DNA from: Bacteroidales bacterium
Lineage (GTDB): Bacteria; Bacteroidota; Bacteroidia; Bacteroidales; WCHB1-69
Reading direction: 5' to 3'
Length of the DNA: 60,648 nucleotides
NCBI GenBank assembly: GCA_024685175.1
Contig: JAIKWD010000036.1
Location: forward strand, 1 to 60,648
The notes below the pieces were generated by a model, which searched no databases, was not told the DNA's origin, and saw only the letters and a program-made list of their open reading frames with translations. The position numbers were made by a program, and so were the translations under genes. This document shows, in pieces, positions 1 through 60,648 of the stretch. Numbering within the stretch: position 1 is the first letter of the stretch; every line of letters starts with the position of its first letter.

Positions 1-76
1 TTTTAGTGGGGACGAAATACTTATATCCTGTCCCTTGTTCATAATGTCCTGACTGGTAGTTTTCTAATGCTATCAT
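1..76 (-). CDS. Fic family protein, N-terminal end only (runs off left edge)
   Basis: An open frame begins at an ATG at 76 on the minus strand and reads off the window: MIALENYQSG, then HYEQGTGYKYFVPTK. The YKYFVP signature followed by a polar stretch resembles the N-terminal (Fic_N) region of Bacteroidota Fic AMP-transferases. The HPFx(D/E)GNGR catalytic motif would lie outside the window, so activity cannot be judged. A TATTTTTG -7 box lies 22 bases upstream and a large palindrome lies further up. An in-frame alternative start was not found; the ATG five bases upstream of this one (81) reaches a stop at once. The family call rests on only 25 residues. Confidence 0.5.
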   Translation of the reverse strand, partial: MIALENYQSGHYEQGTGYKYFVPTK

Positions 77-97
77 CTCATTTGTATTATTTGGATG

Positions 98-105
98 CAA
101 AAATA
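98..105 (-). promoter_or_regulatory. -7 box (TATTTTTG) of the Fic-like gene
   Basis: The minus strand reads TATTTTTG here, matching the Bacteroidota -7 consensus TAnnTTTG, 22 bases ahead of the start codon at 76. No clear TTG -33 element sits about 20 bases upstream. Confidence 0.5.
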
Positions 106-112
106 CAACTTT

Positions 113-185
113 TTATTTTACTTTTTGACCGAAAGGTAAAAATAGAAATACCATTATTTTACTTTTGGCGACAAAAGTAAAATAA
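113..185. promoter_or_regulatory. Operator-like palindrome with three half-sites upstream of the Fic-like gene
   Basis: Positions 154-167 and 172-185 form a perfect 14-base inverted repeat (TTATTTTACTTTTG and its complement) around GCGA. A third near-identical half-site with one extra T lies at 113-127 in direct orientation. Each arm contains TACTTTTG, itself a -7 box match, so the palindrome could be two back-to-back promoters or a repressor site covering them. A binding protein is not identified. Confidence 0.55.
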
Positions 186-212
186 ACCACCTTGCTATGT
201 TACTTTTCAAAA

Positions 213-1121
213 TTATGCTTTTCCAGACGGCATCCATTTGGGGAGCAGCATTCCGGCAAGGATGAACCAACCTCCGCCGAGGGCGGCCAAGAGCGTGAAC
301 CACGGGAGCGCCTCGCAGGGCAGCAACGTCGGCACAATGGCGATGGCCAAAGCCGGGGCGAAGGGTTTGAACCGACGGAACAGCAGAAGCATAAGAGACA
401 CTGTCACAAACGTGCCCAATGCCAGCGGAAGGCCCCACCGATGATGGAGCAGCAGACAAGTGAGAGTGCCCAAGCCGGCGGCGGCGATGATAAGCGCCCA
501 GATGGTCCACGGCCGTTCGCGGAAGCCGCTGCGACGGTTGGCGAACTCAATCATCGTGACCACTAAGGGAGGCACCAAGAGGTAATGGACAGTAGAGGTT
601 GGAACACAGAAGGTTAGGATCAGGGGAAGGCATACGGCAAGAGTGAGCAGCGCCAGTTGTCGTCCTCCGAAGGGATGGTATTCCGGGCGTTCCTCTTGTC
701 GAAGCCAGGTTCTGCCAAAGGCCAGCAGCGTTGAGATGGCCAGCACACACGCGGGATAGAGCCACGAGGTAGTGCCCACCAGCACGGGCAGCATAGCAGC
801 CGAGACGGTGGGATACATATTGCACCGCACCAAGCGCAGCAGTCCCATCACGATGACGAAGGCCAGCGCAAAGCGGATTTCGAAGCCGGCGGGCAGCAGC
901 AGGTTGAGGGCCAGCCCGATGGTGGCCGCGGACGTCAGGTAGAGGGGGATTTGCCACCCCCGCACGTTCCACACCGCCTTGGGCATCAGCCAGAGTCCGA
1001 CGCACAGCGCCGCCGCCTCGGGGAAGACGACCTCGCTTTGTCCCGATACATCCGCCACAGCCACCATCAGCGTGAGGAACAGCGCGACCGAGAGATTCCG
1101 TTTTATGGAAGGGGAGGGCAT
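213..1121 (-). CDS. Polytopic membrane protein of unknown function
   Basis: 302 residues, overwhelmingly hydrophobic, with roughly eight to ten membrane segments separated by short basic loops (RTWLRQEERPEYHPF, RRSGFRERPW, RRFKPF). No catalytic motif or familiar transporter signature is visible, so no function is proposed. It starts 9 bases after the stop of the TSCPD-domain gene, so the two are very likely one transcript. The C-terminus is short and cytoplasmic-looking (LPKWMPSGKA). The reading frame is supported by the consistent hydrophobic pattern; several frames open on the other strand here are shadows of it. Confidence 0.75.
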   Translation of the reverse strand: MPSPSIKRNLSVALFLTLMVAVADVSGQSEVVFPEAAALCVGLWLMPKAVWNVRGWQIPLYLTSAATIGLALNLLLPAGFEIRFALAFVIVMGLLRLVRCNMYPTVSAAMLPVLVGTTSWLYPACVLAISTLLAFGRTWLRQEERPEYHPFGGRQLALLTLAVCLPLILTFCVPTSTVHYLLVPPLVVTMIEFANRRSGFRERPWTIWALIIAAAGLGTLTCLLLHHRWGLPLALGTFVTVSLMLLLFRRFKPFAPALAIAIVPTLLPCEALPWFTLLAALGGGWFILAGMLLPKWMPSGKA

Positions 1122-1130
1122 CAGGGAGTG

Positions 1131-1397
1131 TTATTTTTCTTGTGCGGACTGCTTCAGCGATTCCAGTGCGCGGCAGAGTTGGTCGGGGCAGGAGGTGGGC
1201 TTGCCGCCGCAGCGAATACCGTTGAGTTTTTGGATGACATCATCGATTTTCTGGCCGGTGATTAGGCGGCAGATGCCCTGGAGGTTTCCATCGCATCCGC
1301 CCATGAAGAAGACCTGCTGCACAACACCGTCGTCATCGACTGTCACGTCGATGAACTGAGAGCAGGTGCCTTGGGTTTTGTAGAGGGTGTGGGGCAT
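1131..1397 (-). CDS. TSCPD domain protein (TIGR03905-like)
   Basis: 88 residues. The whole protein is one domain: N-terminal YKTQGTCSQFIDV, central GGCDGNLQGI and the namesake CGGKPTSCPDQL near the C-terminus. These match the small TSCPD family found as stand-alone proteins in anaerobes and at the end of some ribonucleotide reductases. Four cysteines are in conserved places (the TCS, GGC, RCG and SCPD motifs), consistent with metal or iron-sulfur binding, but the biochemical role is not established. It is first in a two-gene unit with the membrane protein downstream. Confidence 0.88.
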   Translation of the reverse strand: MPHTLYKTQGTCSQFIDVTVDDDGVVQQVFFMGGCDGNLQGICRLITGQKIDDVIQKLNGIRCGGKPTSCPDQLCRALESLKQSAQEK

Positions 1398-1540
1398 AGG
1401 GGTTGTTTTGTCTTTGTTTACAGTTGATTATTCTCGCTCTATCTTTCTGTATTTTTTCATCAGTTTATCAGTTAATTGAATGTTTTATAAATTGGTGGCT
1501 TTCGGTTTTATCTTCGCCATAATGATCATTCTTTCAGTAA

Positions 1541-1566
1541 GAAAAAGGAGTTCTCTAAACCTCCTT
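1541..1566 (-). terminator. Possible terminator of the DUF2075 gene
   Basis: On the minus strand AAGGAG and CTCCTT (1561-1566 and 1545-1550) can pair around a 10-base loop and are followed by TTTTTC. The stop codon of the upstream gene lies just before or in the stem. The six-pair stem is short, so this is tentative. Confidence 0.35.
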
Positions 1567-3609
1567 GAATCCCATCTGCTTAAGATATTCGTATGTTCCA
1601 TCATAGAACTCAGAATTACGAGTCGGATCTGAAGCGGAGCCTTCAGGAACACAGATTACCATACCTTGACGAGCGCGGGTCAACAATACGCGATATGCAT
1701 TCAGTTGGTACGCTTGACGTTCTGCTTTCTTGATTTTGTTCCATCGAGTTCCTCCATTAAATTCATAATAATCCCATGTACCATTAGAATAGCGGAGGTC
1801 ACCATCCCATATTAAACAGGTCCAATCAAGTTCCAACCCTTGAATGTCAAATTCGCTGGCCGCATCCTCCAAAAAGAGTGAAGAACGCACATCGTTAATA
1901 TCATCAAGGAACCAATGCACAGTGTCTGGTTTGCAACGCACATCTATTGCAAGCGGCTTTAGGCGATATGCCTTTGAAGAAACGACCAGACCATAACGTT
2001 CATTGCCACGGGCATGTTGTTTCAACCAGGCCTTTGCTTTATCTAAACTACGTGTTAAAGCTATAGGATAACGGTCTGATATTGCCGCATACGTTTCACG
2101 AACTTTTTCAACTTCCCCGTCCAAAAGATAGTGTACCATATTTGACAAACTTTCGGCACGAAAACTGCGCATTGAGACAGCAAGGTGTAAAGCTTCCGAA
2201 TAGGTAACATACGGATTGTGTTCCAATAAATCTTTCACCTTACCTTCTGCATATTCCTTCGCGGTCAGCTGACTAGAAATATATACTTGCCAATGAGGAA
2301 ACGTCTCATTCAGAGCACGAATCCATTCGCCAATGCCTGCCTCTCCTGTATTGATTTCTTGGCCGCCTCCAACAAGACAAACTATTACAGCCCAATCCTT
2401 TCGTTGGTCAAGTGACCAAATAAGGAATTCACCTTCTGACATTGGAAAATCGGCGAATCCTTTCTTTCTTTTTAACCATGAGGCAATATGTTCTTTGTCC
2501 CATGATCGTTGTGCTTCATCAAAAATGGCGATATTTTCTACTTCTCCATAGCCAGCCTTTTTATCTTTTAATTCTTTAAGAGGATCTATTTGCAATTCAC
2601 CATTAACGATACGAACTTTCCCCAACATATTATCTCGGTAACGGTGAATGATTTGAATAAAGCGTTTTACTTCTCTTTCGGCTTCCTTTTTAGTTATTTT
2701 GTTGCCACGAGCTTTCTCTTGCGCTTGCTTGTCACGTGTGAGTGCTTCCGTTAAAACTTCAACCAATGGACCATTTCCAGACAAATAAACTGCTAAATCC
2801 TCATCAGTTTCTTGTTGTACAGCGACATTCAATCCGACCAATGTTTTACCAGCTCCAGGGACACCTGTAACGAAGCAAATACTTTTACCTCCACGGGATT
2901 TGGTTTCACGAATGATTTTTTGCACATATTGGGTTGTTCGCTTTAATTGTTCACCTTCAGCATCATGTCGTGTGATATTCTCTACGCTATGGTTAAGATA
3001 AAGTGAACGAGCGGCTTCAATGATTGTTGGTGTAGGAGAATAACGACTGCGAGACCAATCATCTATTGAGACAGAATGAGATATTGTAGGAATTGGTTCG
3101 GACAAGACCATAGAAAAGAGGTCTGCAAGATGGTTGGCGTTTGTTAAAAGTGGTTCATAAACTCCATCGTTGTAATGCGACAATGAGCACAAAGTAGAGT
3201 ATGTTTCCCCCTCAGTTGCTACAAGAATTGGAATAATATACCGATCAATACTTCCTTGATGGAAATTCTTCAAGTCAAGAGCATAATCCAGAACTTGGTC
3301 AACATCTTGATGTACGAATTCAGTTTCACCTACTTTAAATTCAATGACAAATACACGTTCACGTAATAAAACAACTACGTCAATACGTTTGCCCAGTCGA
3401 GGAATAGTGTATTCAAATATAATTTCTGCATGTTCATTCGCATAAACTTGCAGTACTTGTTTCATGATTTGGATTTCTTGCTCCCATGCGTATTTCTGAG
3501 AGGAAGCAGTGTCCATTTCATCCGCACGCGACATCTTTCCAAAGATTTCATCTACTGAATCGATGATAAAATCAGAGAAAGTGGATCTATAAAAGTACCT
3601 ATTTATCAT
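1555..3609 (-). CDS. Schlafen/DUF2075-type helicase with an N-terminal PD-(D/E)XK nuclease-like domain
   Basis: 684 residues. Residues 60-125 carry RIDVVVLL...FVIEFKVG; D77, E90 and K92 have the spacing of a PD-(D/E)XK nuclease core. From about 240 a P-loop helicase follows: Walker A GVPGAGKT at 249-256, Walker B AIFDEAQRSW, a GGGQE motif III, an FDIQGLELDW segment and the motif VI-like LLTRARQGMVI near the end. This matches DUF2075 (Schlafen group 3-like) helicases. Cytoplasmic; substrate presumably DNA or RNA. The gene is visibly more AT-rich than its neighbours, stands alone with its own -7 box, and lies near a Fic-like gene, which suggests an acquired, possibly defensive, gene. Function in defence is inference. 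Confidence 0.85.
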   Translation of the reverse strand: MINRYFYRSTFSDFIIDSVDEIFGKMSRADEMDTASSQKYAWEQEIQIMKQVLQVYANEHAEIIFEYTIPRLGKRIDVVVLLRERVFVIEFKVGETEFVHQDVDQVLDYALDLKNFHQGSIDRYIIPILVATEGETYSTLCSLSHYNDGVYEPLLTNANHLADLFSMVLSEPIPTISHSVSIDDWSRSRYSPTPTIIEAARSLYLNHSVENITRHDAEGEQLKRTTQYVQKIIRETKSRGGKSICFVTGVPGAGKTLVGLNVAVQQETDEDLAVYLSGNGPLVEVLTEALTRDKQAQEKARGNKITKKEAEREVKRFIQIIHRYRDNMLGKVRIVNGELQIDPLKELKDKKAGYGEVENIAIFDEAQRSWDKEHIASWLKRKKGFADFPMSEGEFLIWSLDQRKDWAVIVCLVGGGQEINTGEAGIGEWIRALNETFPHWQVYISSQLTAKEYAEGKVKDLLEHNPYVTYSEALHLAVSMRSFRAESLSNMVHYLLDGEVEKVRETYAAISDRYPIALTRSLDKAKAWLKQHARGNERYGLVVSSKAYRLKPLAIDVRCKPDTVHWFLDDINDVRSSLFLEDAASEFDIQGLELDWTCLIWDGDLRYSNGTWDYYEFNGGTRWNKIKKAERQAYQLNAYRVLLTRARQGMVICVPEGSASDPTRNSEFYDGTYEYLKQMGFKEV

Positions 3610-3637
3610 TTAATTGTCACTTACCTATTTTGCTCTG

Positions 3638-3645
3638 CAAAGATA
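3638..3645 (-). promoter_or_regulatory. -7 box (TATCTTTG) of the DUF2075 gene
   Basis: The minus strand reads TATCTTTG, 28 bases before the ATG at 3609. No good -33 TTG at the expected distance. Confidence 0.5.
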
Positions 3646-3705
3646 CGCATTTTTCCACTTCTCCATTAGCCGCTGTGTTAACCAAATAACTTCTTCCCGT
3701 TGAGA

Positions 3706-3724
3706 ATGAAGTCCTGTACTTCAT
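3706..3724. repeat. Small hairpin (7-base arms)
   Basis: ATGAAGT, five bases, ACTTCAT: a perfect 7-base inverted repeat in the gap between the DUF2075 gene and the T9SS fragment. No U-tract follows on either strand, so it is not an obvious terminator. Confidence 0.5.
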
Positions 3725-3744
3725 GTTGCGACCTACAGCTCAAC

Positions 3745-3778
3745 GTGATCATTTTCATGAGATTACGAAAATGATCAC
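3745..3778. repeat. 12-base perfect inverted repeat
   Basis: GTGATCATTTTC (3745-3756) and its exact complement (3767-3778) flank a 10-base loop. No run of T follows, arguing against a terminator. It sits upstream of the AT-rich helicase gene and could be an operator, an RNA hairpin or an island boundary remnant; nothing here decides. Confidence 0.6.
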
Positions 3779-3851
3779 TTTCACCAACCCTCGCAAGCTG
3801 GGATTGACAGGATAAGATTTGATATACAGGATATTATGGAACTAAAGGAGA

Positions 3852-4076
3852 TTATTCCACCACCACCTTCACAACTTTCATCCCATCCCCCTGCATCACG
3901 CGGAGGAGATAGCAGCCCGGGGTGATGGCGCTGACATTAAGGATGGCCGTGGAACCGGCGGCGCGGCAGGTGAGAACCAGTTGGTTGCGATTGTTGTAGA
4001 TGTCACTGTAGATGCCGCCCAGCACCCAACTGCCGTTTTCTGTCTTTGTGATTTTCGTCCCACAAATCCCCGGCAA
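3852..4076 (-). pseudogene. Remnant of a T9SS C-terminal sorting domain
   Basis: A 74-residue frame whose second half reads IYNNRNQLVLTCRAAG, then ILNVSAITPGCYLLRV, ending KVVKVVVE. This is the second half of a type A T9SS sorting domain (strand, turn, G-x-Y-x-L-R-V, G-x-x-x-x-K-V-V). The normal YPNP start of the domain and any passenger protein are missing, and only about 110 non-coding bases separate it from the divergent gene at 4186. It is best read as the 3' stump of a deleted secreted-protein gene; expression is unlikely. Confidence 0.6.
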
Positions 4077-4125
4077 ACGATATCTGCTTACCTGCTGTCG
4101 GCTGTAGTTTGTATTATAAAAAATG

Positions 4126-4133
4126 TATTTTTG
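4126..4133 (+). promoter_or_regulatory. -7 box (TATTTTTG) of the DUF4919 gene
   Basis: TATTTTTG 52 bases upstream of the start at 4186. The -33 element is not clear. Confidence 0.45.
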
Positions 4134-4185
4134 TTGTCCCTAAAGGGCAGAGGGGATGAATCGATAATTTCAAAATTTTAGTGCT

Positions 4186-4962
4186 ATGCAAGACGTTGCT
4201 ATCTTAAAAAATGTTGCCAAAGATAACTTGAAAGCATTGTGTCTTTGTGCGTTGCTCCTATTTTCCGGCTTTTGGCTGACGGCCCAGAACGACGAACCTG
4301 AGAAGATAAAGGTGGACTACGACAAAATCGAGAAGTTCGTGAAAAAAAACGAGGACGATTTCGAGGCGCTGATGGCTCGTTTCGTGGCCGGTGACACGAC
4401 ACTGTCCACTAAAGAGATGGCTAATCTGTATTATGGCACTTACTTTTCGCCAAAATATTCCTATCTGGATGCCTCCAAAGAGATGAGAGATGCGTATGGC
4501 CAAGGCGATGCCAAAAAGGGTTATCAAATCGGGAAGGAGGAACTGAAGAAATCGCCGACCTCTCTGGGCCTGTTGCTCCTGACGAGCAATTGCGCAGCCG
4601 CGTTGAAACTCCAGGACGAAGCGAAAAACTTGGATCTCCGCGTCTCGCAGATCCTGGACGTGATCTTTGCCTCCGGTGACGGCCAGACGTGCGGGACAGC
4701 CTGGAAAGTGCTCGAGGTGTCCGATGAGTATATCATCATTTATGGCGTTTTTGGCGCAAAAAGCAAATCCCAGGCGCTGGTCCATGATGATGGGCACAGT
4801 TGCGACAAGATGACGGTCTTTACGGATGACCCCAACGACACGATTGACATCTATTTCGACATTACCCTACATATGAAAAAGTTGAACGAAATGTTCAACA
4901 TCGATACACCCAAGGATGATAAGTCGAAAAAACAGGGCAAAAAGAAAAAAATGAACCAATAA
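4186..4962 (+). CDS. DUF4919 family exported protein
   Basis: 258 residues. A signal peptide-like N-terminus (core ALCLCALLLFSGFWLTA, cleavage before QND) is followed by a highly charged linker and a domain with YGTYFSPKYSYLD and the C-terminal ...CDKMTVFTDD...IDIYFDI, typical of DUF4919 proteins of Bacteroidota. Function of the family is unknown; probably periplasmic. The start at 4186 has an unusually long charged n-region before the hydrophobic core; no better ATG lies between. The last codons (Met-Asn-Gln, stop) belong to a repeated element shared with the unrelated gene ending at 32971. Confidence 0.8.
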   Translation: MQDVAILKNVAKDNLKALCLCALLLFSGFWLTAQNDEPEKIKVDYDKIEKFVKKNEDDFEALMARFVAGDTTLSTKEMANLYYGTYFSPKYSYLDASKEMRDAYGQGDAKKGYQIGKEELKKSPTSLGLLLLTSNCAAALKLQDEAKNLDLRVSQILDVIFASGDGQTCGTAWKVLEVSDEYIIIYGVFGAKSKSQALVHDDGHSCDKMTVFTDDPNDTIDIYFDITLHMKKLNEMFNIDTPKDDKSKKQGKKKKMNQ

Positions 4963-5046
4963 ACCACCGCCGCGAAGCAGCGGAAACTCAGAATCCAAAA
5001 TTCAAAGTGGATTTACCATCGACAGCTCATTCCTAATTCCTAATTC
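4951..5046. repeat. Mosaic intergenic repeat, copy 1
   Basis: Begins with ATGAACCAATAAACC, continues with an imperfect CCGCCGCGAA...GCGG hairpin (4967-4983), AATCCAAAATTCAAAG (4992-5007) and ATTCCTAATTCCTAATTC (5029-5046). The same words in the same order occur at 32960-33042. The element supplies the last three codons and stop of the DUF4919 gene and ends at the hydE stop. Confidence 0.65.
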
Positions 5047-6104
5047 TTGTAGTCTCCTCGGTCCACGACCATCTTGTAGCCCACGGACTCGATACGGCTT
5101 TCAAGGCAGCTGCGGCAATGGCTGATGTCGTCGCCGAGGCAGATCTTGCCGTCGTAGATGCTGTATTTGGGGCGGTTTTCGGTGGGGGAGAGGTTGGGCA
5201 TCACCACGTTGGCGCCGGCCTGGATGCCCAGCTCGCGCCCGAAGGGGTTAAGCGTGCCGAGGGCGGTGGTGGCGGGCAACAGCACGTGAGGGTGCAGAAG
5301 GCGGAGGATGGAGAGCAGGCGCAAGGTCCGCTCCACGCTGCCGTTCGGCTCGTGGGCGAAGGGCGTGTTCTGCGCAGCGATGAAGGGTCCGATGCCGCAC
5401 ATCTCGGGCTTGAAGGTACGGATGAACTGCAGGTCCTTGAACAGCGTCTCGTGGGTCTGGCCCGGCGAGCCGACCATGAAGCCCGCACCCACCTGATAGC
5501 CGATGTCGCGCAGATTGCGGAGGCACTGCATGCGATGCTCCCAGCTCATCTCGGCAGGATGGAGATACGCATAGTGGTCGGCGTCGGCGGTCTCGTGGCG
5601 CAGCAGATAGCGGTTGGCACCCGCGTCGAAGAGCTTCTGGTAACTCTCGCGACTGCGCTCGCCCAAGGAGAGCGTGATGGCGCAGTCGGGGAACTCCGCG
5701 CGGATGCGCTGCACTAACGGCACGATGTGTGCGTCATCGTAGTGACCGTCCTCGCCGCTCTGCAGCACGAAGGTGCGCAGCCCACACTCGTAGCCCATAC
5801 GGCAACATTCGAGGATGGTGTCGTCATTGAGACGGTAACGCTCCGTTGCGGTGTTGTCGCGCCGGATGCCACAATAGCGGCAATTGTTGCTACATACATT
5901 GCTGAACTCGATGAGCCCGCGCATAAAGACGGCATTGCCATAGACACTTTGCGCCACCTCGCGGGCCTGCGTACGCAGGTAGTCAATGGCACTGTGGTCG
6001 TCGGTGTCCAACAACGCGGAAAGTTGCTCCAGCGTGATGTCCCGACGTTGGCGGATGGTGTCGATTATCGTCTTGAGGGCTTCGGTATCGTATGCGGCAG
6101 TCAT
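5040..6104 (-). CDS. hydE: [FeFe] hydrogenase H-cluster radical SAM maturase HydE
   Basis: 354 residues from the chosen start (MTAAYDTEAL). Radical SAM enzyme that helps build the dithiomethylamine ligand of the [FeFe] hydrogenase active site. The CSNNCRYC motif (CX3CX2C) binds the SAM [4Fe-4S] cluster and is followed by GIRRDN as in HydE; a C-terminal CX7CX2C (CLGDDISHCRSC) matches the second cluster site of HydE rather than BioB. A TACTTTTG -7 box at 6124-6131 (minus) lies only 20 bases upstream, so the longer starts at 6113 and 6158 are unlikely. No hydF, hydG or hydrogenase gene is in the window, so it appears as a single gene. PylB/BioB are less likely alternatives. Confidence 0.88.
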   Translation of the reverse strand: MTAAYDTEALKTIIDTIRQRRDITLEQLSALLDTDDHSAIDYLRTQAREVAQSVYGNAVFMRGLIEFSNVCSNNCRYCGIRRDNTATERYRLNDDTILECCRMGYECGLRTFVLQSGEDGHYDDAHIVPLVQRIRAEFPDCAITLSLGERSRESYQKLFDAGANRYLLRHETADADHYAYLHPAEMSWEHRMQCLRNLRDIGYQVGAGFMVGSPGQTHETLFKDLQFIRTFKPEMCGIGPFIAAQNTPFAHEPNGSVERTLRLLSILRLLHPHVLLPATTALGTLNPFGRELGIQAGANVVMPNLSPTENRPKYSIYDGKICLGDDISHCRSCLESRIESVGYKMVVDRGDYKN

Positions 6105-6123
6105 AGTTTGCATTTTGGGGTGG

Positions 6124-6131
6124 CAAAAGTA
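6124..6131 (-). promoter_or_regulatory. -7 box (TACTTTTG) of hydE
   Basis: The minus strand reads TACTTTTG, 20 bases before the ATG at 6104. It lies inside the longer open frame reaching 6158, which supports the shorter start. Confidence 0.55.
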
Positions 6132-6224
6132 CAAAAAAGCAATGAACCAATGTACCAATAACCTGTACGGGCGGGGACATAAAACTGCTATCTATTATCA
6201 GCTGTCTGCTAATTGCTTTTTTTA

Positions 6225-6232
6225 TATCTTTG
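6225..6232 (+). promoter_or_regulatory. -7 box (TATCTTTG) of the C10 protease gene
   Basis: TATCTTTG 27 bases before the ATG at 6260. It overlaps the upstream in-frame start at 6230, excluding that start. Confidence 0.6.
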
Positions 6233-6259
6233 CTCTTTCATTCAACAACGATTACGATT

Positions 6260-8302
6260 ATGAAAAGATTATTATGCTTTATAATGGCTATATTGGTTGC
6301 TGGCACTGTTGTGGCTCAGCGCGTTACGATGAACGAAGCTATGCAGGCGGCAAACAATTTCTTGCGTCTTCAGCAAAAATCGGCATCTCGTTGCGCCAAG
6401 GTGTTGACCGAGAATAGGGACACGCTTTTATACATTGTCAATGCCGACAATGCTTTCGTGGTGGTGAGTGGTGACAAGCGTGTGCAACCCATTTTGGCCT
6501 TTTCGGATCATCAACCCTATAACGACAGCGATGTGATTCCTCCTGTCCTGATGTGGCTTGATAACTACCGTCAGCAGATGGTGGCAGTGAAGGCTATGCC
6601 ATATAATTCTTCCGATGTCGATCCTGGATGGTATAGCCAGTCGCCACGTTCTGTCAATAGCGTAGAACCACTCATGCGCTCGCATTGGGACCAAGGGGAG
6701 TTTTACAACTACTACTGTCCCCGCGATTATGCTGGTGCCAACAATCGCACACTAACCGGCTGTGTAGCAACGGCTTTGGGACAGCTTATCTATTACTATC
6801 GTTTTCCCTCAACTGGTGTAGGCTCATACACCTACGTGGATTCCACTTACGGACCTCAGTATGCGGACTATGGCAACACCGTATACGACTATAGTGCCAT
6901 GTGTGATGATCCTACCTCCATCAACCCGGCTATTTCCACGTTGATATATCACTGCGGCGTAGGTGTGGACATGGTTTATGGTGTTGATGGGTCTGGTATG
7001 TATAACCATAGCGCGGCGTATGTGCTGCGCACCTATTTCAAGTACTCTCCAGATACTCGCTATATTTTTCGCGATTCCACTGACTTGGATTGGGACAGCT
7101 TGATCGTGACCAACTTGGAACACAATAAACCCTTGTACTATGCTGGATGGAGCGTGCCTAACATCAATGGACATGGCTTCATTTGCGATGGCTATGATTT
7201 GGTGGACAGTAACTATTACTATCACTTCAATTTTGGCTGGAGTGGCTCCTATGACGGTTATTTCTACACCAATAATCTAAAGCCTGGCGGTTCGAACTTC
7301 AATTTGGCGCAAGAACTCATTGTCGATGCTTATCCTGATACGACTTTGTACGATTATCCTGGAGCATTCGAGTTGACAGGCCGAGATACGCTGACCACTC
7401 CGGCCGGATCTTTTACTGATGGCAGTGCATCATTTGAAAACTATTCTTCCAATATGGACTACACATGGGTCGTACTTCCCGAAGTACAGAATTCCTCGTC
7501 CATAAGCGTTCACTTGTGGTATGACCTTGCCGTTGGTGACACGTTGCTCATATATCGCAATAACTCGACCGTTCCAGTCTATACGTTGACCGATAGTAGC
7601 AATACCTTGGATGTGAATTGGAACTGTGACAAGATTGTTGTCCGATTTGTCTCCGACGATTCTTTGTCCGGTGATGGCTTTAAGTTCAATTATCAGACCA
7701 ATGTCGGTAAATATTGCACGCCTATGGCCACTTATTCGTCGCCGTCCAATACCTTGACCGATGGTAGTGGTGATGCCGATTATTTGCCGTTGACCACCTG
7801 CACCTACAGAATTATGCAAAGCCAATATCCTGCCGTTAAATTCCATGTTAATTATCTTGATTTGGAAGAGAACAAGGATTTCTTGCACTTCTTTAAATCG
7901 CATGTGGCCGATAGCAATTATCTTTTCTCCATAACTGGAACGATGAATGACACCTCGTTCGTGATAGAGAGCAAGCGTGTGGCGTTCATTTTCGAAACGG
8001 ATGCCAAAAACAATGGGAACGGCTTTGAACTGCGGTATGAAGCAGGTCATGTCGGCATGGAGGATGTAGACGCCAATCAATTGAGTATTTATCCCAATCC
8101 TACCCGAGAACAGCTGACGGTGCTCCATATAGAGCCGTCCTCAATTTTGACTATTTATGACTTGTTGGGCAAGCCTGTCCGAAGTCTGGAAGCTGTGGAA
8201 TCGACGATGGTAATTCCTGTGGATGATCTGTCTGCTGGCGTATATTTGTTGCGTGTGGGCACCAAGTCGGGGACCAAAACCCTCAAGTTCGTCAAACAAT
8301 AG
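6260..8302 (+). CDS. Secreted C10-family (streptopain-like) cysteine protease with T9SS sorting domain
   Basis: 680 residues. Signal peptide MKRLLCFIMAILVAGTVVA, a propeptide of the SpeB/interpain type (residues about 20-120, with NADNAFVVVSGDKRVQPILAFSD), then the papain-like peptidase domain. The nucleophile is C168 in TGCVATALGQLIYYY, the histidine is H305 in GHGFICDGY, followed by FNFGWSG as in C10 enzymes. Residues about 370-590 are two CUB-like beta domains. The C-terminus (YPNPTREQL...YDLLGKPVRS...AGVYLLRV...KTLKFVKQ) is a type A T9SS sorting domain, so the enzyme should be exported to the cell surface or medium. Role: degradation of external protein, possibly host protein. Start fixed by signal peptide and -7 box. 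Confidence 0.92.
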   Translation: MKRLLCFIMAILVAGTVVAQRVTMNEAMQAANNFLRLQQKSASRCAKVLTENRDTLLYIVNADNAFVVVSGDKRVQPILAFSDHQPYNDSDVIPPVLMWLDNYRQQMVAVKAMPYNSSDVDPGWYSQSPRSVNSVEPLMRSHWDQGEFYNYYCPRDYAGANNRTLTGCVATALGQLIYYYRFPSTGVGSYTYVDSTYGPQYADYGNTVYDYSAMCDDPTSINPAISTLIYHCGVGVDMVYGVDGSGMYNHSAAYVLRTYFKYSPDTRYIFRDSTDLDWDSLIVTNLEHNKPLYYAGWSVPNINGHGFICDGYDLVDSNYYYHFNFGWSGSYDGYFYTNNLKPGGSNFNLAQELIVDAYPDTTLYDYPGAFELTGRDTLTTPAGSFTDGSASFENYSSNMDYTWVVLPEVQNSSSISVHLWYDLAVGDTLLIYRNNSTVPVYTLTDSSNTLDVNWNCDKIVVRFVSDDSLSGDGFKFNYQTNVGKYCTPMATYSSPSNTLTDGSGDADYLPLTTCTYRIMQSQYPAVKFHVNYLDLEENKDFLHFFKSHVADSNYLFSITGTMNDTSFVIESKRVAFIFETDAKNNGNGFELRYEAGHVGMEDVDANQLSIYPNPTREQLTVLHIEPSSILTIYDLLGKPVRSLEAVESTMVIPVDDLSAGVYLLRVGTKSGTKTLKFVKQ

Positions 8303-8314
8303 CGTTATTTATTG

Positions 8315-8322
8315 TATCTTTG
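8315..8322 (+). promoter_or_regulatory. -7 box (TATCTTTG) of the PhnP-like hydrolase gene
   Basis: TATCTTTG in the 44-base gap, 24 bases ahead of the ATG at 8347. Confidence 0.5.
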
Positions 8323-8346
8323 CAGGCATTTTGAAAGAAGGGTATA

Positions 8347-9111
8347 ATGAAAGTAACGCTTTTAGGCACAGGCACTTCGCAAGGCGTTCCCGTGGTGGGA
8401 TGCCAGTGTGACGTGTGTCGTTCCTCCGATCCTCGTGACGCGCGTCTGCGTACTTCGGCATTTGTGGAGGTCAAAGGCACGCGTTTGCTTATAGATGCCG
8501 GCCCCGATCTGAGGCAACAGCTTCTGCGCAACCACATCACTATGGTGGATGCCATTTTGGTGACTCACGAGCATAAGGATCACCTTGGCGGCGTGGATGA
8601 TATTCGTCCCATCTATTTTCAGAAGAGGGCTCCTATTGAAATCTACGGCCTACAACGTGTCCTCAATGTCATTCGTAAGGATTATGACTATGCCTTCAAG
8701 CCTCATCCATATCCGGGTGTGCCCTCCCTGCACCTTAATCCCATCAAGGACGATCCGTTTGTCGTCAACGGTGTGGAAATCCTGCCCATTCATGTTCGCC
8801 ACCTGACACTGCCCATCCTAGGCTATCGTATCGGTAACTTTGGCTATGTGACCGATGCTAGTTTCATACCCGAGACCGATTTGAACAAGTTAAAAGGCCT
8901 TGATGTATTGGTGTTGAATGCCTTACGTATCAAAGAACACTATTCCCACTTTAACTTGGCGCAGGCCCTTCATGTCATTGAACTACTTGCGCCTAAACGT
9001 GCCTATCTTACCCATATCTCCCACGAGATGGGGCGGTATGTCGAAGTGTCACCCATGTTGCCTGACAACGTCTTTTTGGGTGAAGATGGTATGGTTATTG
9101 ATATGCAATAA
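8347..9111 (+). CDS. MBL-fold metallo-hydrolase, PhnP-like
   Basis: 254 residues. The N-terminus LLGTGTSQGVPVVGC and QCDVCRSSDPRDARLRTSA are typical of the PhnP/phosphoribosyl cyclic phosphodiesterase branch of the metallo-beta-lactamase fold. The metal motif THEHKDHLGG (HxHxDH), H-containing PIHVRHLTLPILGYRIG, and TDASFIPE supply the remaining ligands. Predicted cytoplasmic phosphodiesterase-type hydrolase; the substrate is not known because no phn genes are nearby. It has its own -7 box in the short gap after the protease gene. Confidence 0.88.
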   Translation: MKVTLLGTGTSQGVPVVGCQCDVCRSSDPRDARLRTSAFVEVKGTRLLIDAGPDLRQQLLRNHITMVDAILVTHEHKDHLGGVDDIRPIYFQKRAPIEIYGLQRVLNVIRKDYDYAFKPHPYPGVPSLHLNPIKDDPFVVNGVEILPIHVRHLTLPILGYRIGNFGYVTDASFIPETDLNKLKGLDVLVLNALRIKEHYSHFNLAQALHVIELLAPKRAYLTHISHEMGRYVEVSPMLPDNVFLGEDGMVIDMQ

Positions 9112-9127
9112 ATACAAGCTTTTTTTG

Positions 9128-9135
9128 TACATTTG
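9128..9135 (+). promoter_or_regulatory. -7 box (TACATTTG) upstream of the carboxyltransferase-like gene
   Basis: TACATTTG 73 bases before the ATG at 9209, giving a leader of about 65 bases. No clear -33 element. Confidence 0.45.
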
Positions 9136-9208
9136 CACCCCTGAATGAGGTTAGTGCTGTTTTTACGCATAATCATCAGGATATTAATAACTTAAAGTGT
9201 TTTTTACT

Positions 9209-10996
9209 ATGGGTAGAAAGATAAAGTTTTGTTTGGTTTATCGCGACATGTGGCAATCTTCTGGTAAGTATCAGCCTCGCGTAGATCAATTGAAGGAGAT
9301 TGCGCCCGTCATTGTGAAGATGGGTTGTTTTGACAGAGTGGAAACGAATGGTGGCGCCTTTGAGCAGGTTAACTTGTTATACGGCGAGAACCCCAATCGT
9401 GCCGTGCGCGAATGGACACGACCATTGCGCGAAGCAGGCATCCAAACACAGATGCTGGAACGTGCATTGAATGGCCTCCGTATGTACCCGGTGCCTGCAG
9501 ATGTACGCCGACTAATGTGTAAGGTGAAGAAAGCACAAGGCGTGGACGTGGTCCGCTCTTTCTGCGGCTTGAACGACTATCGTAACTTGGAGCTCTCTAT
9601 TAAATATGCCAATGAGTTTGGCTTGATTTCGCAAGCTGCCCTCAGCATCACGCACTCTCCAGTGCACACTATCGAGCACTATATGGAGATTGTGGACAAA
9701 TACGTGGCATATGGCGCCAAGGAGATTGGCTTGAAAGACATGGCCGGCATCGGTCGTCCTGCCACCTTGGGTAAACTTGTGAAATGCATCAAGGAAAAAT
9801 ACCCGCAAATAGTGATTCAATACCACGGACATACTGGCCCCGGCCTTTCCATGGCTTCCGTCCTAGAGGTATGCAGGGCTGGCGCCGACATTATCGATGT
9901 GGCTATGGAACCGCTCTCCTGGGGCATGGTTCATCCCGACGTTATTGCCGTTCATGCCATGCTTAAGGATGCCGGCTTCGAAGTTAAGGATATTGACATG
10001 AACGCCTACATGGAGGCCCGTGCCTTGACCCAGAAGTTTATGGACGATTTTCTCGGCTACTTCATTGAGCCGAAGAATAAGATCTGTACCTCCTTGTTGA
10101 TAGGATGCGGCCTTCCCGGAGGCATGATGGGGTCCATGATGGCCGATTTAAAAGGGCTTAAGGATGCCATCAATATGGCCTTGCGTCAGGCAGGCAAGCG
10201 CGAGATGTCCGAAGACGAACTGCTCGTCAAGTTGTTCGACGAAGTGCAATATGTCTGGCCACGCGTGGGTACCCCTGGCTTGGTGACACCGTTCAGCCAA
10301 TATGTGAAGAATATTGCCTTGATGAATATCCTCGCCGAGGCGCAGGGCAAACCTCGTTATTCCAACATGGACGACAAGATGTGGGACATGATCCTCGGTC
10401 GTTGCGGCCGTTTGCCTGGCACGTTGGCTCCTGAAATCGTCGAGCTGGCCAAGGAAAAGGGCTACGAGTTCTTCGACGGCGTACCGCAAGACAACTATCC
10501 CGACGAGTTACCCAAGTATCGTAAGATGATGGAAGAGAGAGGATGGGATGTCGGTCAGGATGAGGAAGAACTCTTTGAACTGGCTATGCATGAACGTCAA
10601 TACATTGACTATAAAGAGGGTAGGGCTAAGAAGAACTTTGAGGCTGCCCTTGCGCAAGCTAAAGAGAAATCCAATATCCGCGAGGTCGTCAAGATTGTCA
10701 AGATGCCAGAAGTGATTAAGCAAGAGGTCATTGACAAGGTGTTGGCCAAGGAACCTGACGCCAAGATGGTTGTGGCTCCTGTGTCTGGTCGCGTAGTCTG
10801 GGAACTCGCCGTGGACGAACCATCTATGGCAAAGCCTCTGGGAACTCCCTACAAAGAAGGCGACATCGTTTGCTTTGTGGCCGCCTATTATGGCAATGAA
10901 GAGGTCCATACGCTTTATGACGGCCGACTGATAGAAGTCGTGGCCAAACAAGGCGATAAAGTAGAAAAAGGCGATGTGATCGCTTTTGTGAAATAA
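9209..10996 (+). CDS. Oxaloacetate decarboxylase/pyruvate carboxylase-B-like protein lacking the biotinyl lysine
   Basis: 595 residues. Residues 1-290 form an HMGL-like TIM barrel: YRDMWQSS holds the metal-binding Asp, KDMAGIG the active-site Lys and QYHGHTGPG the two metal-binding His. Residues 300-450 resemble the PYC/OADA domain (GGMMGSMM, YVWPRVGTPGLVTPFSQYV). The last 75 residues fold like a biotinyl domain (APVSGRV...YKEGD...GDKVEKGDVIAFV), but where EAMKM should be the protein reads AAYYG, so Y561 replaces the biotinylated Lys. Catalysis by biotin transfer is therefore doubtful; it may be a biotin-free lyase or aldolase. The ATG at 9209 is preferred over an in-frame GTG at 9197. The CPBP gene follows after one base. 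Confidence 0.8.
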   Translation: MGRKIKFCLVYRDMWQSSGKYQPRVDQLKEIAPVIVKMGCFDRVETNGGAFEQVNLLYGENPNRAVREWTRPLREAGIQTQMLERALNGLRMYPVPADVRRLMCKVKKAQGVDVVRSFCGLNDYRNLELSIKYANEFGLISQAALSITHSPVHTIEHYMEIVDKYVAYGAKEIGLKDMAGIGRPATLGKLVKCIKEKYPQIVIQYHGHTGPGLSMASVLEVCRAGADIIDVAMEPLSWGMVHPDVIAVHAMLKDAGFEVKDIDMNAYMEARALTQKFMDDFLGYFIEPKNKICTSLLIGCGLPGGMMGSMMADLKGLKDAINMALRQAGKREMSEDELLVKLFDEVQYVWPRVGTPGLVTPFSQYVKNIALMNILAEAQGKPRYSNMDDKMWDMILGRCGRLPGTLAPEIVELAKEKGYEFFDGVPQDNYPDELPKYRKMMEERGWDVGQDEEELFELAMHERQYIDYKEGRAKKNFEAALAQAKEKSNIREVVKIVKMPEVIKQEVIDKVLAKEPDAKMVVAPVSGRVVWELAVDEPSMAKPLGTPYKEGDIVCFVAAYYGNEEVHTLYDGRLIEVVAKQGDKVEKGDVIAFVK

Positions 10997-10997
10997 G

Positions 10998-11915
10998 ATG
11001 ATGAAGTTTTTCAAGCCTTTTTTAGAAGGCAAGAATAGATTTGTGCAATTATTGTTCCTGCTACTCTTTATAGTAGTGGGAACAATTGTGTTTAGCGGCT
11101 TGGGTGGCTTGATAGCCAGGGTGGTCTATCACACTGGTGATATGTATCAGGCCTCAAGTCCGGGCGGATTTGTCCGTATCACGCAAGCCTTCGCCTCCAT
11201 AGGCATGTTTCTCGTGCCTGCACTGCTCTTTGCGTATGCCCAGGACCATAAATGGCTCCATTATAACGCTGGTGATCGTAAACCGCATTATTTGCTAGTC
11301 AATGTAACCTTGATACTCTCGATCGTGATTCTACCCGTCGTGGCCTTGTTATCACAGTGGAATCAAGCCATCCAACTTCCCGAGAACATGTCGGGATTGC
11401 AAAATTGGATGAACGAAATGGATGCGCAGGCGGAATCTATTATGCATACGTTGACGGTTCGCCATGACTATGCCACACTAGCGGTCAATATCCTAGTCAT
11501 GGCCCTGTTACCTGCTGTATGTGAGGAGTTTATGTTTCAGGGTACTATACAGCAGTTTTTGACCAAGTGGTCAAATAAGCCGCACCTGGCCATCTGGATT
11601 ACCGCTTTGATATTCAGTATTATACATTTTCAATTTAGCGGATTCATACCTCGTCTGCTGTTGGGTGCCTATTTGGGATATCTCTTCTATTGGAGCCGTT
11701 CACTATGGCTGCCCGTGTTGGCTCATTTCCTGCACAATGCGCTTTCTCTATTGATAGATTTTACCATGCAGGGTAGAGGTATTGTCATTGATGACATGAA
11801 ATTCACAGACGTGCGTGGCTCCATCCCCATGGTGGTGTCATGTGCGCTGGTGACGGTCATAAGCTTGATCTTTATGTGGCGCACGCAGAAGGAGTTATAT
11901 GGTCAGGAAAAATGA
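10998..11915 (+). CDS. CPBP-family intramembrane protease homologue
   Basis: 305 residues with about seven to eight membrane segments. The C-terminal half carries the ABI/CPBP (Rce1-like) motifs: EEFMFQG (E176, E177), FSIIHF and HFLHNAL. The usual motif 1 is EExxxR; here the arginine place holds Q181. The family includes prenyl-protein peptidases and bacteriocin self-immunity proteins; the substrate is unknown. Starts one base after the preceding stop, so translationally linked to it. Its stop is two bases from the convergent mnmA stop with no room for a dedicated terminator. Confidence 0.85.
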   Translation: MMKFFKPFLEGKNRFVQLLFLLLFIVVGTIVFSGLGGLIARVVYHTGDMYQASSPGGFVRITQAFASIGMFLVPALLFAYAQDHKWLHYNAGDRKPHYLLVNVTLILSIVILPVVALLSQWNQAIQLPENMSGLQNWMNEMDAQAESIMHTLTVRHDYATLAVNILVMALLPAVCEEFMFQGTIQQFLTKWSNKPHLAIWITALIFSIIHFQFSGFIPRLLLGAYLGYLFYWSRSLWLPVLAHFLHNALSLLIDFTMQGRGIVIDDMKFTDVRGSIPMVVSCALVTVISLIFMWRTQKELYGQEK

Positions 11916-11917
11916 TT

Positions 11918-12997
11918 CTATTGGATTATTCCTCCACCGACTAAGTCGTCGCCTTCGTAGAAAACGACGCTTTGGCCAGGGGTGACGGACTCAACGGGCT
12001 CATCAAAAACTATGCGTATGCCATTGTCCTGGTGAAACAGTTTCGCTGGTGCGCCTTTGCTGCGATACCGGATACGGCAATCAAAACAATCTCCGTCTGT
12101 AAAATCATTGTATTTCAATAGATTAATGTCGTTTACTTGAAGCTCTGCTAAAAGCAGATCTTCTTTAGCTCCGATCACTACATTGTTGTGTTCTCCATCG
12201 AGGTGTACCACATAGGCTGGTTCGCCCAGGGCTATGCCCAGGCCGCGACGTTGCCCGATGGTGTAGTTGAAGAGTCCTTGATGGCGACCCAATATCTTGC
12301 CTGTGGTGTCCACGAAATTGCCTTGGGGGTGTAGCTCGTGCAACTGAGGGACATTCTTCTCTAAGAAATTGCGATAGTTGTTATCAGGCACAAAGCAGAT
12401 CTCCTCACTCTCTTTTTTCTGTGACAGTTTAACAAAACCGTGTTGGGCAGCTATGTCGCGCACTTCAGCCTTGCTGAGGCCTCCCAACGGGAAGAGAGTA
12501 CGTTGTAGTTGCTCTGAGGTGAGCCGCCACAAGAAGTAGGTTTGGTCTTTCTGTTGGTCTTTCCCTTTCTGCAAGAAAAAGTGCCCATCGCGTTGCGCGA
12601 TGCGGGCATAGTGCCCCGTGGCTAGCTTGTTGCAGCCTAACTCATCAGCCATTTGAAGCAGGAGTCCCCATTTGATGACAGGATTGCACAGCACGCAAGG
12701 GTTTGGGGTACGGCATTGAAGGTATTCGTCAATGAAATTCTGTATTACAGTCTGGCGGAACGTGTCGCGAGCATCGAGAATATGATGTTCGAAACCAAGC
12801 TTTTCGGCCAAATGCTTGGCTTCCATGATGGAGTCTATGGAGCAACATCCCTTCTCGCGGGCAATACAGCTTTCTGAAATTGAGTCGAAGGTGCGAAAGG
12901 TGACACCCACCAGCTCATATCCCTCTTCTTGCAGCAGCATTGCGGAAACTCCGCTGTCTATGCCGCCGCTCATGGCCATTAATACACGTTCTTTCAT
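11918..12997 (-). CDS. mnmA: tRNA-uridine 2-sulfurtransferase MnmA
   Basis: 359 residues, normal length. Adds sulfur to C2 of uridine 34 in Lys, Glu and Gln tRNAs using ATP and persulfide sulfur. MAMSGGIDSGVSA is the PP-loop; CRTPNPCVLCN holds the first catalytic Cys and EEICFVPDNNYRNFL the second; FNYTIGQRRGLGIA is the family signature. The C-terminal beta-barrel is complete (VTPGQSVVFYEGDDLVGGGII). Last gene of the long minus-strand operon, overlapping the upstream DUF4296 gene by four bases (ATGA). Confidence 0.96.
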   Translation of the reverse strand: MKERVLMAMSGGIDSGVSAMLLQEEGYELVGVTFRTFDSISESCIAREKGCCSIDSIMEAKHLAEKLGFEHHILDARDTFRQTVIQNFIDEYLQCRTPNPCVLCNPVIKWGLLLQMADELGCNKLATGHYARIAQRDGHFFLQKGKDQQKDQTYFLWRLTSEQLQRTLFPLGGLSKAEVRDIAAQHGFVKLSQKKESEEICFVPDNNYRNFLEKNVPQLHELHPQGNFVDTTGKILGRHQGLFNYTIGQRRGLGIALGEPAYVVHLDGEHNNVVIGAKEDLLLAELQVNDINLLKYNDFTDGDCFDCRIRYRSKGAPAKLFHQDNGIRIVFDEPVESVTPGQSVVFYEGDDLVGGGIIQ

Positions 12998-13455
12998 GGT
13001 TGTGGTTGGTTGTTTGGGGTTTCTGATTGACTTTGCTCATCCAAGGTTAACGCTTGGCTTTCAAGGTATAAATCCTCAGGTGTTTTGGGTAACGTGTCTA
13101 AGACAGCCAACTCTTTTTTCTTCTGGAGAATAATGGCATGAGCTTCGGAAAGCAGCTTCTCCGACATGTCCTCGTCGCCCATGTAATATTCAATGGATTT
13201 GTTGAATTGCTCACGGGTCACGCCATAGCGGTCAAAAAGATCCTTGTAATAGGCTTTTGTGCTCTCGAAACGGTTGACGGTATCCGCGGGATTGAAAAAC
13301 AAAACGCTTTCAATCAGATAGCTTTCAGCGATCAGTTTTACCATGGTGCTTCTGCCAATCAAGTTGTCGGGCTTCTTTTGTACCTGTTTTTTATGACAGC
13401 TTGCGCTCAGCAATACCAGAGGAATAAGCAATAGATAAATTATTTTTTTTTTCAT
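12994..13455 (-). CDS. DUF4296 family lipoprotein
   Basis: 153 residues. Lipoprotein signal peptide with lipobox LLSASC, so probably anchored in a membrane facing the periplasm. The body (MVKLIAESYLIESVLFF, YKDLFDRYGVTREQFNKSIEYY, MSEKLLSEAHAIILQKK) is the helical DUF4296 domain seen across Bacteroidota; its role is unknown. Pro/Gln/Ser-rich tail. It overlaps its neighbours on both sides by four bases, indicating translational coupling with cca and mnmA. Confidence 0.88.
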   Translation of the reverse strand: MKKKIIYLLLIPLVLLSASCHKKQVQKKPDNLIGRSTMVKLIAESYLIESVLFFNPADTVNRFESTKAYYKDLFDRYGVTREQFNKSIEYYMGDEDMSEKLLSEAHAIILQKKKELAVLDTLPKTPEDLYLESQALTLDEQSQSETPNNQPQP

Positions 13456-14906
13456 GACAATTCTTCGGGCTTGTTTTTGATCTCATATCCCAATTTAACG
13501 CCTTCATCCAGCATTCGTTGCAAAGCGGCTGGGCGGGTGTTCTCAATCTCTCCGTCCAGAATAGCATCGCAAACGGCATCCTTGATGATGCCGATATCCT
13601 TGCATGGCGGCATCTCGAAGGTCTTCATTATGTCTTCTCCGTCGAAAGGCGGGCGCCAATTGCGCAGCTTGTCCTTCTCTTCGATTTCGTGCAGTTTCTC
13701 GCGTACTTTGGCGAAATTTTGGAAACAGCGGGTGATCTTGGCCGAGTTTTTGGAGGTGACGTCGGCGTGGCATAGCATCATCAGGTCGTCGATGTCGTCG
13801 CCTGCCTCGAAGAGGAGCCGGCGCACGGCAGAGTCGGTTACCTCGTCTTCCACAAGGGCTATGGGACGCAGGTGCAGCCCTACCAACTTTTGCACATATT
13901 TCATCTTTTCGTTGTTGGGCATGTGCAACCGTCTGAAGATGCTGCCCACTATCCTTACGCCCACTGCGTCGTGTCCGTGGAAAGTCCATCCCACAACCGG
14001 GTCGAAGCGCTTGGTGGCGGGCTTGGCCACGTCGTGCAGCAAAGCCGCCCACTCGAGCCACAGGTTGGGCTTCTCGCTGGCCATCGCTATGTTGTCCACC
14101 ACTTCCAGGGTGTGCAGGAAGTTGTCCTTGTGCCCCTTGCCATTGATGAACTGCACGCCTTGCAGGGCACAGATCTCTGGCAGGAACCTCTCTAACAAAT
14201 GGCTTTCATCCAATAGCTTGATGCCTTTCGATGGGCGCAGGCAGACCAATATCTTGTTGAACTCCTCAACAATGCGTTCCTTGGATATGATGTCGAGACG
14301 GTAGGCATTGCGCTTGATGGCTTCGAAGGTCTCGGGGTAGATATCGAAGTTGAGTTGAGTGGCGAACCGTACGGCCCGCATCATCCGCAGAGGGTCGTCG
14401 GAGAAAGTCTTGTCGGGGTCGCAGGGTGTGCGGATGAGCTTGCTCTTGATGTCGCCGATGCCGTCGAAGGGATCGACCAACTCGTATGGGTGCTCTCCGT
14501 TGAGGGAGATGGCCATTGCGTTGATGGTGAAGTCGCGGCGCATCTGGTCGTCTTCCAGCGTGCCGTCTTCCACCACGGGCTTGCGGGAGTCATGGCTGTA
14601 CGATTCGCGGCGTGCGCCTACGAACTCGATGACGCAGCCCTCGTAGTTGAACTGCGCCGTGCCGAAATTGCGATAAACGTTTACATGCAAGTCAGGGTCG
14701 ATCATGGCTGCCGTGCGTTTGGCCAACTCAATGCCGCTGCCTACGGTCACGATGTCGATGTCGGTGTTGTGGCGCCGCATGATCAAGTCGCGCACCACCC
14801 CGCCAACCACGAATGCGCTAACACCTAACTCGTTGGCTGCGTGAGAAACCAGCTCGTAGATGGGGTGGGTGAGTACTTGCTTGTATTTTCCGTTGTTTGT
14901 ATTCAA
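13452..14906 (-). CDS. cca: CCA-adding tRNA nucleotidyltransferase with HD domain
   Basis: 484 residues. Class II nucleotidyltransferase that builds or repairs the tRNA 3' CCA end. FVVGGVVRDLIMRR is the GG-x-VRD head motif and NTDIDIV the DxD metal site; RRDFTINAMAI and DPLRMMRAVRFATQL follow as in the family. A C-terminal HD domain (WAALLHDVAKP...FHGHDAVG) is present, as in many bacterial CCA enzymes with phosphohydrolase activity. Separated by 24 bases from the upstream PNGase-like gene and overlapping DUF4296 by four bases. Confidence 0.95.
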   Translation of the reverse strand: MNTNNGKYKQVLTHPIYELVSHAANELGVSAFVVGGVVRDLIMRRHNTDIDIVTVGSGIELAKRTAAMIDPDLHVNVYRNFGTAQFNYEGCVIEFVGARRESYSHDSRKPVVEDGTLEDDQMRRDFTINAMAISLNGEHPYELVDPFDGIGDIKSKLIRTPCDPDKTFSDDPLRMMRAVRFATQLNFDIYPETFEAIKRNAYRLDIISKERIVEEFNKILVCLRPSKGIKLLDESHLLERFLPEICALQGVQFINGKGHKDNFLHTLEVVDNIAMASEKPNLWLEWAALLHDVAKPATKRFDPVVGWTFHGHDAVGVRIVGSIFRRLHMPNNEKMKYVQKLVGLHLRPIALVEDEVTDSAVRRLLFEAGDDIDDLMMLCHADVTSKNSAKITRCFQNFAKVREKLHEIEEKDKLRNWRPPFDGEDIMKTFEMPPCKDIGIIKDAVCDAILDGEIENTRPAALQRMLDEGVKLGYEIKNKPEELS

Positions 14907-14930
14907 GATGATGCTATTTAGTTCAGGTTT

Positions 14931-16631
14931 TTATTGCTCCACTTTCTCGAAAGTGCCGATTAGGATGCCCGACACGTTCCAGGCACTGAAACTGCCGCCC
15001 TCGGGCTCGCCCTGCGGGATGGCGATGGTCATCGTGTGCTCGCCCGGCTCAAGACCGGTAAGGTCGAAATAGACGGGCTGCGTGGCTGTGCCTGGACACC
15101 ACCCCGAACGCGAGTAGTCGGACGAGGATAGTCCATTCCAGAAGTTGCCTGAAGCAGGATTAGAAGTACGATATGTGCCGCAGTCGGTGCGCCAAGGTGT
15201 GTAGACATACTTTTGAACGCCGTCAATCAAGATGGTGTTGGGCTTGGGTACGAACTCATCGCCGCTATCCCATCCGCCGTGACCAGTAGTTATGTATCTT
15301 AGTTTTAGCTCTTTGCAATGATAAGGCACGAAGAAGTCGACGGTAAGGCTGTCGGTGCGGAAGAACGTTCCGTAGTTTTGGCCCGCCATCTCCATTACGT
15401 TGCAGGTGTTGAATAACGGTAAGGCCATCTCAAAAGTACTGTCAGAGAACGTCCAGGTATCGCTTTCCGGGTAGGCCTTTAGGGTTAGCGACAACTTGTG
15501 TCCGCCACCATCATAATTGCCTATAAACGCGCCGATATACACGTTTCCTTGCAGGAGCGGTCTCAATTCGCTGATGTCTTGTTTGTACACCACCTGCTCG
15601 GCCCAATCTTGGTCTTGTAGCGAACGATATTGGTTATAATGACGTACTCCAAAAGGCGTAAAGAAACGCATCAACTCGATAGGGGGTTGATATATCGGCG
15701 TGGTGATCATGCCCTGGTACTTGTTCCCGTTCTTGTCCGTGAAGTAGGGTAGCACTTCCACGCTGTCTCGGAAGGCTTCCACCATGGATAGCGGCAGGTT
15801 TCCAGGAATGAGAAAAATGGAACCTGTACGGTCGTAGGCATCGCCATTGGAGTATTCCGTCACCTCGGCGAAGATCTGATAGTGCTCGGGCAGAAGTGTT
15901 AGGTCTATTTTCTTGAGAATGACGGTTCCGTTGGCTACATGATAGACGGAGTCGTAAAGAAAAGCCGTCGGCTTCTCTAATTTTGGATTAAAGCATATCT
16001 GATCCTCGTTGAAGATGGGTAGCGTGATGACCAATTTGTCCTTTTCCATCTGATTGAGCTCGGAAGATGTCTTTGGCTCGCCAAAATAGGTGGGGAAGAT
16101 GTTGTTGATGGACTTGTCCTTGGCCGCTGATGCTAATTCGACGACGGCATTGCCATTGCGAAGATATTTTACCAGTACGCCCGGCAGATTGGCGAAGCTG
16201 GCAATAGGAGTGGCCCTGAGTTTGAGATCTTGGGTGGTCCATATCTCTATCTTATTGGAAAATAATACGATAGAGTATTTTGTGCAGCGATAACCATTAA
16301 TCTTCTCATTTCCTTCCTCCTTGAAATTTTGATTTTCTTGGATAGGATATCCGCAGTAGTAGTTTTCATCTATGTTGTAACTAAGCTGGGAGATGATGGT
16401 GTCCAGTTTATAGTCAATATAGGTGAAATGCTTTGCAATGCCAGGGATGGGATTCTCGGCGGGCTTGTCGCCCGATTGGATTCTGGCTTGCGAGCCTTTG
16501 ACCAAGACTTCCGTATAGGAGGTGTCGGTGCCGCCGATGCTGTAGGACTTGTAGGTCAACCGTGTCTGGGCGTTGGCGATGGATAGGCTTATGGCGAGAA
16601 TCGTCAGGAAGCAGAGTGCTTTATTTTTCAT
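14931..16631 (-). CDS. Secreted peptide-N-glycosidase F-like glycoamidase
   Basis: 566 residues. Signal peptide MKNKALCFLTILAISLSIANA. Residues 25-240 are a GLPGLI-like extracytoplasmic region. Residues about 260-560 resemble the two eight-stranded beta domains of Flavobacterium PNGase F, which cleaves N-glycans from asparagine; the C-terminal part is clearest: TTGHGGWDSGDEF, WRTDCGTYR, NPASGNFW, SRSGWCPG, then a TGLEPGEHT strand. I could not verify every catalytic acid by eye. No T9SS domain, so periplasmic or surface export by another route. The ATG at 16631 gives the better signal peptide than that at 16643; it overlaps the aroC 3' end by 11 bases. Confidence 0.8.
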   Translation of the reverse strand: MKNKALCFLTILAISLSIANAQTRLTYKSYSIGGTDTSYTEVLVKGSQARIQSGDKPAENPIPGIAKHFTYIDYKLDTIISQLSYNIDENYYCGYPIQENQNFKEEGNEKINGYRCTKYSIVLFSNKIEIWTTQDLKLRATPIASFANLPGVLVKYLRNGNAVVELASAAKDKSINNIFPTYFGEPKTSSELNQMEKDKLVITLPIFNEDQICFNPKLEKPTAFLYDSVYHVANGTVILKKIDLTLLPEHYQIFAEVTEYSNGDAYDRTGSIFLIPGNLPLSMVEAFRDSVEVLPYFTDKNGNKYQGMITTPIYQPPIELMRFFTPFGVRHYNQYRSLQDQDWAEQVVYKQDISELRPLLQGNVYIGAFIGNYDGGGHKLSLTLKAYPESDTWTFSDSTFEMALPLFNTCNVMEMAGQNYGTFFRTDSLTVDFFVPYHCKELKLRYITTGHGGWDSGDEFVPKPNTILIDGVQKYVYTPWRTDCGTYRTSNPASGNFWNGLSSSDYSRSGWCPGTATQPVYFDLTGLEPGEHTMTIAIPQGEPEGGSFSAWNVSGILIGTFEKVEQ

Positions 16632-17598
16632 TGTTGGGATCATTATGTTCTAATTCATTGTTTCGGAGCAGCATAAAATCGAGTGTGACCATAGCGGCCA
16701 TGGCTTCCACGATAGGCAGTACGCGCGGCGCGACGCAGAGGTCGTTGCGGTTGGAGCCATGGTAGATGGCCGGGGTGCCGTCGTAGTCGATGGTCTCTTG
16801 GTCGAAGCGCACAGTGGGGATGGGCTTGAAGGCCACGGTGAAGTAGACCTCCTGACCGTTGGTGATGCCGCCCTGTACGCCGCCGTCGTGGTTGGTGCGG
16901 TACGAGAAGTCGGGGTTCTGGACATCGTTGTACCGGCTGCCGCCCATCTCGGCGGCTTGGTAGCCCAATCCTATCTCGAAGCCCTTGGCGGCGTTGATGG
17001 ACATCATCGCAAAGGCCAGCCTTGCGGAGAATTTGTCGTACAGCGGCTCGCCGAGTCCTGTGGGCGCGCCGAGGATGCGGCAGCCGATGACGGCTCCCAC
17101 GCTGTCGCCCTCGCACGCGGGCGTGCCCCGTCGCAAGGTCTCTGCGTGTATCTCTATGCCGTTGCGCCGGAGCACCATCTTGGCGATGGCCCCCGCCACC
17201 ACCCGACAGGCCGTCTCGCGGGCCGAGGCCCGCCCGCACAACTCGTTGTCGCGATAACCATACTTCCGATAGTAGGTGTAAGAGGCGTGCGACGGCTTGA
17301 TGACAAACCGGTTGCGCTCGTCTATCCGTACATCGTGGTTGGGGATGCGGAAACGGATCGGCTCGCCCGTCGTCACGTTACCGGCATCAAGGCCAGAGAG
17401 GAACTCCACAGGGTCGTCTTCGTGCCGTTGGGTGGACTCTCTGTCGCTGTTGGGCGCACGTCGTTGCATCTCCTCCTCCAAAAAGGGCATATCCAAAACG
17501 ATGCCCTGGGGACATCCTTCGACAAGCCCTTCGAGGTACTCGTCGTGGGTGCCGCCCCAATCGGTCAGTCTGTATAATATGCCGAAGGAGTCCGTCAT
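16621..17598 (-). CDS. aroC: Chorismate synthase, divergent and short
   Basis: 325 residues against the usual 350-400. Converts EPSP to chorismate, last step of the shikimate pathway, using reduced FMN. Family features: N-terminal SFGILYRLT, VEGCPQGI, KPSHASYTYYRKYGYRD, GRASARETACRV and GGVQGGITNGQEVYFTVAFKPIPT. The first signature, normally GESHG, reads GGTHD; the catalytic His (H18) is kept but neighbours differ, and RGGGRSS is reduced to CGRAS. It sits inside an operon without other aromatic-pathway genes, overlapping the PNGase-like gene and two bases downstream of the SDR gene. Likely active but worth checking against a second copy. Confidence 0.88.
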   Translation of the reverse strand: MTDSFGILYRLTDWGGTHDEYLEGLVEGCPQGIVLDMPFLEEEMQRRAPNSDRESTQRHEDDPVEFLSGLDAGNVTTGEPIRFRIPNHDVRIDERNRFVIKPSHASYTYYRKYGYRDNELCGRASARETACRVVAGAIAKMVLRRNGIEIHAETLRRGTPACEGDSVGAVIGCRILGAPTGLGEPLYDKFSARLAFAMMSINAAKGFEIGLGYQAAEMGGSRYNDVQNPDFSYRTNHDGGVQGGITNGQEVYFTVAFKPIPTVRFDQETIDYDGTPAIYHGSNRNDLCVAPRVLPIVEAMAAMVTLDFMLLRNNELEHNDPNNEK

Positions 17599-17600
17599 CC

Positions 17601-18401
17601 TTACATTGCTTTTATGCTGCGTGCAATACGGGCGCAGAGGCCTGGGAAGAAGCGTTTGATGTAGACCATCACCAACTCGCCGCTGCCCACGAGCACTTCA
17701 CGTTTCTTGCGGTGGATGGCGTTCACGATCTTGTCGGCGGCCTTCTCCGGCGTGATGCCGTTGGCTTGGCCGGCATCCATCTTGCCGTGCTTCTCGCCGT
17801 TCTTCTCCAAGGCGTTCAAGGAGATGTTGGTCCGCACACGCCCGGGAGTGACGATGGTGACGTGGATGTTGTCCTTGTAGTTCTCGGCGGCGATGGTCTC
17901 GTAGAAGCCATACAACGCGTGCTTAGCCGACGAGTAGGCGCACCGCAAGGGGAACCCGAACAGCCCGTTGATGCTGGTGGTTACGGCCAACTGGCCGCCG
18001 CCCTGGGCGATCATCGTGGGTAGGATGTGCTTGGTGAGGATGACCGGAGCGTAGAAGTCGATGTCCATCACCTTGCGGATGACGGCCATGTCCACTTCCA
18101 CGGTGGTGCCGCGCTGGCTGATGCCGGCATTGTTGTAGAACACGTCGATGCGGCCGTAGGCTTGCAGGGCGTCTTCGGCCAACTTGGGCAGTCCGTCGAT
18201 CTGTGACAGATCGTAGGGTAGGGTAGTGACCGCCGGAGCGCCTACGCTGAGGCATTCGCTCCGCACGTCCTGCAAGAGGTCGGGCTCCAATGCCGTCAAC
18301 ACCAACGTGGCGTTCTCGCGGGCGAAGCGCAAGGCTGTGGCCCTGCCGATGCCGGAGGATGCGCCGGTGATCCAGACTACCTTGTTAGAGAATTTTCCCA
18401 T
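17601..18401 (-). CDS. Short-chain dehydrogenase/reductase, candidate 3-ketocapnine reductase
   Basis: 266 residues, classical SDR. TGASSGIG at 12-19 binds NAD(P), NNAG follows, and the catalytic set is S143, Y156 and K160 (YSSAK). Similar to the DHRS7B-like branch that reduces 3-keto lipids. It lies 12 bases downstream of the cysteate/threonine-synthase-like gene and overlaps no other frame. In sulfonolipid-making Bacteroidota an SDR reduces the 3-keto intermediate made by the cysteate acyltransferase; a gene for such an acyltransferase lies at 23874-25136. The substrate is inferred from this context only. Confidence 0.85.
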   Translation of the reverse strand: MGKFSNKVVWITGASSGIGRATALRFARENATLVLTALEPDLLQDVRSECLSVGAPAVTTLPYDLSQIDGLPKLAEDALQAYGRIDVFYNNAGISQRGTTVEVDMAVIRKVMDIDFYAPVILTKHILPTMIAQGGGQLAVTTSINGLFGFPLRCAYSSAKHALYGFYETIAAENYKDNIHVTIVTPGRVRTNISLNALEKNGEKHGKMDAGQANGITPEKAADKIVNAIHRKKREVLVGSGELVMVYIKRFFPGLCARIARSIKAM

Positions 18402-18413
18402 GTTCGTAATCTG

Positions 18414-19640
18414 TTATTTGTCAATGAGTTCTTTGAAGAATTTGGCTCGAGCGGCGCCTTCGCCCGTGTTGATGAGAACGGTCTCGCCGTTGTGGATCTG
18501 TCCCTCTTCAAGGGCTTTGTAGAAGCCGGCGAGACAGACGATGGAGGCGGGTCCCAGATAGATGCCGCGCTCCTTCTTGACCAACTTGCCGTAGTCGACC
18601 AGCTGGTCTTCCTTCACTTGCAGGAAGGTGCCGCCGCTTTTACGGACGATGGGAGCCACGATGGGGAACATACCCGGGTTGCCGGTGGAGAGGATGGAGA
18701 CCATCGTCTTCGGGTCGGGGATGACGGGATAGTCTTTCTCGTAGCCCTCGGGGAAGCCGTTGGCCACGGCCTTGCGCCAGCCCTGCACCATCGGGTCGCA
18801 GGTGTCCTGCTGCACGAGCAGCACGCGGGGCATCTTGAAGTCTCGGTCGATGGCGCGCATCTCGCGCACGCCCTTGTCGAGGGCGATGGGCCCCGTGCCG
18901 CCCGCCACGGCCTGCACGTAGACGTCAGGCATCCGGCCCAACTGGCGAAGGTATTCGAACACCATCGTCTTCTTGGCCTCTACACGGATGGGATCGATGT
19001 TGCCGGCGGAGATGAGCACGTGGTTGGCCTCATGGAAGTCGGCGGCCTCTTTCTTGGCCTGTCCGTAGTTGCCTTCGCTGACCACCACGGTCTGACCGTA
19101 CGAACGGATGGCTTCCACCGTGTCAGGACAGACATCGTTGGGCACGAACACCGTGAACTTGATGCCCGCCTCGGCCAAGTAACGGCTGTAGGCGGTGGCG
19201 GTGTTGCCTGTGGAGGCCACGCAGAACTCCTTGACGCCGTTCTCCTTGAAGATGGAGGCTGCCAACGATGCGGCGATGTCCTTGAAGGTGTTAGTGCCGC
19301 CGTTCAAATCGTTGCGGTAGACCATCACCTTGCAATCGACGCCGTGCTTCTCGCGAGCGTATCTCTCCAAAAAGTCCCATTCCTCGATGGGAATGGCACC
19401 CTCGCCAAAGGAAACGATGTTCTTCTTGTCCATCAAGGGCAGAAAGTCGAAATAATGATAGAAGTTGACGGGCTTGTGCCCGGGTTTCGTGAGTTCGTAG
19501 ATTTCTTTGTAGTCGGCGCTGTATACGATGTCGGCGCGTTTGCAGCCGCAAGGGCACTCTTGATTCATTTCAAACCAAGTGGCAAAATTGGGGATAACTT
19601 TGCCGCATTGGGTGCATACGAGTTTGTATTTATTTTCCAT
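18414..19640 (-). CDS. PLP-dependent threonine synthase-like enzyme, candidate cysteate synthase
   Basis: 408 residues. An N-terminal zinc-ribbon-like segment (C9, C12 and C29/C31/C33) precedes a fold-type II PLP domain. K120 in NTFKDIAA forms the internal aldimine; STGNTATA and AGGTGPIAL bind substrate and phosphate. Threonine synthase and cysteate synthase share this architecture; cysteate synthase joins O-phosphoserine and sulfite. Linkage to an SDR gene and, 4 kb away, to an acyltransferase of the cysteate type favours the second role. No homoserine kinase or dehydrogenase gene is nearby. First gene of a seven-gene operon reaching to mnmA, with a -7 box 28 bases upstream. Confidence 0.75.
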   Translation of the reverse strand: MENKYKLVCTQCGKVIPNFATWFEMNQECPCGCKRADIVYSADYKEIYELTKPGHKPVNFYHYFDFLPLMDKKNIVSFGEGAIPIEEWDFLERYAREKHGVDCKVMVYRNDLNGGTNTFKDIAASLAASIFKENGVKEFCVASTGNTATAYSRYLAEAGIKFTVFVPNDVCPDTVEAIRSYGQTVVVSEGNYGQAKKEAADFHEANHVLISAGNIDPIRVEAKKTMVFEYLRQLGRMPDVYVQAVAGGTGPIALDKGVREMRAIDRDFKMPRVLLVQQDTCDPMVQGWRKAVANGFPEGYEKDYPVIPDPKTMVSILSTGNPGMFPIVAPIVRKSGGTFLQVKEDQLVDYGKLVKKERGIYLGPASIVCLAGFYKALEEGQIHNGETVLINTGEGAARAKFFKELIDK

Positions 19641-19667
19641 AATAAATCATAGATTTTTTTTTAAGCG

Positions 19668-19675
19668 CAAAAATA
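19668..19675 (-). promoter_or_regulatory. -7 box (TATTTTTG) of the seven-gene minus-strand operon
   Basis: The minus strand reads TATTTTTG, 28 bases before the ATG at 19640. It is the only good -7 match upstream of the closely spaced genes down to 11918. Confidence 0.5.
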
Positions 19676-19699
19676 CAAAAAATGATTGAGTATATTTTT

Positions 19700-19707
19700 T
19701 ATTTTTG
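19700..19707 (+). promoter_or_regulatory. -7 box (TATTTTTG) of the TonB receptor gene
   Basis: TATTTTTG in the divergent gap, 54 bases before the chosen ATG at 19761 and inside the longer open frame that starts at 19686. Confidence 0.45.
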
Positions 19708-19760
19708 TGTTGTTGTTTCAGACAACGACCACTTTTATTATTAACTTAATTAATTGGCTT

Positions 19761-22700
19761 ATGGTAAGATATTTACGATTTCTCAAGCAAGACCGGCAGA
19801 TGCGGAATGGGCAAGGGTTCCTGCCAGTGTTCCTCTCTGCGGTGGTGTGTCTGTTTTTCGTGTTTTCCGCGAATGCACAGACCACAACCTCTTCGATTTC
19901 GGGATTTGTGAATGATGACGACGGCCCTGTGACGGACGCTGTCGTGACCGCTGTGCACATCCCGACGAACACCGCTTACTATTCGGTGACCAACAAGAAG
20001 GGGTATTATGTTTTCAACAATGTCATTGCCGGTGGTCCTTACACCATCAAAGTGGACAAGATGGGGTATCAGCCGGTGATGATTAAGAATGTGTACGCGC
20101 CTCTGTCGGAGTCGGTGGTGGCCAACGCGCCGATGAACAAAGCGGCGGTCGATTTGGCCGAAGTGGCCATTTACGGGGATGGCGATGGCTCCACGATGAA
20201 TGTCCATCGTTCGGGTGTGGGCACACGCATTGACAATCACACATTGGAGGCGATGCCCACCATCAACCGAAGTTTGAACGATATTATGAAATTCACGCCG
20301 CAGGCCGCGGAGGTGGGAGGCGGCTTTTCCGTGGGTGGCGGCAACTACCGCGGATCTTCCGTTTCGGTGGACGGTGCCACTTTCAACAATTCCTTTGGCA
20401 TTGGCTCCAACCTGCCCGCCGGAGGTGCGCCCATCTCTCTCGACGCCATTGACCAGATCGGCGTGAATGTCACACCGTTCAATGTGCGCCAAAGCGGCTT
20501 CCAGGGCGGTGCTATCAACATGGTGACCAAGCGCGGTACCAACACTTGGCATGGCTCTGTGTATGATTATTTCACTTGCAACAAGATGCGCGGCCAGAAG
20601 GTTGATACCAACATGCTGACCACATCCTCCACATTGAACAATGTGACCGGTTTCACGCTCGGTGGTCCCATCGTGAAAGACAAACTTTTCTTCTTCCTCA
20701 ATGGCGAGTACATTGTTGATAACCAGGCCGGCTCCACCATTCAGGCGCGTACTGCCGATGATCAGGAGTATGGCGGTGGTTCGGGCTATAATCGCCCCAC
20801 AGTCAGCCAGATGGATAACATCTTGAGTTTCCTGAATGACAAGTTCGGTTACAACCCAGGACGCTATCAAAACTATTCGCTCAGTACACCTGACTACAAA
20901 GTGATGGCCCGTATTGACTGGAACATCAACAAGGACAATATCTTCAACATCCGTTTCACACACACGCACACCTCCAATTCCAACAACGCATCCAGCTCCA
21001 TGAGCCCGCTGGGCGGCACGAATACCACCATTACGGATTTGCATGGAGACACTTATACGATAAACCGCTATGTGGCAGGCCGTCAGTCCGACTATGCCAT
21101 GCCCTTTGAGTCGGCGCGTTATTTCCAGGATATGAACTTCACCTCCCTCGCTGCGGAACTCAACAGCCGTGTGTTGGACGGCAGTGGCAACAACATGGCG
21201 CGTGTCACATGGTCATTGCAGAATGAGCCCCGTTCTTTCGTGGGCGATTTGTTCCCGACAGTGGATATTTTGGAACCCTATACAGATGCTGAAGGAAACC
21301 AGCAGATGGCCATGTACACCACCTTCGGTCCCGATCCGTTTACATACGCCAATCTGCGTAAAGTGAACACCGTTACGGTTACGGATGAGTTCACCTATAT
21401 CAAAGGTATTCACAATATTCTGGTCGGTGCGCAATATGAGTGGAACCGCATCGTGAACGGCTTCATGCAGGGCGGTGCCGGTTGGTACATCTATGATTCG
21501 TGGCAGTCGTTTGTGAACGATGCGAACGGTATGCCCGGTTATCATCCTGTGGCTTTCATGATTACGCATGCCAACTCCGACGATCCTACAGAAACGCTGT
21601 ATCCGACTTTCGATTATTCGCAGGCTTCGGTTTATGCGCAAGATGAGATGGAGTTCAGCAAGTTCTTCAAACTCACGGCAGGCCTTCGTCTGGAGATGCC
21701 GATTATCTGTTTCCCGAACGACAATCGCAACTTGGATTTCGATATGGTGGCTGCAGCCAACCCCGAAAGCTCTTTTGCAGGCCTCAGCACAGCCGATCTT
21801 CCTAAACTTACGGTCAATGTGTCACCGCGTATCGGTTTCAACTGGGATATCACCAAGAACCGCAAGGTTATCATGCGTGGCGGTACCGGTCTCTTCACCG
21901 GCCGTGTCCCGAATGTGTGGCTCGTGAGCGCCGCTGGCAACTCCAACTGTCTGCAATACCAATACATAGCCAACAACAATACCGGCAATCCGGTGGTGAA
22001 TTTCAATCCGGACCGTGCTGAAATTATCAACAGCATTTATACAGGCAATGCGTTCCAGCGTCAGGATCTTCCGGCACCTACCAGCGCCACGATTCTGGCT
22101 ACGGATTTGAAGATGCCCACCAGCTGGAAATCCTCCTTGTCATTCGATTTCACGCTGCCCGGCGATGTGAAGGCCACGATTGAGGGCGTTTATTCCTACA
22201 ACTTCAACGAGGTGTATGCTAGCATGCTGGGTTATTATGAGAACGGCACTGTGCAACTTCCTGGAGAACCTGAAGCTAGAACCCGTTATGGTAAAGAGAA
22301 CATCACCAATATGAATGGCGGCAAGATGAATGGCTATTACCTGCACAATGTGAAAGGTATGCATGGTCAGTATGTTGCGTTGACCGCCCAACTGTCCAAG
22401 TCCTTCGATTTCGGTCTTGACTTGTTGGCTGCCTACACCTTCAGCCGTTCCACTTCTATATCTGACGGTTCTGGCGACCAGGTTTCATCCTTTGCCAGTA
22501 CACCAAACCGCAACGACGGCAATGCTCCCGAGCTGGGTTATTCCGGCTTTGTGGCTCCACACCGTGTAATAGGCGCCATTAGCTACACCATCAACGAGGG
22601 CAAACATACGGCCACGAAACTCGGTCTCTTCTACGAGGGTTATAATGTGGGTATCTACAGCAATTATTACCAGACCCGCCACTCATACCTCATCAACAAT

Positions 22701-23141
22701 GTGAGTGGTATGGGCAACAGTCCGCAACTCATGTATATCCCCACTGTCGAAGAACTGGCCGCTATGCCTTTCATTTCTGCTGAAAACAAGGAGGCCTTTG
22801 AAAATTTCATTGCCGGTGACAGTTATCTGAGCAAGCACAGAGGTGAATACTCCAAGCGCAATGCTGGCAAAGCACCGTGGTTTAACCGCATCAACTTCAA
22901 GTTTGCACAGGAGTTCTACTTCAATGTGACTGGTCACAAGCACACCTTGGATGTGGGCTTGGACATCTTCAATCTCGGCAATCTCTTATGCAGCAAGTGG
23001 GGTGCCTACAAGGTGCTCAACAGCGATGTGGTGTTGGACTACAAAGACGGTCAGTACACCTTCTCAGAGCCCACTTGGTCGGTCTATAACAACCTTTCTT
23101 CCACCTGGCAGATTCTGGTACACCTGAAGTATTCATTCTAA
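19761..23141 (+). CDS. Oar-type TonB-dependent receptor
   Basis: 1126 residues. Signal peptide ending FVFSANA|QTT. Residues about 45-120 are a carboxypeptidase-regulatory-like beta domain (SISGFVNDDDGPVTDAVVTA...GYYVFNNVIAGGPYTI). The plug follows (VGTRIDNHTLEAMPTINRSLNDIMKFTPQ, GGFSVGGGNYRGSSVSVDGATFNN), then FQGGAINMVTKRGTNTWHGSVYDYF, typical of Oar-like receptors, and a long 22-strand-type barrel ending in LVHLKYSF. No SusD-like partner gene follows, so it is not a SusCD pair; the ligand is unknown. The ATG at 19761 is chosen because earlier starts overlap the promoter; the ATG at 19800 is an alternative. Confidence 0.92.
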   Translation: MVRYLRFLKQDRQMRNGQGFLPVFLSAVVCLFFVFSANAQTTTSSISGFVNDDDGPVTDAVVTAVHIPTNTAYYSVTNKKGYYVFNNVIAGGPYTIKVDKMGYQPVMIKNVYAPLSESVVANAPMNKAAVDLAEVAIYGDGDGSTMNVHRSGVGTRIDNHTLEAMPTINRSLNDIMKFTPQAAEVGGGFSVGGGNYRGSSVSVDGATFNNSFGIGSNLPAGGAPISLDAIDQIGVNVTPFNVRQSGFQGGAINMVTKRGTNTWHGSVYDYFTCNKMRGQKVDTNMLTTSSTLNNVTGFTLGGPIVKDKLFFFLNGEYIVDNQAGSTIQARTADDQEYGGGSGYNRPTVSQMDNILSFLNDKFGYNPGRYQNYSLSTPDYKVMARIDWNINKDNIFNIRFTHTHTSNSNNASSSMSPLGGTNTTITDLHGDTYTINRYVAGRQSDYAMPFESARYFQDMNFTSLAAELNSRVLDGSGNNMARVTWSLQNEPRSFVGDLFPTVDILEPYTDAEGNQQMAMYTTFGPDPFTYANLRKVNTVTVTDEFTYIKGIHNILVGAQYEWNRIVNGFMQGGAGWYIYDSWQSFVNDANGMPGYHPVAFMITHANSDDPTETLYPTFDYSQASVYAQDEMEFSKFFKLTAGLRLEMPIICFPNDNRNLDFDMVAAANPESSFAGLSTADLPKLTVNVSPRIGFNWDITKNRKVIMRGGTGLFTGRVPNVWLVSAAGNSNCLQYQYIANNNTGNPVVNFNPDRAEIINSIYTGNAFQRQDLPAPTSATILATDLKMPTSWKSSLSFDFTLPGDVKATIEGVYSYNFNEVYASMLGYYENGTVQLPGEPEARTRYGKENITNMNGGKMNGYYLHNVKGMHGQYVALTAQLSKSFDFGLDLLAAYTFSRSTSISDGSGDQVSSFASTPNRNDGNAPELGYSGFVAPHRVIGAISYTINEGKHTATKLGLFYEGYNVGIYSNYYQTRHSYLINNVSGMGNSPQLMYIPTVEELAAMPFISAENKEAFENFIAGDSYLSKHRGEYSKRNAGKAPWFNRINFKFAQEFYFNVTGHKHTLDVGLDIFNLGNLLCSKWGAYKVLNSDVVLDYKDGQYTFSEPTWSVYNNLSSTWQILVHLKYSF

Positions 23142-23167
23142 GTGTTTACCATATCTAAAATATGAAA

Positions 23168-23198
23168 ACAGGGGCGCTTATGGCGTCCCTGTTTTTTT
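23168..23198. terminator. Bidirectional terminator between the TonB receptor and HAD genes
   Basis: ACAGGGGCGC and GCGTCCCTGT (23168-23192) form a ten-pair stem with one G-U and a five-base loop, followed by seven T on the plus strand; the minus strand also gives a hairpin with TTTTC. The HAD stop codon at 23178 lies inside the stem. Confidence 0.85.
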
Positions 23199-23819
23199 CA
23201 ATATTCCTTCTTCATCAAACAACTCCGTCACATCCATGCCGTCTTGAAGATGGAGGGTGTGCAAGTCGCAGGCCTGCGCGCCCGCGAGATGCTGCGGCGA
23301 GTCGTCAATAAACAAGGTCTCGGCCGGATTCAGCCCGTTTTCGTCGATGATGAGCCGAAAACCCTCTTCCTTGGGCTTGCGGATGTGTATTATCTGCGAG
23401 AAATAGCACCGTTGGAAATAGCGGTCGAAGAGGTCGAAGCCGAACTGCTTCGCCATCGTCGGACGGAACTTGTTGTAGTTGATTTGATTGGTGTTGCTGA
23501 ACAGGTATAGCCGATAGTGCTCGGATGCCTTGCGGAGCAGCGTTTCGTGCTCCGGCGGGAAGCCCAGCAGGATGGCGTTCCAACAGTCGTCAATCTGCCC
23601 GTCCGTGAGCGGCTCGGCGGTCAGCGTGCGGATGTATTCGCGAAAGGCCTCGTCGCCGATGAGCCCCTCCTCGTATTGGTCCATCAGGTCGTTCTGGTGT
23701 GCCTTGCTGAAGATCTGCTCGAAGCGTGGCAGCCCGCAGCGGGCGAAAGCCTCCGGGATGTTCTGGTAGCGAATGTTGAAAAGCACACCCCCAAAATCGA
23801 AAATGATGTTCTTAATCAT
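23178..23819 (-). CDS. HAD-superfamily hydrolase (YihX-like)
   Basis: 213 residues. Motif I is FDFGGVLFN with nucleophile D8; the usual second Asp is replaced by Gly as in the YihX/epoxide-hydrolase branch. Motif II SNT (LFSNTNQI), motif III Lys in IRKPKEEGF, motif IV FIDDSPQHL. A small helical cap lies between I and II. Probably a sugar-phosphate or nucleotide phosphatase; substrate unknown. Last in the operon that includes the acyltransferase, but a strong hairpin lies between them. Its last codons read through the shared terminator. Confidence 0.85.
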   Translation of the reverse strand: MIKNIIFDFGGVLFNIRYQNIPEAFARCGLPRFEQIFSKAHQNDLMDQYEEGLIGDEAFREYIRTLTAEPLTDGQIDDCWNAILLGFPPEHETLLRKASEHYRLYLFSNTNQINYNKFRPTMAKQFGFDLFDRYFQRCYFSQIIHIRKPKEEGFRLIIDENGLNPAETLFIDDSPQHLAGAQACDLHTLHLQDGMDVTELFDEEGILKKTGTP

Positions 23820-23826
23820 AGAAACG

Positions 23827-23851
23827 AAAAGCGGCGGGTGTCCCCGCCGCT
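23827..23851 (-). terminator. Hairpin between the acyltransferase and HAD genes
   Basis: Nine perfect pairs, AGCGGCGGG (23830-23838) with CCCGCCGCT (23843-23851), loop of four. On the minus strand the stem is followed by TTTTCGTTTC, directly before the HAD start at 23819, so it may end or attenuate most transcripts from upstream. Confidence 0.65.
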
Positions 23852-23873
23852 ATATAATCGGTTTGCGATGGTC

Positions 23874-25136
23874 TTATTTGATGAGCGCCATATCGGGGAT
23901 CTCCTTGTCGTAGTCGCCCTTGGCCAAACGCTCCTTGATGTCGCGGAAGGCGGCCAAGGTGCGGTTGACATCGTCCATACTGTGTGCGGCCGTCGGGATG
24001 ATGCGGAAGATGAGCATACCAGCAGGGATGACGGGATAGGTGACGATGGAACAGAAGATGTTGTAGTTCTCGCGCAAATCGACGGCGATGTTGGCGGCCT
24101 GGTTGACGCCACATCTCAAGTGCACGGGGGTGACGCACGCCTCGGCAGGGCCGATCTCGTAGCCGAGGTCGCGGAAGCCCTTCTGCAAGGTGCGGGTGAT
24201 CTCCCAAAGATGGGCTCTGAGCTTGTCGCCCTCTTCACTGCGGATGATCTCGAGACGCTTCAGACAGCCGTACACGATGGGCATCGGCAATGACTTGGCG
24301 TACATCTGCGAACGCATATTGTAACGCAAGAAGTTGATGATGGGCTTTTCGGAGGCCACAAAGCCGCCGATGATGGCCATAGACTTGGCGTATGCGCCGA
24401 TGTAGATGTCGATGTCGTCCATCACGCCGAAGTGCTCGGAGGTGCCGCGGCCGTGAGGTCCCATAACGCCGAAGCCGTGGGCGTCGTCAATGAGGATGCG
24501 GAACGGATATTTCTTCTTCAACGCCGCAATCTGGTCGAGAATGCCGAGCGCGCCGGTCATACCGAACACGCCTTCGGTGATCAACAATACGCCGCCGCCT
24601 TGCTCTTCGGCGATCTTGCAGGCGTTGCCGAGTATTCTCTCGCAGTCCTTGATGTCGTTGTGGCGGAACTTGAACTTCTTACCGATGTGCAGGCGGATGC
24701 CGTCCAACAGGCAAGCGTGCGCTTCCGCGTCGTATACGATGACATCGTGGCGGCATACCAAAGAGTCGATGGTGGAAACAATGCCCTGATAACCGAAGTT
24801 GAACTCGAAGGCGGCCTCTTTATGCTCGAAGTCGGCCAGCTCGCGTTCCAGTTGCTCGTGCAGAGCCGTCTGTCCGGTCATCATACGGCTGCCCATCGGA
24901 TAGGCCAAGCCCCAGCGGGCAGCGCCTTCGGCGTCGGCCTTGCGGATCTCGGGATGGTTGGCCAAGCCGAGGTAGTTGTTGATACTCCAACAAAGCACAT
25001 CCTTGCCGTTGAAGCGCATGTGCGGACCCAGTTCGCCTTCCAGCTTCGGGAATGCAAAATAACCGTCGATTCTTTCACGATATTGTCCGATAGGACCACC
25101 GGACGACTCTTTAAGTCTTTCAAAAATATCCTTCAT
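23874..25136 (-). CDS. Alpha-oxoamine synthase family acyltransferase, candidate cysteate fatty acyltransferase (SulA/CFAT)
   Basis: 420 residues, fold-type I PLP enzyme. DDAHGFGVMG (residues 217-226) binds the cofactor and K251 in GAYAKSM is the Schiff-base lysine. Relatives are glycine C-acetyltransferase, AON synthase and serine palmitoyltransferase. Those have GSRLxxG-type loops; here it reads AYPMGSRMMTGQT, which I recall as typical of the Bacteroidota enzymes that condense cysteate with fatty acyl thioester to make 3-ketocapnine. The nearby cysteate-synthase-like and SDR genes support this. A serine or glycine substrate cannot be excluded. It lies 26 bases downstream of a thioredoxin-like gene. 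Confidence 0.8.
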   Translation of the reverse strand: MKDIFERLKESSGGPIGQYRERIDGYFAFPKLEGELGPHMRFNGKDVLCWSINNYLGLANHPEIRKADAEGAARWGLAYPMGSRMMTGQTALHEQLERELADFEHKEAAFEFNFGYQGIVSTIDSLVCRHDVIVYDAEAHACLLDGIRLHIGKKFKFRHNDIKDCERILGNACKIAEEQGGGVLLITEGVFGMTGALGILDQIAALKKKYPFRILIDDAHGFGVMGPHGRGTSEHFGVMDDIDIYIGAYAKSMAIIGGFVASEKPIINFLRYNMRSQMYAKSLPMPIVYGCLKRLEIIRSEEGDKLRAHLWEITRTLQKGFRDLGYEIGPAEACVTPVHLRCGVNQAANIAVDLRENYNIFCSIVTYPVIPAGMLIFRIIPTAAHSMDDVNRTLAAFRDIKERLAKGDYDKEIPDMALIK

Positions 25137-25162
25137 AAAGTTGAGTGTTATGTTGTTATAAA

Positions 25163-26662
25163 TTAATTTTCTAGTTTCTTCTTGGCTGCCTCCATTCGCT
25201 CGTATTCTTCGAAGAACTGTGGTAGGTTCTGCATCTCGATGCGCTTGTTGAGGATGATTTCGTGCTTGGAGTTGAGGATGAACATCGAAGGGTTGCCCGT
25301 CTCGTAGATGCCGAAATAGTCAAGATAGTCGATGTTGCCCTTGTTGCCGCCCACATTCGTCCACGGATAGTTGTTCTCCTTCACGTATTTCTTCCACGCC
25401 TCGATGGTGTCATCGTTGCCGATGGCATACACGTCGAAGTTGCGCTTGCCGATGGTCTCGAGAGAATCGTATACCTGGAACAGGTTCCTGGATTCCTTCT
25501 TGCAGGTCTGACAGTTGGGGTCGAAGAACCAAAGTATGGTGTAGGGCTTGGTCATGCTGTACGAGGAGATCCAATGTCTGACATCGTCGCTGAGCGTGGT
25601 GTCGGGGATAATCAGCTCAGGGGCAATCTTGCCGATAAGGGTGGGCTCGATACGTTTGATACGTTTCTGGTATTTGGAGATCAGGTCTTCGTCCATCCAA
25701 TAGCACTTGCCCTTCAACTGGTTGTTGGTGGCGATATGGTAGAAGACGGCATCGTGCCCGATGACCTTGCTGGTCTCAAACTGGTAAGAGAGCCAATCGA
25801 TGCAATAATGGTACATCAAGGTGTCTTTGACTGTTTTATCTATGAACATGTCTACATACTTGTTGATGGAGTCAGAAGGCAAGTGGTAGATTAACTTGTT
25901 GAAATATTCTTTCAATTTGGGCTCAAAGGAGGGAATGTAGATGAAACGATGGTCACCCAAGTCGAAATTGTCCCAGAAATGGGTGCGATAGTATATAGCT
26001 TGAGCTTCATAGTCCATTGTTCCGTCGGCTTTCTTGATTTCGGGCACGTCGATCTGCAGATAGGATTTCTGCATTTTGGAAAAAAGGTAGTTGGGATGCG
26101 GAGCGATGATTTCGGTACGAATAAAGTTTAGCATCTCTTCGTTGATGCCCTTGAGTTTGTTCTTGTAAAACTCGGCGCTGTCTTTATTGCCGGCCTCATC
26201 GAATTGTTTGAATTTTTTGGTCCATTCATTGGCCTGCAACTGTGCGTGACTGGTTCTCTTTTGGAACTTGAGCATCTCGTTGTTCTCTGGAGAGTTCACG
26301 ATGCTGAAGTTCTCCACATTGCCGGTGGTGTCCAAGTTGTATTCAAAGAATTGATTGTTGTCAATGATGAAGTTGAGATATAGACTCTTTTTCTCAGAGA
26401 CTAAGGAGTACAAACCGTCATCGTATTTTTCAGTTCCCTTGAAGACAAATTTACCTGGAGAAACAGGAGCGACAGAGTCTTTGAGAATGAGTTTTTCGTT
26501 GTAATGAATGACTAGATAAACGAGTTTGTCCTTGGAGTTCTTGATATTGAAAACCAATTCGTGTCCTTTTTTGGGGGTAGAACTCGATTTCCCTTTTTGT
26601 GCAAAAGCATTGCCATACAAGAAGGCAAGCAGGAGAAACAATAAGGTAAAATTTCTTTTCAT
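25163..26662 (-). CDS. Exported thioredoxin-like protein (DUF4369/TlpA type), CQTC active site
   Basis: 499 residues. Signal peptide MKRNFTLLFLLLAFLYGNAFA. The N-terminal third is a DUF4369-like beta domain, the middle a long helical region, and the C-terminal 130 residues a thioredoxin fold with FFDPNCQTCKKES as the redox CxxC and GNPSMFILN carrying the cis-Pro. Likely a periplasmic disulfide or thiol oxidoreductase. It starts three bases after the similarly built protein upstream, so the pair arose by duplication or is functionally linked. Confidence 0.85.
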   Translation of the reverse strand: MKRNFTLLFLLLAFLYGNAFAQKGKSSSTPKKGHELVFNIKNSKDKLVYLVIHYNEKLILKDSVAPVSPGKFVFKGTEKYDDGLYSLVSEKKSLYLNFIIDNNQFFEYNLDTTGNVENFSIVNSPENNEMLKFQKRTSHAQLQANEWTKKFKQFDEAGNKDSAEFYKNKLKGINEEMLNFIRTEIIAPHPNYLFSKMQKSYLQIDVPEIKKADGTMDYEAQAIYYRTHFWDNFDLGDHRFIYIPSFEPKLKEYFNKLIYHLPSDSINKYVDMFIDKTVKDTLMYHYCIDWLSYQFETSKVIGHDAVFYHIATNNQLKGKCYWMDEDLISKYQKRIKRIEPTLIGKIAPELIIPDTTLSDDVRHWISSYSMTKPYTILWFFDPNCQTCKKESRNLFQVYDSLETIGKRNFDVYAIGNDDTIEAWKKYVKENNYPWTNVGGNKGNIDYLDYFGIYETGNPSMFILNSKHEIILNKRIEMQNLPQFFEEYERMEAAKKKLEN

Positions 26663-26665
26663 AGA

Positions 26666-28003
26666 TTAATTATTTTCAAAGAATTTTTGCAACTCAGATA
26701 ACGTAATTTGTCGGGCTATTATTGTATGATACATGGAATTGTCAATCAACAAAATGACGGGTGTGGTCACAATGTCGAAATACTCTATAAAGTCAATGTT
26801 CTGTTCCCCTCGCGAGGTGCTCAGGTTAATCCAATCCCAAAGGTTGTGCTCGTCGGAAAACTTCTTCCAACGCTCGTAGTCGTCGTTGACTTCCACGGCG
26901 AAGACCTCAAAGTCGTATTCCTCAGCATGGTCGACGTACATCTGATGCAGTTGAGGGGTCATCTCTTGGCAGTGGTCGCAGTCAGGGTCCCAGAACCAGA
27001 GCACCGTGTATTTCGTTTTGATGTCGTTGGTGGAGTGTGGGTCTCCATCGAGGTCATGAGAGATAAGCTCGGGAATTCTGGCACCGGAAATCACCTTGCG
27101 CAGAGATTCGATTTTGCGTTTGGTGGATCCTTCGCGCCCTTCGGGAATCCAATCATGGTCGTAGTTGTCGTATAGATAGACCAATATGGGGTCCAAAACA
27201 GGGTCATGGATGTCGGCCATGGTGAAGAAATGGTTGAGGAAGAAGTTCCTGACGATAGGATTGGTACAGCGTTTCAAGATGTAATCCATGGAAGCCATTA
27301 TCGTGTCGGCGTCGTCTTCACGTTTAACCCAATGATCCAAGGCGTTGAAGATGATAAGCGGGGAGTGCAGCAGACGAGGCTCGGAGAAGTCCATGTCGTC
27401 GATCATCTGCATAATCTTGGCGTGGGCCTCATCTTTGGTGCGGTTGGCCATCTGCAATGTGCCATACGCAGCCGTGACATATTTACCCACGAATCCTTCA
27501 GGGGACATGTCGCGATATTCTTTGCATATCGGACGGATGTCTGGCGTGAAAACGGTCATGAGACGATCTCTGAAGGAGTAGAGGAGTGCATTTTCGGGCG
27601 AGCCTTCAATGTTAATGTCGTCGATGATGTATCCTATGGTAGAATCAAGATGTTGGGAATGATGAATGACAAACTTGGCTTCTTGGTTGATGATAAATTC
27701 ACCGATGATGTTGGTGTAGGAATGTGTGGAGTCGAAGTAGGCTAGTAAATAGACGCCGCAGGGTACTTCGCACTTGGATTTCTTGAAGACAGCCGTGCCT
27801 TTTTTCACCACGGCACTGTCTAAGAGATAGTATTCGCTGCCATTGAACCCTTGGATAAACAATTTCTGTAGATCTTCTTGGGTCGTGGTGACTTTTATGT
27901 TATACTTTTTCACCACAGGTGTGCCGTCGGAGGCGGTGGCCTGCGCCTGCGCAAAGCCGATGCCGAAAAACAACAGGAATATGATGAAAGGGATCTTTTT
28001 CAT
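26666..28003 (-). CDS. Exported thioredoxin-like protein (DUF4369/TlpA type), CDHC active site
   Basis: 445 residues. Signal peptide MKKIPFIIFLLFFGIGFAQA. Same layout as the next gene: beta-rich N-terminal domain, helical middle, C-terminal thioredoxin fold with FWDPDCDHCQEMTP and TTPVILLID. The active-site dipeptide differs (DH versus QT), which changes redox potential in this fold, so the two paralogues may have distinct jobs. Fourteen bases downstream of the phosphoglucosamine-mutase-like gene. Confidence 0.85.
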   Translation of the reverse strand: MKKIPFIIFLLFFGIGFAQAQATASDGTPVVKKYNIKVTTTQEDLQKLFIQGFNGSEYYLLDSAVVKKGTAVFKKSKCEVPCGVYLLAYFDSTHSYTNIIGEFIINQEAKFVIHHSQHLDSTIGYIIDDINIEGSPENALLYSFRDRLMTVFTPDIRPICKEYRDMSPEGFVGKYVTAAYGTLQMANRTKDEAHAKIMQMIDDMDFSEPRLLHSPLIIFNALDHWVKREDDADTIMASMDYILKRCTNPIVRNFFLNHFFTMADIHDPVLDPILVYLYDNYDHDWIPEGREGSTKRKIESLRKVISGARIPELISHDLDGDPHSTNDIKTKYTVLWFWDPDCDHCQEMTPQLHQMYVDHAEEYDFEVFAVEVNDDYERWKKFSDEHNLWDWINLSTSRGEQNIDFIEYFDIVTTPVILLIDNSMYHTIIARQITLSELQKFFENN

Positions 28004-28017
28004 TGTAAAGATTAAGC

Positions 28018-29409
28018 TCAGTGGTTAATCATTTCCTTGATGTCCATCATGATCTTTTTGGCAATGTTGTCGGCCATACTTTCTGTCATGGCCTCAGCAT
28101 AGATGCGCAGGATGGGCTCGGTGTTGGAAGAACGAACATGTACCCAGCTGTCGGCGAAGTCGATTTTTACGCCATCGGCGCGGTTGACCTCGTATTGGGC
28201 ATATTTCTCGGCGATATTGTTCAGCAACTCGGGGATGTCGATTTTTTCGCCAAGATCTATTTTATTTTTGGAAATGCAATAATCAGGATAGGAGGAGCGA
28301 AGCTCTACACAGTCTTTCTTGCAGGTGGCTAGATAGGAAAGGAAGAGGGCAATGCCCACGAGGGCGTCGCGGCCGTAATGCAACTCGGGATAGATGACGC
28401 CGCCGTTGCCTTCGCCGCCGATAATGGCGTTGGTCTCCTTCATCATCTCCACCACGTTGACTTCGCCCACGGCGGAGGCGTGGTATTCTACGCCATATTT
28501 GCCGCTGATGTCGCGCAATGCACGCGTGGATGAAAGGTTGGAAACGGTGTTTCCGGGCGTGTTTTGCAGGATGTAATCGGCCACGGCCACAAGTGTGTAC
28601 TCTTCGCCGAACATCTCGCCGTCGGGCTTGATGATGGCCAGTCTGTCCACATCAGGGTCAACAACGAATCCCATGTCGTAACTCCCGTTGCGTATGGCTT
28701 CCGAGATGCCATATAGATTTTCGGGAATGGGCTCCGGGTTGTGGGCAAATACGCCGTTGGCTTCGCCGTTGAGCACCGTGACCTTGCGCACGCCCAACTG
28801 CTCGAGCAGCGGCGGCAAGGCCAGCGCACCCGTGGAGTTGACCGTGTCGAGGATGACGGAGAAGTCGGCCTCGCTGATGGCCTTGATATTGACCAAGGGC
28901 AGACGTAGGATGGCGTCGATATGATCTTGAATGGCATTGCCGTAAGCCGTGTACTTGCCCAAGGCGTTCACTTCGGCATAGTTGAAGTCACGTCTCTCGG
29001 CTATCTCTTGCAGCAGCCTGCCATCGGCGCCGGAGAGGAACTCGCCCTTGGCGTTGAGCAACTTGAGCGCATTCCAATGCATCGGGTTGTGCGAAGCCGT
29101 GATGATGACACCGCCGTCGGCGTGGTGGTGTGTGACGGCCATCTCGGTGGTCGGCGTGGTGGAGAGTCCGGTGTCAATGACGTCGACACCCATTCCTTGC
29201 AGGGCGCCGCATACCAGCCGACTTACCATATCGCCCGATACACGTGCATCGCGACCCACCACAACGGTGAGCTTCTTGCCCGGGGCCTCCCGAGTCAAGA
29301 AGGCGGCGAAAGCCGAAGTCAATTCGATGATGTCAATAGGCGTAAGGTTATCGCCCACAGTGCCTCCTATGGTGCCTCTGATACCTGAAATAGATTTGAT
29401 GAGTGACAT
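28018..29409 (-). CDS. glmM: Phosphoglucosamine mutase-like phosphohexomutase
   Basis: 463 residues from MSLIKSISGIRGTIGG. Alpha-D-phosphohexomutase with all four domains: phosphoserine loop TASHNPMHWN (S106), metal loop DPDVDRLAI, sugar loop GGEGNGGVIYP and C-terminal phosphate loop VRSSNTEPILRIY. GlmM interconverts glucosamine-6-P and -1-P for peptidoglycan; the SISGIRGTIGG start is usual for the enzyme annotated GlmM in Bacteroidales, but phosphomannomutase is possible. The open frame extends to 29502 but the promoter at 29447-29477 lies inside that extension, so the start at 29409 is chosen. Heads a five-gene operon. Confidence 0.87.
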   Translation of the reverse strand: MSLIKSISGIRGTIGGTVGDNLTPIDIIELTSAFAAFLTREAPGKKLTVVVGRDARVSGDMVSRLVCGALQGMGVDVIDTGLSTTPTTEMAVTHHHADGGVIITASHNPMHWNALKLLNAKGEFLSGADGRLLQEIAERRDFNYAEVNALGKYTAYGNAIQDHIDAILRLPLVNIKAISEADFSVILDTVNSTGALALPPLLEQLGVRKVTVLNGEANGVFAHNPEPIPENLYGISEAIRNGSYDMGFVVDPDVDRLAIIKPDGEMFGEEYTLVAVADYILQNTPGNTVSNLSSTRALRDISGKYGVEYHASAVGEVNVVEMMKETNAIIGGEGNGGVIYPELHYGRDALVGIALFLSYLATCKKDCVELRSSYPDYCISKNKIDLGEKIDIPELLNNIAEKYAQYEVNRADGVKIDFADSWVHVRSSNTEPILRIYAEAMTESMADNIAKKIMMDIKEMINH

Positions 29410-29446
29410 ATAATGGTTTGTGTTTTTATTCCTTTTTTCGAAGGTG

Positions 29447-29477
29447 CAAAAGTACAAAATTTGTGGTATGATTTCAA
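29447..29477 (-). promoter_or_regulatory. Promoter of the glmM-like operon
   Basis: On the minus strand TTG (29477-29475), 20 bases, then TACTTTTG (29454-29447): full match to the Bacteroidota -33/-7 pattern, 38 bases ahead of the ATG at 29409. Confidence 0.7.
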
Positions 29478-29543
29478 TCCCTTTCCAGCGGTTTTCATAC
29501 AACTTTTTATAGACCTGAAAAAAGACCTTGATGTTTAAAATAG

Positions 29544-29551
29544 TATCTTTG
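29544..29551 (+). promoter_or_regulatory. -7 box (TATCTTTG) of the GH20 gene
   Basis: TATCTTTG 19 bases before the ATG at 29571; no well-spaced -33 element. Confidence 0.5.
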
Positions 29552-29570
29552 TAGCCTAATTCTAATCAAT

Positions 29571-32105
29571 ATGAAATCCATTTTGAAGATATCCTTTTCA
29601 ATGCTGGCCCTTTTCTGCCTGGCATCCTTCTCCTCGGCCCAGAATACGGGCATTATCCCCACCCCGCAGAAAGTGGAAATGACGCAAGGACAATACGTTT
29701 GCGAGAGTGCCGACAAGATGAATGTCATAGCCGGAATTGTCCCTTCGTTGCCCATTGAGGTCAACGCCGACCAAGGATATGTGATTGAGGTGAAACCCGA
29801 CTTTATCCTCATACAAGCCACGACGGAAGTGGGACTGTTTTACGGCCGCCAGAGTGTCAAGCAACTCGCCGACCATTTCGCCGACGAGAACGGCCGCATC
29901 GTCATCCCGGCTATGCACATAGTCGACTATCCCGCACTGAAATACCGCGGATGGATGGACGACATCAGTCGCGGGCCGATTGTGAACATGGCGTTTCTGA
30001 AACGGATGATTTCCACCATGGCCGAATACAAGATGAACTTCTTCAATCTCTATACCGAGCATGTTTTCAAACTGGAAGACTACTATGACATTGCCCCATC
30101 GGACGGGCTTACCGCTGAGGAAATCAAGGAGTTGGAAGAGTTTGCCGCCCAGTATCATATTGAATTTTTTGGCAACCAGCAGTGTCTGGCGCACGCTGAG
30201 AAGACGCTGCGCATTCCCTATTATCAAGAGATGGCGGACACCAAGGCGAACTGGAATCCGGAAAAGTCGAAGGACTTTCTGAAATATGAACTGGAAACGG
30301 TCGCGAAGGCGTACAGTTCACCGTTTTTCAATATCAATTGTGACGAAACCGAGGCTCTGGGCAGTGGCAAAGCCCACGACTATGTGACCCAACACGGCGC
30401 TTCGCAGGTGTATGCCGACCACATCCGTTGGGTATATGATGTGCTGAAACCTCTCGGCAAGCGGGTGATGATGTGGGGCGATATTGCTGCGAAAGATTCC
30501 GCTATCACGGCCCAGTTGCCCAAAGACATGCTGATGATTGTGTGGGCGTATTCGCCGCTGGACAGTTATGCGAGTATGATAGAACCCTTTAAGAAACAAG
30601 GACTTGAGTTTATGGTGGCCCCGGGCATGAGCATGTGGGGCTCGGTATTTCCGAGTTATGATCTCTACACCAAAAACATTGCCAATTTGGTGCGCGACGG
30701 TTACCAACATGGTGCGTTGGGCGTGATGAATACCGCTTGGGACGACTCCGGCGAATCGCTTGTCAACAGTGCTTGGCACGGCATGTGCTGGGCGGCGGAG
30801 ATGGCGTGGAATCCTCTTGAGTTCACGGAACCGAAAGCCGCCGACCAGGAAAGGAATCTGCGATTGAAGGTTTTCAATACGCTGTTTGAAGAGCGTTTCG
30901 CTGCCCCCACCGACCATTTTCAACTGATGCGGGATTTGGAGCATGTGAATGTGCCAAATTTCTTTAACAGTGGCGCTTTGTACGAAAGCATTTGGGATTT
31001 CTATCCGACGAAAGTCAGTGAGGAAAATTTCCGCGAGAACCTTCGCGCTTACGATCTGATTGGGCGCGAAATGGACCAGTACGAATATAAGGGTCAGACC
31101 GATGTGCCTCAGTTTTCAGCTCCGATGCGCATTGCCCATTATGTGGCATGGCACCAGCTGGCAGTGGCCAAACGCAACATACTCCGCCATGAGATTTATC
31201 AGTATCTGAAAGGGAATCAGTCTTATACCAAGGGCTTGATTGAGAATGAGATACGAGATGAAATAGAATTGCTGCATGTGGTTAAGCGGTTGTATTTGAG
31301 TTTGTGGGATGAGGAAAACCGTCCGTATAGCCGTGACATTGTGGAGAAACGCTACGATAAAGTGGCGCAAGAGTTGCTCAACATTCCCTATCACGTCCAC
31401 ATAACCTATGAAACCAACGAAGCGGGCGAGACCGTGGTCAGTATGCAGACCCTCTATGATGACGTGGACATCTACTACACCCTTGACGGTCGCAAGCCAC
31501 AGGTGGGCGAGAACCGTTACACAGCTCCTTTTGTGCTTCCACATTCGGCCACCATCCGTGCGATGACACGCAATGCGATGAACGAAGATGTAATCACTGA
31601 ACGCTATGTGCTCATTCATAAAGGGTTGGGTAAGATTTCCAAATTGAACAGCAAGTACTCCAATTATCGTCCGGAATATGCTGCCTCGGGCGAAAAGGCT
31701 CTTGCCGACGGTTTACTTGGCGGCGAATCGTACGCCGACGGCAACTGGCAAGGCTATTGGGGTAATGACATCGATGTGGAGTTCGACTTTGGCAAGAAGA
31801 CGGCTCTGCATACGCTCAAGATCCGCTTTCTGCAGAACATACACGACTGGATTATGGCGCCCAATACGGTGGAGGTCTACGTGTCCAAGGATGGTCGCGA
31901 TTACACACTGGCTAAAACAGTGCATTTGAGCGATGTGGATTACAACATCCCCGAACAGGATATTAGATCGTTACATACGACAGATCTTGCCTTGAAGGCC
32001 CGGTTCGTCCGCGTGGTGGTTAAGAACGCCGGTCCGCTGCCCGAGTGGCACATCTCCAAAGGCCAACCCTCGTACCTGTTCTGCGATGAAATAATTTGGG
32101 ACTAA
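29571..32105 (+). CDS. GH20 beta-N-acetylhexosaminidase
   Basis: 844 residues. Signal peptide ending ASFSSA|QNT. Residues 25-140 are the GH20b domain (IIPTPQKVEM...GLFYGRQSVKQL), then the TIM barrel from DYPALKYRGWMDDISRG. The catalytic acid pair is D258-E259 (NINCDETEAL), which replaces the more common GGDE context. Residues about 615-685 resemble the chitobiase C-terminal domain (DVDIYYTLDGRKP) and the last 150 residues an F5/8-type carbohydrate-binding domain. Removes terminal GlcNAc or GalNAc from glycans in the periplasm or at the surface; with the PNGase-like enzyme it suggests glycoprotein use. Confidence 0.9.
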   Translation: MKSILKISFSMLALFCLASFSSAQNTGIIPTPQKVEMTQGQYVCESADKMNVIAGIVPSLPIEVNADQGYVIEVKPDFILIQATTEVGLFYGRQSVKQLADHFADENGRIVIPAMHIVDYPALKYRGWMDDISRGPIVNMAFLKRMISTMAEYKMNFFNLYTEHVFKLEDYYDIAPSDGLTAEEIKELEEFAAQYHIEFFGNQQCLAHAEKTLRIPYYQEMADTKANWNPEKSKDFLKYELETVAKAYSSPFFNINCDETEALGSGKAHDYVTQHGASQVYADHIRWVYDVLKPLGKRVMMWGDIAAKDSAITAQLPKDMLMIVWAYSPLDSYASMIEPFKKQGLEFMVAPGMSMWGSVFPSYDLYTKNIANLVRDGYQHGALGVMNTAWDDSGESLVNSAWHGMCWAAEMAWNPLEFTEPKAADQERNLRLKVFNTLFEERFAAPTDHFQLMRDLEHVNVPNFFNSGALYESIWDFYPTKVSEENFRENLRAYDLIGREMDQYEYKGQTDVPQFSAPMRIAHYVAWHQLAVAKRNILRHEIYQYLKGNQSYTKGLIENEIRDEIELLHVVKRLYLSLWDEENRPYSRDIVEKRYDKVAQELLNIPYHVHITYETNEAGETVVSMQTLYDDVDIYYTLDGRKPQVGENRYTAPFVLPHSATIRAMTRNAMNEDVITERYVLIHKGLGKISKLNSKYSNYRPEYAASGEKALADGLLGGESYADGNWQGYWGNDIDVEFDFGKKTALHTLKIRFLQNIHDWIMAPNTVEVYVSKDGRDYTLAKTVHLSDVDYNIPEQDIRSLHTTDLALKARFVRVVVKNAGPLPEWHISKGQPSYLFCDEIIWD

Positions 32106-32120
32106 AGCCTTGCGGCTTTT
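32104..32120 (+). terminator. Weak terminator after the GH20 gene
   Basis: AAAGCC, TTGC, GGCTTT then one more T: a six-pair stem starting in the stop codon. Short U-tract, so tentative. Confidence 0.4.
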
Positions 32121-32205
32121 AGCCGATAGCAGTTAGCAGATAGCAATTTGTGGTTTTTACATCCTACGTCTCACATCTCACATCTCAAATCTTCCGTCTT
32201 TTTAC

Positions 32206-32213
32206 TATTTTTG
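32206..32213 (+). promoter_or_regulatory. -7 box (TATTTTTG) of the FISUMP gene
   Basis: TATTTTTG 20 bases before the ATG at 32234 and inside the longer frame that begins at 32150, so the shorter start is used. Confidence 0.5.
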
Positions 32214-32233
32214 CACGCTATTTTAATTTGATT

Positions 32234-32971
32234 ATGAAAAAGATTCTGGCTATCATATTGATTTCTGCGCTTGTCGTGTCGCTTTATGCACAGCAGGATT
32301 GCGGTGTCGTCAAGGACTATGACGGTAACGAGTATCGCACCGTGTTGGTGGGCTCGCAGTGTTGGATGGGGAGCAATCTGCGCGTGACACACTATGCTGA
32401 CGGTACGCCGTTGGCGTTTGGTTTTGCTGTTGACAGCACGAGCCGTACCTATTGCTATCCCGATGGCGATGCGGCCAACGCGGCTCGTTACGGTCTGCTC
32501 TACAGTTGGTACACTGCTCTGAACGGGGCCCGTCCCACCGAAGCCGTGCCCAGCGGCTTGCAAGGCATCTGCCCCGAAGGGTGGCACCTGCCCTCTAACT
32601 TCGAGTGGATGGGACTGGAGGACTATTTGGGCTACAACGGCGACCACAAGTGCGGCACCGACGTCAACAACGTGGCCAAATCGATGGCTTCGCGCGAGGG
32701 CTGGTACCTCGACGTGATGACGACCGCCCCCGAGTGCTCCGTGATGGACGCAAAATCGCCCAACAACAGCTCCGGTCTCGACATCGTGCCCGCCGGCAGC
32801 TACTGGAACAGCTTCTATGGCTTCGGCACCAATACGGGTTTCTGGACCGCCTCCGACGGCAGCGACGTGACCTCGCCCATTCACTATCTCGTCAATACCA
32901 ATGCCACTGTGGAAATCAACTGCACCCCGAAAGAAGCGATGTACTCCGTACGGTGTATAATGAACCAATGA
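32234..32971 (+). CDS. FISUMP-domain secreted protein
   Basis: 245 residues. Signal peptide MKKILAIILISALVVSLYA, then VKDYDGNEYRTVLVGSQCWMGSNLRVTHY, the hallmark of the Fibrobacter succinogenes major paralogous domain, which continues with GLLYSWYTALNG, GICPEGWHLPSNFEW and the final MYSVRCIMNQ. The domain has a C-type-lectin-like (FGE-sulfatase-like) look; function unknown, likely surface or periplasmic. The last codons (Met-Asn-Gln, stop) are part of a repeated intergenic element also found at 4951. Confidence 0.87.
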   Translation: MKKILAIILISALVVSLYAQQDCGVVKDYDGNEYRTVLVGSQCWMGSNLRVTHYADGTPLAFGFAVDSTSRTYCYPDGDAANAARYGLLYSWYTALNGARPTEAVPSGLQGICPEGWHLPSNFEWMGLEDYLGYNGDHKCGTDVNNVAKSMASREGWYLDVMTTAPECSVMDAKSPNNSSGLDIVPAGSYWNSFYGFGTNTGFWTASDGSDVTSPIHYLVNTNATVEINCTPKEAMYSVRCIMNQ

Positions 32972-33042
32972 ACCTCCGCCGCGAAACGGCGGAAATCCAA
33001 GATCCAAAATTCAAAATTCAAAAACCAAAATTCCTAATTCCT
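32960..33042. repeat. Mosaic intergenic repeat, copy 2
   Basis: ATGAACCAATGAACC, then a perfect hairpin CCGCCG-CGAAA-CGGCGG (32976-32992), ATCCAAAATTCAAAATTCAA (from 33002) and ATTCCTAATTCCT (33030-33042). Same word order as 4951-5046. It starts inside the 3' end of the FISUMP gene. Confidence 0.65.
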
Positions 33043-33056
33043 CATTTCTCCTAACT

Positions 33057-34358
33057 ATGACATTTGAAGAGCTTCGCCAAAAATATCCCGTTTTCTCTTA
33101 CGAGGGTTATGATTATCACCTTGAAGGGAACGATTTGCATATACAATTCTTCTACAAGATAGGGGAGGAGATTGCTTTCCAGCCCAAGATGGTGCTCCAA
33201 CCCGGCGAGAATGCCCATTATCCTGTCGACTTGAAGGTGTTGGAGGGCATCGTCTTCAATATCGGGATGATTGAGTTGATCAGCTATTGGAAGTGCACGT
33301 GCAGTCCGTTGGTGCACGTCAAGCCGTACAAGCTCAGCAGCGACCAGCAATACTGGTGGCGTAAGCTTTATTGGTACGGGTTGGGCGAGTTTTGCTACAA
33401 GAACAACATTCACAGCGAGCCCAACGAGTTTTTGGACTTCACCTTTGCTGTGGGCACGCCCGACGCGGGACAGCTGACGTTTCCCACCATGCCTGACAGC
33501 GAGCGCGTCATCGTGCCCGTGGGCGGGGGCAAGGACTCGGTGGTGACGCTTGAGGAGTTGCGCACCGAGCGCAAGGTCGTGCCGTTCATCATCAACCCGC
33601 GCGGGGCTACGCTCGACTGCGCACGCATCGCGGGGTTCGAGCGCCTCGACCAAATCCTCGTGCTCCAGCGCCAGATTGATCCGAAACTCTTGGAACTTAA
33701 CGCCCAGGGCTATCTTAACGGGCACACGCCCTTCTCCGCGATGCTGGCTTTCTACTCCGTATTGCTCAGCGCCGTGACGGGTATCCGCGACGTGGCCCTC
33801 TCCAACGAGTCGAGCGCCAACGAGCCCACCATACCCGGAACCTACATCAACCACCAATACTCCAAGTCGCTGGACTTCGAGCTGGCCTTCCGCCAGTATG
33901 TACACGACTTTATGGGTGACGCCAACCACTATTATAGCCACCTGCGGCCGCTCACCGAACTGCAGATCGCCGAGCGATTTGCCCGATATCCCGCCTATTT
34001 CAAGGCCTTCAGGAGTTGCAACGCAGGCAGTAAGGAGAACAAATGGTGCTGCAACTGCCCGAAATGTCTCTTCGCCTACATCATCCTGTCGCCCTTTATC
34101 GACGATGCCACGATGATCGACATCTTCGGGGAAGATATGCTGGACAAACCGGAGTTGGTGGACACCTTCGACGAGTTGGCCGGCCTGTCGCTCAACAAGC
34201 CCTTCGAGTGCGTGGGCACGATAGGGGAGGTGAACGAGGCCCTGCACCGCTTAATGGAAAGCCGTAAGGATAAGTATTTGATCAAGCATTATGTCAACAA
34301 GCAACTGATTATGCTGGAAGACAATATGCTGGACGAATATTATAATATGGCGCCCTAA
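33057..34358 (+). CDS. PP-loop ATPase, MurL-like (UDP-MurNAc-L-Ala-L-Glu epimerase)
   Basis: 433 residues, no signal peptide. Central PP-loop VPVGGGKDSVVTLEELR implies AMP-forming ATP use. Later blocks are SNESSANEPTIPGTYINHQYSKSLDFE and a cysteine cluster ENKWCCNCPKCLFAYIILSPF. These fit my memory of MurL, which with MurD2 gives an alternative route to D-Glu in peptidoglycan by epimerising the terminal L-Glu of UDP-MurNAc-L-Ala-L-Glu. No mur gene is nearby to confirm it; a general PP-loop amidating enzyme remains possible. Twenty-nine bases separate it from the nucleotidyltransferase gene, probably one operon. Confidence 0.6.
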   Translation: MTFEELRQKYPVFSYEGYDYHLEGNDLHIQFFYKIGEEIAFQPKMVLQPGENAHYPVDLKVLEGIVFNIGMIELISYWKCTCSPLVHVKPYKLSSDQQYWWRKLYWYGLGEFCYKNNIHSEPNEFLDFTFAVGTPDAGQLTFPTMPDSERVIVPVGGGKDSVVTLEELRTERKVVPFIINPRGATLDCARIAGFERLDQILVLQRQIDPKLLELNAQGYLNGHTPFSAMLAFYSVLLSAVTGIRDVALSNESSANEPTIPGTYINHQYSKSLDFELAFRQYVHDFMGDANHYYSHLRPLTELQIAERFARYPAYFKAFRSCNAGSKENKWCCNCPKCLFAYIILSPFIDDATMIDIFGEDMLDKPELVDTFDELAGLSLNKPFECVGTIGEVNEALHRLMESRKDKYLIKHYVNKQLIMLEDNMLDEYYNMAP

Positions 34359-34387
34359 TGTTTTGATTATTAATTAAAAAGAAAGAT

Positions 34388-35263
34388 ATGAAACCTACAT
34401 TGCTCGTCTTGGCTGCCGGTATGGGCAGTCGCTATGGTGGCCTGAAGCAGTTGGACCGTATGGGGCCCAACGGCGAGACCATTATGGATTATTCGGTCCG
34501 ATATGCCCTGGAAAGCGGCTTCGGCAAAGTTGTCTTCGTGATTCGAAAGAGTATGGAGGACGACTTCAAACAATATGTTTTGCCGCGCTATCAGGATAAG
34601 ATTGCGGTGGAGTATGTGTTCCAGGAACTGGATATGCTGCCCGACGGCTTTTTGGTAGATCCGGAGCGCAAGAAGCCTTACGGCACCGCCCACGCTATCC
34701 TGGTGGCCAAAGATGCCGTAAAAGAGCCGTTCACCGTGATCAATGCCGATGACTTTTACGGCAAGGACGCTTTCCGTGTTATGGCGGAGTTCTTGACGAG
34801 CGGTGAAACCACCCAGCCGCCCACGTATGCGATGGTGGGGTATCGTTTGGACAAGACCCTGTCGCCCAACGGCACCGTGTCGCGCGGCGTCTGCAGCACC
34901 GACGAACACGATTATCTGACGAACATTGTGGAGAACCGCAAGATTGGCAAAACGGAGAACGGATATGAGAACCAAGAGGAACAGTTGCACAACTTCTTCA
35001 AGGGTGACGAGCCCGTGAGCATGAACTTCTGGGGTTTCACGCCCGATTTCTTCGATTGTTTGAATGATCTTTTTGTGGATTTTCTGAAAGAAAACCAGGG
35101 CAACATCACGGCGGAGTTTCCCATCCCCAATGTGGTGTCGTATTTGATGGAAAGCGGCAAGGCCCGAGTAAAGGTGTTGCACAGCAATGCCGAGTGGTTT
35201 GGCGTAACCTACCAGGAGGACCGTCCGGGCGTAGTAAAGAGGTTGGCCGAACTGGACGACTAA
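34388..35263 (+). CDS. Sugar-phosphate nucleotidyltransferase family protein
   Basis: 291 residues, cytoplasmic. LVLAAGMGSRYGGLKQ is the nucleotide-binding signature of NTP-transferases such as RmlA/GalU, and VINADDFYG is the metal-binding Asp region; GTAHAILVAKDAV contacts the base. Unlike RmlA it has a distinct C-terminal half ending VKRLAELDD. Sugar and nucleotide specificity cannot be read. It follows the MurL-like gene after 29 bases. Confidence 0.85.
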   Translation: MKPTLLVLAAGMGSRYGGLKQLDRMGPNGETIMDYSVRYALESGFGKVVFVIRKSMEDDFKQYVLPRYQDKIAVEYVFQELDMLPDGFLVDPERKKPYGTAHAILVAKDAVKEPFTVINADDFYGKDAFRVMAEFLTSGETTQPPTYAMVGYRLDKTLSPNGTVSRGVCSTDEHDYLTNIVENRKIGKTENGYENQEEQLHNFFKGDEPVSMNFWGFTPDFFDCLNDLFVDFLKENQGNITAEFPIPNVVSYLMESGKARVKVLHSNAEWFGVTYQEDRPGVVKRLAELDD

Positions 35264-35282
35264 GAGCGCAGTCTAAAATTCA

Positions 35283-35357
35283 GAATTCAAAATTCAAAGT
35301 TTCGCCCCCAGTTTGGTGACGAACGGATTCTCTATTCCGGCGGCGAAGCCGCCGGAA
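35283..35357. repeat. Mosaic intergenic repeat, copy 3, with strong palindrome
   Basis: GAATTCAAAATTCAAAG (35283-35299) shares words with the copies at 4951 and 32960. At 35335-35357 TTCCGGCGGC, GAA, GCCGCCGGAA make a perfect ten-pair hairpin with a three-base loop, comparable with the GC-rich hairpins of the other copies. Confidence 0.65.
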
Positions 35358-35489
35358 CCTCCTCAGGTTTCTCCAAAACCCTGTTGAAAACTCTGCCGAT
35401 TAACGTTTATTAACATTTATAATATTTTGATTATTAGATTATTGATGATAAAAGTTATCAACAAAGGGATATTCTTTTCATAGAAAGTA

Positions 35490-35497
35490 TATTTTTG
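35490..35497 (+). promoter_or_regulatory. -7 box (TATTTTTG) of the giant T9SS gene
   Basis: TATTTTTG 114 bases before the ATG at 35612. No clear -33 element about 20 bases upstream. Confidence 0.45.
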
Positions 35498-35611
35498 CCG
35501 CCGATTTTGGAAAGATGTAGTATGTGGGGATAGGAAATAGGGGGGGATACACTATTTCTGTAGGATATTAAATTGTAAATAAATAAAAGTAATAATAAAA
35601 AAAACAAACCT

Positions 35612-38600
35612 ATGAGAAAATTTTTAATTTTACTTATTGCAATCGCGGGCTGTTGCATAGCCGCCAATGCGCAAGTCGGATACCAATTACCCAATAGTGG
35701 GTTTGAGAACTGGACGACGGAAACTTATACTGCAGGATTGATTTTTCCAAGCAATCATACGTCTGATATCCCTAACAGTTGGCGTTCTATAAATTCAGCT
35801 ACTGGAAGTCTTAGACAACAAGGTGCAGATGAAGGCTTTGTGAGTAAATCAACAGACGCTCATAGTGGCTCATACAGTGTTAAGTTGACAAGTGTTTCTA
35901 AAGTAGGCGTCAATGCAAATGGCGGATTGACATCAGGTCGCTTTAACGCAAATAGTATGACTGCTGCAAATACTCAAAATTGTACGTATACCAGTACTGT
36001 TTCAGGATATAATACATCTATCTCAACATATCCAGACTCTGTCTATCTCTGGGCTAAAACAGATATGTCTGGAACGGCGCAAGCCCATTTTAATATGGTT
36101 TTGCATACGAATCAAATCACTTCGGGAAGTAGTGCCTACTATCAAAATCCTGATCCGAGCGACGCTAATAATAGTGTTATAAATGCTAATGGTGCCACTA
36201 ATCAATCAAGAGTGGTAGCCCAGGCGATTTGGAATGGTAACCCCACTACCTGGACAAAGATAAAGCAACCTTTCACTTATACGGAGGGAGATAAAACGCC
36301 TTCATTTATTCTTATTACTCTCTCTACTAATGCAACTCCTGGTGGTGGTAGTGCAGGTGACAAGGTCTTTTATGACGACATCGAACTTATCTATAACACG
36401 CGTTTGGATAATTTAACGGTTAATGGTACAACTATTCAAGGGTTTAATAAAGATATATTGGAATACACATACCCGAATGAAGTTTGTGGAAACGATTTGG
36501 CTTCGTTATCTATTGTGGGTACGCCAAAGTCATCCCATGCAACTGCCACCATTAGCCATGTGCCAACTGTGGATGAACCTTACGCGATTGTTCATGTGAC
36601 CCATAAGAACCAAGAAAATGATAACAATGTTTCCAAAAACTATAGAATCAACTTTAATTTGGCGTCCGTTAATGTGGAACTGGACAATAATGGCAACTAT
36701 ACCGTTTGTCAGGGACAAACGGTCACGATGAACGCGTCTGGTGCCGATTCCTATGTGTGGAGTAACGGCTTGGGCAATAATAGCTCAGCACAAATAACCC
36801 TGACGCAGGTTGGTACATACGAATATACGGTTACCGGAACATCCAATATTAATGGGTGTTCGGTTTCCAATATTGCCACTGCTCACGTGACCGTGGTGGC
36901 ATCACCTAATGTCACCATCAATGGTTCGACTACAGGCTGTACGTCTGTTAATCTTACGGCTACCGGTGCCACAAGTTTTTCGTGGTCAGATGGTACTACG
37001 GGTAATACTTGGTCAACAACAACTGTTGGCGACTATAGTCTTACCGTTACCGGTACTACGGGCAACTGCTCAGGTACTGCAACCGTTCAGGTGCACGTCT
37101 ACGGCAACCCCATAGTCGTCATTTCGGGCCCCAACACTGTTTGTACGGGTGAGAGCACAACGCTCACTGCTTCCGGTGCCACCAGCTATTCTTGGAGCAA
37201 CGGAGCGACGGGCGATGCCATCACTCCGACCACATCCGGTCCGTACACAGTCACGGGTACCTCCAACGGATGTACCGCTACGGCAAGCCATAACATTACC
37301 ATCAACGAAACGCCCACGGTGACCATCTCCGGCGTTACTGCCATCTGCTCGGGTAACAACACGACGCTGACGGCACAGAGCACTGTCCCCAATACTACCT
37401 ACACTTGGTCGGACAACTCGACCGACAACACCCTGACCGTATCTACGGGTGGGCAGTACAGCGTGACGGGTTCTTCCAACGGCTGTACCAACACTGCCAC
37501 TGTGACGGTCAACGTGGCCGATCTGCCCGCTGAGCCAACTGTTACCAACGTATCGCGTTGCGGCGCAGGCGAAATAACCCTTACCGCCACCGCTCCGACT
37601 GGCTGTACCACATATTGGTATCTTAGCGAAAATACAAATGAGTTTACGAATACGGGCGACACCAATACAACTACTTTGCAGCAGTCGTTCACCTACTATG
37701 TCGCGGCCCGGAATGCGGCCGGCTGTTTCTCTGCGCGCGTGCCCGTCACGGCCACGGTGATTCCCGCTCCAACCACGCCCTCGGTCACCGCTGTCTCCAA
37801 CTGCGGCGCATACAACGACTTCACGCTGACGGCCACCGGCTCCAACCTGCAATGGTTTGCCGACGCCAATGCTACGCAACCCATCGAGAACATGACCTTG
37901 AACGTGACTGCCACGACCACCTACTACGTTCGCTCCGGCGACGAGAACTGTCATAGCGAACTCGTTCCGTTGACCATCACCATCAATGACAATCCTGCCA
38001 AGCCGACCAATATTACGGCCAATCCCGCATCCCTTTGCGGTAGCGGCAATGTCACCATCTCTGCCACGCCGGCAACGGATTGCCAACTCAACTGGTTCCT
38101 TGTCAACAACCCGTCCTCCGCATCGGATGCATTCTCCACTAACAATTCTGTTCAACGGAACAACGTGAACAGCACGACCACCTACTATGTGAGATCCTAC
38201 AATACCACTACGGGATGTTATAGCGAAATGGACAGCGTGTCCGTCGTCGTGAGTCCCGCCCTTGATCCGACTCCTGTCGCGGGTGCCACTCTTTGTGCTG
38301 CCGGTGAAGTGACCCTTACGGGTACGCCCGGCGAAGGCAACACCTTGCGTTGGTACCTTAACAACGAGTTGGTGCATACCGGAACTTCCTATACGCCGAT
38401 GATAAACGGCAACACCGCCTTCCAGGTGGCCACATACAATGAAACCTCCGGTTGCGAAAGCGATCGTTATCCGGTGAATGTCACCATCAGTGCGACCGTA
38501 CCTGCGCCCACGGTGGAGGCTTCCACGGTCTATGCCTGCGGTGGCAACGCAACCCTGCAAGCCAGAGCCGGACAAGGCACGACCCTGCAATGGTACGATG

Positions 38601-41600
38601 CTGCTGGCAATGCCATCACGGGAGCAACCGGCGCCACTTATACAGTGAGCAATCTGTCGGCCAACGCCCAATATCAGGTGGCCGCCAGCCAAGGCAGTTG
38701 CCAAAGCGCGATGACCACCGTTGATGTGGTTGTTGTCAATGTCAATGCTCCTGCCACTCCGACACTCTCTGCCTCCAGTGTCTGCGGTTCCGACGATGTG
38801 ACGATGACGGTCACCCTCGCCGAAGGCCAAAACGCCCATTGGTATGCCAATGGAACCACGACCACCGTTCTGGCAACTGGTTCAACTTATACCGCGACGG
38901 TGAACTCCAGCAACAACACTTTCTTCGTCGCCGTTTTCGATGAGACCTCCAATTGCGAGTCCGCTCGCACATCCGTCACGGTTACGGTCAACGCCATTCC
39001 CGAAAAGCCGACCATTGCCAGTGCCAACCGAGACATTGAGCACTGCGGCACTTACGAAGACTTGACCCTTACGGCCACGGCTCCCGCGGGCTGCACCTTG
39101 CAGTGGTTCACAGACAGAGCCGCCACCCAAGCAGTGGAGAACACCACCTTGGATGTCGCCAACACCACAACCTTCTATGTTCGCTCATACAACGGCAACT
39201 GCTCCAGCCAAATGGACTCTATCGTAGTCACCATCAACCCGATTCCGGGCGTGCCTTCTGTGGTTACCCCTGAGCCGAGATGCGGTTCTGCTACCGGCAC
39301 CATTCCGGTCAGCATCACGGGTACGCCGGGCGCTAACGGTACGGTTTGTCATTGGTACAACGCCGACGGCGTCTACCAGTTGGGTCAAAACACATATGGC
39401 GGTAATTTCGCCACATCATTCAGTCTCTTGGTCTCTTCTTATAACTCCAATACGCATTGCGAAAGCGAGCAGATTACGGTGAATGTGGTCATCAACAATC
39501 CTCCTGTGGCTCCTACGCTTACTGGCGATACGCGTTGCGGCGAAGGTGAGGTGACGCTCTCCGCCACGGGCGGTACCGCGGACGACACCTACGCTTGGTA
39601 CGCCAGTGCCGATGCTACGGAAGCCTTCTTTACGGGTGCAACCTACACTCCGATGCTTTCCCAAAGCGCCACATACTATGTGGCCACCGTCAACCCGACG
39701 ACTGGTTGTTCCAGCCAGCGCAGAACGGTGACAGCCACTATAAATCCCGCTCCGGCGGCTCCTACCACGCAAGACATCGACGTCTGCGGCGCTCAGAACG
39801 TGACGCTGACCGCTACCTCTGACGCCAACCTGCATTGGTACGCCAGCCAAGAGGGTGGGGAAGCCCTGACCTCGACCACTGTTTCGCTGAACGAAGGCGT
39901 TACTACTTACTATGTGGCTGCTTACAACACCAACTGCGAGAGCGAGCGCGTACCGTTGGCCGTGACCGTCAATGCCATTCCTGTCTTGTCGGATGTTACT
40001 GGCGACGAACGATGCGGCGAGGGTACGGTTACATTGTCCGCTACCGCCTCTGAAGGCGCTATCGTAAGATGGTTCGCCAACGCTACCGATAACGAACCTG
40101 TCGCTACAGGTACTACCTACGCTCCGAGCATTAGCCAATCCACGACATATTATGTACAGGCCTACAACGAAAGCACGAGCTGCCATAGTACGCTCGGCAA
40201 CGTTACGGCTGTCATGAACGAGACCTATGACACGGAATTCAGCGAAACGGCCTGCGATTCATTCGTATGGGCAGGCCAGACCTATTCTATATCCGGCGAT
40301 TATCAACACACCTTCCAGTCGGTCAATGGTTGCGATTCCATCGTGACATTGCATCTGACTGTTAACCAGAGCCAACAGACTACCGTGGATACCGTAGTCT
40401 GTAACCAGTTCGTCTGGGGTGGTGACACGTATACTCAATCTACTTCCATTACCAAAACATTCAATTCTTCTACGAATTGTGATAGTGTTGTAACTGTGAA
40501 CTTAACTGTACTTCAATCTACCACGGGCACGGAATCTCTGACATTCTGTAGCAATCAACTTCCCGCAGATTACCACAACACCACAATCGACCACGCAGGA
40601 ACCTATACTGTGACCATCCCTAACGCAGCTGGTTGTGACAGCACGATCACGTTGACTGTGATTGTGAACCCGCAGCCGGGTGTGGCGACCATGACACCGC
40701 AATCTCGTTGTGGCGAGGGCGTTGTTATCCTTTCCGCCACTTCGGGCCAGAATGCCAATACCTGTTACTGGTATGCGGACGAGACGACGACGGACACCCT
40801 TCACAGTGGCTTTGCCTATCAACCGACCATCAGCGGCACCACCACTTATTATGTGGCCTCTGTCAACACCACTACGGGCTGTATGAGCGCCCGCACTGCG
40901 GTCACCGCAACCGTCAACCCTAATCCTGCCGCTCCTACGGCAAGCGACGTCAGCCGTTGCGGCCGCGGCCCGATCACCCTCACGGCACATACCGACGATG
41001 CCAATGCCAATATTCGTTGGTTTGCCACGAGCAGCGCCAATACTCCTATTGCCACGGGTGTGACCTATACCAATGAAGATCAGGTTACTCCTACGACATA
41101 TTATTTAGATTGTATATATGAAAATACGGGTTGTAAGAGCAATAGAGTTCCGGTGCAAGCCATCGTGAACCCGATTCCGGCTGCACCTCAAGTAACCGAC
41201 CTCACGAACTGCGGTCCTGCCACACTGACGCTTGCCGCCACGGTTCCGGAAGGCAGCAATGCCCAATGGTATGCTACCAACGACACAACCCAACTGTTGA
41301 ACAACACCAGCGTTTCCGTTGAAGACAACGCCACCTATTACGTGCGTTCCAACGACGGAACCTGCGCTAGCCAACTCACTTCGCTCAACATCACGATCTA
41401 CCCCGTATATCAAGCACAAGACCTCTATGACACCGTATGCCAAGGCGTTGCCTATACGGGTTACGGCCTTAACAACACGTACACGGTGAGCGGCGAGCAG
41501 ACGATTGCTTTGGCTGCCCAATCCATCAACGGTTGCGACTCCGTCGTCACCTTGCATTTGATGGTCAACCCGACCGCTTCCTCCGAGTTTACGGAGGTGG

Positions 41601-44600
41601 CTTGCAACAGCTATACCTGGGAAGGCACGACCTATCAAGAGAGCGGTAATTTTGTAAAGCATTTCCTGACGGTCAATGGCTGTGACTCCGTCGTCACCTT
41701 GCACTTGACTATCAATCGTACCGTCAACAACAGCATCTCTGCCACCGCTTGCGACAGCTATGCTTGGAACGACAGCACCTACACCACGAGCGGTGACTAT
41801 GTCCAGACCTTCATCGCTGCCAACAGCTGCGACTCCGTCGTTACGTTGCACCTGACCATCAACAATTCTGTGGCAACGGAATTCACCGAAGTCGCTTGCA
41901 ACAGTTACACTTGGGACGGCTCGACCTATACCACGAGCGGCGATTATACGAAAGAGTATGAAACCCTTGCCGGTTGCGACAGCATCGTCACGCTTCATCT
42001 GACCATCAACTATTCCAACAATATTGTGATGAACGACACTGTCTGCGAAGGCGGCGCCTACACAAACAATGGATTTGACACGACCTTGACCGCCGGCACA
42101 TACACGCTGACCCATTCGGGTACGAACCAGTATGGTTGCGACAGCACGACTACGTTGCACTTGGTCGTGAATCCTGTTTACAATATTAGTATTACGGCTA
42201 TGACCTGTACGGGTCAAAGCTATCCGTTCAACGGCCAAAACCTGACCACCGCCGGAACGTACACGGCCAATCTGCAGTCGGTCAATGGTTGCGACAGCAC
42301 GGTCACCTTGACTTTGACGGTGGGTGCTGAATGGCGCGACACGATCACCGCTCACGTTTGCTATGGCGGTTCGTATAATGCCAACGGATTCAACATCTCC
42401 AATGCTACCACCTCTCAGTTCTACTCGAATTCCGGCACTTCGGCCAGCGGCTGCGACAGCACGATGGTGCTCCGTCTCGTGGTCCACGACCTGAATACCA
42501 CGGAACTCAATGCTTCTATCTGTCTGGGCCAGACCTACAACCTCAATGGCTTCAACATCACTCCGACCGTGGCCGGTATGTTCGACACCACCAAGATTGT
42601 GAAGACGGCTTTCCAATGCGACAGCACTGTGGTGTTGCACTTGATGGTCAACCCAACTTATTATTTCAGCGACACGATTACGACTTGCCAATCCAGTACT
42701 CCGTACCACTATGCTGTGGAGAACGATGACATCGTCGTGAATACGCCGGGTACCAAGACCAAGACGTACAACCATACCACGGCAACTGGTTGTGACAGCA
42801 TCCGCACGTTGACGCTGATTGTCAATCGTTCGTACAACCAACAATACACGGGCACAGTTTGCGCCGGCTCTGCGTATACACAACACGGCTTCGACACCAC
42901 GTTCGTGGAGGAAGGCCAATATACGCTCGTTCACGAATTTGTGACCGCCAAGGGTTGCGACAGCATCGTCACCGTGGTCTTGACCGTGAACCCTGTCAAG
43001 ACGACGAACCTGACGGCTACACTCTGCCAGGGCGAGTCTTACACCCAGAACGGTTTCGACGTAACCCCGACGAATGATACGATCTATGTCCGCAACTTGA
43101 GTGCCGTCGGTACGGGTTGCGATAGCATCGTGACGCTCACGGTGACTGTCAATCCGGTCTACCACAACAACTACACCGGCACCGTCTGCTTAGGCGACGT
43201 ATACACCGGAAATGGTTTTGAGGTAACTCCTGATGCCGCTGGCGTGTTTACCTATGTGGACTCCAGCACGACCGTGAACGGCTGCGACAGCATCTCTTCG
43301 TTGACATTGACCGTCAATCCTTCCTACAATCTCAGCTATACTGCCTCCATCTGTGAAGGCAATACCTTCGCTCAATATGGCTTTGACACCACCTTCACCG
43401 AAGCCGGTGTATATGAGCTCTCTTATGAAGGTGCCACTATCAACGGCTGCGACAGCAACGTGACCGTTATGTTGACGGTTAATCCTATCTACAGCGTGGA
43501 TACGACCGTCGATATTTGCGATGAAGCCCTGCCGTTCAAGTGGAACAACGACAACGCCTATTCCTATATGGAGAGCGGCAACTACACAATCAGTTATTCT
43601 ACGGTTAGCGGCTGCGACAGCATCGTTAACTTGCATCTCAACGTGCATCCGAGTTTTGAGATTGACACCGTCATCCAAACCTGCGAAGGTGCGTTGCCTT
43701 ATCAATTTGACGAGAACAACTCCTTCAACGGCACGGGTAACTATACGGTAGCCCTTCAGACTGCCTTCGGTTGCGACAGCATCTACCACATCCAGTTGAT
43801 TGTCACGCCGTCCATCACGCATACGGTGACCCGCAACATCTGCGAAAGTGCTTTGCCATTCACTTTAGGCGATTCCATCTTTACGCAGGCAGGTGAATAT
43901 GAAGTGGTGGCCACCTCTGCCGGTGGTTGCACGGAGATTACCTATCTCACCTTGAATGTATATCCGGAATTCGTGGAGACACAAACCGTTACGGTCTGTG
44001 CCAACGAGTTGCCCTACGTGCACGATGCCACGCACAGCTACACCGAAGCTGGCACGTACACGCTGGATTACACGACCGCCCACGGTTGCGACAGCACGGT
44101 GACTCTTACCTTGAACGTCACGCCCAACCCGACAAGCGTTGACACGCGTGCCGTGTGCGCCGGTGAGTTCCCGATCGTTTATGGGGATAGCACCATCTCC
44201 GCCGCCGGTGAATACAACATTGTCTTCGAGCGCGAAGGCCTGTGCGATAGTCTTGTCACACTGACCGTGATCGAGAATCCAGTCTATGTGTTCGACTCCA
44301 CCATGGCTGTCTGCTCCGACGAGACTCCTTATCTGTGGCATGGCCAAAGCCTTACCGAGAGCGGCACGTTCGTTGATGAACATCAGACCGTGGCGGGTTG
44401 CGACAGCATCTACACCTTGCATCTGACGGTTAACAACACCTTCTTGCAAAATGACACGGTCACCATCTGTAGCGATGAGACACCGTACGATTGGCATAAC
44501 CGCAGTCTCACCACTTCCGGCCTCTATGCCGACACCCTGACGACCGTTGCTGGCTGCGACAGCGTCTATACCCTCAATTTGATCGTCAATCCAAAATACT

Positions 44601-46891
44601 TCTTCGACGAACAGGTCTCCGTCTGCAGCAACGCGCTGCCGTTCGAGTGGCACGGCAAGACCTTCAACAACGACGCCGTGGCTTACGACTCGCTGACCAC
44701 TCTGGCTGGCTGCGACAGCATCTACAAGCTGACCCTGACCGTGGCTGAATACACCGTGATCAATGACGATCCCATCGTGTTTTGCCAAGGCGAGACCGTC
44801 ATGTGGCGCGAGATGACCATCTCCGAAACGGGCATTTACTACGACACCGTAACCACCACGGCGGGTAGCTGCCCGACTGTCTATGCTGTCAACGTGACCG
44901 TGAACCCGAGCTATCATTTCGTCGATACGATGGCCGTTTGTGCCGACCAACTTCCTTACATCTGGCACGAACAACGCTTTACCAAGGACACGACCATCAC
45001 GGTTAGATACCAGACCGCCGCTACCTTCTGCGACAGCGTCTATCAACTCACCTTCATCGTGCGTCCCGTCTATGCCAACACCGAAGACCTTACCGTCTGC
45101 GCAGATGCAGTGCCGCACGAGTGGCACGGACAATATTTGAGCGAGAACGGCACCTACTACGACACATTGACCACCGTCTATGGCTGCGACAGCACCTTTG
45201 TGCTCAATTTCAACGTCCAAACGGTGACAGCCGTCAATGATACTATGCTTGTCTGCGATGAGACAACCTACGCTTGGCATAACCAAACGCTCACGGAGTC
45301 CGGCGTCTACTACGACACCGTGCGCACCGTTACCGGCTGCGACAGTCTGGTCTACTCGCTGGCCCTGACTATGGGAACTTCCTTCTACGACATCGACACG
45401 GTGACCGTGGATGAGGGATTCGGCACCTATGCTTGGCACAATATGAACATCACGGCTCCCGGCCTGTACAGCGACTCCAGTCTTACGACCACCGGCTGCG
45501 ACAGCGTCTATCAACTCATGCTCACGGTCAACTCCACTCAAATCATCGAGAGCACGCCTATCCAACTCTGCCAAGGCGATTCCGTACAATGGCGCGGTCG
45601 TTGGATTAATGCCGCCGATACCTATACCGATACGGTGGGCAACGTGATCTTCCGCGTGGTGGTTACCGTCAATCCTTCCTATGCTTACTATGACACGGTG
45701 ACCGTCTGCCAAAGCGAACTGCCGTATTTTTGGCACAATCGTTCGCTCACAGCGGCGGGTGTCTATACCGACCTGCATCAAACCGCCGAGACTGGTTGCG
45801 ATAGCACCTACCACCTTACCCTCTTCGTGAACCAGACCTATTTGTTAGAGGAGACACAGACCATCTGCGCCTCCGAGGCACCGTACTCATGGCACGGTCG
45901 CGAACTCGCCGTTGGCGGTGTCTACTACGACTCCTTGCAGACCGCCGCTTTCTGCGACAGCATTTACAAGTTGACATTGACTATTAATCCTGCTGTCTAC
46001 CAAGAGGATACGGCCGTTACCTGCGAAGGCACGCCCTATGTATGGCGCGGCCATAGCCTGACCCAGAGCAATGTCTATCGCGACACCGTGCCCAATACGT
46101 ATGGCTGTCAGGATATCTATGTGCTGCATCTTACCGTGAACCCGATTTATCGCGACACCGTCCGCGCCACCATTTGCCAAGGCGAGACCTACAACGAAAA
46201 CGGATTCAACGTCACGCCGACCACCTATGGCACGATCTATGATCAACTCACGCTTTCTACCCAACAAGGTTGCGACAGCACTATCATACTGATCCTGACC
46301 GTCAACAGGACATTCTCGTACGAGGAGACGGCCAGCACCTGCGAAGGCACTCCTTTTGAATGGCGCGGCAGTATGTATCTCGTTGAAGGCACGTACTACG
46401 ACAGTCTGCAAACCCAATCCGGTTGCGACAGCGTCTATGTGCTACACCTGACCGTCAATCCTTCCTATGATATCTATTACGAAGACAGCGTGCTACTCAA
46501 CCATACCTACGAGAACTATGGATTTGTCGTCAACGCCACCGATACGGGCGTGTTCGAGTACACCATGAACTACTTCACCGTTATGGGTTGCGATAGTGTC
46601 ATCCACTTGACCTTGCACGTCAACTCCAACATCGGCGTTCAAGACTATGAACTCCCGCAATTGCGCGTCTACCCGAATCCTGCCACTACCTTCATCAATA
46701 TCGAGAGCGAAAGGATGCAGAAGATCTCGGTCTACGATATGCACGGTCGCCTTGTTAAGATCCAAGATGCCGACTCTCCCGAGTTTACTCGTCTTGAAAT
46801 TGAAAACGCCACTGCAGGCTTCTATATCCTCAAGATCCAATTGATGGACGGCGCTATCCTAACCAAGAAATTTGTTGTTAACAGGTTTTAA
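35612..46891 (+). CDS. Giant repetitive T9SS-secreted surface protein (3759 residues)
   Basis: Signal peptide MRKFLILLIAIAGCCIAANA. Residues 22-260 resemble a PCMD-type lectin-like domain (GYQLPNSGFENWTTE, KVFYDDIELIYN). A cadherin-like segment (265-345) and four PKD/Ig-like domains (350-635) follow. About 14 Ig-like repeats of roughly 80 residues (type I: RCGxGxVTLxAT...WYA...TTYYVxxxN...C.S) fill 635-1530 and 1687-1929. About 36 repeats of roughly 52 residues (type II: VC...PYxWHGxxLTxSGxYxDTxxTxxGCDSxYxLxLTVNP) fill 1532-1686 and 1930-3670. Each repeat has two conserved Cys, likely a disulfide. The end (YPNPATTFINIES...YDMHGRLVK...AGFYILKI...KKFVVNRF) is a type A T9SS sorting domain. Probably an adhesin or surface-layer stalk. 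The first 1.3 kb is clearly more AT-rich than the repeats. Confidence 0.93.
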   Translation: MRKFLILLIAIAGCCIAANAQVGYQLPNSGFENWTTETYTAGLIFPSNHTSDIPNSWRSINSATGSLRQQGADEGFVSKSTDAHSGSYSVKLTSVSKVGVNANGGLTSGRFNANSMTAANTQNCTYTSTVSGYNTSISTYPDSVYLWAKTDMSGTAQAHFNMVLHTNQITSGSSAYYQNPDPSDANNSVINANGATNQSRVVAQAIWNGNPTTWTKIKQPFTYTEGDKTPSFILITLSTNATPGGGSAGDKVFYDDIELIYNTRLDNLTVNGTTIQGFNKDILEYTYPNEVCGNDLASLSIVGTPKSSHATATISHVPTVDEPYAIVHVTHKNQENDNNVSKNYRINFNLASVNVELDNNGNYTVCQGQTVTMNASGADSYVWSNGLGNNSSAQITLTQVGTYEYTVTGTSNINGCSVSNIATAHVTVVASPNVTINGSTTGCTSVNLTATGATSFSWSDGTTGNTWSTTTVGDYSLTVTGTTGNCSGTATVQVHVYGNPIVVISGPNTVCTGESTTLTASGATSYSWSNGATGDAITPTTSGPYTVTGTSNGCTATASHNITINETPTVTISGVTAICSGNNTTLTAQSTVPNTTYTWSDNSTDNTLTVSTGGQYSVTGSSNGCTNTATVTVNVADLPAEPTVTNVSRCGAGEITLTATAPTGCTTYWYLSENTNEFTNTGDTNTTTLQQSFTYYVAARNAAGCFSARVPVTATVIPAPTTPSVTAVSNCGAYNDFTLTATGSNLQWFADANATQPIENMTLNVTATTTYYVRSGDENCHSELVPLTITINDNPAKPTNITANPASLCGSGNVTISATPATDCQLNWFLVNNPSSASDAFSTNNSVQRNNVNSTTTYYVRSYNTTTGCYSEMDSVSVVVSPALDPTPVAGATLCAAGEVTLTGTPGEGNTLRWYLNNELVHTGTSYTPMINGNTAFQVATYNETSGCESDRYPVNVTISATVPAPTVEASTVYACGGNATLQARAGQGTTLQWYDAAGNAITGATGATYTVSNLSANAQYQVAASQGSCQSAMTTVDVVVVNVNAPATPTLSASSVCGSDDVTMTVTLAEGQNAHWYANGTTTTVLATGSTYTATVNSSNNTFFVAVFDETSNCESARTSVTVTVNAIPEKPTIASANRDIEHCGTYEDLTLTATAPAGCTLQWFTDRAATQAVENTTLDVANTTTFYVRSYNGNCSSQMDSIVVTINPIPGVPSVVTPEPRCGSATGTIPVSITGTPGANGTVCHWYNADGVYQLGQNTYGGNFATSFSLLVSSYNSNTHCESEQITVNVVINNPPVAPTLTGDTRCGEGEVTLSATGGTADDTYAWYASADATEAFFTGATYTPMLSQSATYYVATVNPTTGCSSQRRTVTATINPAPAAPTTQDIDVCGAQNVTLTATSDANLHWYASQEGGEALTSTTVSLNEGVTTYYVAAYNTNCESERVPLAVTVNAIPVLSDVTGDERCGEGTVTLSATASEGAIVRWFANATDNEPVATGTTYAPSISQSTTYYVQAYNESTSCHSTLGNVTAVMNETYDTEFSETACDSFVWAGQTYSISGDYQHTFQSVNGCDSIVTLHLTVNQSQQTTVDTVVCNQFVWGGDTYTQSTSITKTFNSSTNCDSVVTVNLTVLQSTTGTESLTFCSNQLPADYHNTTIDHAGTYTVTIPNAAGCDSTITLTVIVNPQPGVATMTPQSRCGEGVVILSATSGQNANTCYWYADETTTDTLHSGFAYQPTISGTTTYYVASVNTTTGCMSARTAVTATVNPNPAAPTASDVSRCGRGPITLTAHTDDANANIRWFATSSANTPIATGVTYTNEDQVTPTTYYLDCIYENTGCKSNRVPVQAIVNPIPAAPQVTDLTNCGPATLTLAATVPEGSNAQWYATNDTTQLLNNTSVSVEDNATYYVRSNDGTCASQLTSLNITIYPVYQAQDLYDTVCQGVAYTGYGLNNTYTVSGEQTIALAAQSINGCDSVVTLHLMVNPTASSEFTEVACNSYTWEGTTYQESGNFVKHFLTVNGCDSVVTLHLTINRTVNNSISATACDSYAWNDSTYTTSGDYVQTFIAANSCDSVVTLHLTINNSVATEFTEVACNSYTWDGSTYTTSGDYTKEYETLAGCDSIVTLHLTINYSNNIVMNDTVCEGGAYTNNGFDTTLTAGTYTLTHSGTNQYGCDSTTTLHLVVNPVYNISITAMTCTGQSYPFNGQNLTTAGTYTANLQSVNGCDSTVTLTLTVGAEWRDTITAHVCYGGSYNANGFNISNATTSQFYSNSGTSASGCDSTMVLRLVVHDLNTTELNASICLGQTYNLNGFNITPTVAGMFDTTKIVKTAFQCDSTVVLHLMVNPTYYFSDTITTCQSSTPYHYAVENDDIVVNTPGTKTKTYNHTTATGCDSIRTLTLIVNRSYNQQYTGTVCAGSAYTQHGFDTTFVEEGQYTLVHEFVTAKGCDSIVTVVLTVNPVKTTNLTATLCQGESYTQNGFDVTPTNDTIYVRNLSAVGTGCDSIVTLTVTVNPVYHNNYTGTVCLGDVYTGNGFEVTPDAAGVFTYVDSSTTVNGCDSISSLTLTVNPSYNLSYTASICEGNTFAQYGFDTTFTEAGVYELSYEGATINGCDSNVTVMLTVNPIYSVDTTVDICDEALPFKWNNDNAYSYMESGNYTISYSTVSGCDSIVNLHLNVHPSFEIDTVIQTCEGALPYQFDENNSFNGTGNYTVALQTAFGCDSIYHIQLIVTPSITHTVTRNICESALPFTLGDSIFTQAGEYEVVATSAGGCTEITYLTLNVYPEFVETQTVTVCANELPYVHDATHSYTEAGTYTLDYTTAHGCDSTVTLTLNVTPNPTSVDTRAVCAGEFPIVYGDSTISAAGEYNIVFEREGLCDSLVTLTVIENPVYVFDSTMAVCSDETPYLWHGQSLTESGTFVDEHQTVAGCDSIYTLHLTVNNTFLQNDTVTICSDETPYDWHNRSLTTSGLYADTLTTVAGCDSVYTLNLIVNPKYFFDEQVSVCSNALPFEWHGKTFNNDAVAYDSLTTLAGCDSIYKLTLTVAEYTVINDDPIVFCQGETVMWREMTISETGIYYDTVTTTAGSCPTVYAVNVTVNPSYHFVDTMAVCADQLPYIWHEQRFTKDTTITVRYQTAATFCDSVYQLTFIVRPVYANTEDLTVCADAVPHEWHGQYLSENGTYYDTLTTVYGCDSTFVLNFNVQTVTAVNDTMLVCDETTYAWHNQTLTESGVYYDTVRTVTGCDSLVYSLALTMGTSFYDIDTVTVDEGFGTYAWHNMNITAPGLYSDSSLTTTGCDSVYQLMLTVNSTQIIESTPIQLCQGDSVQWRGRWINAADTYTDTVGNVIFRVVVTVNPSYAYYDTVTVCQSELPYFWHNRSLTAAGVYTDLHQTAETGCDSTYHLTLFVNQTYLLEETQTICASEAPYSWHGRELAVGGVYYDSLQTAAFCDSIYKLTLTINPAVYQEDTAVTCEGTPYVWRGHSLTQSNVYRDTVPNTYGCQDIYVLHLTVNPIYRDTVRATICQGETYNENGFNVTPTTYGTIYDQLTLSTQQGCDSTIILILTVNRTFSYEETASTCEGTPFEWRGSMYLVEGTYYDSLQTQSGCDSVYVLHLTVNPSYDIYYEDSVLLNHTYENYGFVVNATDTGVFEYTMNYFTVMGCDSVIHLTLHVNSNIGVQDYELPQLRVYPNPATTFINIESERMQKISVYDMHGRLVKIQDADSPEFTRLEIENATAGFYILKIQLMDGAILTKKFVVNRF
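37513..41400 (+). repeat. Type I Ig-like repeats in the giant gene (about 14 copies)
   Basis: Repeating unit of about 240 bases coding for PxxPTxxxxxRCGxGxVTLxATxxxGxxxxWYA...TTYYVxxYNxxxxCxSxRxPVxVTVN. Copies are diverged, not exact, so they are old duplications kept by selection. Three type II units interrupt the block at about 40207-40670. Confidence 0.85.
41400..46620 (+). repeat. Type II short repeats in the giant gene (about 33 copies here)
   Basis: Unit of about 155 bases. Two sublineages can be told apart by eye: one with NGF(D/N) in the middle (mostly 42000-43480, and again near 46190) and one with WHG/WHN/WRG (mostly 44300-46420). Nearly all end GCDSxxxLxLxVNP. A few lack the GC pair (for example near 45580-45670). 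Confidence 0.85.
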
Positions 46892-46910
46892 TTAATGTTA
46901 TGTGAAGAAA

Positions 46911-46939
46911 GGGTTCGGGTCTCCCGAATCCTTTTTTTT
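46911..46939 (+). terminator. Terminator of the giant T9SS gene
   Basis: GGGTTCGGG, TCT, CCCGAATCC form nine pairs (one G-U), followed by eight T. It lies 20 bases after the stop codon at 46891. Confidence 0.85.
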
Positions 46940-46941
46940 AT

Positions 46942-46969
46942 TACTTTTGCGCCCTGACAATTTTGTCAG
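46942..46969 (+). promoter_or_regulatory. -7 box and operator palindrome of the TetR-dehydratase operon
   Basis: TACTTTTG (46942-46949) is the -7 box. Five bases on, CTGACAA-TT-TTGTCAG (46954-46969) is a perfect palindrome placed at the expected transcription start, 26 bases before the TetR start codon. TGACA...TGTCA palindromes are common TetR-family operators, so autorepression is likely. Confidence 0.7.
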
Positions 46970-46995
46970 TATGAGAATCTTTTAAACAAGATGAT

Positions 46996-47616
46996 ATGTC
47001 CAGACAACCGAGAGACAACAAGAAAGATGTCATCATCCAGGCGGCGGAAGAAGAATTCCTGCAAAAGGGCTATGACGGCGCCCGAATGATGGAGATTGCA
47101 CAAAAGGCCGGGGTGGGGCATCCCTTACTGCATTATCATTTCAGCAACAAGCGCAAGTTGTTCCAAAATGTAGTCAGTGGAAAGTTGAATGTGCTGATGC
47201 AATCTGTGCTGATCTCATTGGACGAGCCCGACAGGGATTTCTCCGAGAGAATAAGCTTGATGGTGTCTCGTCACTTCGATTTCCTCCAAGAACACGGCAA
47301 TTATATTCGTTTCATACTCAAAGAACTCGATATGCATCCAGAACTTATGGCCCAAGTGAGGCTTGCGGTTGTTGAACAGTTTAACGAGGCTAAAAACCGC
47401 TTTCAAGTGGCGTTGGACCAAGAAATCGAGAAGGGGAATATATGTTATATTGATGCACAAACGCTCATATTGGACATTGTGTCCCTAAATGTTTTTTGTA
47501 TTTTGACCAACCCTCTTGTCGGGAATGTAGTGGATGATTCTCAGAATAAAGCCTTCCTTGAGATGCGTAAATCGGAAAACGTGAAGATGGTTTTGGGGAG
47601 ATTGCAGATTAAATAA
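46996..47616 (+). CDS. TetR/AcrR family transcriptional regulator
   Basis: 206 residues. N-terminal helix-turn-helix domain: IIQAAEEEFLQKGYDGARMMEIAQKAGVGHPLLHYHFSNKRKLF, the standard TetR pattern. The C-terminal ligand domain is helical and not family-diagnostic. It is followed after 23 bases by the 1408-residue dehydratase-activase gene, so the two form an operon, and a palindrome over its own transcription start suggests autoregulation. The ligand may be a substrate or product of that enzyme, an inference from linkage. Confidence 0.93.
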   Translation: MSRQPRDNKKDVIIQAAEEEFLQKGYDGARMMEIAQKAGVGHPLLHYHFSNKRKLFQNVVSGKLNVLMQSVLISLDEPDRDFSERISLMVSRHFDFLQEHGNYIRFILKELDMHPELMAQVRLAVVEQFNEAKNRFQVALDQEIEKGNICYIDAQTLILDIVSLNVFCILTNPLVGNVVDDSQNKAFLEMRKSENVKMVLGRLQIK

Positions 47617-47639
47617 ACAATAAAGAATTATCATACATA

Positions 47640-50600
47640 ATGAATATACTCAGACTAGGAATAGATATCGGCTCCACGACTGTCAAACTCGTGGTTCTTG
47701 GCCCTGATTACGAAGTGCTGTATGCCGACTATCGCCGTCACAATATGAACATACGTCTGACGGTGAAAGAGTCCATCGCTCCAGTGCTTCGTCAGTACCC
47801 CGATGCGGAATTGCGTGTGGCAGTGACCGGCTCCGTAGGTATGGGTTACGCCGAATGCTGGCATCTTCCCTTTGTGCAGGAGGTGATCTCCGCTGCCACG
47901 TTGGTGAAGCGGCAATTCCCGACCACCCGTACCTTTATCGATATCGGAGGCGAGGATAGCAAGATGATCTTCTTCGACGAGGGTAGGGTGCCCGACATCC
48001 GGATGAACGGCAACTGTGCGGGTGGCACGGGGGCCTTCATCGACCAGACGGCCAGTCTGCTCAACGTGGAGACCTCCGAGCTGAACACCTTGGCCGAGCA
48101 GGCCGAGCACGTGTATCCCATCGCCTCGCGATGCGGTGTGTTCTCCAAGACCGATATCCAGAACTTGTTGGCCCGTCACGTCAGTAAGGCTGACGTGGCT
48201 CTCTCCGTGTTCCAGGCCGTAGCCTTGCAAGTCATCGGTACACTGTCGCGCGGCGTCGATGCGAAGCCTCCCGTGTTCTTCTGCGGCGGCCCCTTCGCCT
48301 TCCTGCCGATGCTCAAGACGACCTTCCTCCAACATCTGCATATCACGGAGGCGGACTGCGTCGCCGTGCCCGATGCCCGCGTAGTACCCGCGCACGGGGC
48401 CGCCCTCATGGCCGAGAACGCGTGCAAGGAACCCATCAAGATGGCGGACTTCGTCAATGCCATCGAAGACCTGGCCATCAACAATGAGACTCTGCTGCAA
48501 AATCGACTGCAACCCCTGTTCAAAGATGCTCAGGATCTCAAGTCTTGGCAACAACATAAACAGAACTTCTTCGTGCCCCGCATCGACTGGAAAGACGTGA
48601 AGGACGACCAGGTCTTTATGGGTGTCGACTCCGGCTCCACCACTACCAAACTGGTGGTACTCGACGTGAATGGCCGTTTACTGTATAGTGACTACCGATC
48701 CAATAACGGGGACAACTTCGGCGCTTTTCTCCAAGCCCTGCAAGGGTTCAAGCAAGCCTGCGAAGAGCACGACTTCCATCCATTGGTGGTCAACAGCGCC
48801 GTGACGGGCTATGGTGAGAACCTCTTGAAGACCGCCTTCGGACTGCATCACGGCGTGGTCGAGACCATGGCGCACTACCTTGGCGCCAGGAGCGTGTCGC
48901 CCGACGTATCCTTCATCCTCGATATCGGCGGCCAGGATATGAAGGCCATCTTCGTGGAAAACCAAGCCATCCGGCGGTTAGAAATCAACGAGGCCTGCTC
49001 TTCCGGCTGCGGTTCGTTCATCGAGACCTTCGCCAAGATGCTCGGCTATACGGTGGCCGACTTTGCCCAGATCGCCTGCGAAGCCCAACATCCCTACGAC
49101 CTCGGCACGCGCTGCACCGTGTTTATGAACTCCAAGGTGAAACAGGCAATGCGCGAAGGCACGACATCGGAAGATATCTCCGCCGGCTTTGCGTACTCCG
49201 TGATCAAAAACTGTCTCTTCAAGGTGCTTAAACTGAGAAAGATAGAGGAACTTGGCAACCATATCGTCGTGCAAGGTGGCACGTTCAAGAATATGGCGGT
49301 GGTGCGTGCGCTGGAACTGCTTACCGGCAAGGATGTCCGCTTCTCCGACATCCCCGAGTTGATGGGCGCTTACGGATGTGCACTCTTCGCCAAGGAACAG
49401 CCGATCATCAGCCCGCTGACGATGGACGAACTGTTGTCTATCGAACAATTCGAGACACAACCCCAGACCTGTACGGGCTGCTCCAACCACTGTACGGTTA
49501 TCCAATATCAATTCTCCAACGGAAGAAGTTACTACTCCGGCAACAACTGCGAGAAGGTGTTTTCCAATGAAATCGAAGCCCGGGTGAAAGGGGCGAATCA
49601 GCATCACGAGCGACTCAAACTGCTCTACCGCCGTCCCATCGTGCCCGTCTCCGAAGCCAAACTCACCATTGGCATTCCGCGCTCGCTGGGTATGTTCGAG
49701 TTGTTCCCGTTTTGGCACGCTCTGTTTACCGAATGCGGTTTCTCCGTCGTGCTGTCGGGTCGTTCTACCAACAAACTCTACGAGCAGGGCATCCACACCG
49801 TGATGTCCGAGAACATCTGCTTTCCCGCTAAATTGATGCACGGTCACGTGTACGACCTCGCGCTCCGCAAGGTGGATCGCATTTTCTATCCCTACGTCAT
49901 AATGGAAAGGAAAGCCGACGACAAGGTGCGCAATAGTTTCAATTGCCCCATCGTGGCCGGCTATTCCGATGTGATGCGCAACGCCATCGATACGGAAGAG
50001 CGCTTCAATATCCCGTTTGACGCTCCCGTGGTCTCCTTCAACAATGAAAAACTGATGCGGGAGAGTTGCCGCGATTATTTGAAGACGCTCGGCATAGGCA
50101 AAAAGAAGGCGGACGAGGCTGTTGACGCCGCTATGAAAGCGCAGGATGCCTATATCGCCGAACAGCATCGTCGCGCAAAGGAGATCGTTCGGAAAGCCAA
50201 GGAAGAGGACCGGATGGTGGTGGTGCTTGCCGGCAGGCCATACCACTCCGACCCGCTCATCCAACACAAGATCTCCGATGTCCTGGCCGATATGGGCATT
50301 GACGTGGTGACGGAGTTTGTGGCCGATGACCAAGACGCGGATGTCTATAAGGAACTTATGTCGGTCACGCAATGGACGTATCCCAACCGCGTGTTCAAAG
50401 CAGCCCACTATGTGGCCAATAGTCCTGATAATGTGCATTTTATGATGATCACCTCCTTCGGCTGCGGCCCCGATGCCTTCATCATTGACGAGACCCACGA
50501 CATTCTTGACCGCAAGGGCAAGAGTTTTACCCTCTTGAAAGTCGATGACGTGAACAACATCGGCTCATTGCGCTTGCGTGTGCGCTCGATGGTGGAGAGT

Positions 50601-51866
50601 CTCAAGTTCAGTCGTAAGATTGACGTGGACAAGCCCTTCGTGACCACGCCTGCGTTCCAGTTGGCCGACAAGCGGCGCACCATCCTGGCGCCGAGTTTTG
50701 CCGAGGGCTATAACGAGTATTTCCCGACCTTGTTCAAGATGGCCGGCTACAAGATGACCGTGTTGCCGCTTGGCGACAAGGAGTGCGTGGACTTGGGTTT
50801 GCAGTATGCCAACAACGAGGTCTGCTATCCTGCCACCATTGTGGTCGGCACCTTGCTCAAAGCCCTGCGCAGCGGCAAGTACAACTTGGACGATGTGGCC
50901 GTGCTTATAACGCAGACGGGCGGCCAGTGTCGTGCGACCAACTACATTATGCTCATCAAGAAGGCCTTGGTGGCGGCGGGCTTTGAAAATGTGCCCGTAC
51001 TGGCCTTGGCGCTGGGCGACTCGCTGGCCAACGAGCAACCGGGATTCTTCTTCAATGCCAAGGACTTCGCCATTCTCGCCGTGTTTACGCTGCTCTACGC
51101 CGACTGTCTTGCACGGATGTACTACGCCTGCCGTCCACGGGAATTGCGCCCCGGAGCAGCCAAGAAGATCCATCGCAAGTATGTGGAAAAGGTCTTCCCC
51201 TATATGGAAAATCGTGACTATAAGGGAATACGGAAATTGCTGGCCGAAGCCGTGCAAGAGTATATGGCCAATATGGACTGCAACAAACCGCTCCCACAAG
51301 TCGGCGTCGTGGGTGAGATATATGTCAAATATAACACCTTCGGCCACCTCAACGTGCTCGACTGGCTCGCAGACCAAGGCGTGGAAGTCATCTCTCCCTC
51401 TATCTACAATTTCTTTGTCAATAGTTTCGTCAATAGACATGTCAACAAGAAATATCACATCCAGGAAGGTTCGATGCCGTTGTGGATCACTGACACCGTG
51501 TACAAAGTCATCGCGCATTACGCCAAGGAGTACGATGAAATTTGTGCTCCGTTCCCGTATTACCGACCGTTCGCCAATATCTTCCACGAGGCGGAGTTGG
51601 CTTCCCGAATCATTAGTATGGCGGCCAACTTTGGAGAAGGATGGCTGATTCCCGCCGAGATGTCGGCTCTTGCTGAGAGCGGTGTCAAGAACATCATCAG
51701 TCTCCAACCCTTCGCCTGTATCTCCAACCACATCATTTCCAAAGGCGTTGAGAAGAAGATCCGCAAGTTCTATCCGGATCTGAATTTGTTGTTCCTTGAT
51801 TTTGATGGCGGAACCAGCGAAGCCAATGTGTTTAACAGACTTCATTTTCTAATTGAGAACGAATAG
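47640..51866 (+). CDS. Fused 2-hydroxyacyl-CoA dehydratase activase/dehydratase-like protein
   Basis: 1408 residues. Two ASKHA-type BadF/BcrA activase domains come first: residues 1-270 (LGIDIGSTTVKLVVL, GNCAGGTGAFIDQTA, SRCGVFSKTDI) and about 320-590 (MGVDSGSTTTKLVVL, NEACSSGCGSFIET, TRCTVFMNSKV); the Cys in each would hold a bridging [4Fe-4S] cluster. A Cys-rich link (QTCTGCSNHCTV...GNNCEKVF), a DUF2229 region (LTIGIPRSLGMFELFPFW) and an HgdB-like C-terminal half (GRPYHSDPLIQHKISDVL, CGPDAFIIDE, QTGGQCRATNY) follow. Such fusions are widespread in anaerobes; ATP-driven electron injection is likely but the substrate is unknown. Co-transcribed with the TetR gene. Confidence 0.9.
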   Translation: MNILRLGIDIGSTTVKLVVLGPDYEVLYADYRRHNMNIRLTVKESIAPVLRQYPDAELRVAVTGSVGMGYAECWHLPFVQEVISAATLVKRQFPTTRTFIDIGGEDSKMIFFDEGRVPDIRMNGNCAGGTGAFIDQTASLLNVETSELNTLAEQAEHVYPIASRCGVFSKTDIQNLLARHVSKADVALSVFQAVALQVIGTLSRGVDAKPPVFFCGGPFAFLPMLKTTFLQHLHITEADCVAVPDARVVPAHGAALMAENACKEPIKMADFVNAIEDLAINNETLLQNRLQPLFKDAQDLKSWQQHKQNFFVPRIDWKDVKDDQVFMGVDSGSTTTKLVVLDVNGRLLYSDYRSNNGDNFGAFLQALQGFKQACEEHDFHPLVVNSAVTGYGENLLKTAFGLHHGVVETMAHYLGARSVSPDVSFILDIGGQDMKAIFVENQAIRRLEINEACSSGCGSFIETFAKMLGYTVADFAQIACEAQHPYDLGTRCTVFMNSKVKQAMREGTTSEDISAGFAYSVIKNCLFKVLKLRKIEELGNHIVVQGGTFKNMAVVRALELLTGKDVRFSDIPELMGAYGCALFAKEQPIISPLTMDELLSIEQFETQPQTCTGCSNHCTVIQYQFSNGRSYYSGNNCEKVFSNEIEARVKGANQHHERLKLLYRRPIVPVSEAKLTIGIPRSLGMFELFPFWHALFTECGFSVVLSGRSTNKLYEQGIHTVMSENICFPAKLMHGHVYDLALRKVDRIFYPYVIMERKADDKVRNSFNCPIVAGYSDVMRNAIDTEERFNIPFDAPVVSFNNEKLMRESCRDYLKTLGIGKKKADEAVDAAMKAQDAYIAEQHRRAKEIVRKAKEEDRMVVVLAGRPYHSDPLIQHKISDVLADMGIDVVTEFVADDQDADVYKELMSVTQWTYPNRVFKAAHYVANSPDNVHFMMITSFGCGPDAFIIDETHDILDRKGKSFTLLKVDDVNNIGSLRLRVRSMVESLKFSRKIDVDKPFVTTPAFQLADKRRTILAPSFAEGYNEYFPTLFKMAGYKMTVLPLGDKECVDLGLQYANNEVCYPATIVVGTLLKALRSGKYNLDDVAVLITQTGGQCRATNYIMLIKKALVAAGFENVPVLALALGDSLANEQPGFFFNAKDFAILAVFTLLYADCLARMYYACRPRELRPGAAKKIHRKYVEKVFPYMENRDYKGIRKLLAEAVQEYMANMDCNKPLPQVGVVGEIYVKYNTFGHLNVLDWLADQGVEVISPSIYNFFVNSFVNRHVNKKYHIQEGSMPLWITDTVYKVIAHYAKEYDEICAPFPYYRPFANIFHEAELASRIISMAANFGEGWLIPAEMSALAESGVKNIISLQPFACISNHIISKGVEKKIRKFYPDLNLLFLDFDGGTSEANVFNRLHFLIENE

Positions 51867-51883
51867 CAAAAATCGTATCTTTG
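51853..51883 (+). promoter_or_regulatory. Promoter of the S9 peptidase gene
   Basis: TTG (51853-51855), 20 bases, TATCTTTG (51876-51883): a full -33/-7 match, 36 bases before the ATG at 51920. The -33 element lies inside the end of the upstream gene. Confidence 0.7.
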
Positions 51884-51919
51884 TGCTTTCTTTTGAAAAT
51901 TATTTCAAAACTATAGCAT

Positions 51920-54025
51920 ATGAAGAAACTTTTGATTGCAGTTGCCTTGTTGTGCGTGATGGTTTCTTGCACGAAACAGGCAAAGACCGATGAGAAAGTC
52001 ATCGGGAAACCCAACATTGAAGTGAAAAACGGCCAATTTACCCCAGAGGTGATGTGGGCTTTGGGTAAGATGGGTGAAAAAGCGGTTTCGCCCGACGGCA
52101 AGCAGATTGCCTACACCGTGACCTACTACGATATGGCCGAGAACAAAGGCAATGCCGAAATCTACCTCATCCCGTCCGAAGGCGGTGATGCCAAACAACT
52201 CACCACCACCGCTGCCAGCGAGTTCAACATCTTGTGGCAAGACGACAATACGTTGCTCTTCTGCCGCGACAACGAGATGCGCTCGATGAACATCAAGAGT
52301 GGCAAGGAGAAGGTGCTGGGCTCCTTCGAAAGAGGCATCGAGGGCTTTAAAGTCGCCCCAGACGGCAAGTCCATCGTGTTCATCACCACCAAACCCGTCG
52401 TGCGCCCCGGCCATCTCGACAAATTGTACAAAGACCTCGACAAGACCACCGGTCGTATCAACGAGGACTTGATGTACCGCCATTGGGACAATTGGGTGGA
52501 TGAATATCCGCAGATATTCTTAGCCAAGTTCGACGGCAAGAAGGTGGACGTTAAGAATGCCACCTGCATCATCGATAGCACCTTCGAGTGCCCGATGCGC
52601 CCTTGGGGTGGAGTGGAGCAGTTCAACTACAGCCCCGACAGCAAGACCATCGCCTACACGTGCCGCAAGAAGACCGGCGGCGACTACGCCCATTCCACCA
52701 ACAGCGACATCTTCCTCTATGACATCGAGAAAGGCACGACCCGCAATCTTTGCGAAGACATCAAAGGCTATGACCAGAATCCCGTCTTCAGCAACAACGG
52801 CAAGTATATTGCTTGGGAGAGTATGGAACGCGATGGTTACGAGAGCGACAAACTGCGCCTGATGGTGCTCGACCTTGCCACCAATGTCCGTACCGACTAT
52901 ACCGAGAACTTCGACTATAACTTCACCAATATCAGTTGGACCGCCGACGACAAGGAGATCCTGGGCGTGGTCAACTATCGCGGTATGGACGAGATCTTCG
53001 CCGTCAACTTTGAGACGAAGGCCATCCGCCAGATTTCTCACGGCTATCACGATGTGCACGGATTCGAACTGGTTGGCGACAAGTTGTACGCCGACCAAGT
53101 CTCAATGCAGTATCCCTCCGAAATCTATGTCTACAACTTGAACGACGACAAGGCCGACGGCAAGAAAGTGTCTGCCATTAACGACGATATTCTGTCGCAG
53201 GTGAAGATGGGCAAGGTGGAGGAACACTGGATCAAGACCGTCGACGGCAAGGATATGCTCACGTGGCTCATCTATCCGTACAACTATGACAGCACCAAGG
53301 TCTATCCCGCATTGCTCTATTGCGAGGGCGGCCCGCAGTCGATGGTGAGCCAGTTCTGGAGCACCCGCTGGAACTTTATGGTGATGTCCGGCGCCGGCTA
53401 CTTCATTATCGCCCCGAACCGCCGCGGCACGATCGGCTTCGGCACGGAATGGTGCGAGGAGATCAGCGGCGACTATGGCGGACTCTGTATGCAAGACTAT
53501 ATGCGCGCCGCCGACTTCTTCAGCGACAGCGTGAAACAGATTGACAAGGAACGCCTCGGCGGCTGCGGTGCCAGCTTCGGCGGCTATAGCATCTACTGGC
53601 TCGCCGGCCATAACCACGATGTGAAAGGCTACAAGGACGGCCGCCGTCTCAAAGCCCTCCTGGCCCACAACGGTATGTTCAACTTCGAACAACAATACCT
53701 CGAAACCGAAGAACTATGGTTCGACAACTGGGACCTCGGTGGCCCGTATTGGGACTGGAACAATCCGCAAGTCAAGAAGAGCTTTTCCAACTCACCGCAC
53801 CTGTTTGTGGACAAGTGGAACACACCTATCTGCGTTATCCACAGCGAGTTTGACTTCCGCATTGTGGCCTCGGAGGGTATGGCTGCCTACAACGCGGCCA
53901 AGATCCTCGGCCTCGACGCCCGTTATCTCTACTTCCCCGATGAGACGCACTGGGTGCTCAAACCGCAAAACAGCCTGCTCTGGCATCGCAATTTCATCGA
54001 CTGGTTCGATAGTCATCTGAAATAA
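51920..54025 (+). CDS. S9 family prolyl oligopeptidase-type peptidase, lipoprotein
   Basis: 701 residues. Lipoprotein signal with lipobox VMVSC at the N-terminus, so membrane-anchored outside the cytoplasm. Residues about 35-420 form a beta-propeller with WD40-like/TolB-type repeats (AVSPDGKQIAYTV, NYSPDSKTIAYTC, ISWTADDKEI). The alpha/beta-hydrolase domain follows with Ser S552 in GCGASFGGYS, D645 in SEFDFRI and H677 in DETHWV. Expected to cut short peptides, perhaps releasing dipeptides or tripeptides after proline. HdeD-like gene follows after 27 bases. Confidence 0.93.
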   Translation: MKKLLIAVALLCVMVSCTKQAKTDEKVIGKPNIEVKNGQFTPEVMWALGKMGEKAVSPDGKQIAYTVTYYDMAENKGNAEIYLIPSEGGDAKQLTTTAASEFNILWQDDNTLLFCRDNEMRSMNIKSGKEKVLGSFERGIEGFKVAPDGKSIVFITTKPVVRPGHLDKLYKDLDKTTGRINEDLMYRHWDNWVDEYPQIFLAKFDGKKVDVKNATCIIDSTFECPMRPWGGVEQFNYSPDSKTIAYTCRKKTGGDYAHSTNSDIFLYDIEKGTTRNLCEDIKGYDQNPVFSNNGKYIAWESMERDGYESDKLRLMVLDLATNVRTDYTENFDYNFTNISWTADDKEILGVVNYRGMDEIFAVNFETKAIRQISHGYHDVHGFELVGDKLYADQVSMQYPSEIYVYNLNDDKADGKKVSAINDDILSQVKMGKVEEHWIKTVDGKDMLTWLIYPYNYDSTKVYPALLYCEGGPQSMVSQFWSTRWNFMVMSGAGYFIIAPNRRGTIGFGTEWCEEISGDYGGLCMQDYMRAADFFSDSVKQIDKERLGGCGASFGGYSIYWLAGHNHDVKGYKDGRRLKALLAHNGMFNFEQQYLETEELWFDNWDLGGPYWDWNNPQVKKSFSNSPHLFVDKWNTPICVIHSEFDFRIVASEGMAAYNAAKILGLDARYLYFPDETHWVLKPQNSLLWHRNFIDWFDSHLK

Positions 54026-54052
54026 TCAATCTGTTTAATTAAATTTCTTATA

Positions 54053-54625
54053 ATGAAAAAAAGTACTAAAATCTGGATTTGCATTACAGGCATTCTGCTT
54101 GTGGTGCTTGGCATTGTTTGCATCGCAAAGCCGGCAGACACGCTGTTTGCTACAGCTTGGATGATTGGTGTGTTTACCCTTGTTTCCGGTATAGCGGAAC
54201 TGGCCTTTACCCTCAATACGCAACACTTTCTTCCGAACAGCGGAACCCGTATGCTTTCGGCCCTTCTCCAAATCATTCTCGGCTGCATCTTCCTGGCGAG
54301 TAACCTGTTCCTCGCAGCATCGCTGCCCTTTATCTTTGCCCTCTGGGTGATGATTGAAGGTGTCGTCATTGCCATCCGCGCATTCGATTACAAGAAAGTC
54401 GGCTTCAAATACTGGTGGTGCCTCTTGTTGCTTGGCATCGTCGGTGCTGTGCTCGGTTGTCTCGGTCTGCGCTATCCCAAGGCGGCAGGATGCACCCTGA
54501 CAACGCTCATCGGCATTGGTATCATCGCCAATGGCGTGGCCTATCTCGTGGCTATCGCCGGCTTGAACCGTTTCGAGAAGAAACTGAACGAAGCCAAGGA
54601 TGCCTTTCGCGACACCATTGGATAA
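54053..54625 (+). CDS. HdeD/DUF308 family membrane protein
   Basis: 190 residues with six predicted membrane helices in pairs, the first GILLVVLGIVCIAKP as in HdeD-family proteins, with repeated G-x-x-L-G-C motifs (LQIILGCIFLAS, GAVLGCLGLRYPKAA). HdeD is an acid-stress-linked inner membrane protein in E. coli; its molecular role is not known. Basic, soluble C-terminus. Ends at a strong shared terminator. Confidence 0.88.
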   Translation: MKKSTKIWICITGILLVVLGIVCIAKPADTLFATAWMIGVFTLVSGIAELAFTLNTQHFLPNSGTRMLSALLQIILGCIFLASNLFLAASLPFIFALWVMIEGVVIAIRAFDYKKVGFKYWWCLLLLGIVGAVLGCLGLRYPKAAGCTLTTLIGIGIIANGVAYLVAIAGLNRFEKKLNEAKDAFRDTIG

Positions 54626-54639
54626 AATAGTCCGCCAAT

Positions 54640-54674
54640 AAAAAAGCCCGAACTGAAAAGTCCGGGCTTTTTTT
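54640..54674. terminator. Bidirectional terminator between the hdeD-like gene and korB
   Basis: AAAAAAGCCCG and CGGGCTTTTTTT pair with an inner ACT-GAAA-AGT stem; A-run before and T-run after make it work on both strands for the converging genes. Confidence 0.9.
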
Positions 54675-54705
54675 ATGCCTGAATGGGAACAGGACAGGGG
54701 AGTGG

Positions 54706-55737
54706 TTACACTTCCCAGGTATCACCGCTATTGAGCAGGTCGTCGACGCATTTGTACTTGCCGGCAGCCATCTGCTCGTCCATTTGTTCTTCGTAGAGTT
54801 GTGTGTAAGAGGTCTTCTTGACATTACGGATGACACCGATGGCCACGGGAAGGTCACCGCTCATACGGGCCAGCATCATATGGATGCCGGTGTCCTCGGT
54901 GGTCTCGTCGTGGATCATAATGTCGTCCATCGTGATGCCGTTTTCGCCGATGGTGACAGCTTCGAGGCAACGGCCGTTGAAACGGAGGCCTTTGTTGCGC
55001 TCCTTGCCGAAGATCATCGGTTTGCCGTGCTCGAGGATGATCGTACGATCGTCACGCACGGCGCGGTCGGTGATGGCGGCGTGGGCCTTGTCGTTGAAGA
55101 TCATACAGTTTTGGAGCACTTCCACCACGCTGGTGCCGTCGTGTTGGGCGGCACGGGTCATGATCTCTGTGGTCAACTGAGGCAGGCAGTCCAACGCACG
55201 AGCGTAGAACGTGCCCTGAGCACCCATTACTAACTCGCCCGGGTTGAAGGGATAGTCGATGGTGCCGTAAGGAGAGGTCTTGGTCACCTGGCCGAACTTG
55301 GTGGTCGGGCTGTATTGACCCTTGGTCAGACCGTAGATCTCGTTGTTGAAGATGGTGATGTTGAAGTCTTGGTTACGACGCACGGCGTGGATCAGGTGGT
55401 TGCCACCGATGGCCATAGAGTCGCCGTCACCCATACTGACCCACACGGAAAGCGAGGGGTTGGCCAACTTGACGCCCGTTGCGATGGCGCAAGCACGACC
55501 GTGGATGCTGTGAAAACCATAGGTGTCCACATAGTAAGGAATACGGGATGAGCATCCGATACCGGACACCATACAGATATTCTCTTTCTTGTGGTTGGTC
55601 TTAGGGAAGGTGTTCAACAATGAAGCCAGGATGGCGTGGTCGCCGCAGCCTGGGCACCACTTCACCATCTGGTCGCTGGTGAAATCAGCTTTTGTATATT
55701 CTCTGTCCGCTTGGGGAACAAAATGTCTTTCTGCCAT
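54706..55737 (-). CDS. korB: 2-oxoacid:ferredoxin oxidoreductase, beta subunit
   Basis: 343 residues. Thiamine diphosphate-binding subunit: KWCPGCGDHAILASL, GCSSRIPYYVDTYGFHSIHGRACAIATG, and the TPP/Mg motif GDGDSMAIGGNH...NNEIYGLTKGQYSPTT. With the alpha subunit it oxidises a 2-oxoacid (2-oxoglutarate is most usual for this two-subunit form) to the acyl-CoA, reducing ferredoxin, or works in reverse. The CPGC and later Cys bind a [4Fe-4S] cluster. Thirty-four bases downstream of korA. Confidence 0.93.
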   Translation of the reverse strand: MAERHFVPQADREYTKADFTSDQMVKWCPGCGDHAILASLLNTFPKTNHKKENICMVSGIGCSSRIPYYVDTYGFHSIHGRACAIATGVKLANPSLSVWVSMGDGDSMAIGGNHLIHAVRRNQDFNITIFNNEIYGLTKGQYSPTTKFGQVTKTSPYGTIDYPFNPGELVMGAQGTFYARALDCLPQLTTEIMTRAAQHDGTSVVEVLQNCMIFNDKAHAAITDRAVRDDRTIILEHGKPMIFGKERNKGLRFNGRCLEAVTIGENGITMDDIMIHDETTEDTGIHMMLARMSGDLPVAIGVIRNVKKTSYTQLYEEQMDEQMAAGKYKCVDDLLNSGDTWEV

Positions 55738-55771
55738 AATTTTGAATTCTTAAAAGTTGTTTTTGTTTGAT

Positions 55772-57616
55772 TTATTCGGCGAGAAGTCTGTTGAATTCGG
55801 CTTTCAACTCACCAACTTCGAAAGGAAGACCCATAATCTTGTTGTATTGGATCATCGGGCATTCGGGGTACTTGGTGCGGAGATAACCGGCGAACTGGCC
55901 GTTGTTGAGTTCGCAGACGACGATCTTCTTGTATTTGCGCAAGATGTCGCCAGTGTTCTTCGGCAGCGGGCAGATATAGTTGAAGTGGGTGTACGCCACT
56001 TTCTTGCCTTCGTTGTTGAGTTCTTCCACGGCCAAGGTCAAGGCGCCGGAGGTGCCGCCCCAACCTACGACGAGCAGGTCGGCGTCCGGATTGCCGGTCA
56101 CTTCTTGGTCAGGGATGTAGTTGGCCACACGATCCACCTTCTCTTGACGGTTGTGAACCATCAAGGCGTGGTTCTCAGGATCGGTGCTCAACGGGCCGTC
56201 GGGACATTTCTCTAGGCCGCCGACGCGGTGTCTGAGGCCTTCCATCCCAGGAAGTGCCCACCAGCGAGCGAATTTCTCTTCGTCGCGGCGGAACGGACGA
56301 TAGTCGGGATCGTTGGGCGTGGCCAAACGCGGCGTGATGCTCGGCATATCGGCCATCTTGGGGATGCGGAACAACTGGGAACCGTTGCCCAGATAACCAT
56401 CCGTGAGCAGGATGACGGGCGTCATATGCTCCAAGGCGATCTTAGCGGCGTTGTAGGCCCAGTAGAAACAGTTGGCGCTGGAAGAAGCGGCCACCACTAC
56501 GAGCGGGGCCTCGCCGTTACGGCCGTACAGCGCTTGGTTAAGGTCGGATTGCTCCGTCTTGGTGGGAAGACCCGTGGAAGGACCGCCACGTTGCACGTCG
56601 ACGACCACAAGGGGAAGTTCCACCATCACAGCTAAACCCAAGGCCTCGCTCTTCAGGGAGAGACCCGGACCAGACGTGGAAGTACAAGCCAAAGCGCCGG
56701 CATAGGAGGCGCCGATGGCTGAACAAATACCGGCGATTTCGTCCTCGGCTTGGAAGACACGTGCGCCGAGAGACTTGTGCTTGGCCAACTCTACCATCAC
56801 GTCCGTAGCCGGAGTGATAGGGTAGGAACCTAAGAACAAACGACGACCGGAACGCTCGGAAGCAGCCAACAAACCCCAAGCCGTGGCCACGTTGCCCGTG
56901 ATGTTACGGTAACGACCCTTCGGCATCTGGTCGGCTTGCGCTATCTCGAAAATGTGGGAGTGCATTACTTCCAACTTGTCGGCATATTCAAAACCCTCGG
57001 TCAAGACGGCTTTGTTTAACTTGACGACATCGGGCTTCTTGGCGAACTTGCGCTCCAAATAAGCGTAGGTCTGGTCCAACTTCTTGTGCGTGGCATAGAA
57101 GATGATACCCAAGGCAAACATATTACGACAACGGTCAGCGGTCTTCTTGTCGGCGCCTTGCTCATTGCCTATGCGTTGCGTGAAAGAGGTCACGGGAGCC
57201 TTGATGATGGTGTAGGCACGCTCCAACTCATCGGTGAAAGGATCTTCGGTGTAACCGGCCTTCTTCATTGCCTCCTCCGTGAACGTGTCGATATCTACAA
57301 TAATGGTGGCACCTTTCTTCGCCCACTTGAGGTTGGACTTGAATGAAGCGGGATTCATCGCCACTAAGATATCACACTTGTCACCAGAGCTGTAAATATG
57401 GTTGCCTACGTGTACCTGATAACCAGAGACACCTGCAATGGTGTTGTGCGGAGCACGAATCTCCGCAGGATAGTCTGGGAATGTGGCAATGTCATTGCCC
57501 GTTAATGCCGAAGCATCGGAAAACAACGTTCCCGACAACTGCATGCCGTCGCCACTATCACCAGCAAACCGAACGACAAGGTCGTCAATCTTTTTAATTT
57601 GATCTTCTGTTGCCAT
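55772..57616 (-). CDS. korA: 2-oxoacid:acceptor oxidoreductase, fused gamma-alpha subunit
   Basis: 614 residues. The first 200 residues are the gamma domain (VRFAGDSGDGMQLSGTLFSDA...HNTIAGVSGYQVHVG); the rest is the alpha domain with GSYPITPATDVMVELAK, AEDEIAGICSAIGASYAGA, TSTSGPGLSLKSEALGLAVMVELPLVVVDVQRGGPSTGLPTKTEQSDL, a set typical of KorA. No separate ferredoxin-type delta subunit gene is present. First gene of the korAB unit, with a well-spaced promoter upstream. Confidence 0.93.
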   Translation of the reverse strand: MATEDQIKKIDDLVVRFAGDSGDGMQLSGTLFSDASALTGNDIATFPDYPAEIRAPHNTIAGVSGYQVHVGNHIYSSGDKCDILVAMNPASFKSNLKWAKKGATIIVDIDTFTEEAMKKAGYTEDPFTDELERAYTIIKAPVTSFTQRIGNEQGADKKTADRCRNMFALGIIFYATHKKLDQTYAYLERKFAKKPDVVKLNKAVLTEGFEYADKLEVMHSHIFEIAQADQMPKGRYRNITGNVATAWGLLAASERSGRRLFLGSYPITPATDVMVELAKHKSLGARVFQAEDEIAGICSAIGASYAGALACTSTSGPGLSLKSEALGLAVMVELPLVVVDVQRGGPSTGLPTKTEQSDLNQALYGRNGEAPLVVVAASSSANCFYWAYNAAKIALEHMTPVILLTDGYLGNGSQLFRIPKMADMPSITPRLATPNDPDYRPFRRDEEKFARWWALPGMEGLRHRVGGLEKCPDGPLSTDPENHALMVHNRQEKVDRVANYIPDQEVTGNPDADLLVVGWGGTSGALTLAVEELNNEGKKVAYTHFNYICPLPKNTGDILRKYKKIVVCELNNGQFAGYLRTKYPECPMIQYNKIMGLPFEVGELKAEFNRLLAE

Positions 57617-57710
57617 TTTTGATTATAGAGTTAGTTTTATGTTAAGTAATTATAATTCAATACTTTAATTGATTGTTGAAGTCGCTTTGGCAGACGCTTC
57701 AAAACGGGTG

Positions 57711-57741
57711 CAAAATTAAATAATTTATATAAGAAAATCAA
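57711..57741 (-). promoter_or_regulatory. Promoter of korAB
   Basis: On the minus strand TTG (57741-57739), 20 bases, TAATTTTG (57718-57711): full -33/-7 match. The leader to the ATG at 57616 is about 90 bases. Confidence 0.7.
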
Positions 57742-57786
57742 TTGAGAAATGAGGGATTGGGCAGATTAATATACGTGTTTTTTGTG

Positions 57787-57794
57787 TATTTTTG
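57787..57794 (+). promoter_or_regulatory. -7 box (TATTTTTG) that fixes the start of the next gene
   Basis: TATTTTTG overlaps the first in-frame ATG-like start at 57792, so translation should begin at the next ATG, 57822. Confidence 0.55.
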
Positions 57795-57821
57795 CCGATG
57801 CCAATAAGAGGTGTCATTATC

Positions 57822-58535
57822 ATGGCCAAATCAAAAAAGGATTTTCGTGAAATAGATTGGGAGGAATGTTTTGGTAAAAGCAAGAACCATAACATTTTCC
57901 TTGTTAAATCCGGGCATGAACCCATGCGCTTTGCCGCCCAGATGGCCTCTTTGTTTCAAAGAGAGTTTTCGTTTATGGTTGACCATGCCCCTTTGCTCGA
58001 CAAACAGGAAATTACTTTTCCTACCTATTTTGCAGACCTTGATGAAGAAAAAGGAATAAATGTCATCATTATGGCCAACCATACACCACTTCCCGCCCCT
58101 GAACCAGTTGCCAACTTCAATCCATTGGAGAGTTTGTCTCTGTTTGATGAGAACTTCTTCTTTTTTAATGATGTAAAACCCCAACAACGGCTGTTTTTTG
58201 CTCCTTTTCGCAATTATGACTACATGCTGATTGTCAATAGCGATCGCGATGCCTCTATTGAAGATCTTCGGGAATTGCTGAAAAAAGAAGAACGCTTGAT
58301 GTCACAAGACGCCAGTGCCCTGCTACTGCCGGAAATAAAGAATCAAAGCAAACAACGCATTTCCGTGCTAAAGAATCTAATAGAATACTTCGATGTTATG
58401 ATGAACAAGATCAGAGAGGAGCGAATTCAACGCAAGACAAACTACAAAACCATTCCGATGTCCAATCATGTCCATCGACGTTTCCAGATCGATCAGGTGA
58501 TTACTAGTCCGCTCTTTCAGCGCGAAGATGTTTAG
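57822..58535 (+). CDS. Conserved-looking cytoplasmic protein of unknown function
   Basis: 237 residues from MAKSKKDFREIDWEECFGKS. No signal peptide, membrane segment or metal motif. Central aromatic run LFDENFFFFNDVKPQQRLFFAPF; then a helical, charged stretch (EDLRELLKKEERLMSQDASALLLPEIKNQSKQRISVLKNLIEYFDVMMNKIREERIQRK) that could be a coiled coil. I do not recognise the family. The longer start at 57792 is excluded by the -7 box. Its 3' end overlaps the convergent gldH-like stop by four bases. Confidence 0.7.
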   Translation: MAKSKKDFREIDWEECFGKSKNHNIFLVKSGHEPMRFAAQMASLFQREFSFMVDHAPLLDKQEITFPTYFADLDEEKGINVIIMANHTPLPAPEPVANFNPLESLSLFDENFFFFNDVKPQQRLFFAPFRNYDYMLIVNSDRDASIEDLRELLKKEERLMSQDASALLLPEIKNQSKQRISVLKNLIEYFDVMMNKIREERIQRKTNYKTIPMSNHVHRRFQIDQVITSPLFQREDV

Positions 58536-59056
58536 CTCTTTTTGTTCTTAATAGGTAAAACCTTCAAAGTCAAATTGTTGAAACCAAAATTGTCTCCCTT
58601 TTCGGCTTTCCGGAAGAAGGAAACATGGTACTCGCCTTTTTGATTGAGCTGCTTTCTTGGAAAGGCTACTAAGTTGAGATTGAACCCATTGCCGTTGGCT
58701 GCCGGCATGATGCTTTTGTTGATTTCTCGGTCAAAGTCCATGATGCTGGTCACGTAAGTCTCTTGACCATCCGGAAATATCAATGTGATGGTGACGGGCA
58801 ATTGATGAAGCTTGTTGGTGGCCGTGTCATAATTGAGTACGAATTCAATACTATATTCCTTGGTCGTGTCACTAATGCTGAATGGAAAATCGAGTACCTG
58901 CTCTTCGAAAGCCCAATTGGTGTTGGCAAAGGTATGCTGAACACTGATCTCGTTGCTTTCTTTTTTCTTGGAAGATTGACAACCAATAAGTAAAACACTG
59001 ACAAAGAGAGCTATAGTGGTGAAGAGGAAAAAATGTTTAAAATTTATTCTTTTCAT
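58532..59056 (-). CDS. gldH: GldH-like gliding motility/T9SS lipoprotein
   Basis: 174 residues. Lipobox LLIGC with a signal peptide from MKRINFKHF. The mature part (HTFANTNWAFEEQVLDFPFSISDTTKEYSI, DTATNKLHQLPVTITLIFPDGQ, GEYHVSFFRKAEKGDNFG) follows the GldH pattern of an F-x-N-x-W start, an internal DTT and a final strand ending in I-L-P. GldH is required for gliding and T9SS stability in Flavobacterium; its biochemical role is unclear. Consistent with the T9SS sorting domains elsewhere in this window. The ATG at 59056 is preferred over a TTG at 59062. Sequence identity cannot be measured by eye. Confidence 0.6.
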   Translation of the reverse strand: MKRINFKHFFLFTTIALFVSVLLIGCQSSKKKESNEISVQHTFANTNWAFEEQVLDFPFSISDTTKEYSIEFVLNYDTATNKLHQLPVTITLIFPDGQETYVTSIMDFDREINKSIMPAANGNGFNLNLVAFPRKQLNQKGEYHVSFFRKAEKGDNFGFNNLTLKVLPIKNKKS

Positions 59057-59080
59057 ACTCAATAATTATTTAATAAATGA

Positions 59081-59088
59081 TATTTTTG
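59081..59088 (+). promoter_or_regulatory. -7 box (TATTTTTG) of the RNase H gene
   Basis: TATTTTTG 53 bases before the ATG at 59142 and inside the longer frame starting at 59016, which supports the shorter start. Confidence 0.5.
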
Positions 59089-59141
59089 CAACTGTTTGGT
59101 GTCCTTGCAAAAGGGCTGCAAAAATACTAATATTTGAAAAT

Positions 59142-59783
59142 ATGGCGGCAAAGAAAAAATTCTATGTGGTTTGGGCTGGTGCAAGGACCGGCGTGTTTGA
59201 CAACTGGGCGGAATGCAAGGAACAAGTCTATCATTTCGAAGGGGCCAAGTACAAGTCCTTTGAATCCTTGCAGGAGGCAGAGGCTGCTTACAAGGAAGGG
59301 TATGCCGCCTATTACCGTAATCATCCAACAACGGCTAGCGGTATAGCCTTGCAGTTGATGGACGAGAGCGCCCAACGCCCCATCCTGGATAGTCTATGCG
59401 TGGACGCCGCCTGCAATATGGTGACCAAAGTGATGGAGTATCGCGGCGTATATGCCGCCACGGGCGAGGTGTGGTTCCACAAAGGCCCGTTCCCCAACGC
59501 CTCCAACAATATTGGTGAGTTTCTGGCTCTGGTGCACGGTCTGGCCTTGCTCAAACAAAAAAAACTGGACATTCCAATCTATACTGACAGCATCACGGCC
59601 CTCTCTTGGGTGCGACACAAGAAACACAAATCCATCGTCCTGCCGACGGAGGAAAATGCCGTGCTATTCGATCTCTTGGTCCGGGCGGAGACTTGGCTCC
59701 AGAACAACACGTATAATACGCCTATCTATAAGTGGAATACCCCTCTCTGGGGTGAGATCCCTGCCGATTTCGGCCGGAAGTGA
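59142..59783 (+). CDS. rnhA: Ribonuclease H with N-terminal viroplasmin-type domain
   Basis: 213 residues. Residues 5-52 (KFYVVWAGARTGVFDNWAECKEQVYHFEGAKYKSF) are the caulimovirus-type RNA/DNA hybrid-binding domain found in RNase H1 enzymes. The catalytic domain follows with acidic residues in SLCVDAACN (D), NNIGEFLALVHGL (E), YTDSITALSW (D) and the final IPADFG (D). It removes RNA from RNA-DNA hybrids. The start at 59142 fits the domain; upstream codons are hydrophobic and overlap the divergent gldH-like start and the promoter. Confidence 0.9.
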   Translation: MAAKKKFYVVWAGARTGVFDNWAECKEQVYHFEGAKYKSFESLQEAEAAYKEGYAAYYRNHPTTASGIALQLMDESAQRPILDSLCVDAACNMVTKVMEYRGVYAATGEVWFHKGPFPNASNNIGEFLALVHGLALLKQKKLDIPIYTDSITALSWVRHKKHKSIVLPTEENAVLFDLLVRAETWLQNNTYNTPIYKWNTPLWGEIPADFGRK

Positions 59784-59808
59784 GATGAGTCAACAAATAT
59801 AAAAAATG

Positions 59809-59816
59809 TACTTTTG
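59809..59816 (+). promoter_or_regulatory. -7 box (TACTTTTG) before the M15 fragment
   Basis: TACTTTTG 28 bases before the GTG at 59844. It looks like the original promoter of the gene that was later truncated. Confidence 0.4.
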
Positions 59817-59843
59817 CAGCGATAAAAAACATTATCCTAATAT

Positions 59844-60140
59844 GTGAAAAACAAATCTGTTCGTCTTGCTGATGTCCGGACTTCTTTTGGGGACATCTTT
59901 GGTATCGTGCAATTCGGTCGCGAGAGTCATCCCGATTGCGGTGGTGACCCCATAACGGGCACCTATCGCCCCAATGACACCATTACTGCCGAGCAATTCG
60001 ACAACCGCATGATTCTCCGCAGGGTCATGCTCAAGCACGGCTTCAAGCCGTACGACTGCGAATGGTGGCACTTCACCTTGGTGAACGAACCCTATCCGGA
60101 GACCTATTTCAAATTCCCGGTGCGCGAGCTGCGAAAGTAG
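59844..60140 (+). pseudogene. 5'-truncated D-Ala-D-Ala dipeptidase (M15D/VanX-like) fragment
   Basis: 98 residues from a GTG. The tail (RPNDTITAEQFDNRMILRRVMLKHGFKPYDCEWWHFTLVNEPYPETYFKFPV) is the C-terminal third of VanX-type M15 peptidases, with the catalytic EWWHF. The N-terminal two-thirds, including the SxHxxGxAxD metal site, are missing, so it cannot be a working enzyme. Only 60 bases lie between the RNase H stop and its start. The nearest ATG (59842) reads ATG-TGA and stops at once, so translation is doubtful. Confidence 0.75.
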
Positions 60141-60338
60141 GGGATTATGCAACGTGGCGAGTGAGGCGGTGTTCAATATAGTCCCCACATTCTACCCAAG
60201 CCCGTCATGGCTTCCATATTGATAACCTGTGGCGGTGCGACCATGCCGTCCGTGTAGGGGGGGAGTGCTATTAGTTTATTCCACCTTAGCGTTATTAGTT
60301 TTTTGCGTTCTCTTCCTGCCTCGTTGCCTTGGGATGCT

Positions 60339-60393
60339 CTTTTGGGTAGTTGAGAATAGCCTTTTGGGTAGTGGTTTGTCGCTTTTGGGTAGT
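60339..60393. repeat. Three direct copies of CTTTTGGGTAGT
   Basis: Identical 12-base words at 60339-60350, 60361-60372 and 60382-60393, spaced 22 and 21 bases, directly next to the ygiQ-like stop (60395). The rest of 60141-60394 shows no gene. Confidence 0.75.
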
Positions 60394-60394
60394 T

Positions 60395-60648
60395 TTATCG
60401 CCCATTTTCCCGCTGTCCATTTCTTCTCCCCGTCAACTGCGCAATACGCTTGCGATTCTCCGGAATCCTCGGGAAGAAGAAGATGTGTTGGTCGTGGCGC
60501 TCCTGTGCGGTTTTCGCTGTGTGCACCTTGTCGCCCGTGTATGGATTGTACCCCAAATAGTAAAGCGCCGTGGCAAAGGTCATCGGCGTGGGCGTGAAAT
60601 CCTGCACCTGGTCCGTCATCAATCGGTACTTCTGGGCAATACTGCCCA
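60395..60648 (-). CDS. YgiQ-family radical SAM protein, C-terminal end only (runs off right edge)
   Basis: The minus-strand frame, open to the window edge, gives GSIAQKYRLMTDQVQDFTPTPMT, then ATALYYLGYNPYTGDKVHTAKTAQERHDQHIFFFPRIPENRKRIAQ. This is the well-conserved C-terminal segment of YgiQ (UPF0313) proteins (DQVQDFTPTPMT, YTGxNPYTG). The radical SAM core and N-terminal domain lie outside the window. The very tail (RRNGQRENGR) is variable. Function of the family is unknown. Confidence 0.85.
   Translation of the reverse strand, partial: GSIAQKYRLMTDQVQDFTPTPMTFATALYYLGYNPYTGDKVHTAKTAQERHDQHIFFFPRIPENRKRIAQLTGRRNGQRENGR

Follow-up and report, generated by a model that had tools for sequence, protein, structure and literature searches.

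We found that the window, the whole 60,648-nucleotide stretch of Bacteroidales DNA analysed here, encodes a protein that is probably a secreted fibrillar stalk of shortened Ig-like units, in which each junction would be stapled by a disulfide between the first cysteine of one unit (n) and the cysteine of the GCDS motif in the next (n+1). Judging by sequence patterns and structure predictions, we give this reading a probability of about 0.72. Disulfide formation itself, oxidation, the mechanics of the rod and an adhesive role are what we infer from the observations below.

The rod gene is a single open reading frame (ORF) of 3759 residues on the plus strand (35612..46891), its domains assigned with Pfam and NCBIfam; all features named here lie on that strand unless stated. 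A signal peptide (35612..35671), read by eye without a predictor, precedes an N-terminal head of about 240 residues (35672..36397), a candidate ligand-binding domain whose best Pfam match, CBM_4_9, falls below cut-off (E 0.086). A cadherin-like beta sandwich containing Cys292 follows (36398..36661), its match weak and likewise below cut-off (E 0.0051). The stalk comprises 54 domains of three Ig-like kinds: four PKD/Ig-like domains (type P), 14 Ig_7 domains and 36 GCDS units. The P domains (36674..37519), delimited by Cys-spacing segmentation and alignment, have a weak Ig_7 match (E 0.0072) and are followed by eleven Ig_7 domains (37526..40216), ten of which match the Ig_7 model singly and one of which, at 39248-39493, was placed by alignment. 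GCDS units 1-3 (40220..40669) then precede three more Ig_7 domains (40676..41398), of which two match singly and the third (41177-41398) was placed by alignment, bringing the Ig_7 units to 12 of 14 with a match of their own. The main array, GCDS units 4-36 (41405..46624), was located, as were units 1-3, with a profile of units. The chain ends in a Por_Secre_tail / TIGR04183 domain found by both Pfam and NCBIfam (46667..46879; 49.7 bits against a cut-off of 27, and 36.2 against 23), a type A sorting domain that marks the protein as T9SS cargo. The window genome has a T9SS (SprA_N match of 540 bits) and 53 T9SS-tail matches, 51 of them over cut-off. The sequence-only reading had pictured a rod on the cell surface, with which the sorting domain and the T9SS agree, and we infer export to the cell surface via the signal peptide and sorting domain. 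Upstream of the rod gene lie minus-strand ORFs at 33051-34247 and 34370-35182, without a Pfam match; plus-strand ORFs overlap this region, so that either strand may be the coding one. Elsewhere in the window, 6230-8302 combines a Peptidase C10, a Spi inhibitor domain, a CUB domain and a T9SS tail.

The GCDS units are 46-58 residues long, with 33 of them consecutive and three upstream between Ig_7 domains; the array of about 33 copies described from the sequence was thus right in count and coordinates, with three units to add. Both cysteines are present in 30 of the 33 main-array units and in 33 of the 36 overall, and two conserved flanking cysteines occur in all 14 Ig_7 units of the window. 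By unit alignment, the exceptions are unit 29 (45377..45532), which lacks the first Cys, unit 30 (45536..45673), which lacks the GCDS Cys, the very one expected to pair with unit 29, and unit 36 (46463..46624), the last, which lacks the first Cys and has no downstream partner. That the 36 units match their own profile is true by construction and is not evidence; the profile also finds arrays in other proteins of the window genome and in other genomes. Tandem Repeats Finder (minimum score 30) detected no array of the unit's period in the window DNA, and identity between any two units peaks at 63%, which rules out recent tandem duplication at the DNA level; the array must be old because unit identity is low and no such DNA-level array exists. 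The two sublineages proposed earlier (WHG/WRG and NGF) were close to the mark, but motif patterns split the units three ways, into SYTW-type (5 units), NGF (9) and WHG/WR (13), with 9 of the 36 in none. Mean identity is 0.37-0.48 within these three groups and 0.29-0.31 between them (0.32-0.48 within groups of units taken overall), and a tree of units supports the three groups only loosely.

No family above cut-off was found for the units in Pfam, including a scan of the 36 units one by one, or in NCBIfam, where an isolated NprX hit to unit 2 (E 0.4) lay far below cut-off, and the unit profile had no match among PDB sequences; the earlier statement that no named Pfam family covers the repeat is borne out by these HMM-type searches. 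Neither Ig_7 (E<=10, HMMER filters on) nor Rib was among the families matched in the Pfam scan of the 36 units. AlphaFold predicted two different unit triples with mean pLDDT of 94.9 and 95.3 and pTM of 0.66 and 0.70; each unit of the first model has five strands, in line with the beta domains that had been proposed. By Foldseek, the neck of the Aureispira grappling hook GhpA (9flp, a deposited cryo-EM structure) ranked first for both triples, at low TM-scores of 0.35 and 0.37 of the query, and Rib tandems ranked high after it, also at low TM-score.

Profile comparisons relate the GCDS unit to its neighbours in the rod. By hhalign with enlarged alignments (150 GCDS, 54 P and 61 Ig_7 rows), GCDS and P align end to end over 50 columns with a probability of 92.6% (E 4.7e-7, for a single comparison) and a score of 32.2, against a maximum of 16.5 in 100 column shuffles; smaller alignments gave 71%. 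The GCDS unit is the shorter by a 10-residue gap just past the first Cys and a 6-residue gap further on. P in turn matches Ig_7 at 94.3%, so that Ig_7 is chained to GCDS through P; directly, GCDS and Ig_7 match at 18% (score 18.4, against 14.7 for the best of 100 shuffles), and in a first profile comparison their score of 16.1 was not above 200 shuffles (maximum 21.7). The Ig_7 model calls no GCDS unit, and Ig_7 units here measure about 72-83 residues, longer than GCDS units. From profiles and models we conclude that the GCDS unit is a putative shortened Ig-like domain, related to its Ig-like neighbours in the rod and reduced by comparison with them. It would retain strand A, the C-C' hairpin, F and G and have lost strand B and some of the D/E region, these strand names being our own assignment.

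The two cysteines of each unit could pair in three ways: within the unit; the GCDS Cys of one unit with the first Cys of the next; or the first Cys of one unit with the GCDS Cys of the next. The last pairing was suggested by a reading of 36 anomalous units, from which ten loci with weak or poorly called units were excluded, and in which window units 29/30 and neighbouring units in three other loci (L060, L062 and L064) had lost exactly that pair. This inter-unit rule was set down before the test stretches were fetched; 40 were fetched, and the 37 without overlap to earlier loci were tested. Unit calling was tightened after a noisy loose tally and the same strict rules were then used on both sets; L079, L111, L112 and L117 (the last three overlapping earlier loci), ORFs with fewer than two GCDS hits of at least 20 bits, and units under 12 bits were excluded before counting.

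Among 465 adjacent pairs in the test set, 454 had both the first Cys of unit n and the GCDS Cys of unit n+1, none had the first Cys only, six had the GCDS Cys only and five had neither; a missing GCDS Cys thus never followed a unit with its first Cys present. With kinship ignored, the five co-losses compare with 0.12 expected (Fisher p 2.6e-9). In the discovery set both were missing in 2 of 432 pairs, to which window units 29/30 and L064 are added by eye. Co-loss within a unit occurred in none of 540 test units and none of 496 discovery units, and the remaining pairing, GCDS Cys with the next first Cys, showed none in 465. Under the loose calling, within-unit co-loss had been scored in 9 of 697 units (p 5e-6) and co-loss of the inter-unit pair in 4 of 615 (p 2.7e-4). 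On re-reading, seven of the nine within-unit cases had their cysteines outside the called stretch (four in L079, and one each in L046, L061 and L067), one, in L072, was cut by the locus end, and one, a P domain of L064 scoring 7.7 bits, was truly without both.

By reading, the five test co-losses reduce to three distinct events, in L123/L124, L134/L137 and L136. The first maps by alignment to window units 24/25; the window keeps both cysteines there, so the pair changed together. L123 and L124 also share the window's double absence at units 29/30. Adding the window, L060, L062 and L064 brings the distinct events to about seven, and neither rival pairing has a single one in GCDS units; the events are few, and many rods of the test set belong to the window's genus and are homologous to its rod. 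In L072 and L061, seven domains called as P or Ig_7 lack a first Cys and carry an extra Cys where strand G ends, immediately ahead of the following GCDS unit. In these two loci, P domains without a first Cys recurrently end in a CIPAQ-like motif at that point.

Covariation places the two cysteines of a unit apart. Mean-field analysis of 961 distinct units (effective number 719) and, for inter-unit couplings, 802 tandem pairs recovered strands F and G as an antiparallel hairpin (i+j=76) and strand A as parallel to strand G (pairs 4-45, 6-47, 8-47, 10-49 and 11-50). The parallel offsets 37, 39 and 41 average 0.59-0.86 against a background of -0.01 (sd 0.48); competing antiparallel diagonals reach 0.76-0.81 over four cells and at best 0.37 over eight. 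Since A runs parallel to G, the end of A, with the first Cys, and the start of G, with the GCDS Cys, should lie at opposite poles of the unit. The strongest of 2540 non-self inter-unit couplings is 12(n)-40(n+1), with a z of 10.9, and the second strongest, 51(n)-38(n+1), falls likewise at the junction. We give more weight to the strand register than to the 12-40 coupling because the cysteine coupling partly restates the co-loss and because the coupling is high within units as well (1.45-1.57, sixth in the single-unit list). Between a GCDS Cys and the first Cys of the following unit, the segment measures 23 residues at 787 of 853 junctions and, in the window rod, at 29 of 31; the other inter-cysteine segment varies from 24 to 37 residues.

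The inter-unit pairing also accounts for the cysteines of the window rod, giving 53 bonds and no orphan among 106 domain cysteines, a count that by choice takes in Cys292 of the weak cadherin-like domain, without which Cys416 is an orphan. Within-unit pairing leaves four orphans. Bonding of the GCDS Cys to the first Cys of the next unit leaves six and, with no co-loss to its credit, was rejected. The scheme does not cover nine cysteines of the protein, including two in the signal peptide. Six extra cysteines in Ig_7 domains (residues 665, 824, 1161, 1246, 1718 and 1834) have no partner, and five of these sit 2-4 residues before the conserved Trp.

The ends of rods follow the same pattern. The last GCDS unit before the sorting domain lacks a regular first Cys in all 15 test rods and in 10 of 12 discovery rods, many of these rods being homologous. 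The two discovery exceptions carry extra cysteines, right after strand G in L061 and several within the unit in L071. Six of the fifteen test last units (L126, L128, L129, L133, L135 and L136, of another rod family) have two cysteines of their own close together, as CY...YC, which may form a private pair, perhaps a hairpin disulfide. First domains lacking the GCDS-type Cys were seen, as uncounted examples, in L068, L061, L066, L133 and L129. At nine junctions (three discovery, six test) the first Cys of unit n is missing with the next GCDS Cys present; by eye, three of these show a spare Cys where strand G ends, four are calling failures, one is an ORF edge and one, in L073, is a real exception. 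Mixed junctions show this GCDS-only kind in 17 of 341 cases: seven with a spare Cys, four with a shifted Cys and six assigned to neither class. In L050, one Ig_7 domain of an Ig_7 chain lacks both cysteines, a loss compatible with the inter-unit rule and with a within-unit rule alike.

Bonding of the two cysteines of each repeat to each other, giving a chain of internally locked domains, was the picture of the sequence-only reading and also our own first one; we dropped it after the anomalous units and the strict co-loss test, and now consider it probably wrong and unlikely. It would fit the near-constant presence of both cysteines (215 of 226 units in an earlier tally), the first Cys that 57 of 59 block starts have of their own, and the 24 of 60 block ends beyond which no Cys lies within 20-28 residues. 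The L064 P domain without either cysteine speaks for it too and, standing after a unit that keeps its first Cys, counts against the inter-unit rule. Against these stand the complete lack of GCDS units that have lost both, the orphans that this pairing leaves in the window rod, and last units that drop the first Cys and keep the second. The parallel register of A and G, moreover, would set the two cysteines at opposite poles. The sequence-only reading had itself named cysteines far apart in the structure as telling against disulfide-locked repeats; far apart within the unit is where the register suggests they are, and loss pattern and register together point to bonds between neighbouring repeats.

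Co-loss by itself fits pairing within one chain and between chains alike, so that unit n of one chain might bond unit n+1 of a parallel neighbour in a bundle. GhpA forms oligomeric hooks, and its neck is the nearest fold to the GCDS triples. We nevertheless hold such bundling to be improbable, because strand register sets both cysteines of a pair at the same junction, where a bond within the chain is at hand. Just as improbable, in our estimate, are cysteines that stay reduced or bind metal and are conserved for packing. Neither VKOR (E<=0.001) nor DsbA (E<=0.01) has a match in the window genome, and VKOR was found in 1 of 16 other carrier genomes searched and not in the other 15, as reduced cysteines would have it; pairwise loss, however, is expected of bonded pairs and not of independent packing residues, and disulfides between T9SS and gliding proteins (SprF-GldK and PorG-GldK) have been demonstrated in Bacteroidota envelopes, according to the available part of PMC12635249.

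In the stapled stalk that we favour, the head would be held away from the cell by the 54 domains. The first Cys, at the end of strand A, would face the next domain and bond the GCDS Cys in its F-G loop. A covalent path could then run from the GCDS Cys of unit n along strand G, a short linker and strand A to the first Cys of unit n+1, across the disulfide to the GCDS Cys of unit n+2, and onward. Two such cables would be interleaved along the rod with the loops bypassed, and unfolding of a domain could hardly lengthen it. As a 23-residue segment that spans two domains allows little slack, load should barely stretch the rod, and the stapled stalk would be an unusually stiff covalent rod.

The same model would require some factor to oxidise about 50 junctions in every molecule, in a genome that gave no match to VKOR or DsbA. 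Proteins at 25163-28003 have a DUF4369/thioredoxin fold with CxxC sites CQTC and CDHC, and had been suggested as perhaps needed for the rod. Their genes lie on the opposite strand, about 7.6 kb away. By tblastn, 11 rod-gene flank stretches from seven same-genus genomes gave one hit (21.8% identity, E 1.1e-11, in L146) and none closer at E 1e-8, so the proposed need finds no support. A link of the rod to these genes is not conserved, including in genome G423, where the enzyme downstream of the rod is kept.

The unit profile, with up to 17 candidates scored per genome, matches at least 27 of 395 genomes of the window's phylum (E<=0.001); it also matches all 40 genomes of its genus (E<=1e-8), the window genome being included in both counts. 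That genome has 81 GCDS matches spread over several proteins; some genomes of the genus have about 150 or more. Nine named relatives, among Bacteroidales or Bacteroidia MAGs (yak omasum, water buffalo rumen, red deer and RUG11958), Flavobacteriales, Crocinitomicaceae, Fluviicola and an uncultured Bacteroidetes, point together with the T9SS to Bacteroidota as the phylum. Thirteen same-genus rods, two of which end at contig ends, share one plan: P domains, 3-16 Ig_7 domains (with P mixed in for some), three GCDS units, three Ig_7 domains and a main array of 20-58 GCDS units. Other GCDS rods of the genus have other domain plans. In G423 the rod (L124) has as its neighbour the enzyme that lies downstream of the window rod (81% identity over 985 residues) and is 45% identical to the window rod over its full length, with equal domain counts and a head only 22% identical. 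The heads of same-genus relatives share 22-47% identity with that at 35672-36397, against 75-81% for the downstream enzyme. The head thus appears to be a fast-changing part of the rod. Of the features that define a fibrillar adhesin, the repeated stalk domains are present, and no family scores above cut-off in the head. A T9SS-exported stalk that is long and would be stiff, and whose head changes fast, fits an adhesin or grappling fibre best.

Several known systems resemble this predicted rod. The GhpA hook assembly is used in predation. Its Ig-like neck is homologous to the rod (phmmer E 8.4e-63 with the rod protein, E 2.5e-40 with the Ig_7 profile), and Ig_7 (PF19081), the GhpA domain, occurs in the same polypeptides as GCDS with the same two-cysteine plan. 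The Rib domain of streptococcal and lactobacillar surface proteins, described in the accessible text of PMC6936399 as an Ig-like unit shortened by domain atrophy, with strands B, D and E lost and arranged in head-to-tail rods, provides a published precedent for reduction of a GCDS-type unit and is among the Foldseek hits. Unlike Rib, GCDS has a conserved cysteine pair, belongs to another phylum with another export route and lacks a sequence match to it. A giant adhesin of Mobiluncus mulieris has 51 repeat Ig-like domains with covalent cross-links, which, in the portion of PMC10619420 available, are intramolecular within domains and accompanied by a flexible interdomain linker, a difference from the junction staples proposed here. 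Periscope proteins and other fibrillar adhesins carry a head on a repeat stalk of variable length (PMC8201768 and PMC8286594, in the parts available). Stalk length varies here as well, as the main arrays of same-plan rods attest; unlike in periscope proteins, the variation is between species, not strains, and the GCDS units have diverged. Among titles and abstracts in the literature searched, none describes the GCDS repeat or a ladder of disulfides from domain to domain in rods of this type; the search results did not include the GhpA paper, which may describe the disulfides of GhpA.

The GCDS unit recurs in surface proteins across the phylum, yet is named in none of the libraries searched. 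We speculate, at about even odds, that one cross-linking rule serves the Bacteroidota rods of GCDS, PKD/Ig-like and Ig_7 domains, with the far-pole Cys of one domain bonded to the F-G-loop Cys of the next in two nearly inextensible cables, and that GCDS is an Ig domain in which loss of core strands was tolerated because staples at the junctions keep it together. Such a shared rule would add another instance of Ig domain atrophy, next to Rib, that can be traced by sequence, and its cross-links would follow a plan unlike the within-domain bonds reported for the Mobiluncus adhesin. If true, the pairing rule itself would explain the nearly fixed 23-residue segment, the cysteines missing where rods end, and the ability of a 50-residue Ig remnant to keep its fold outside the cell.
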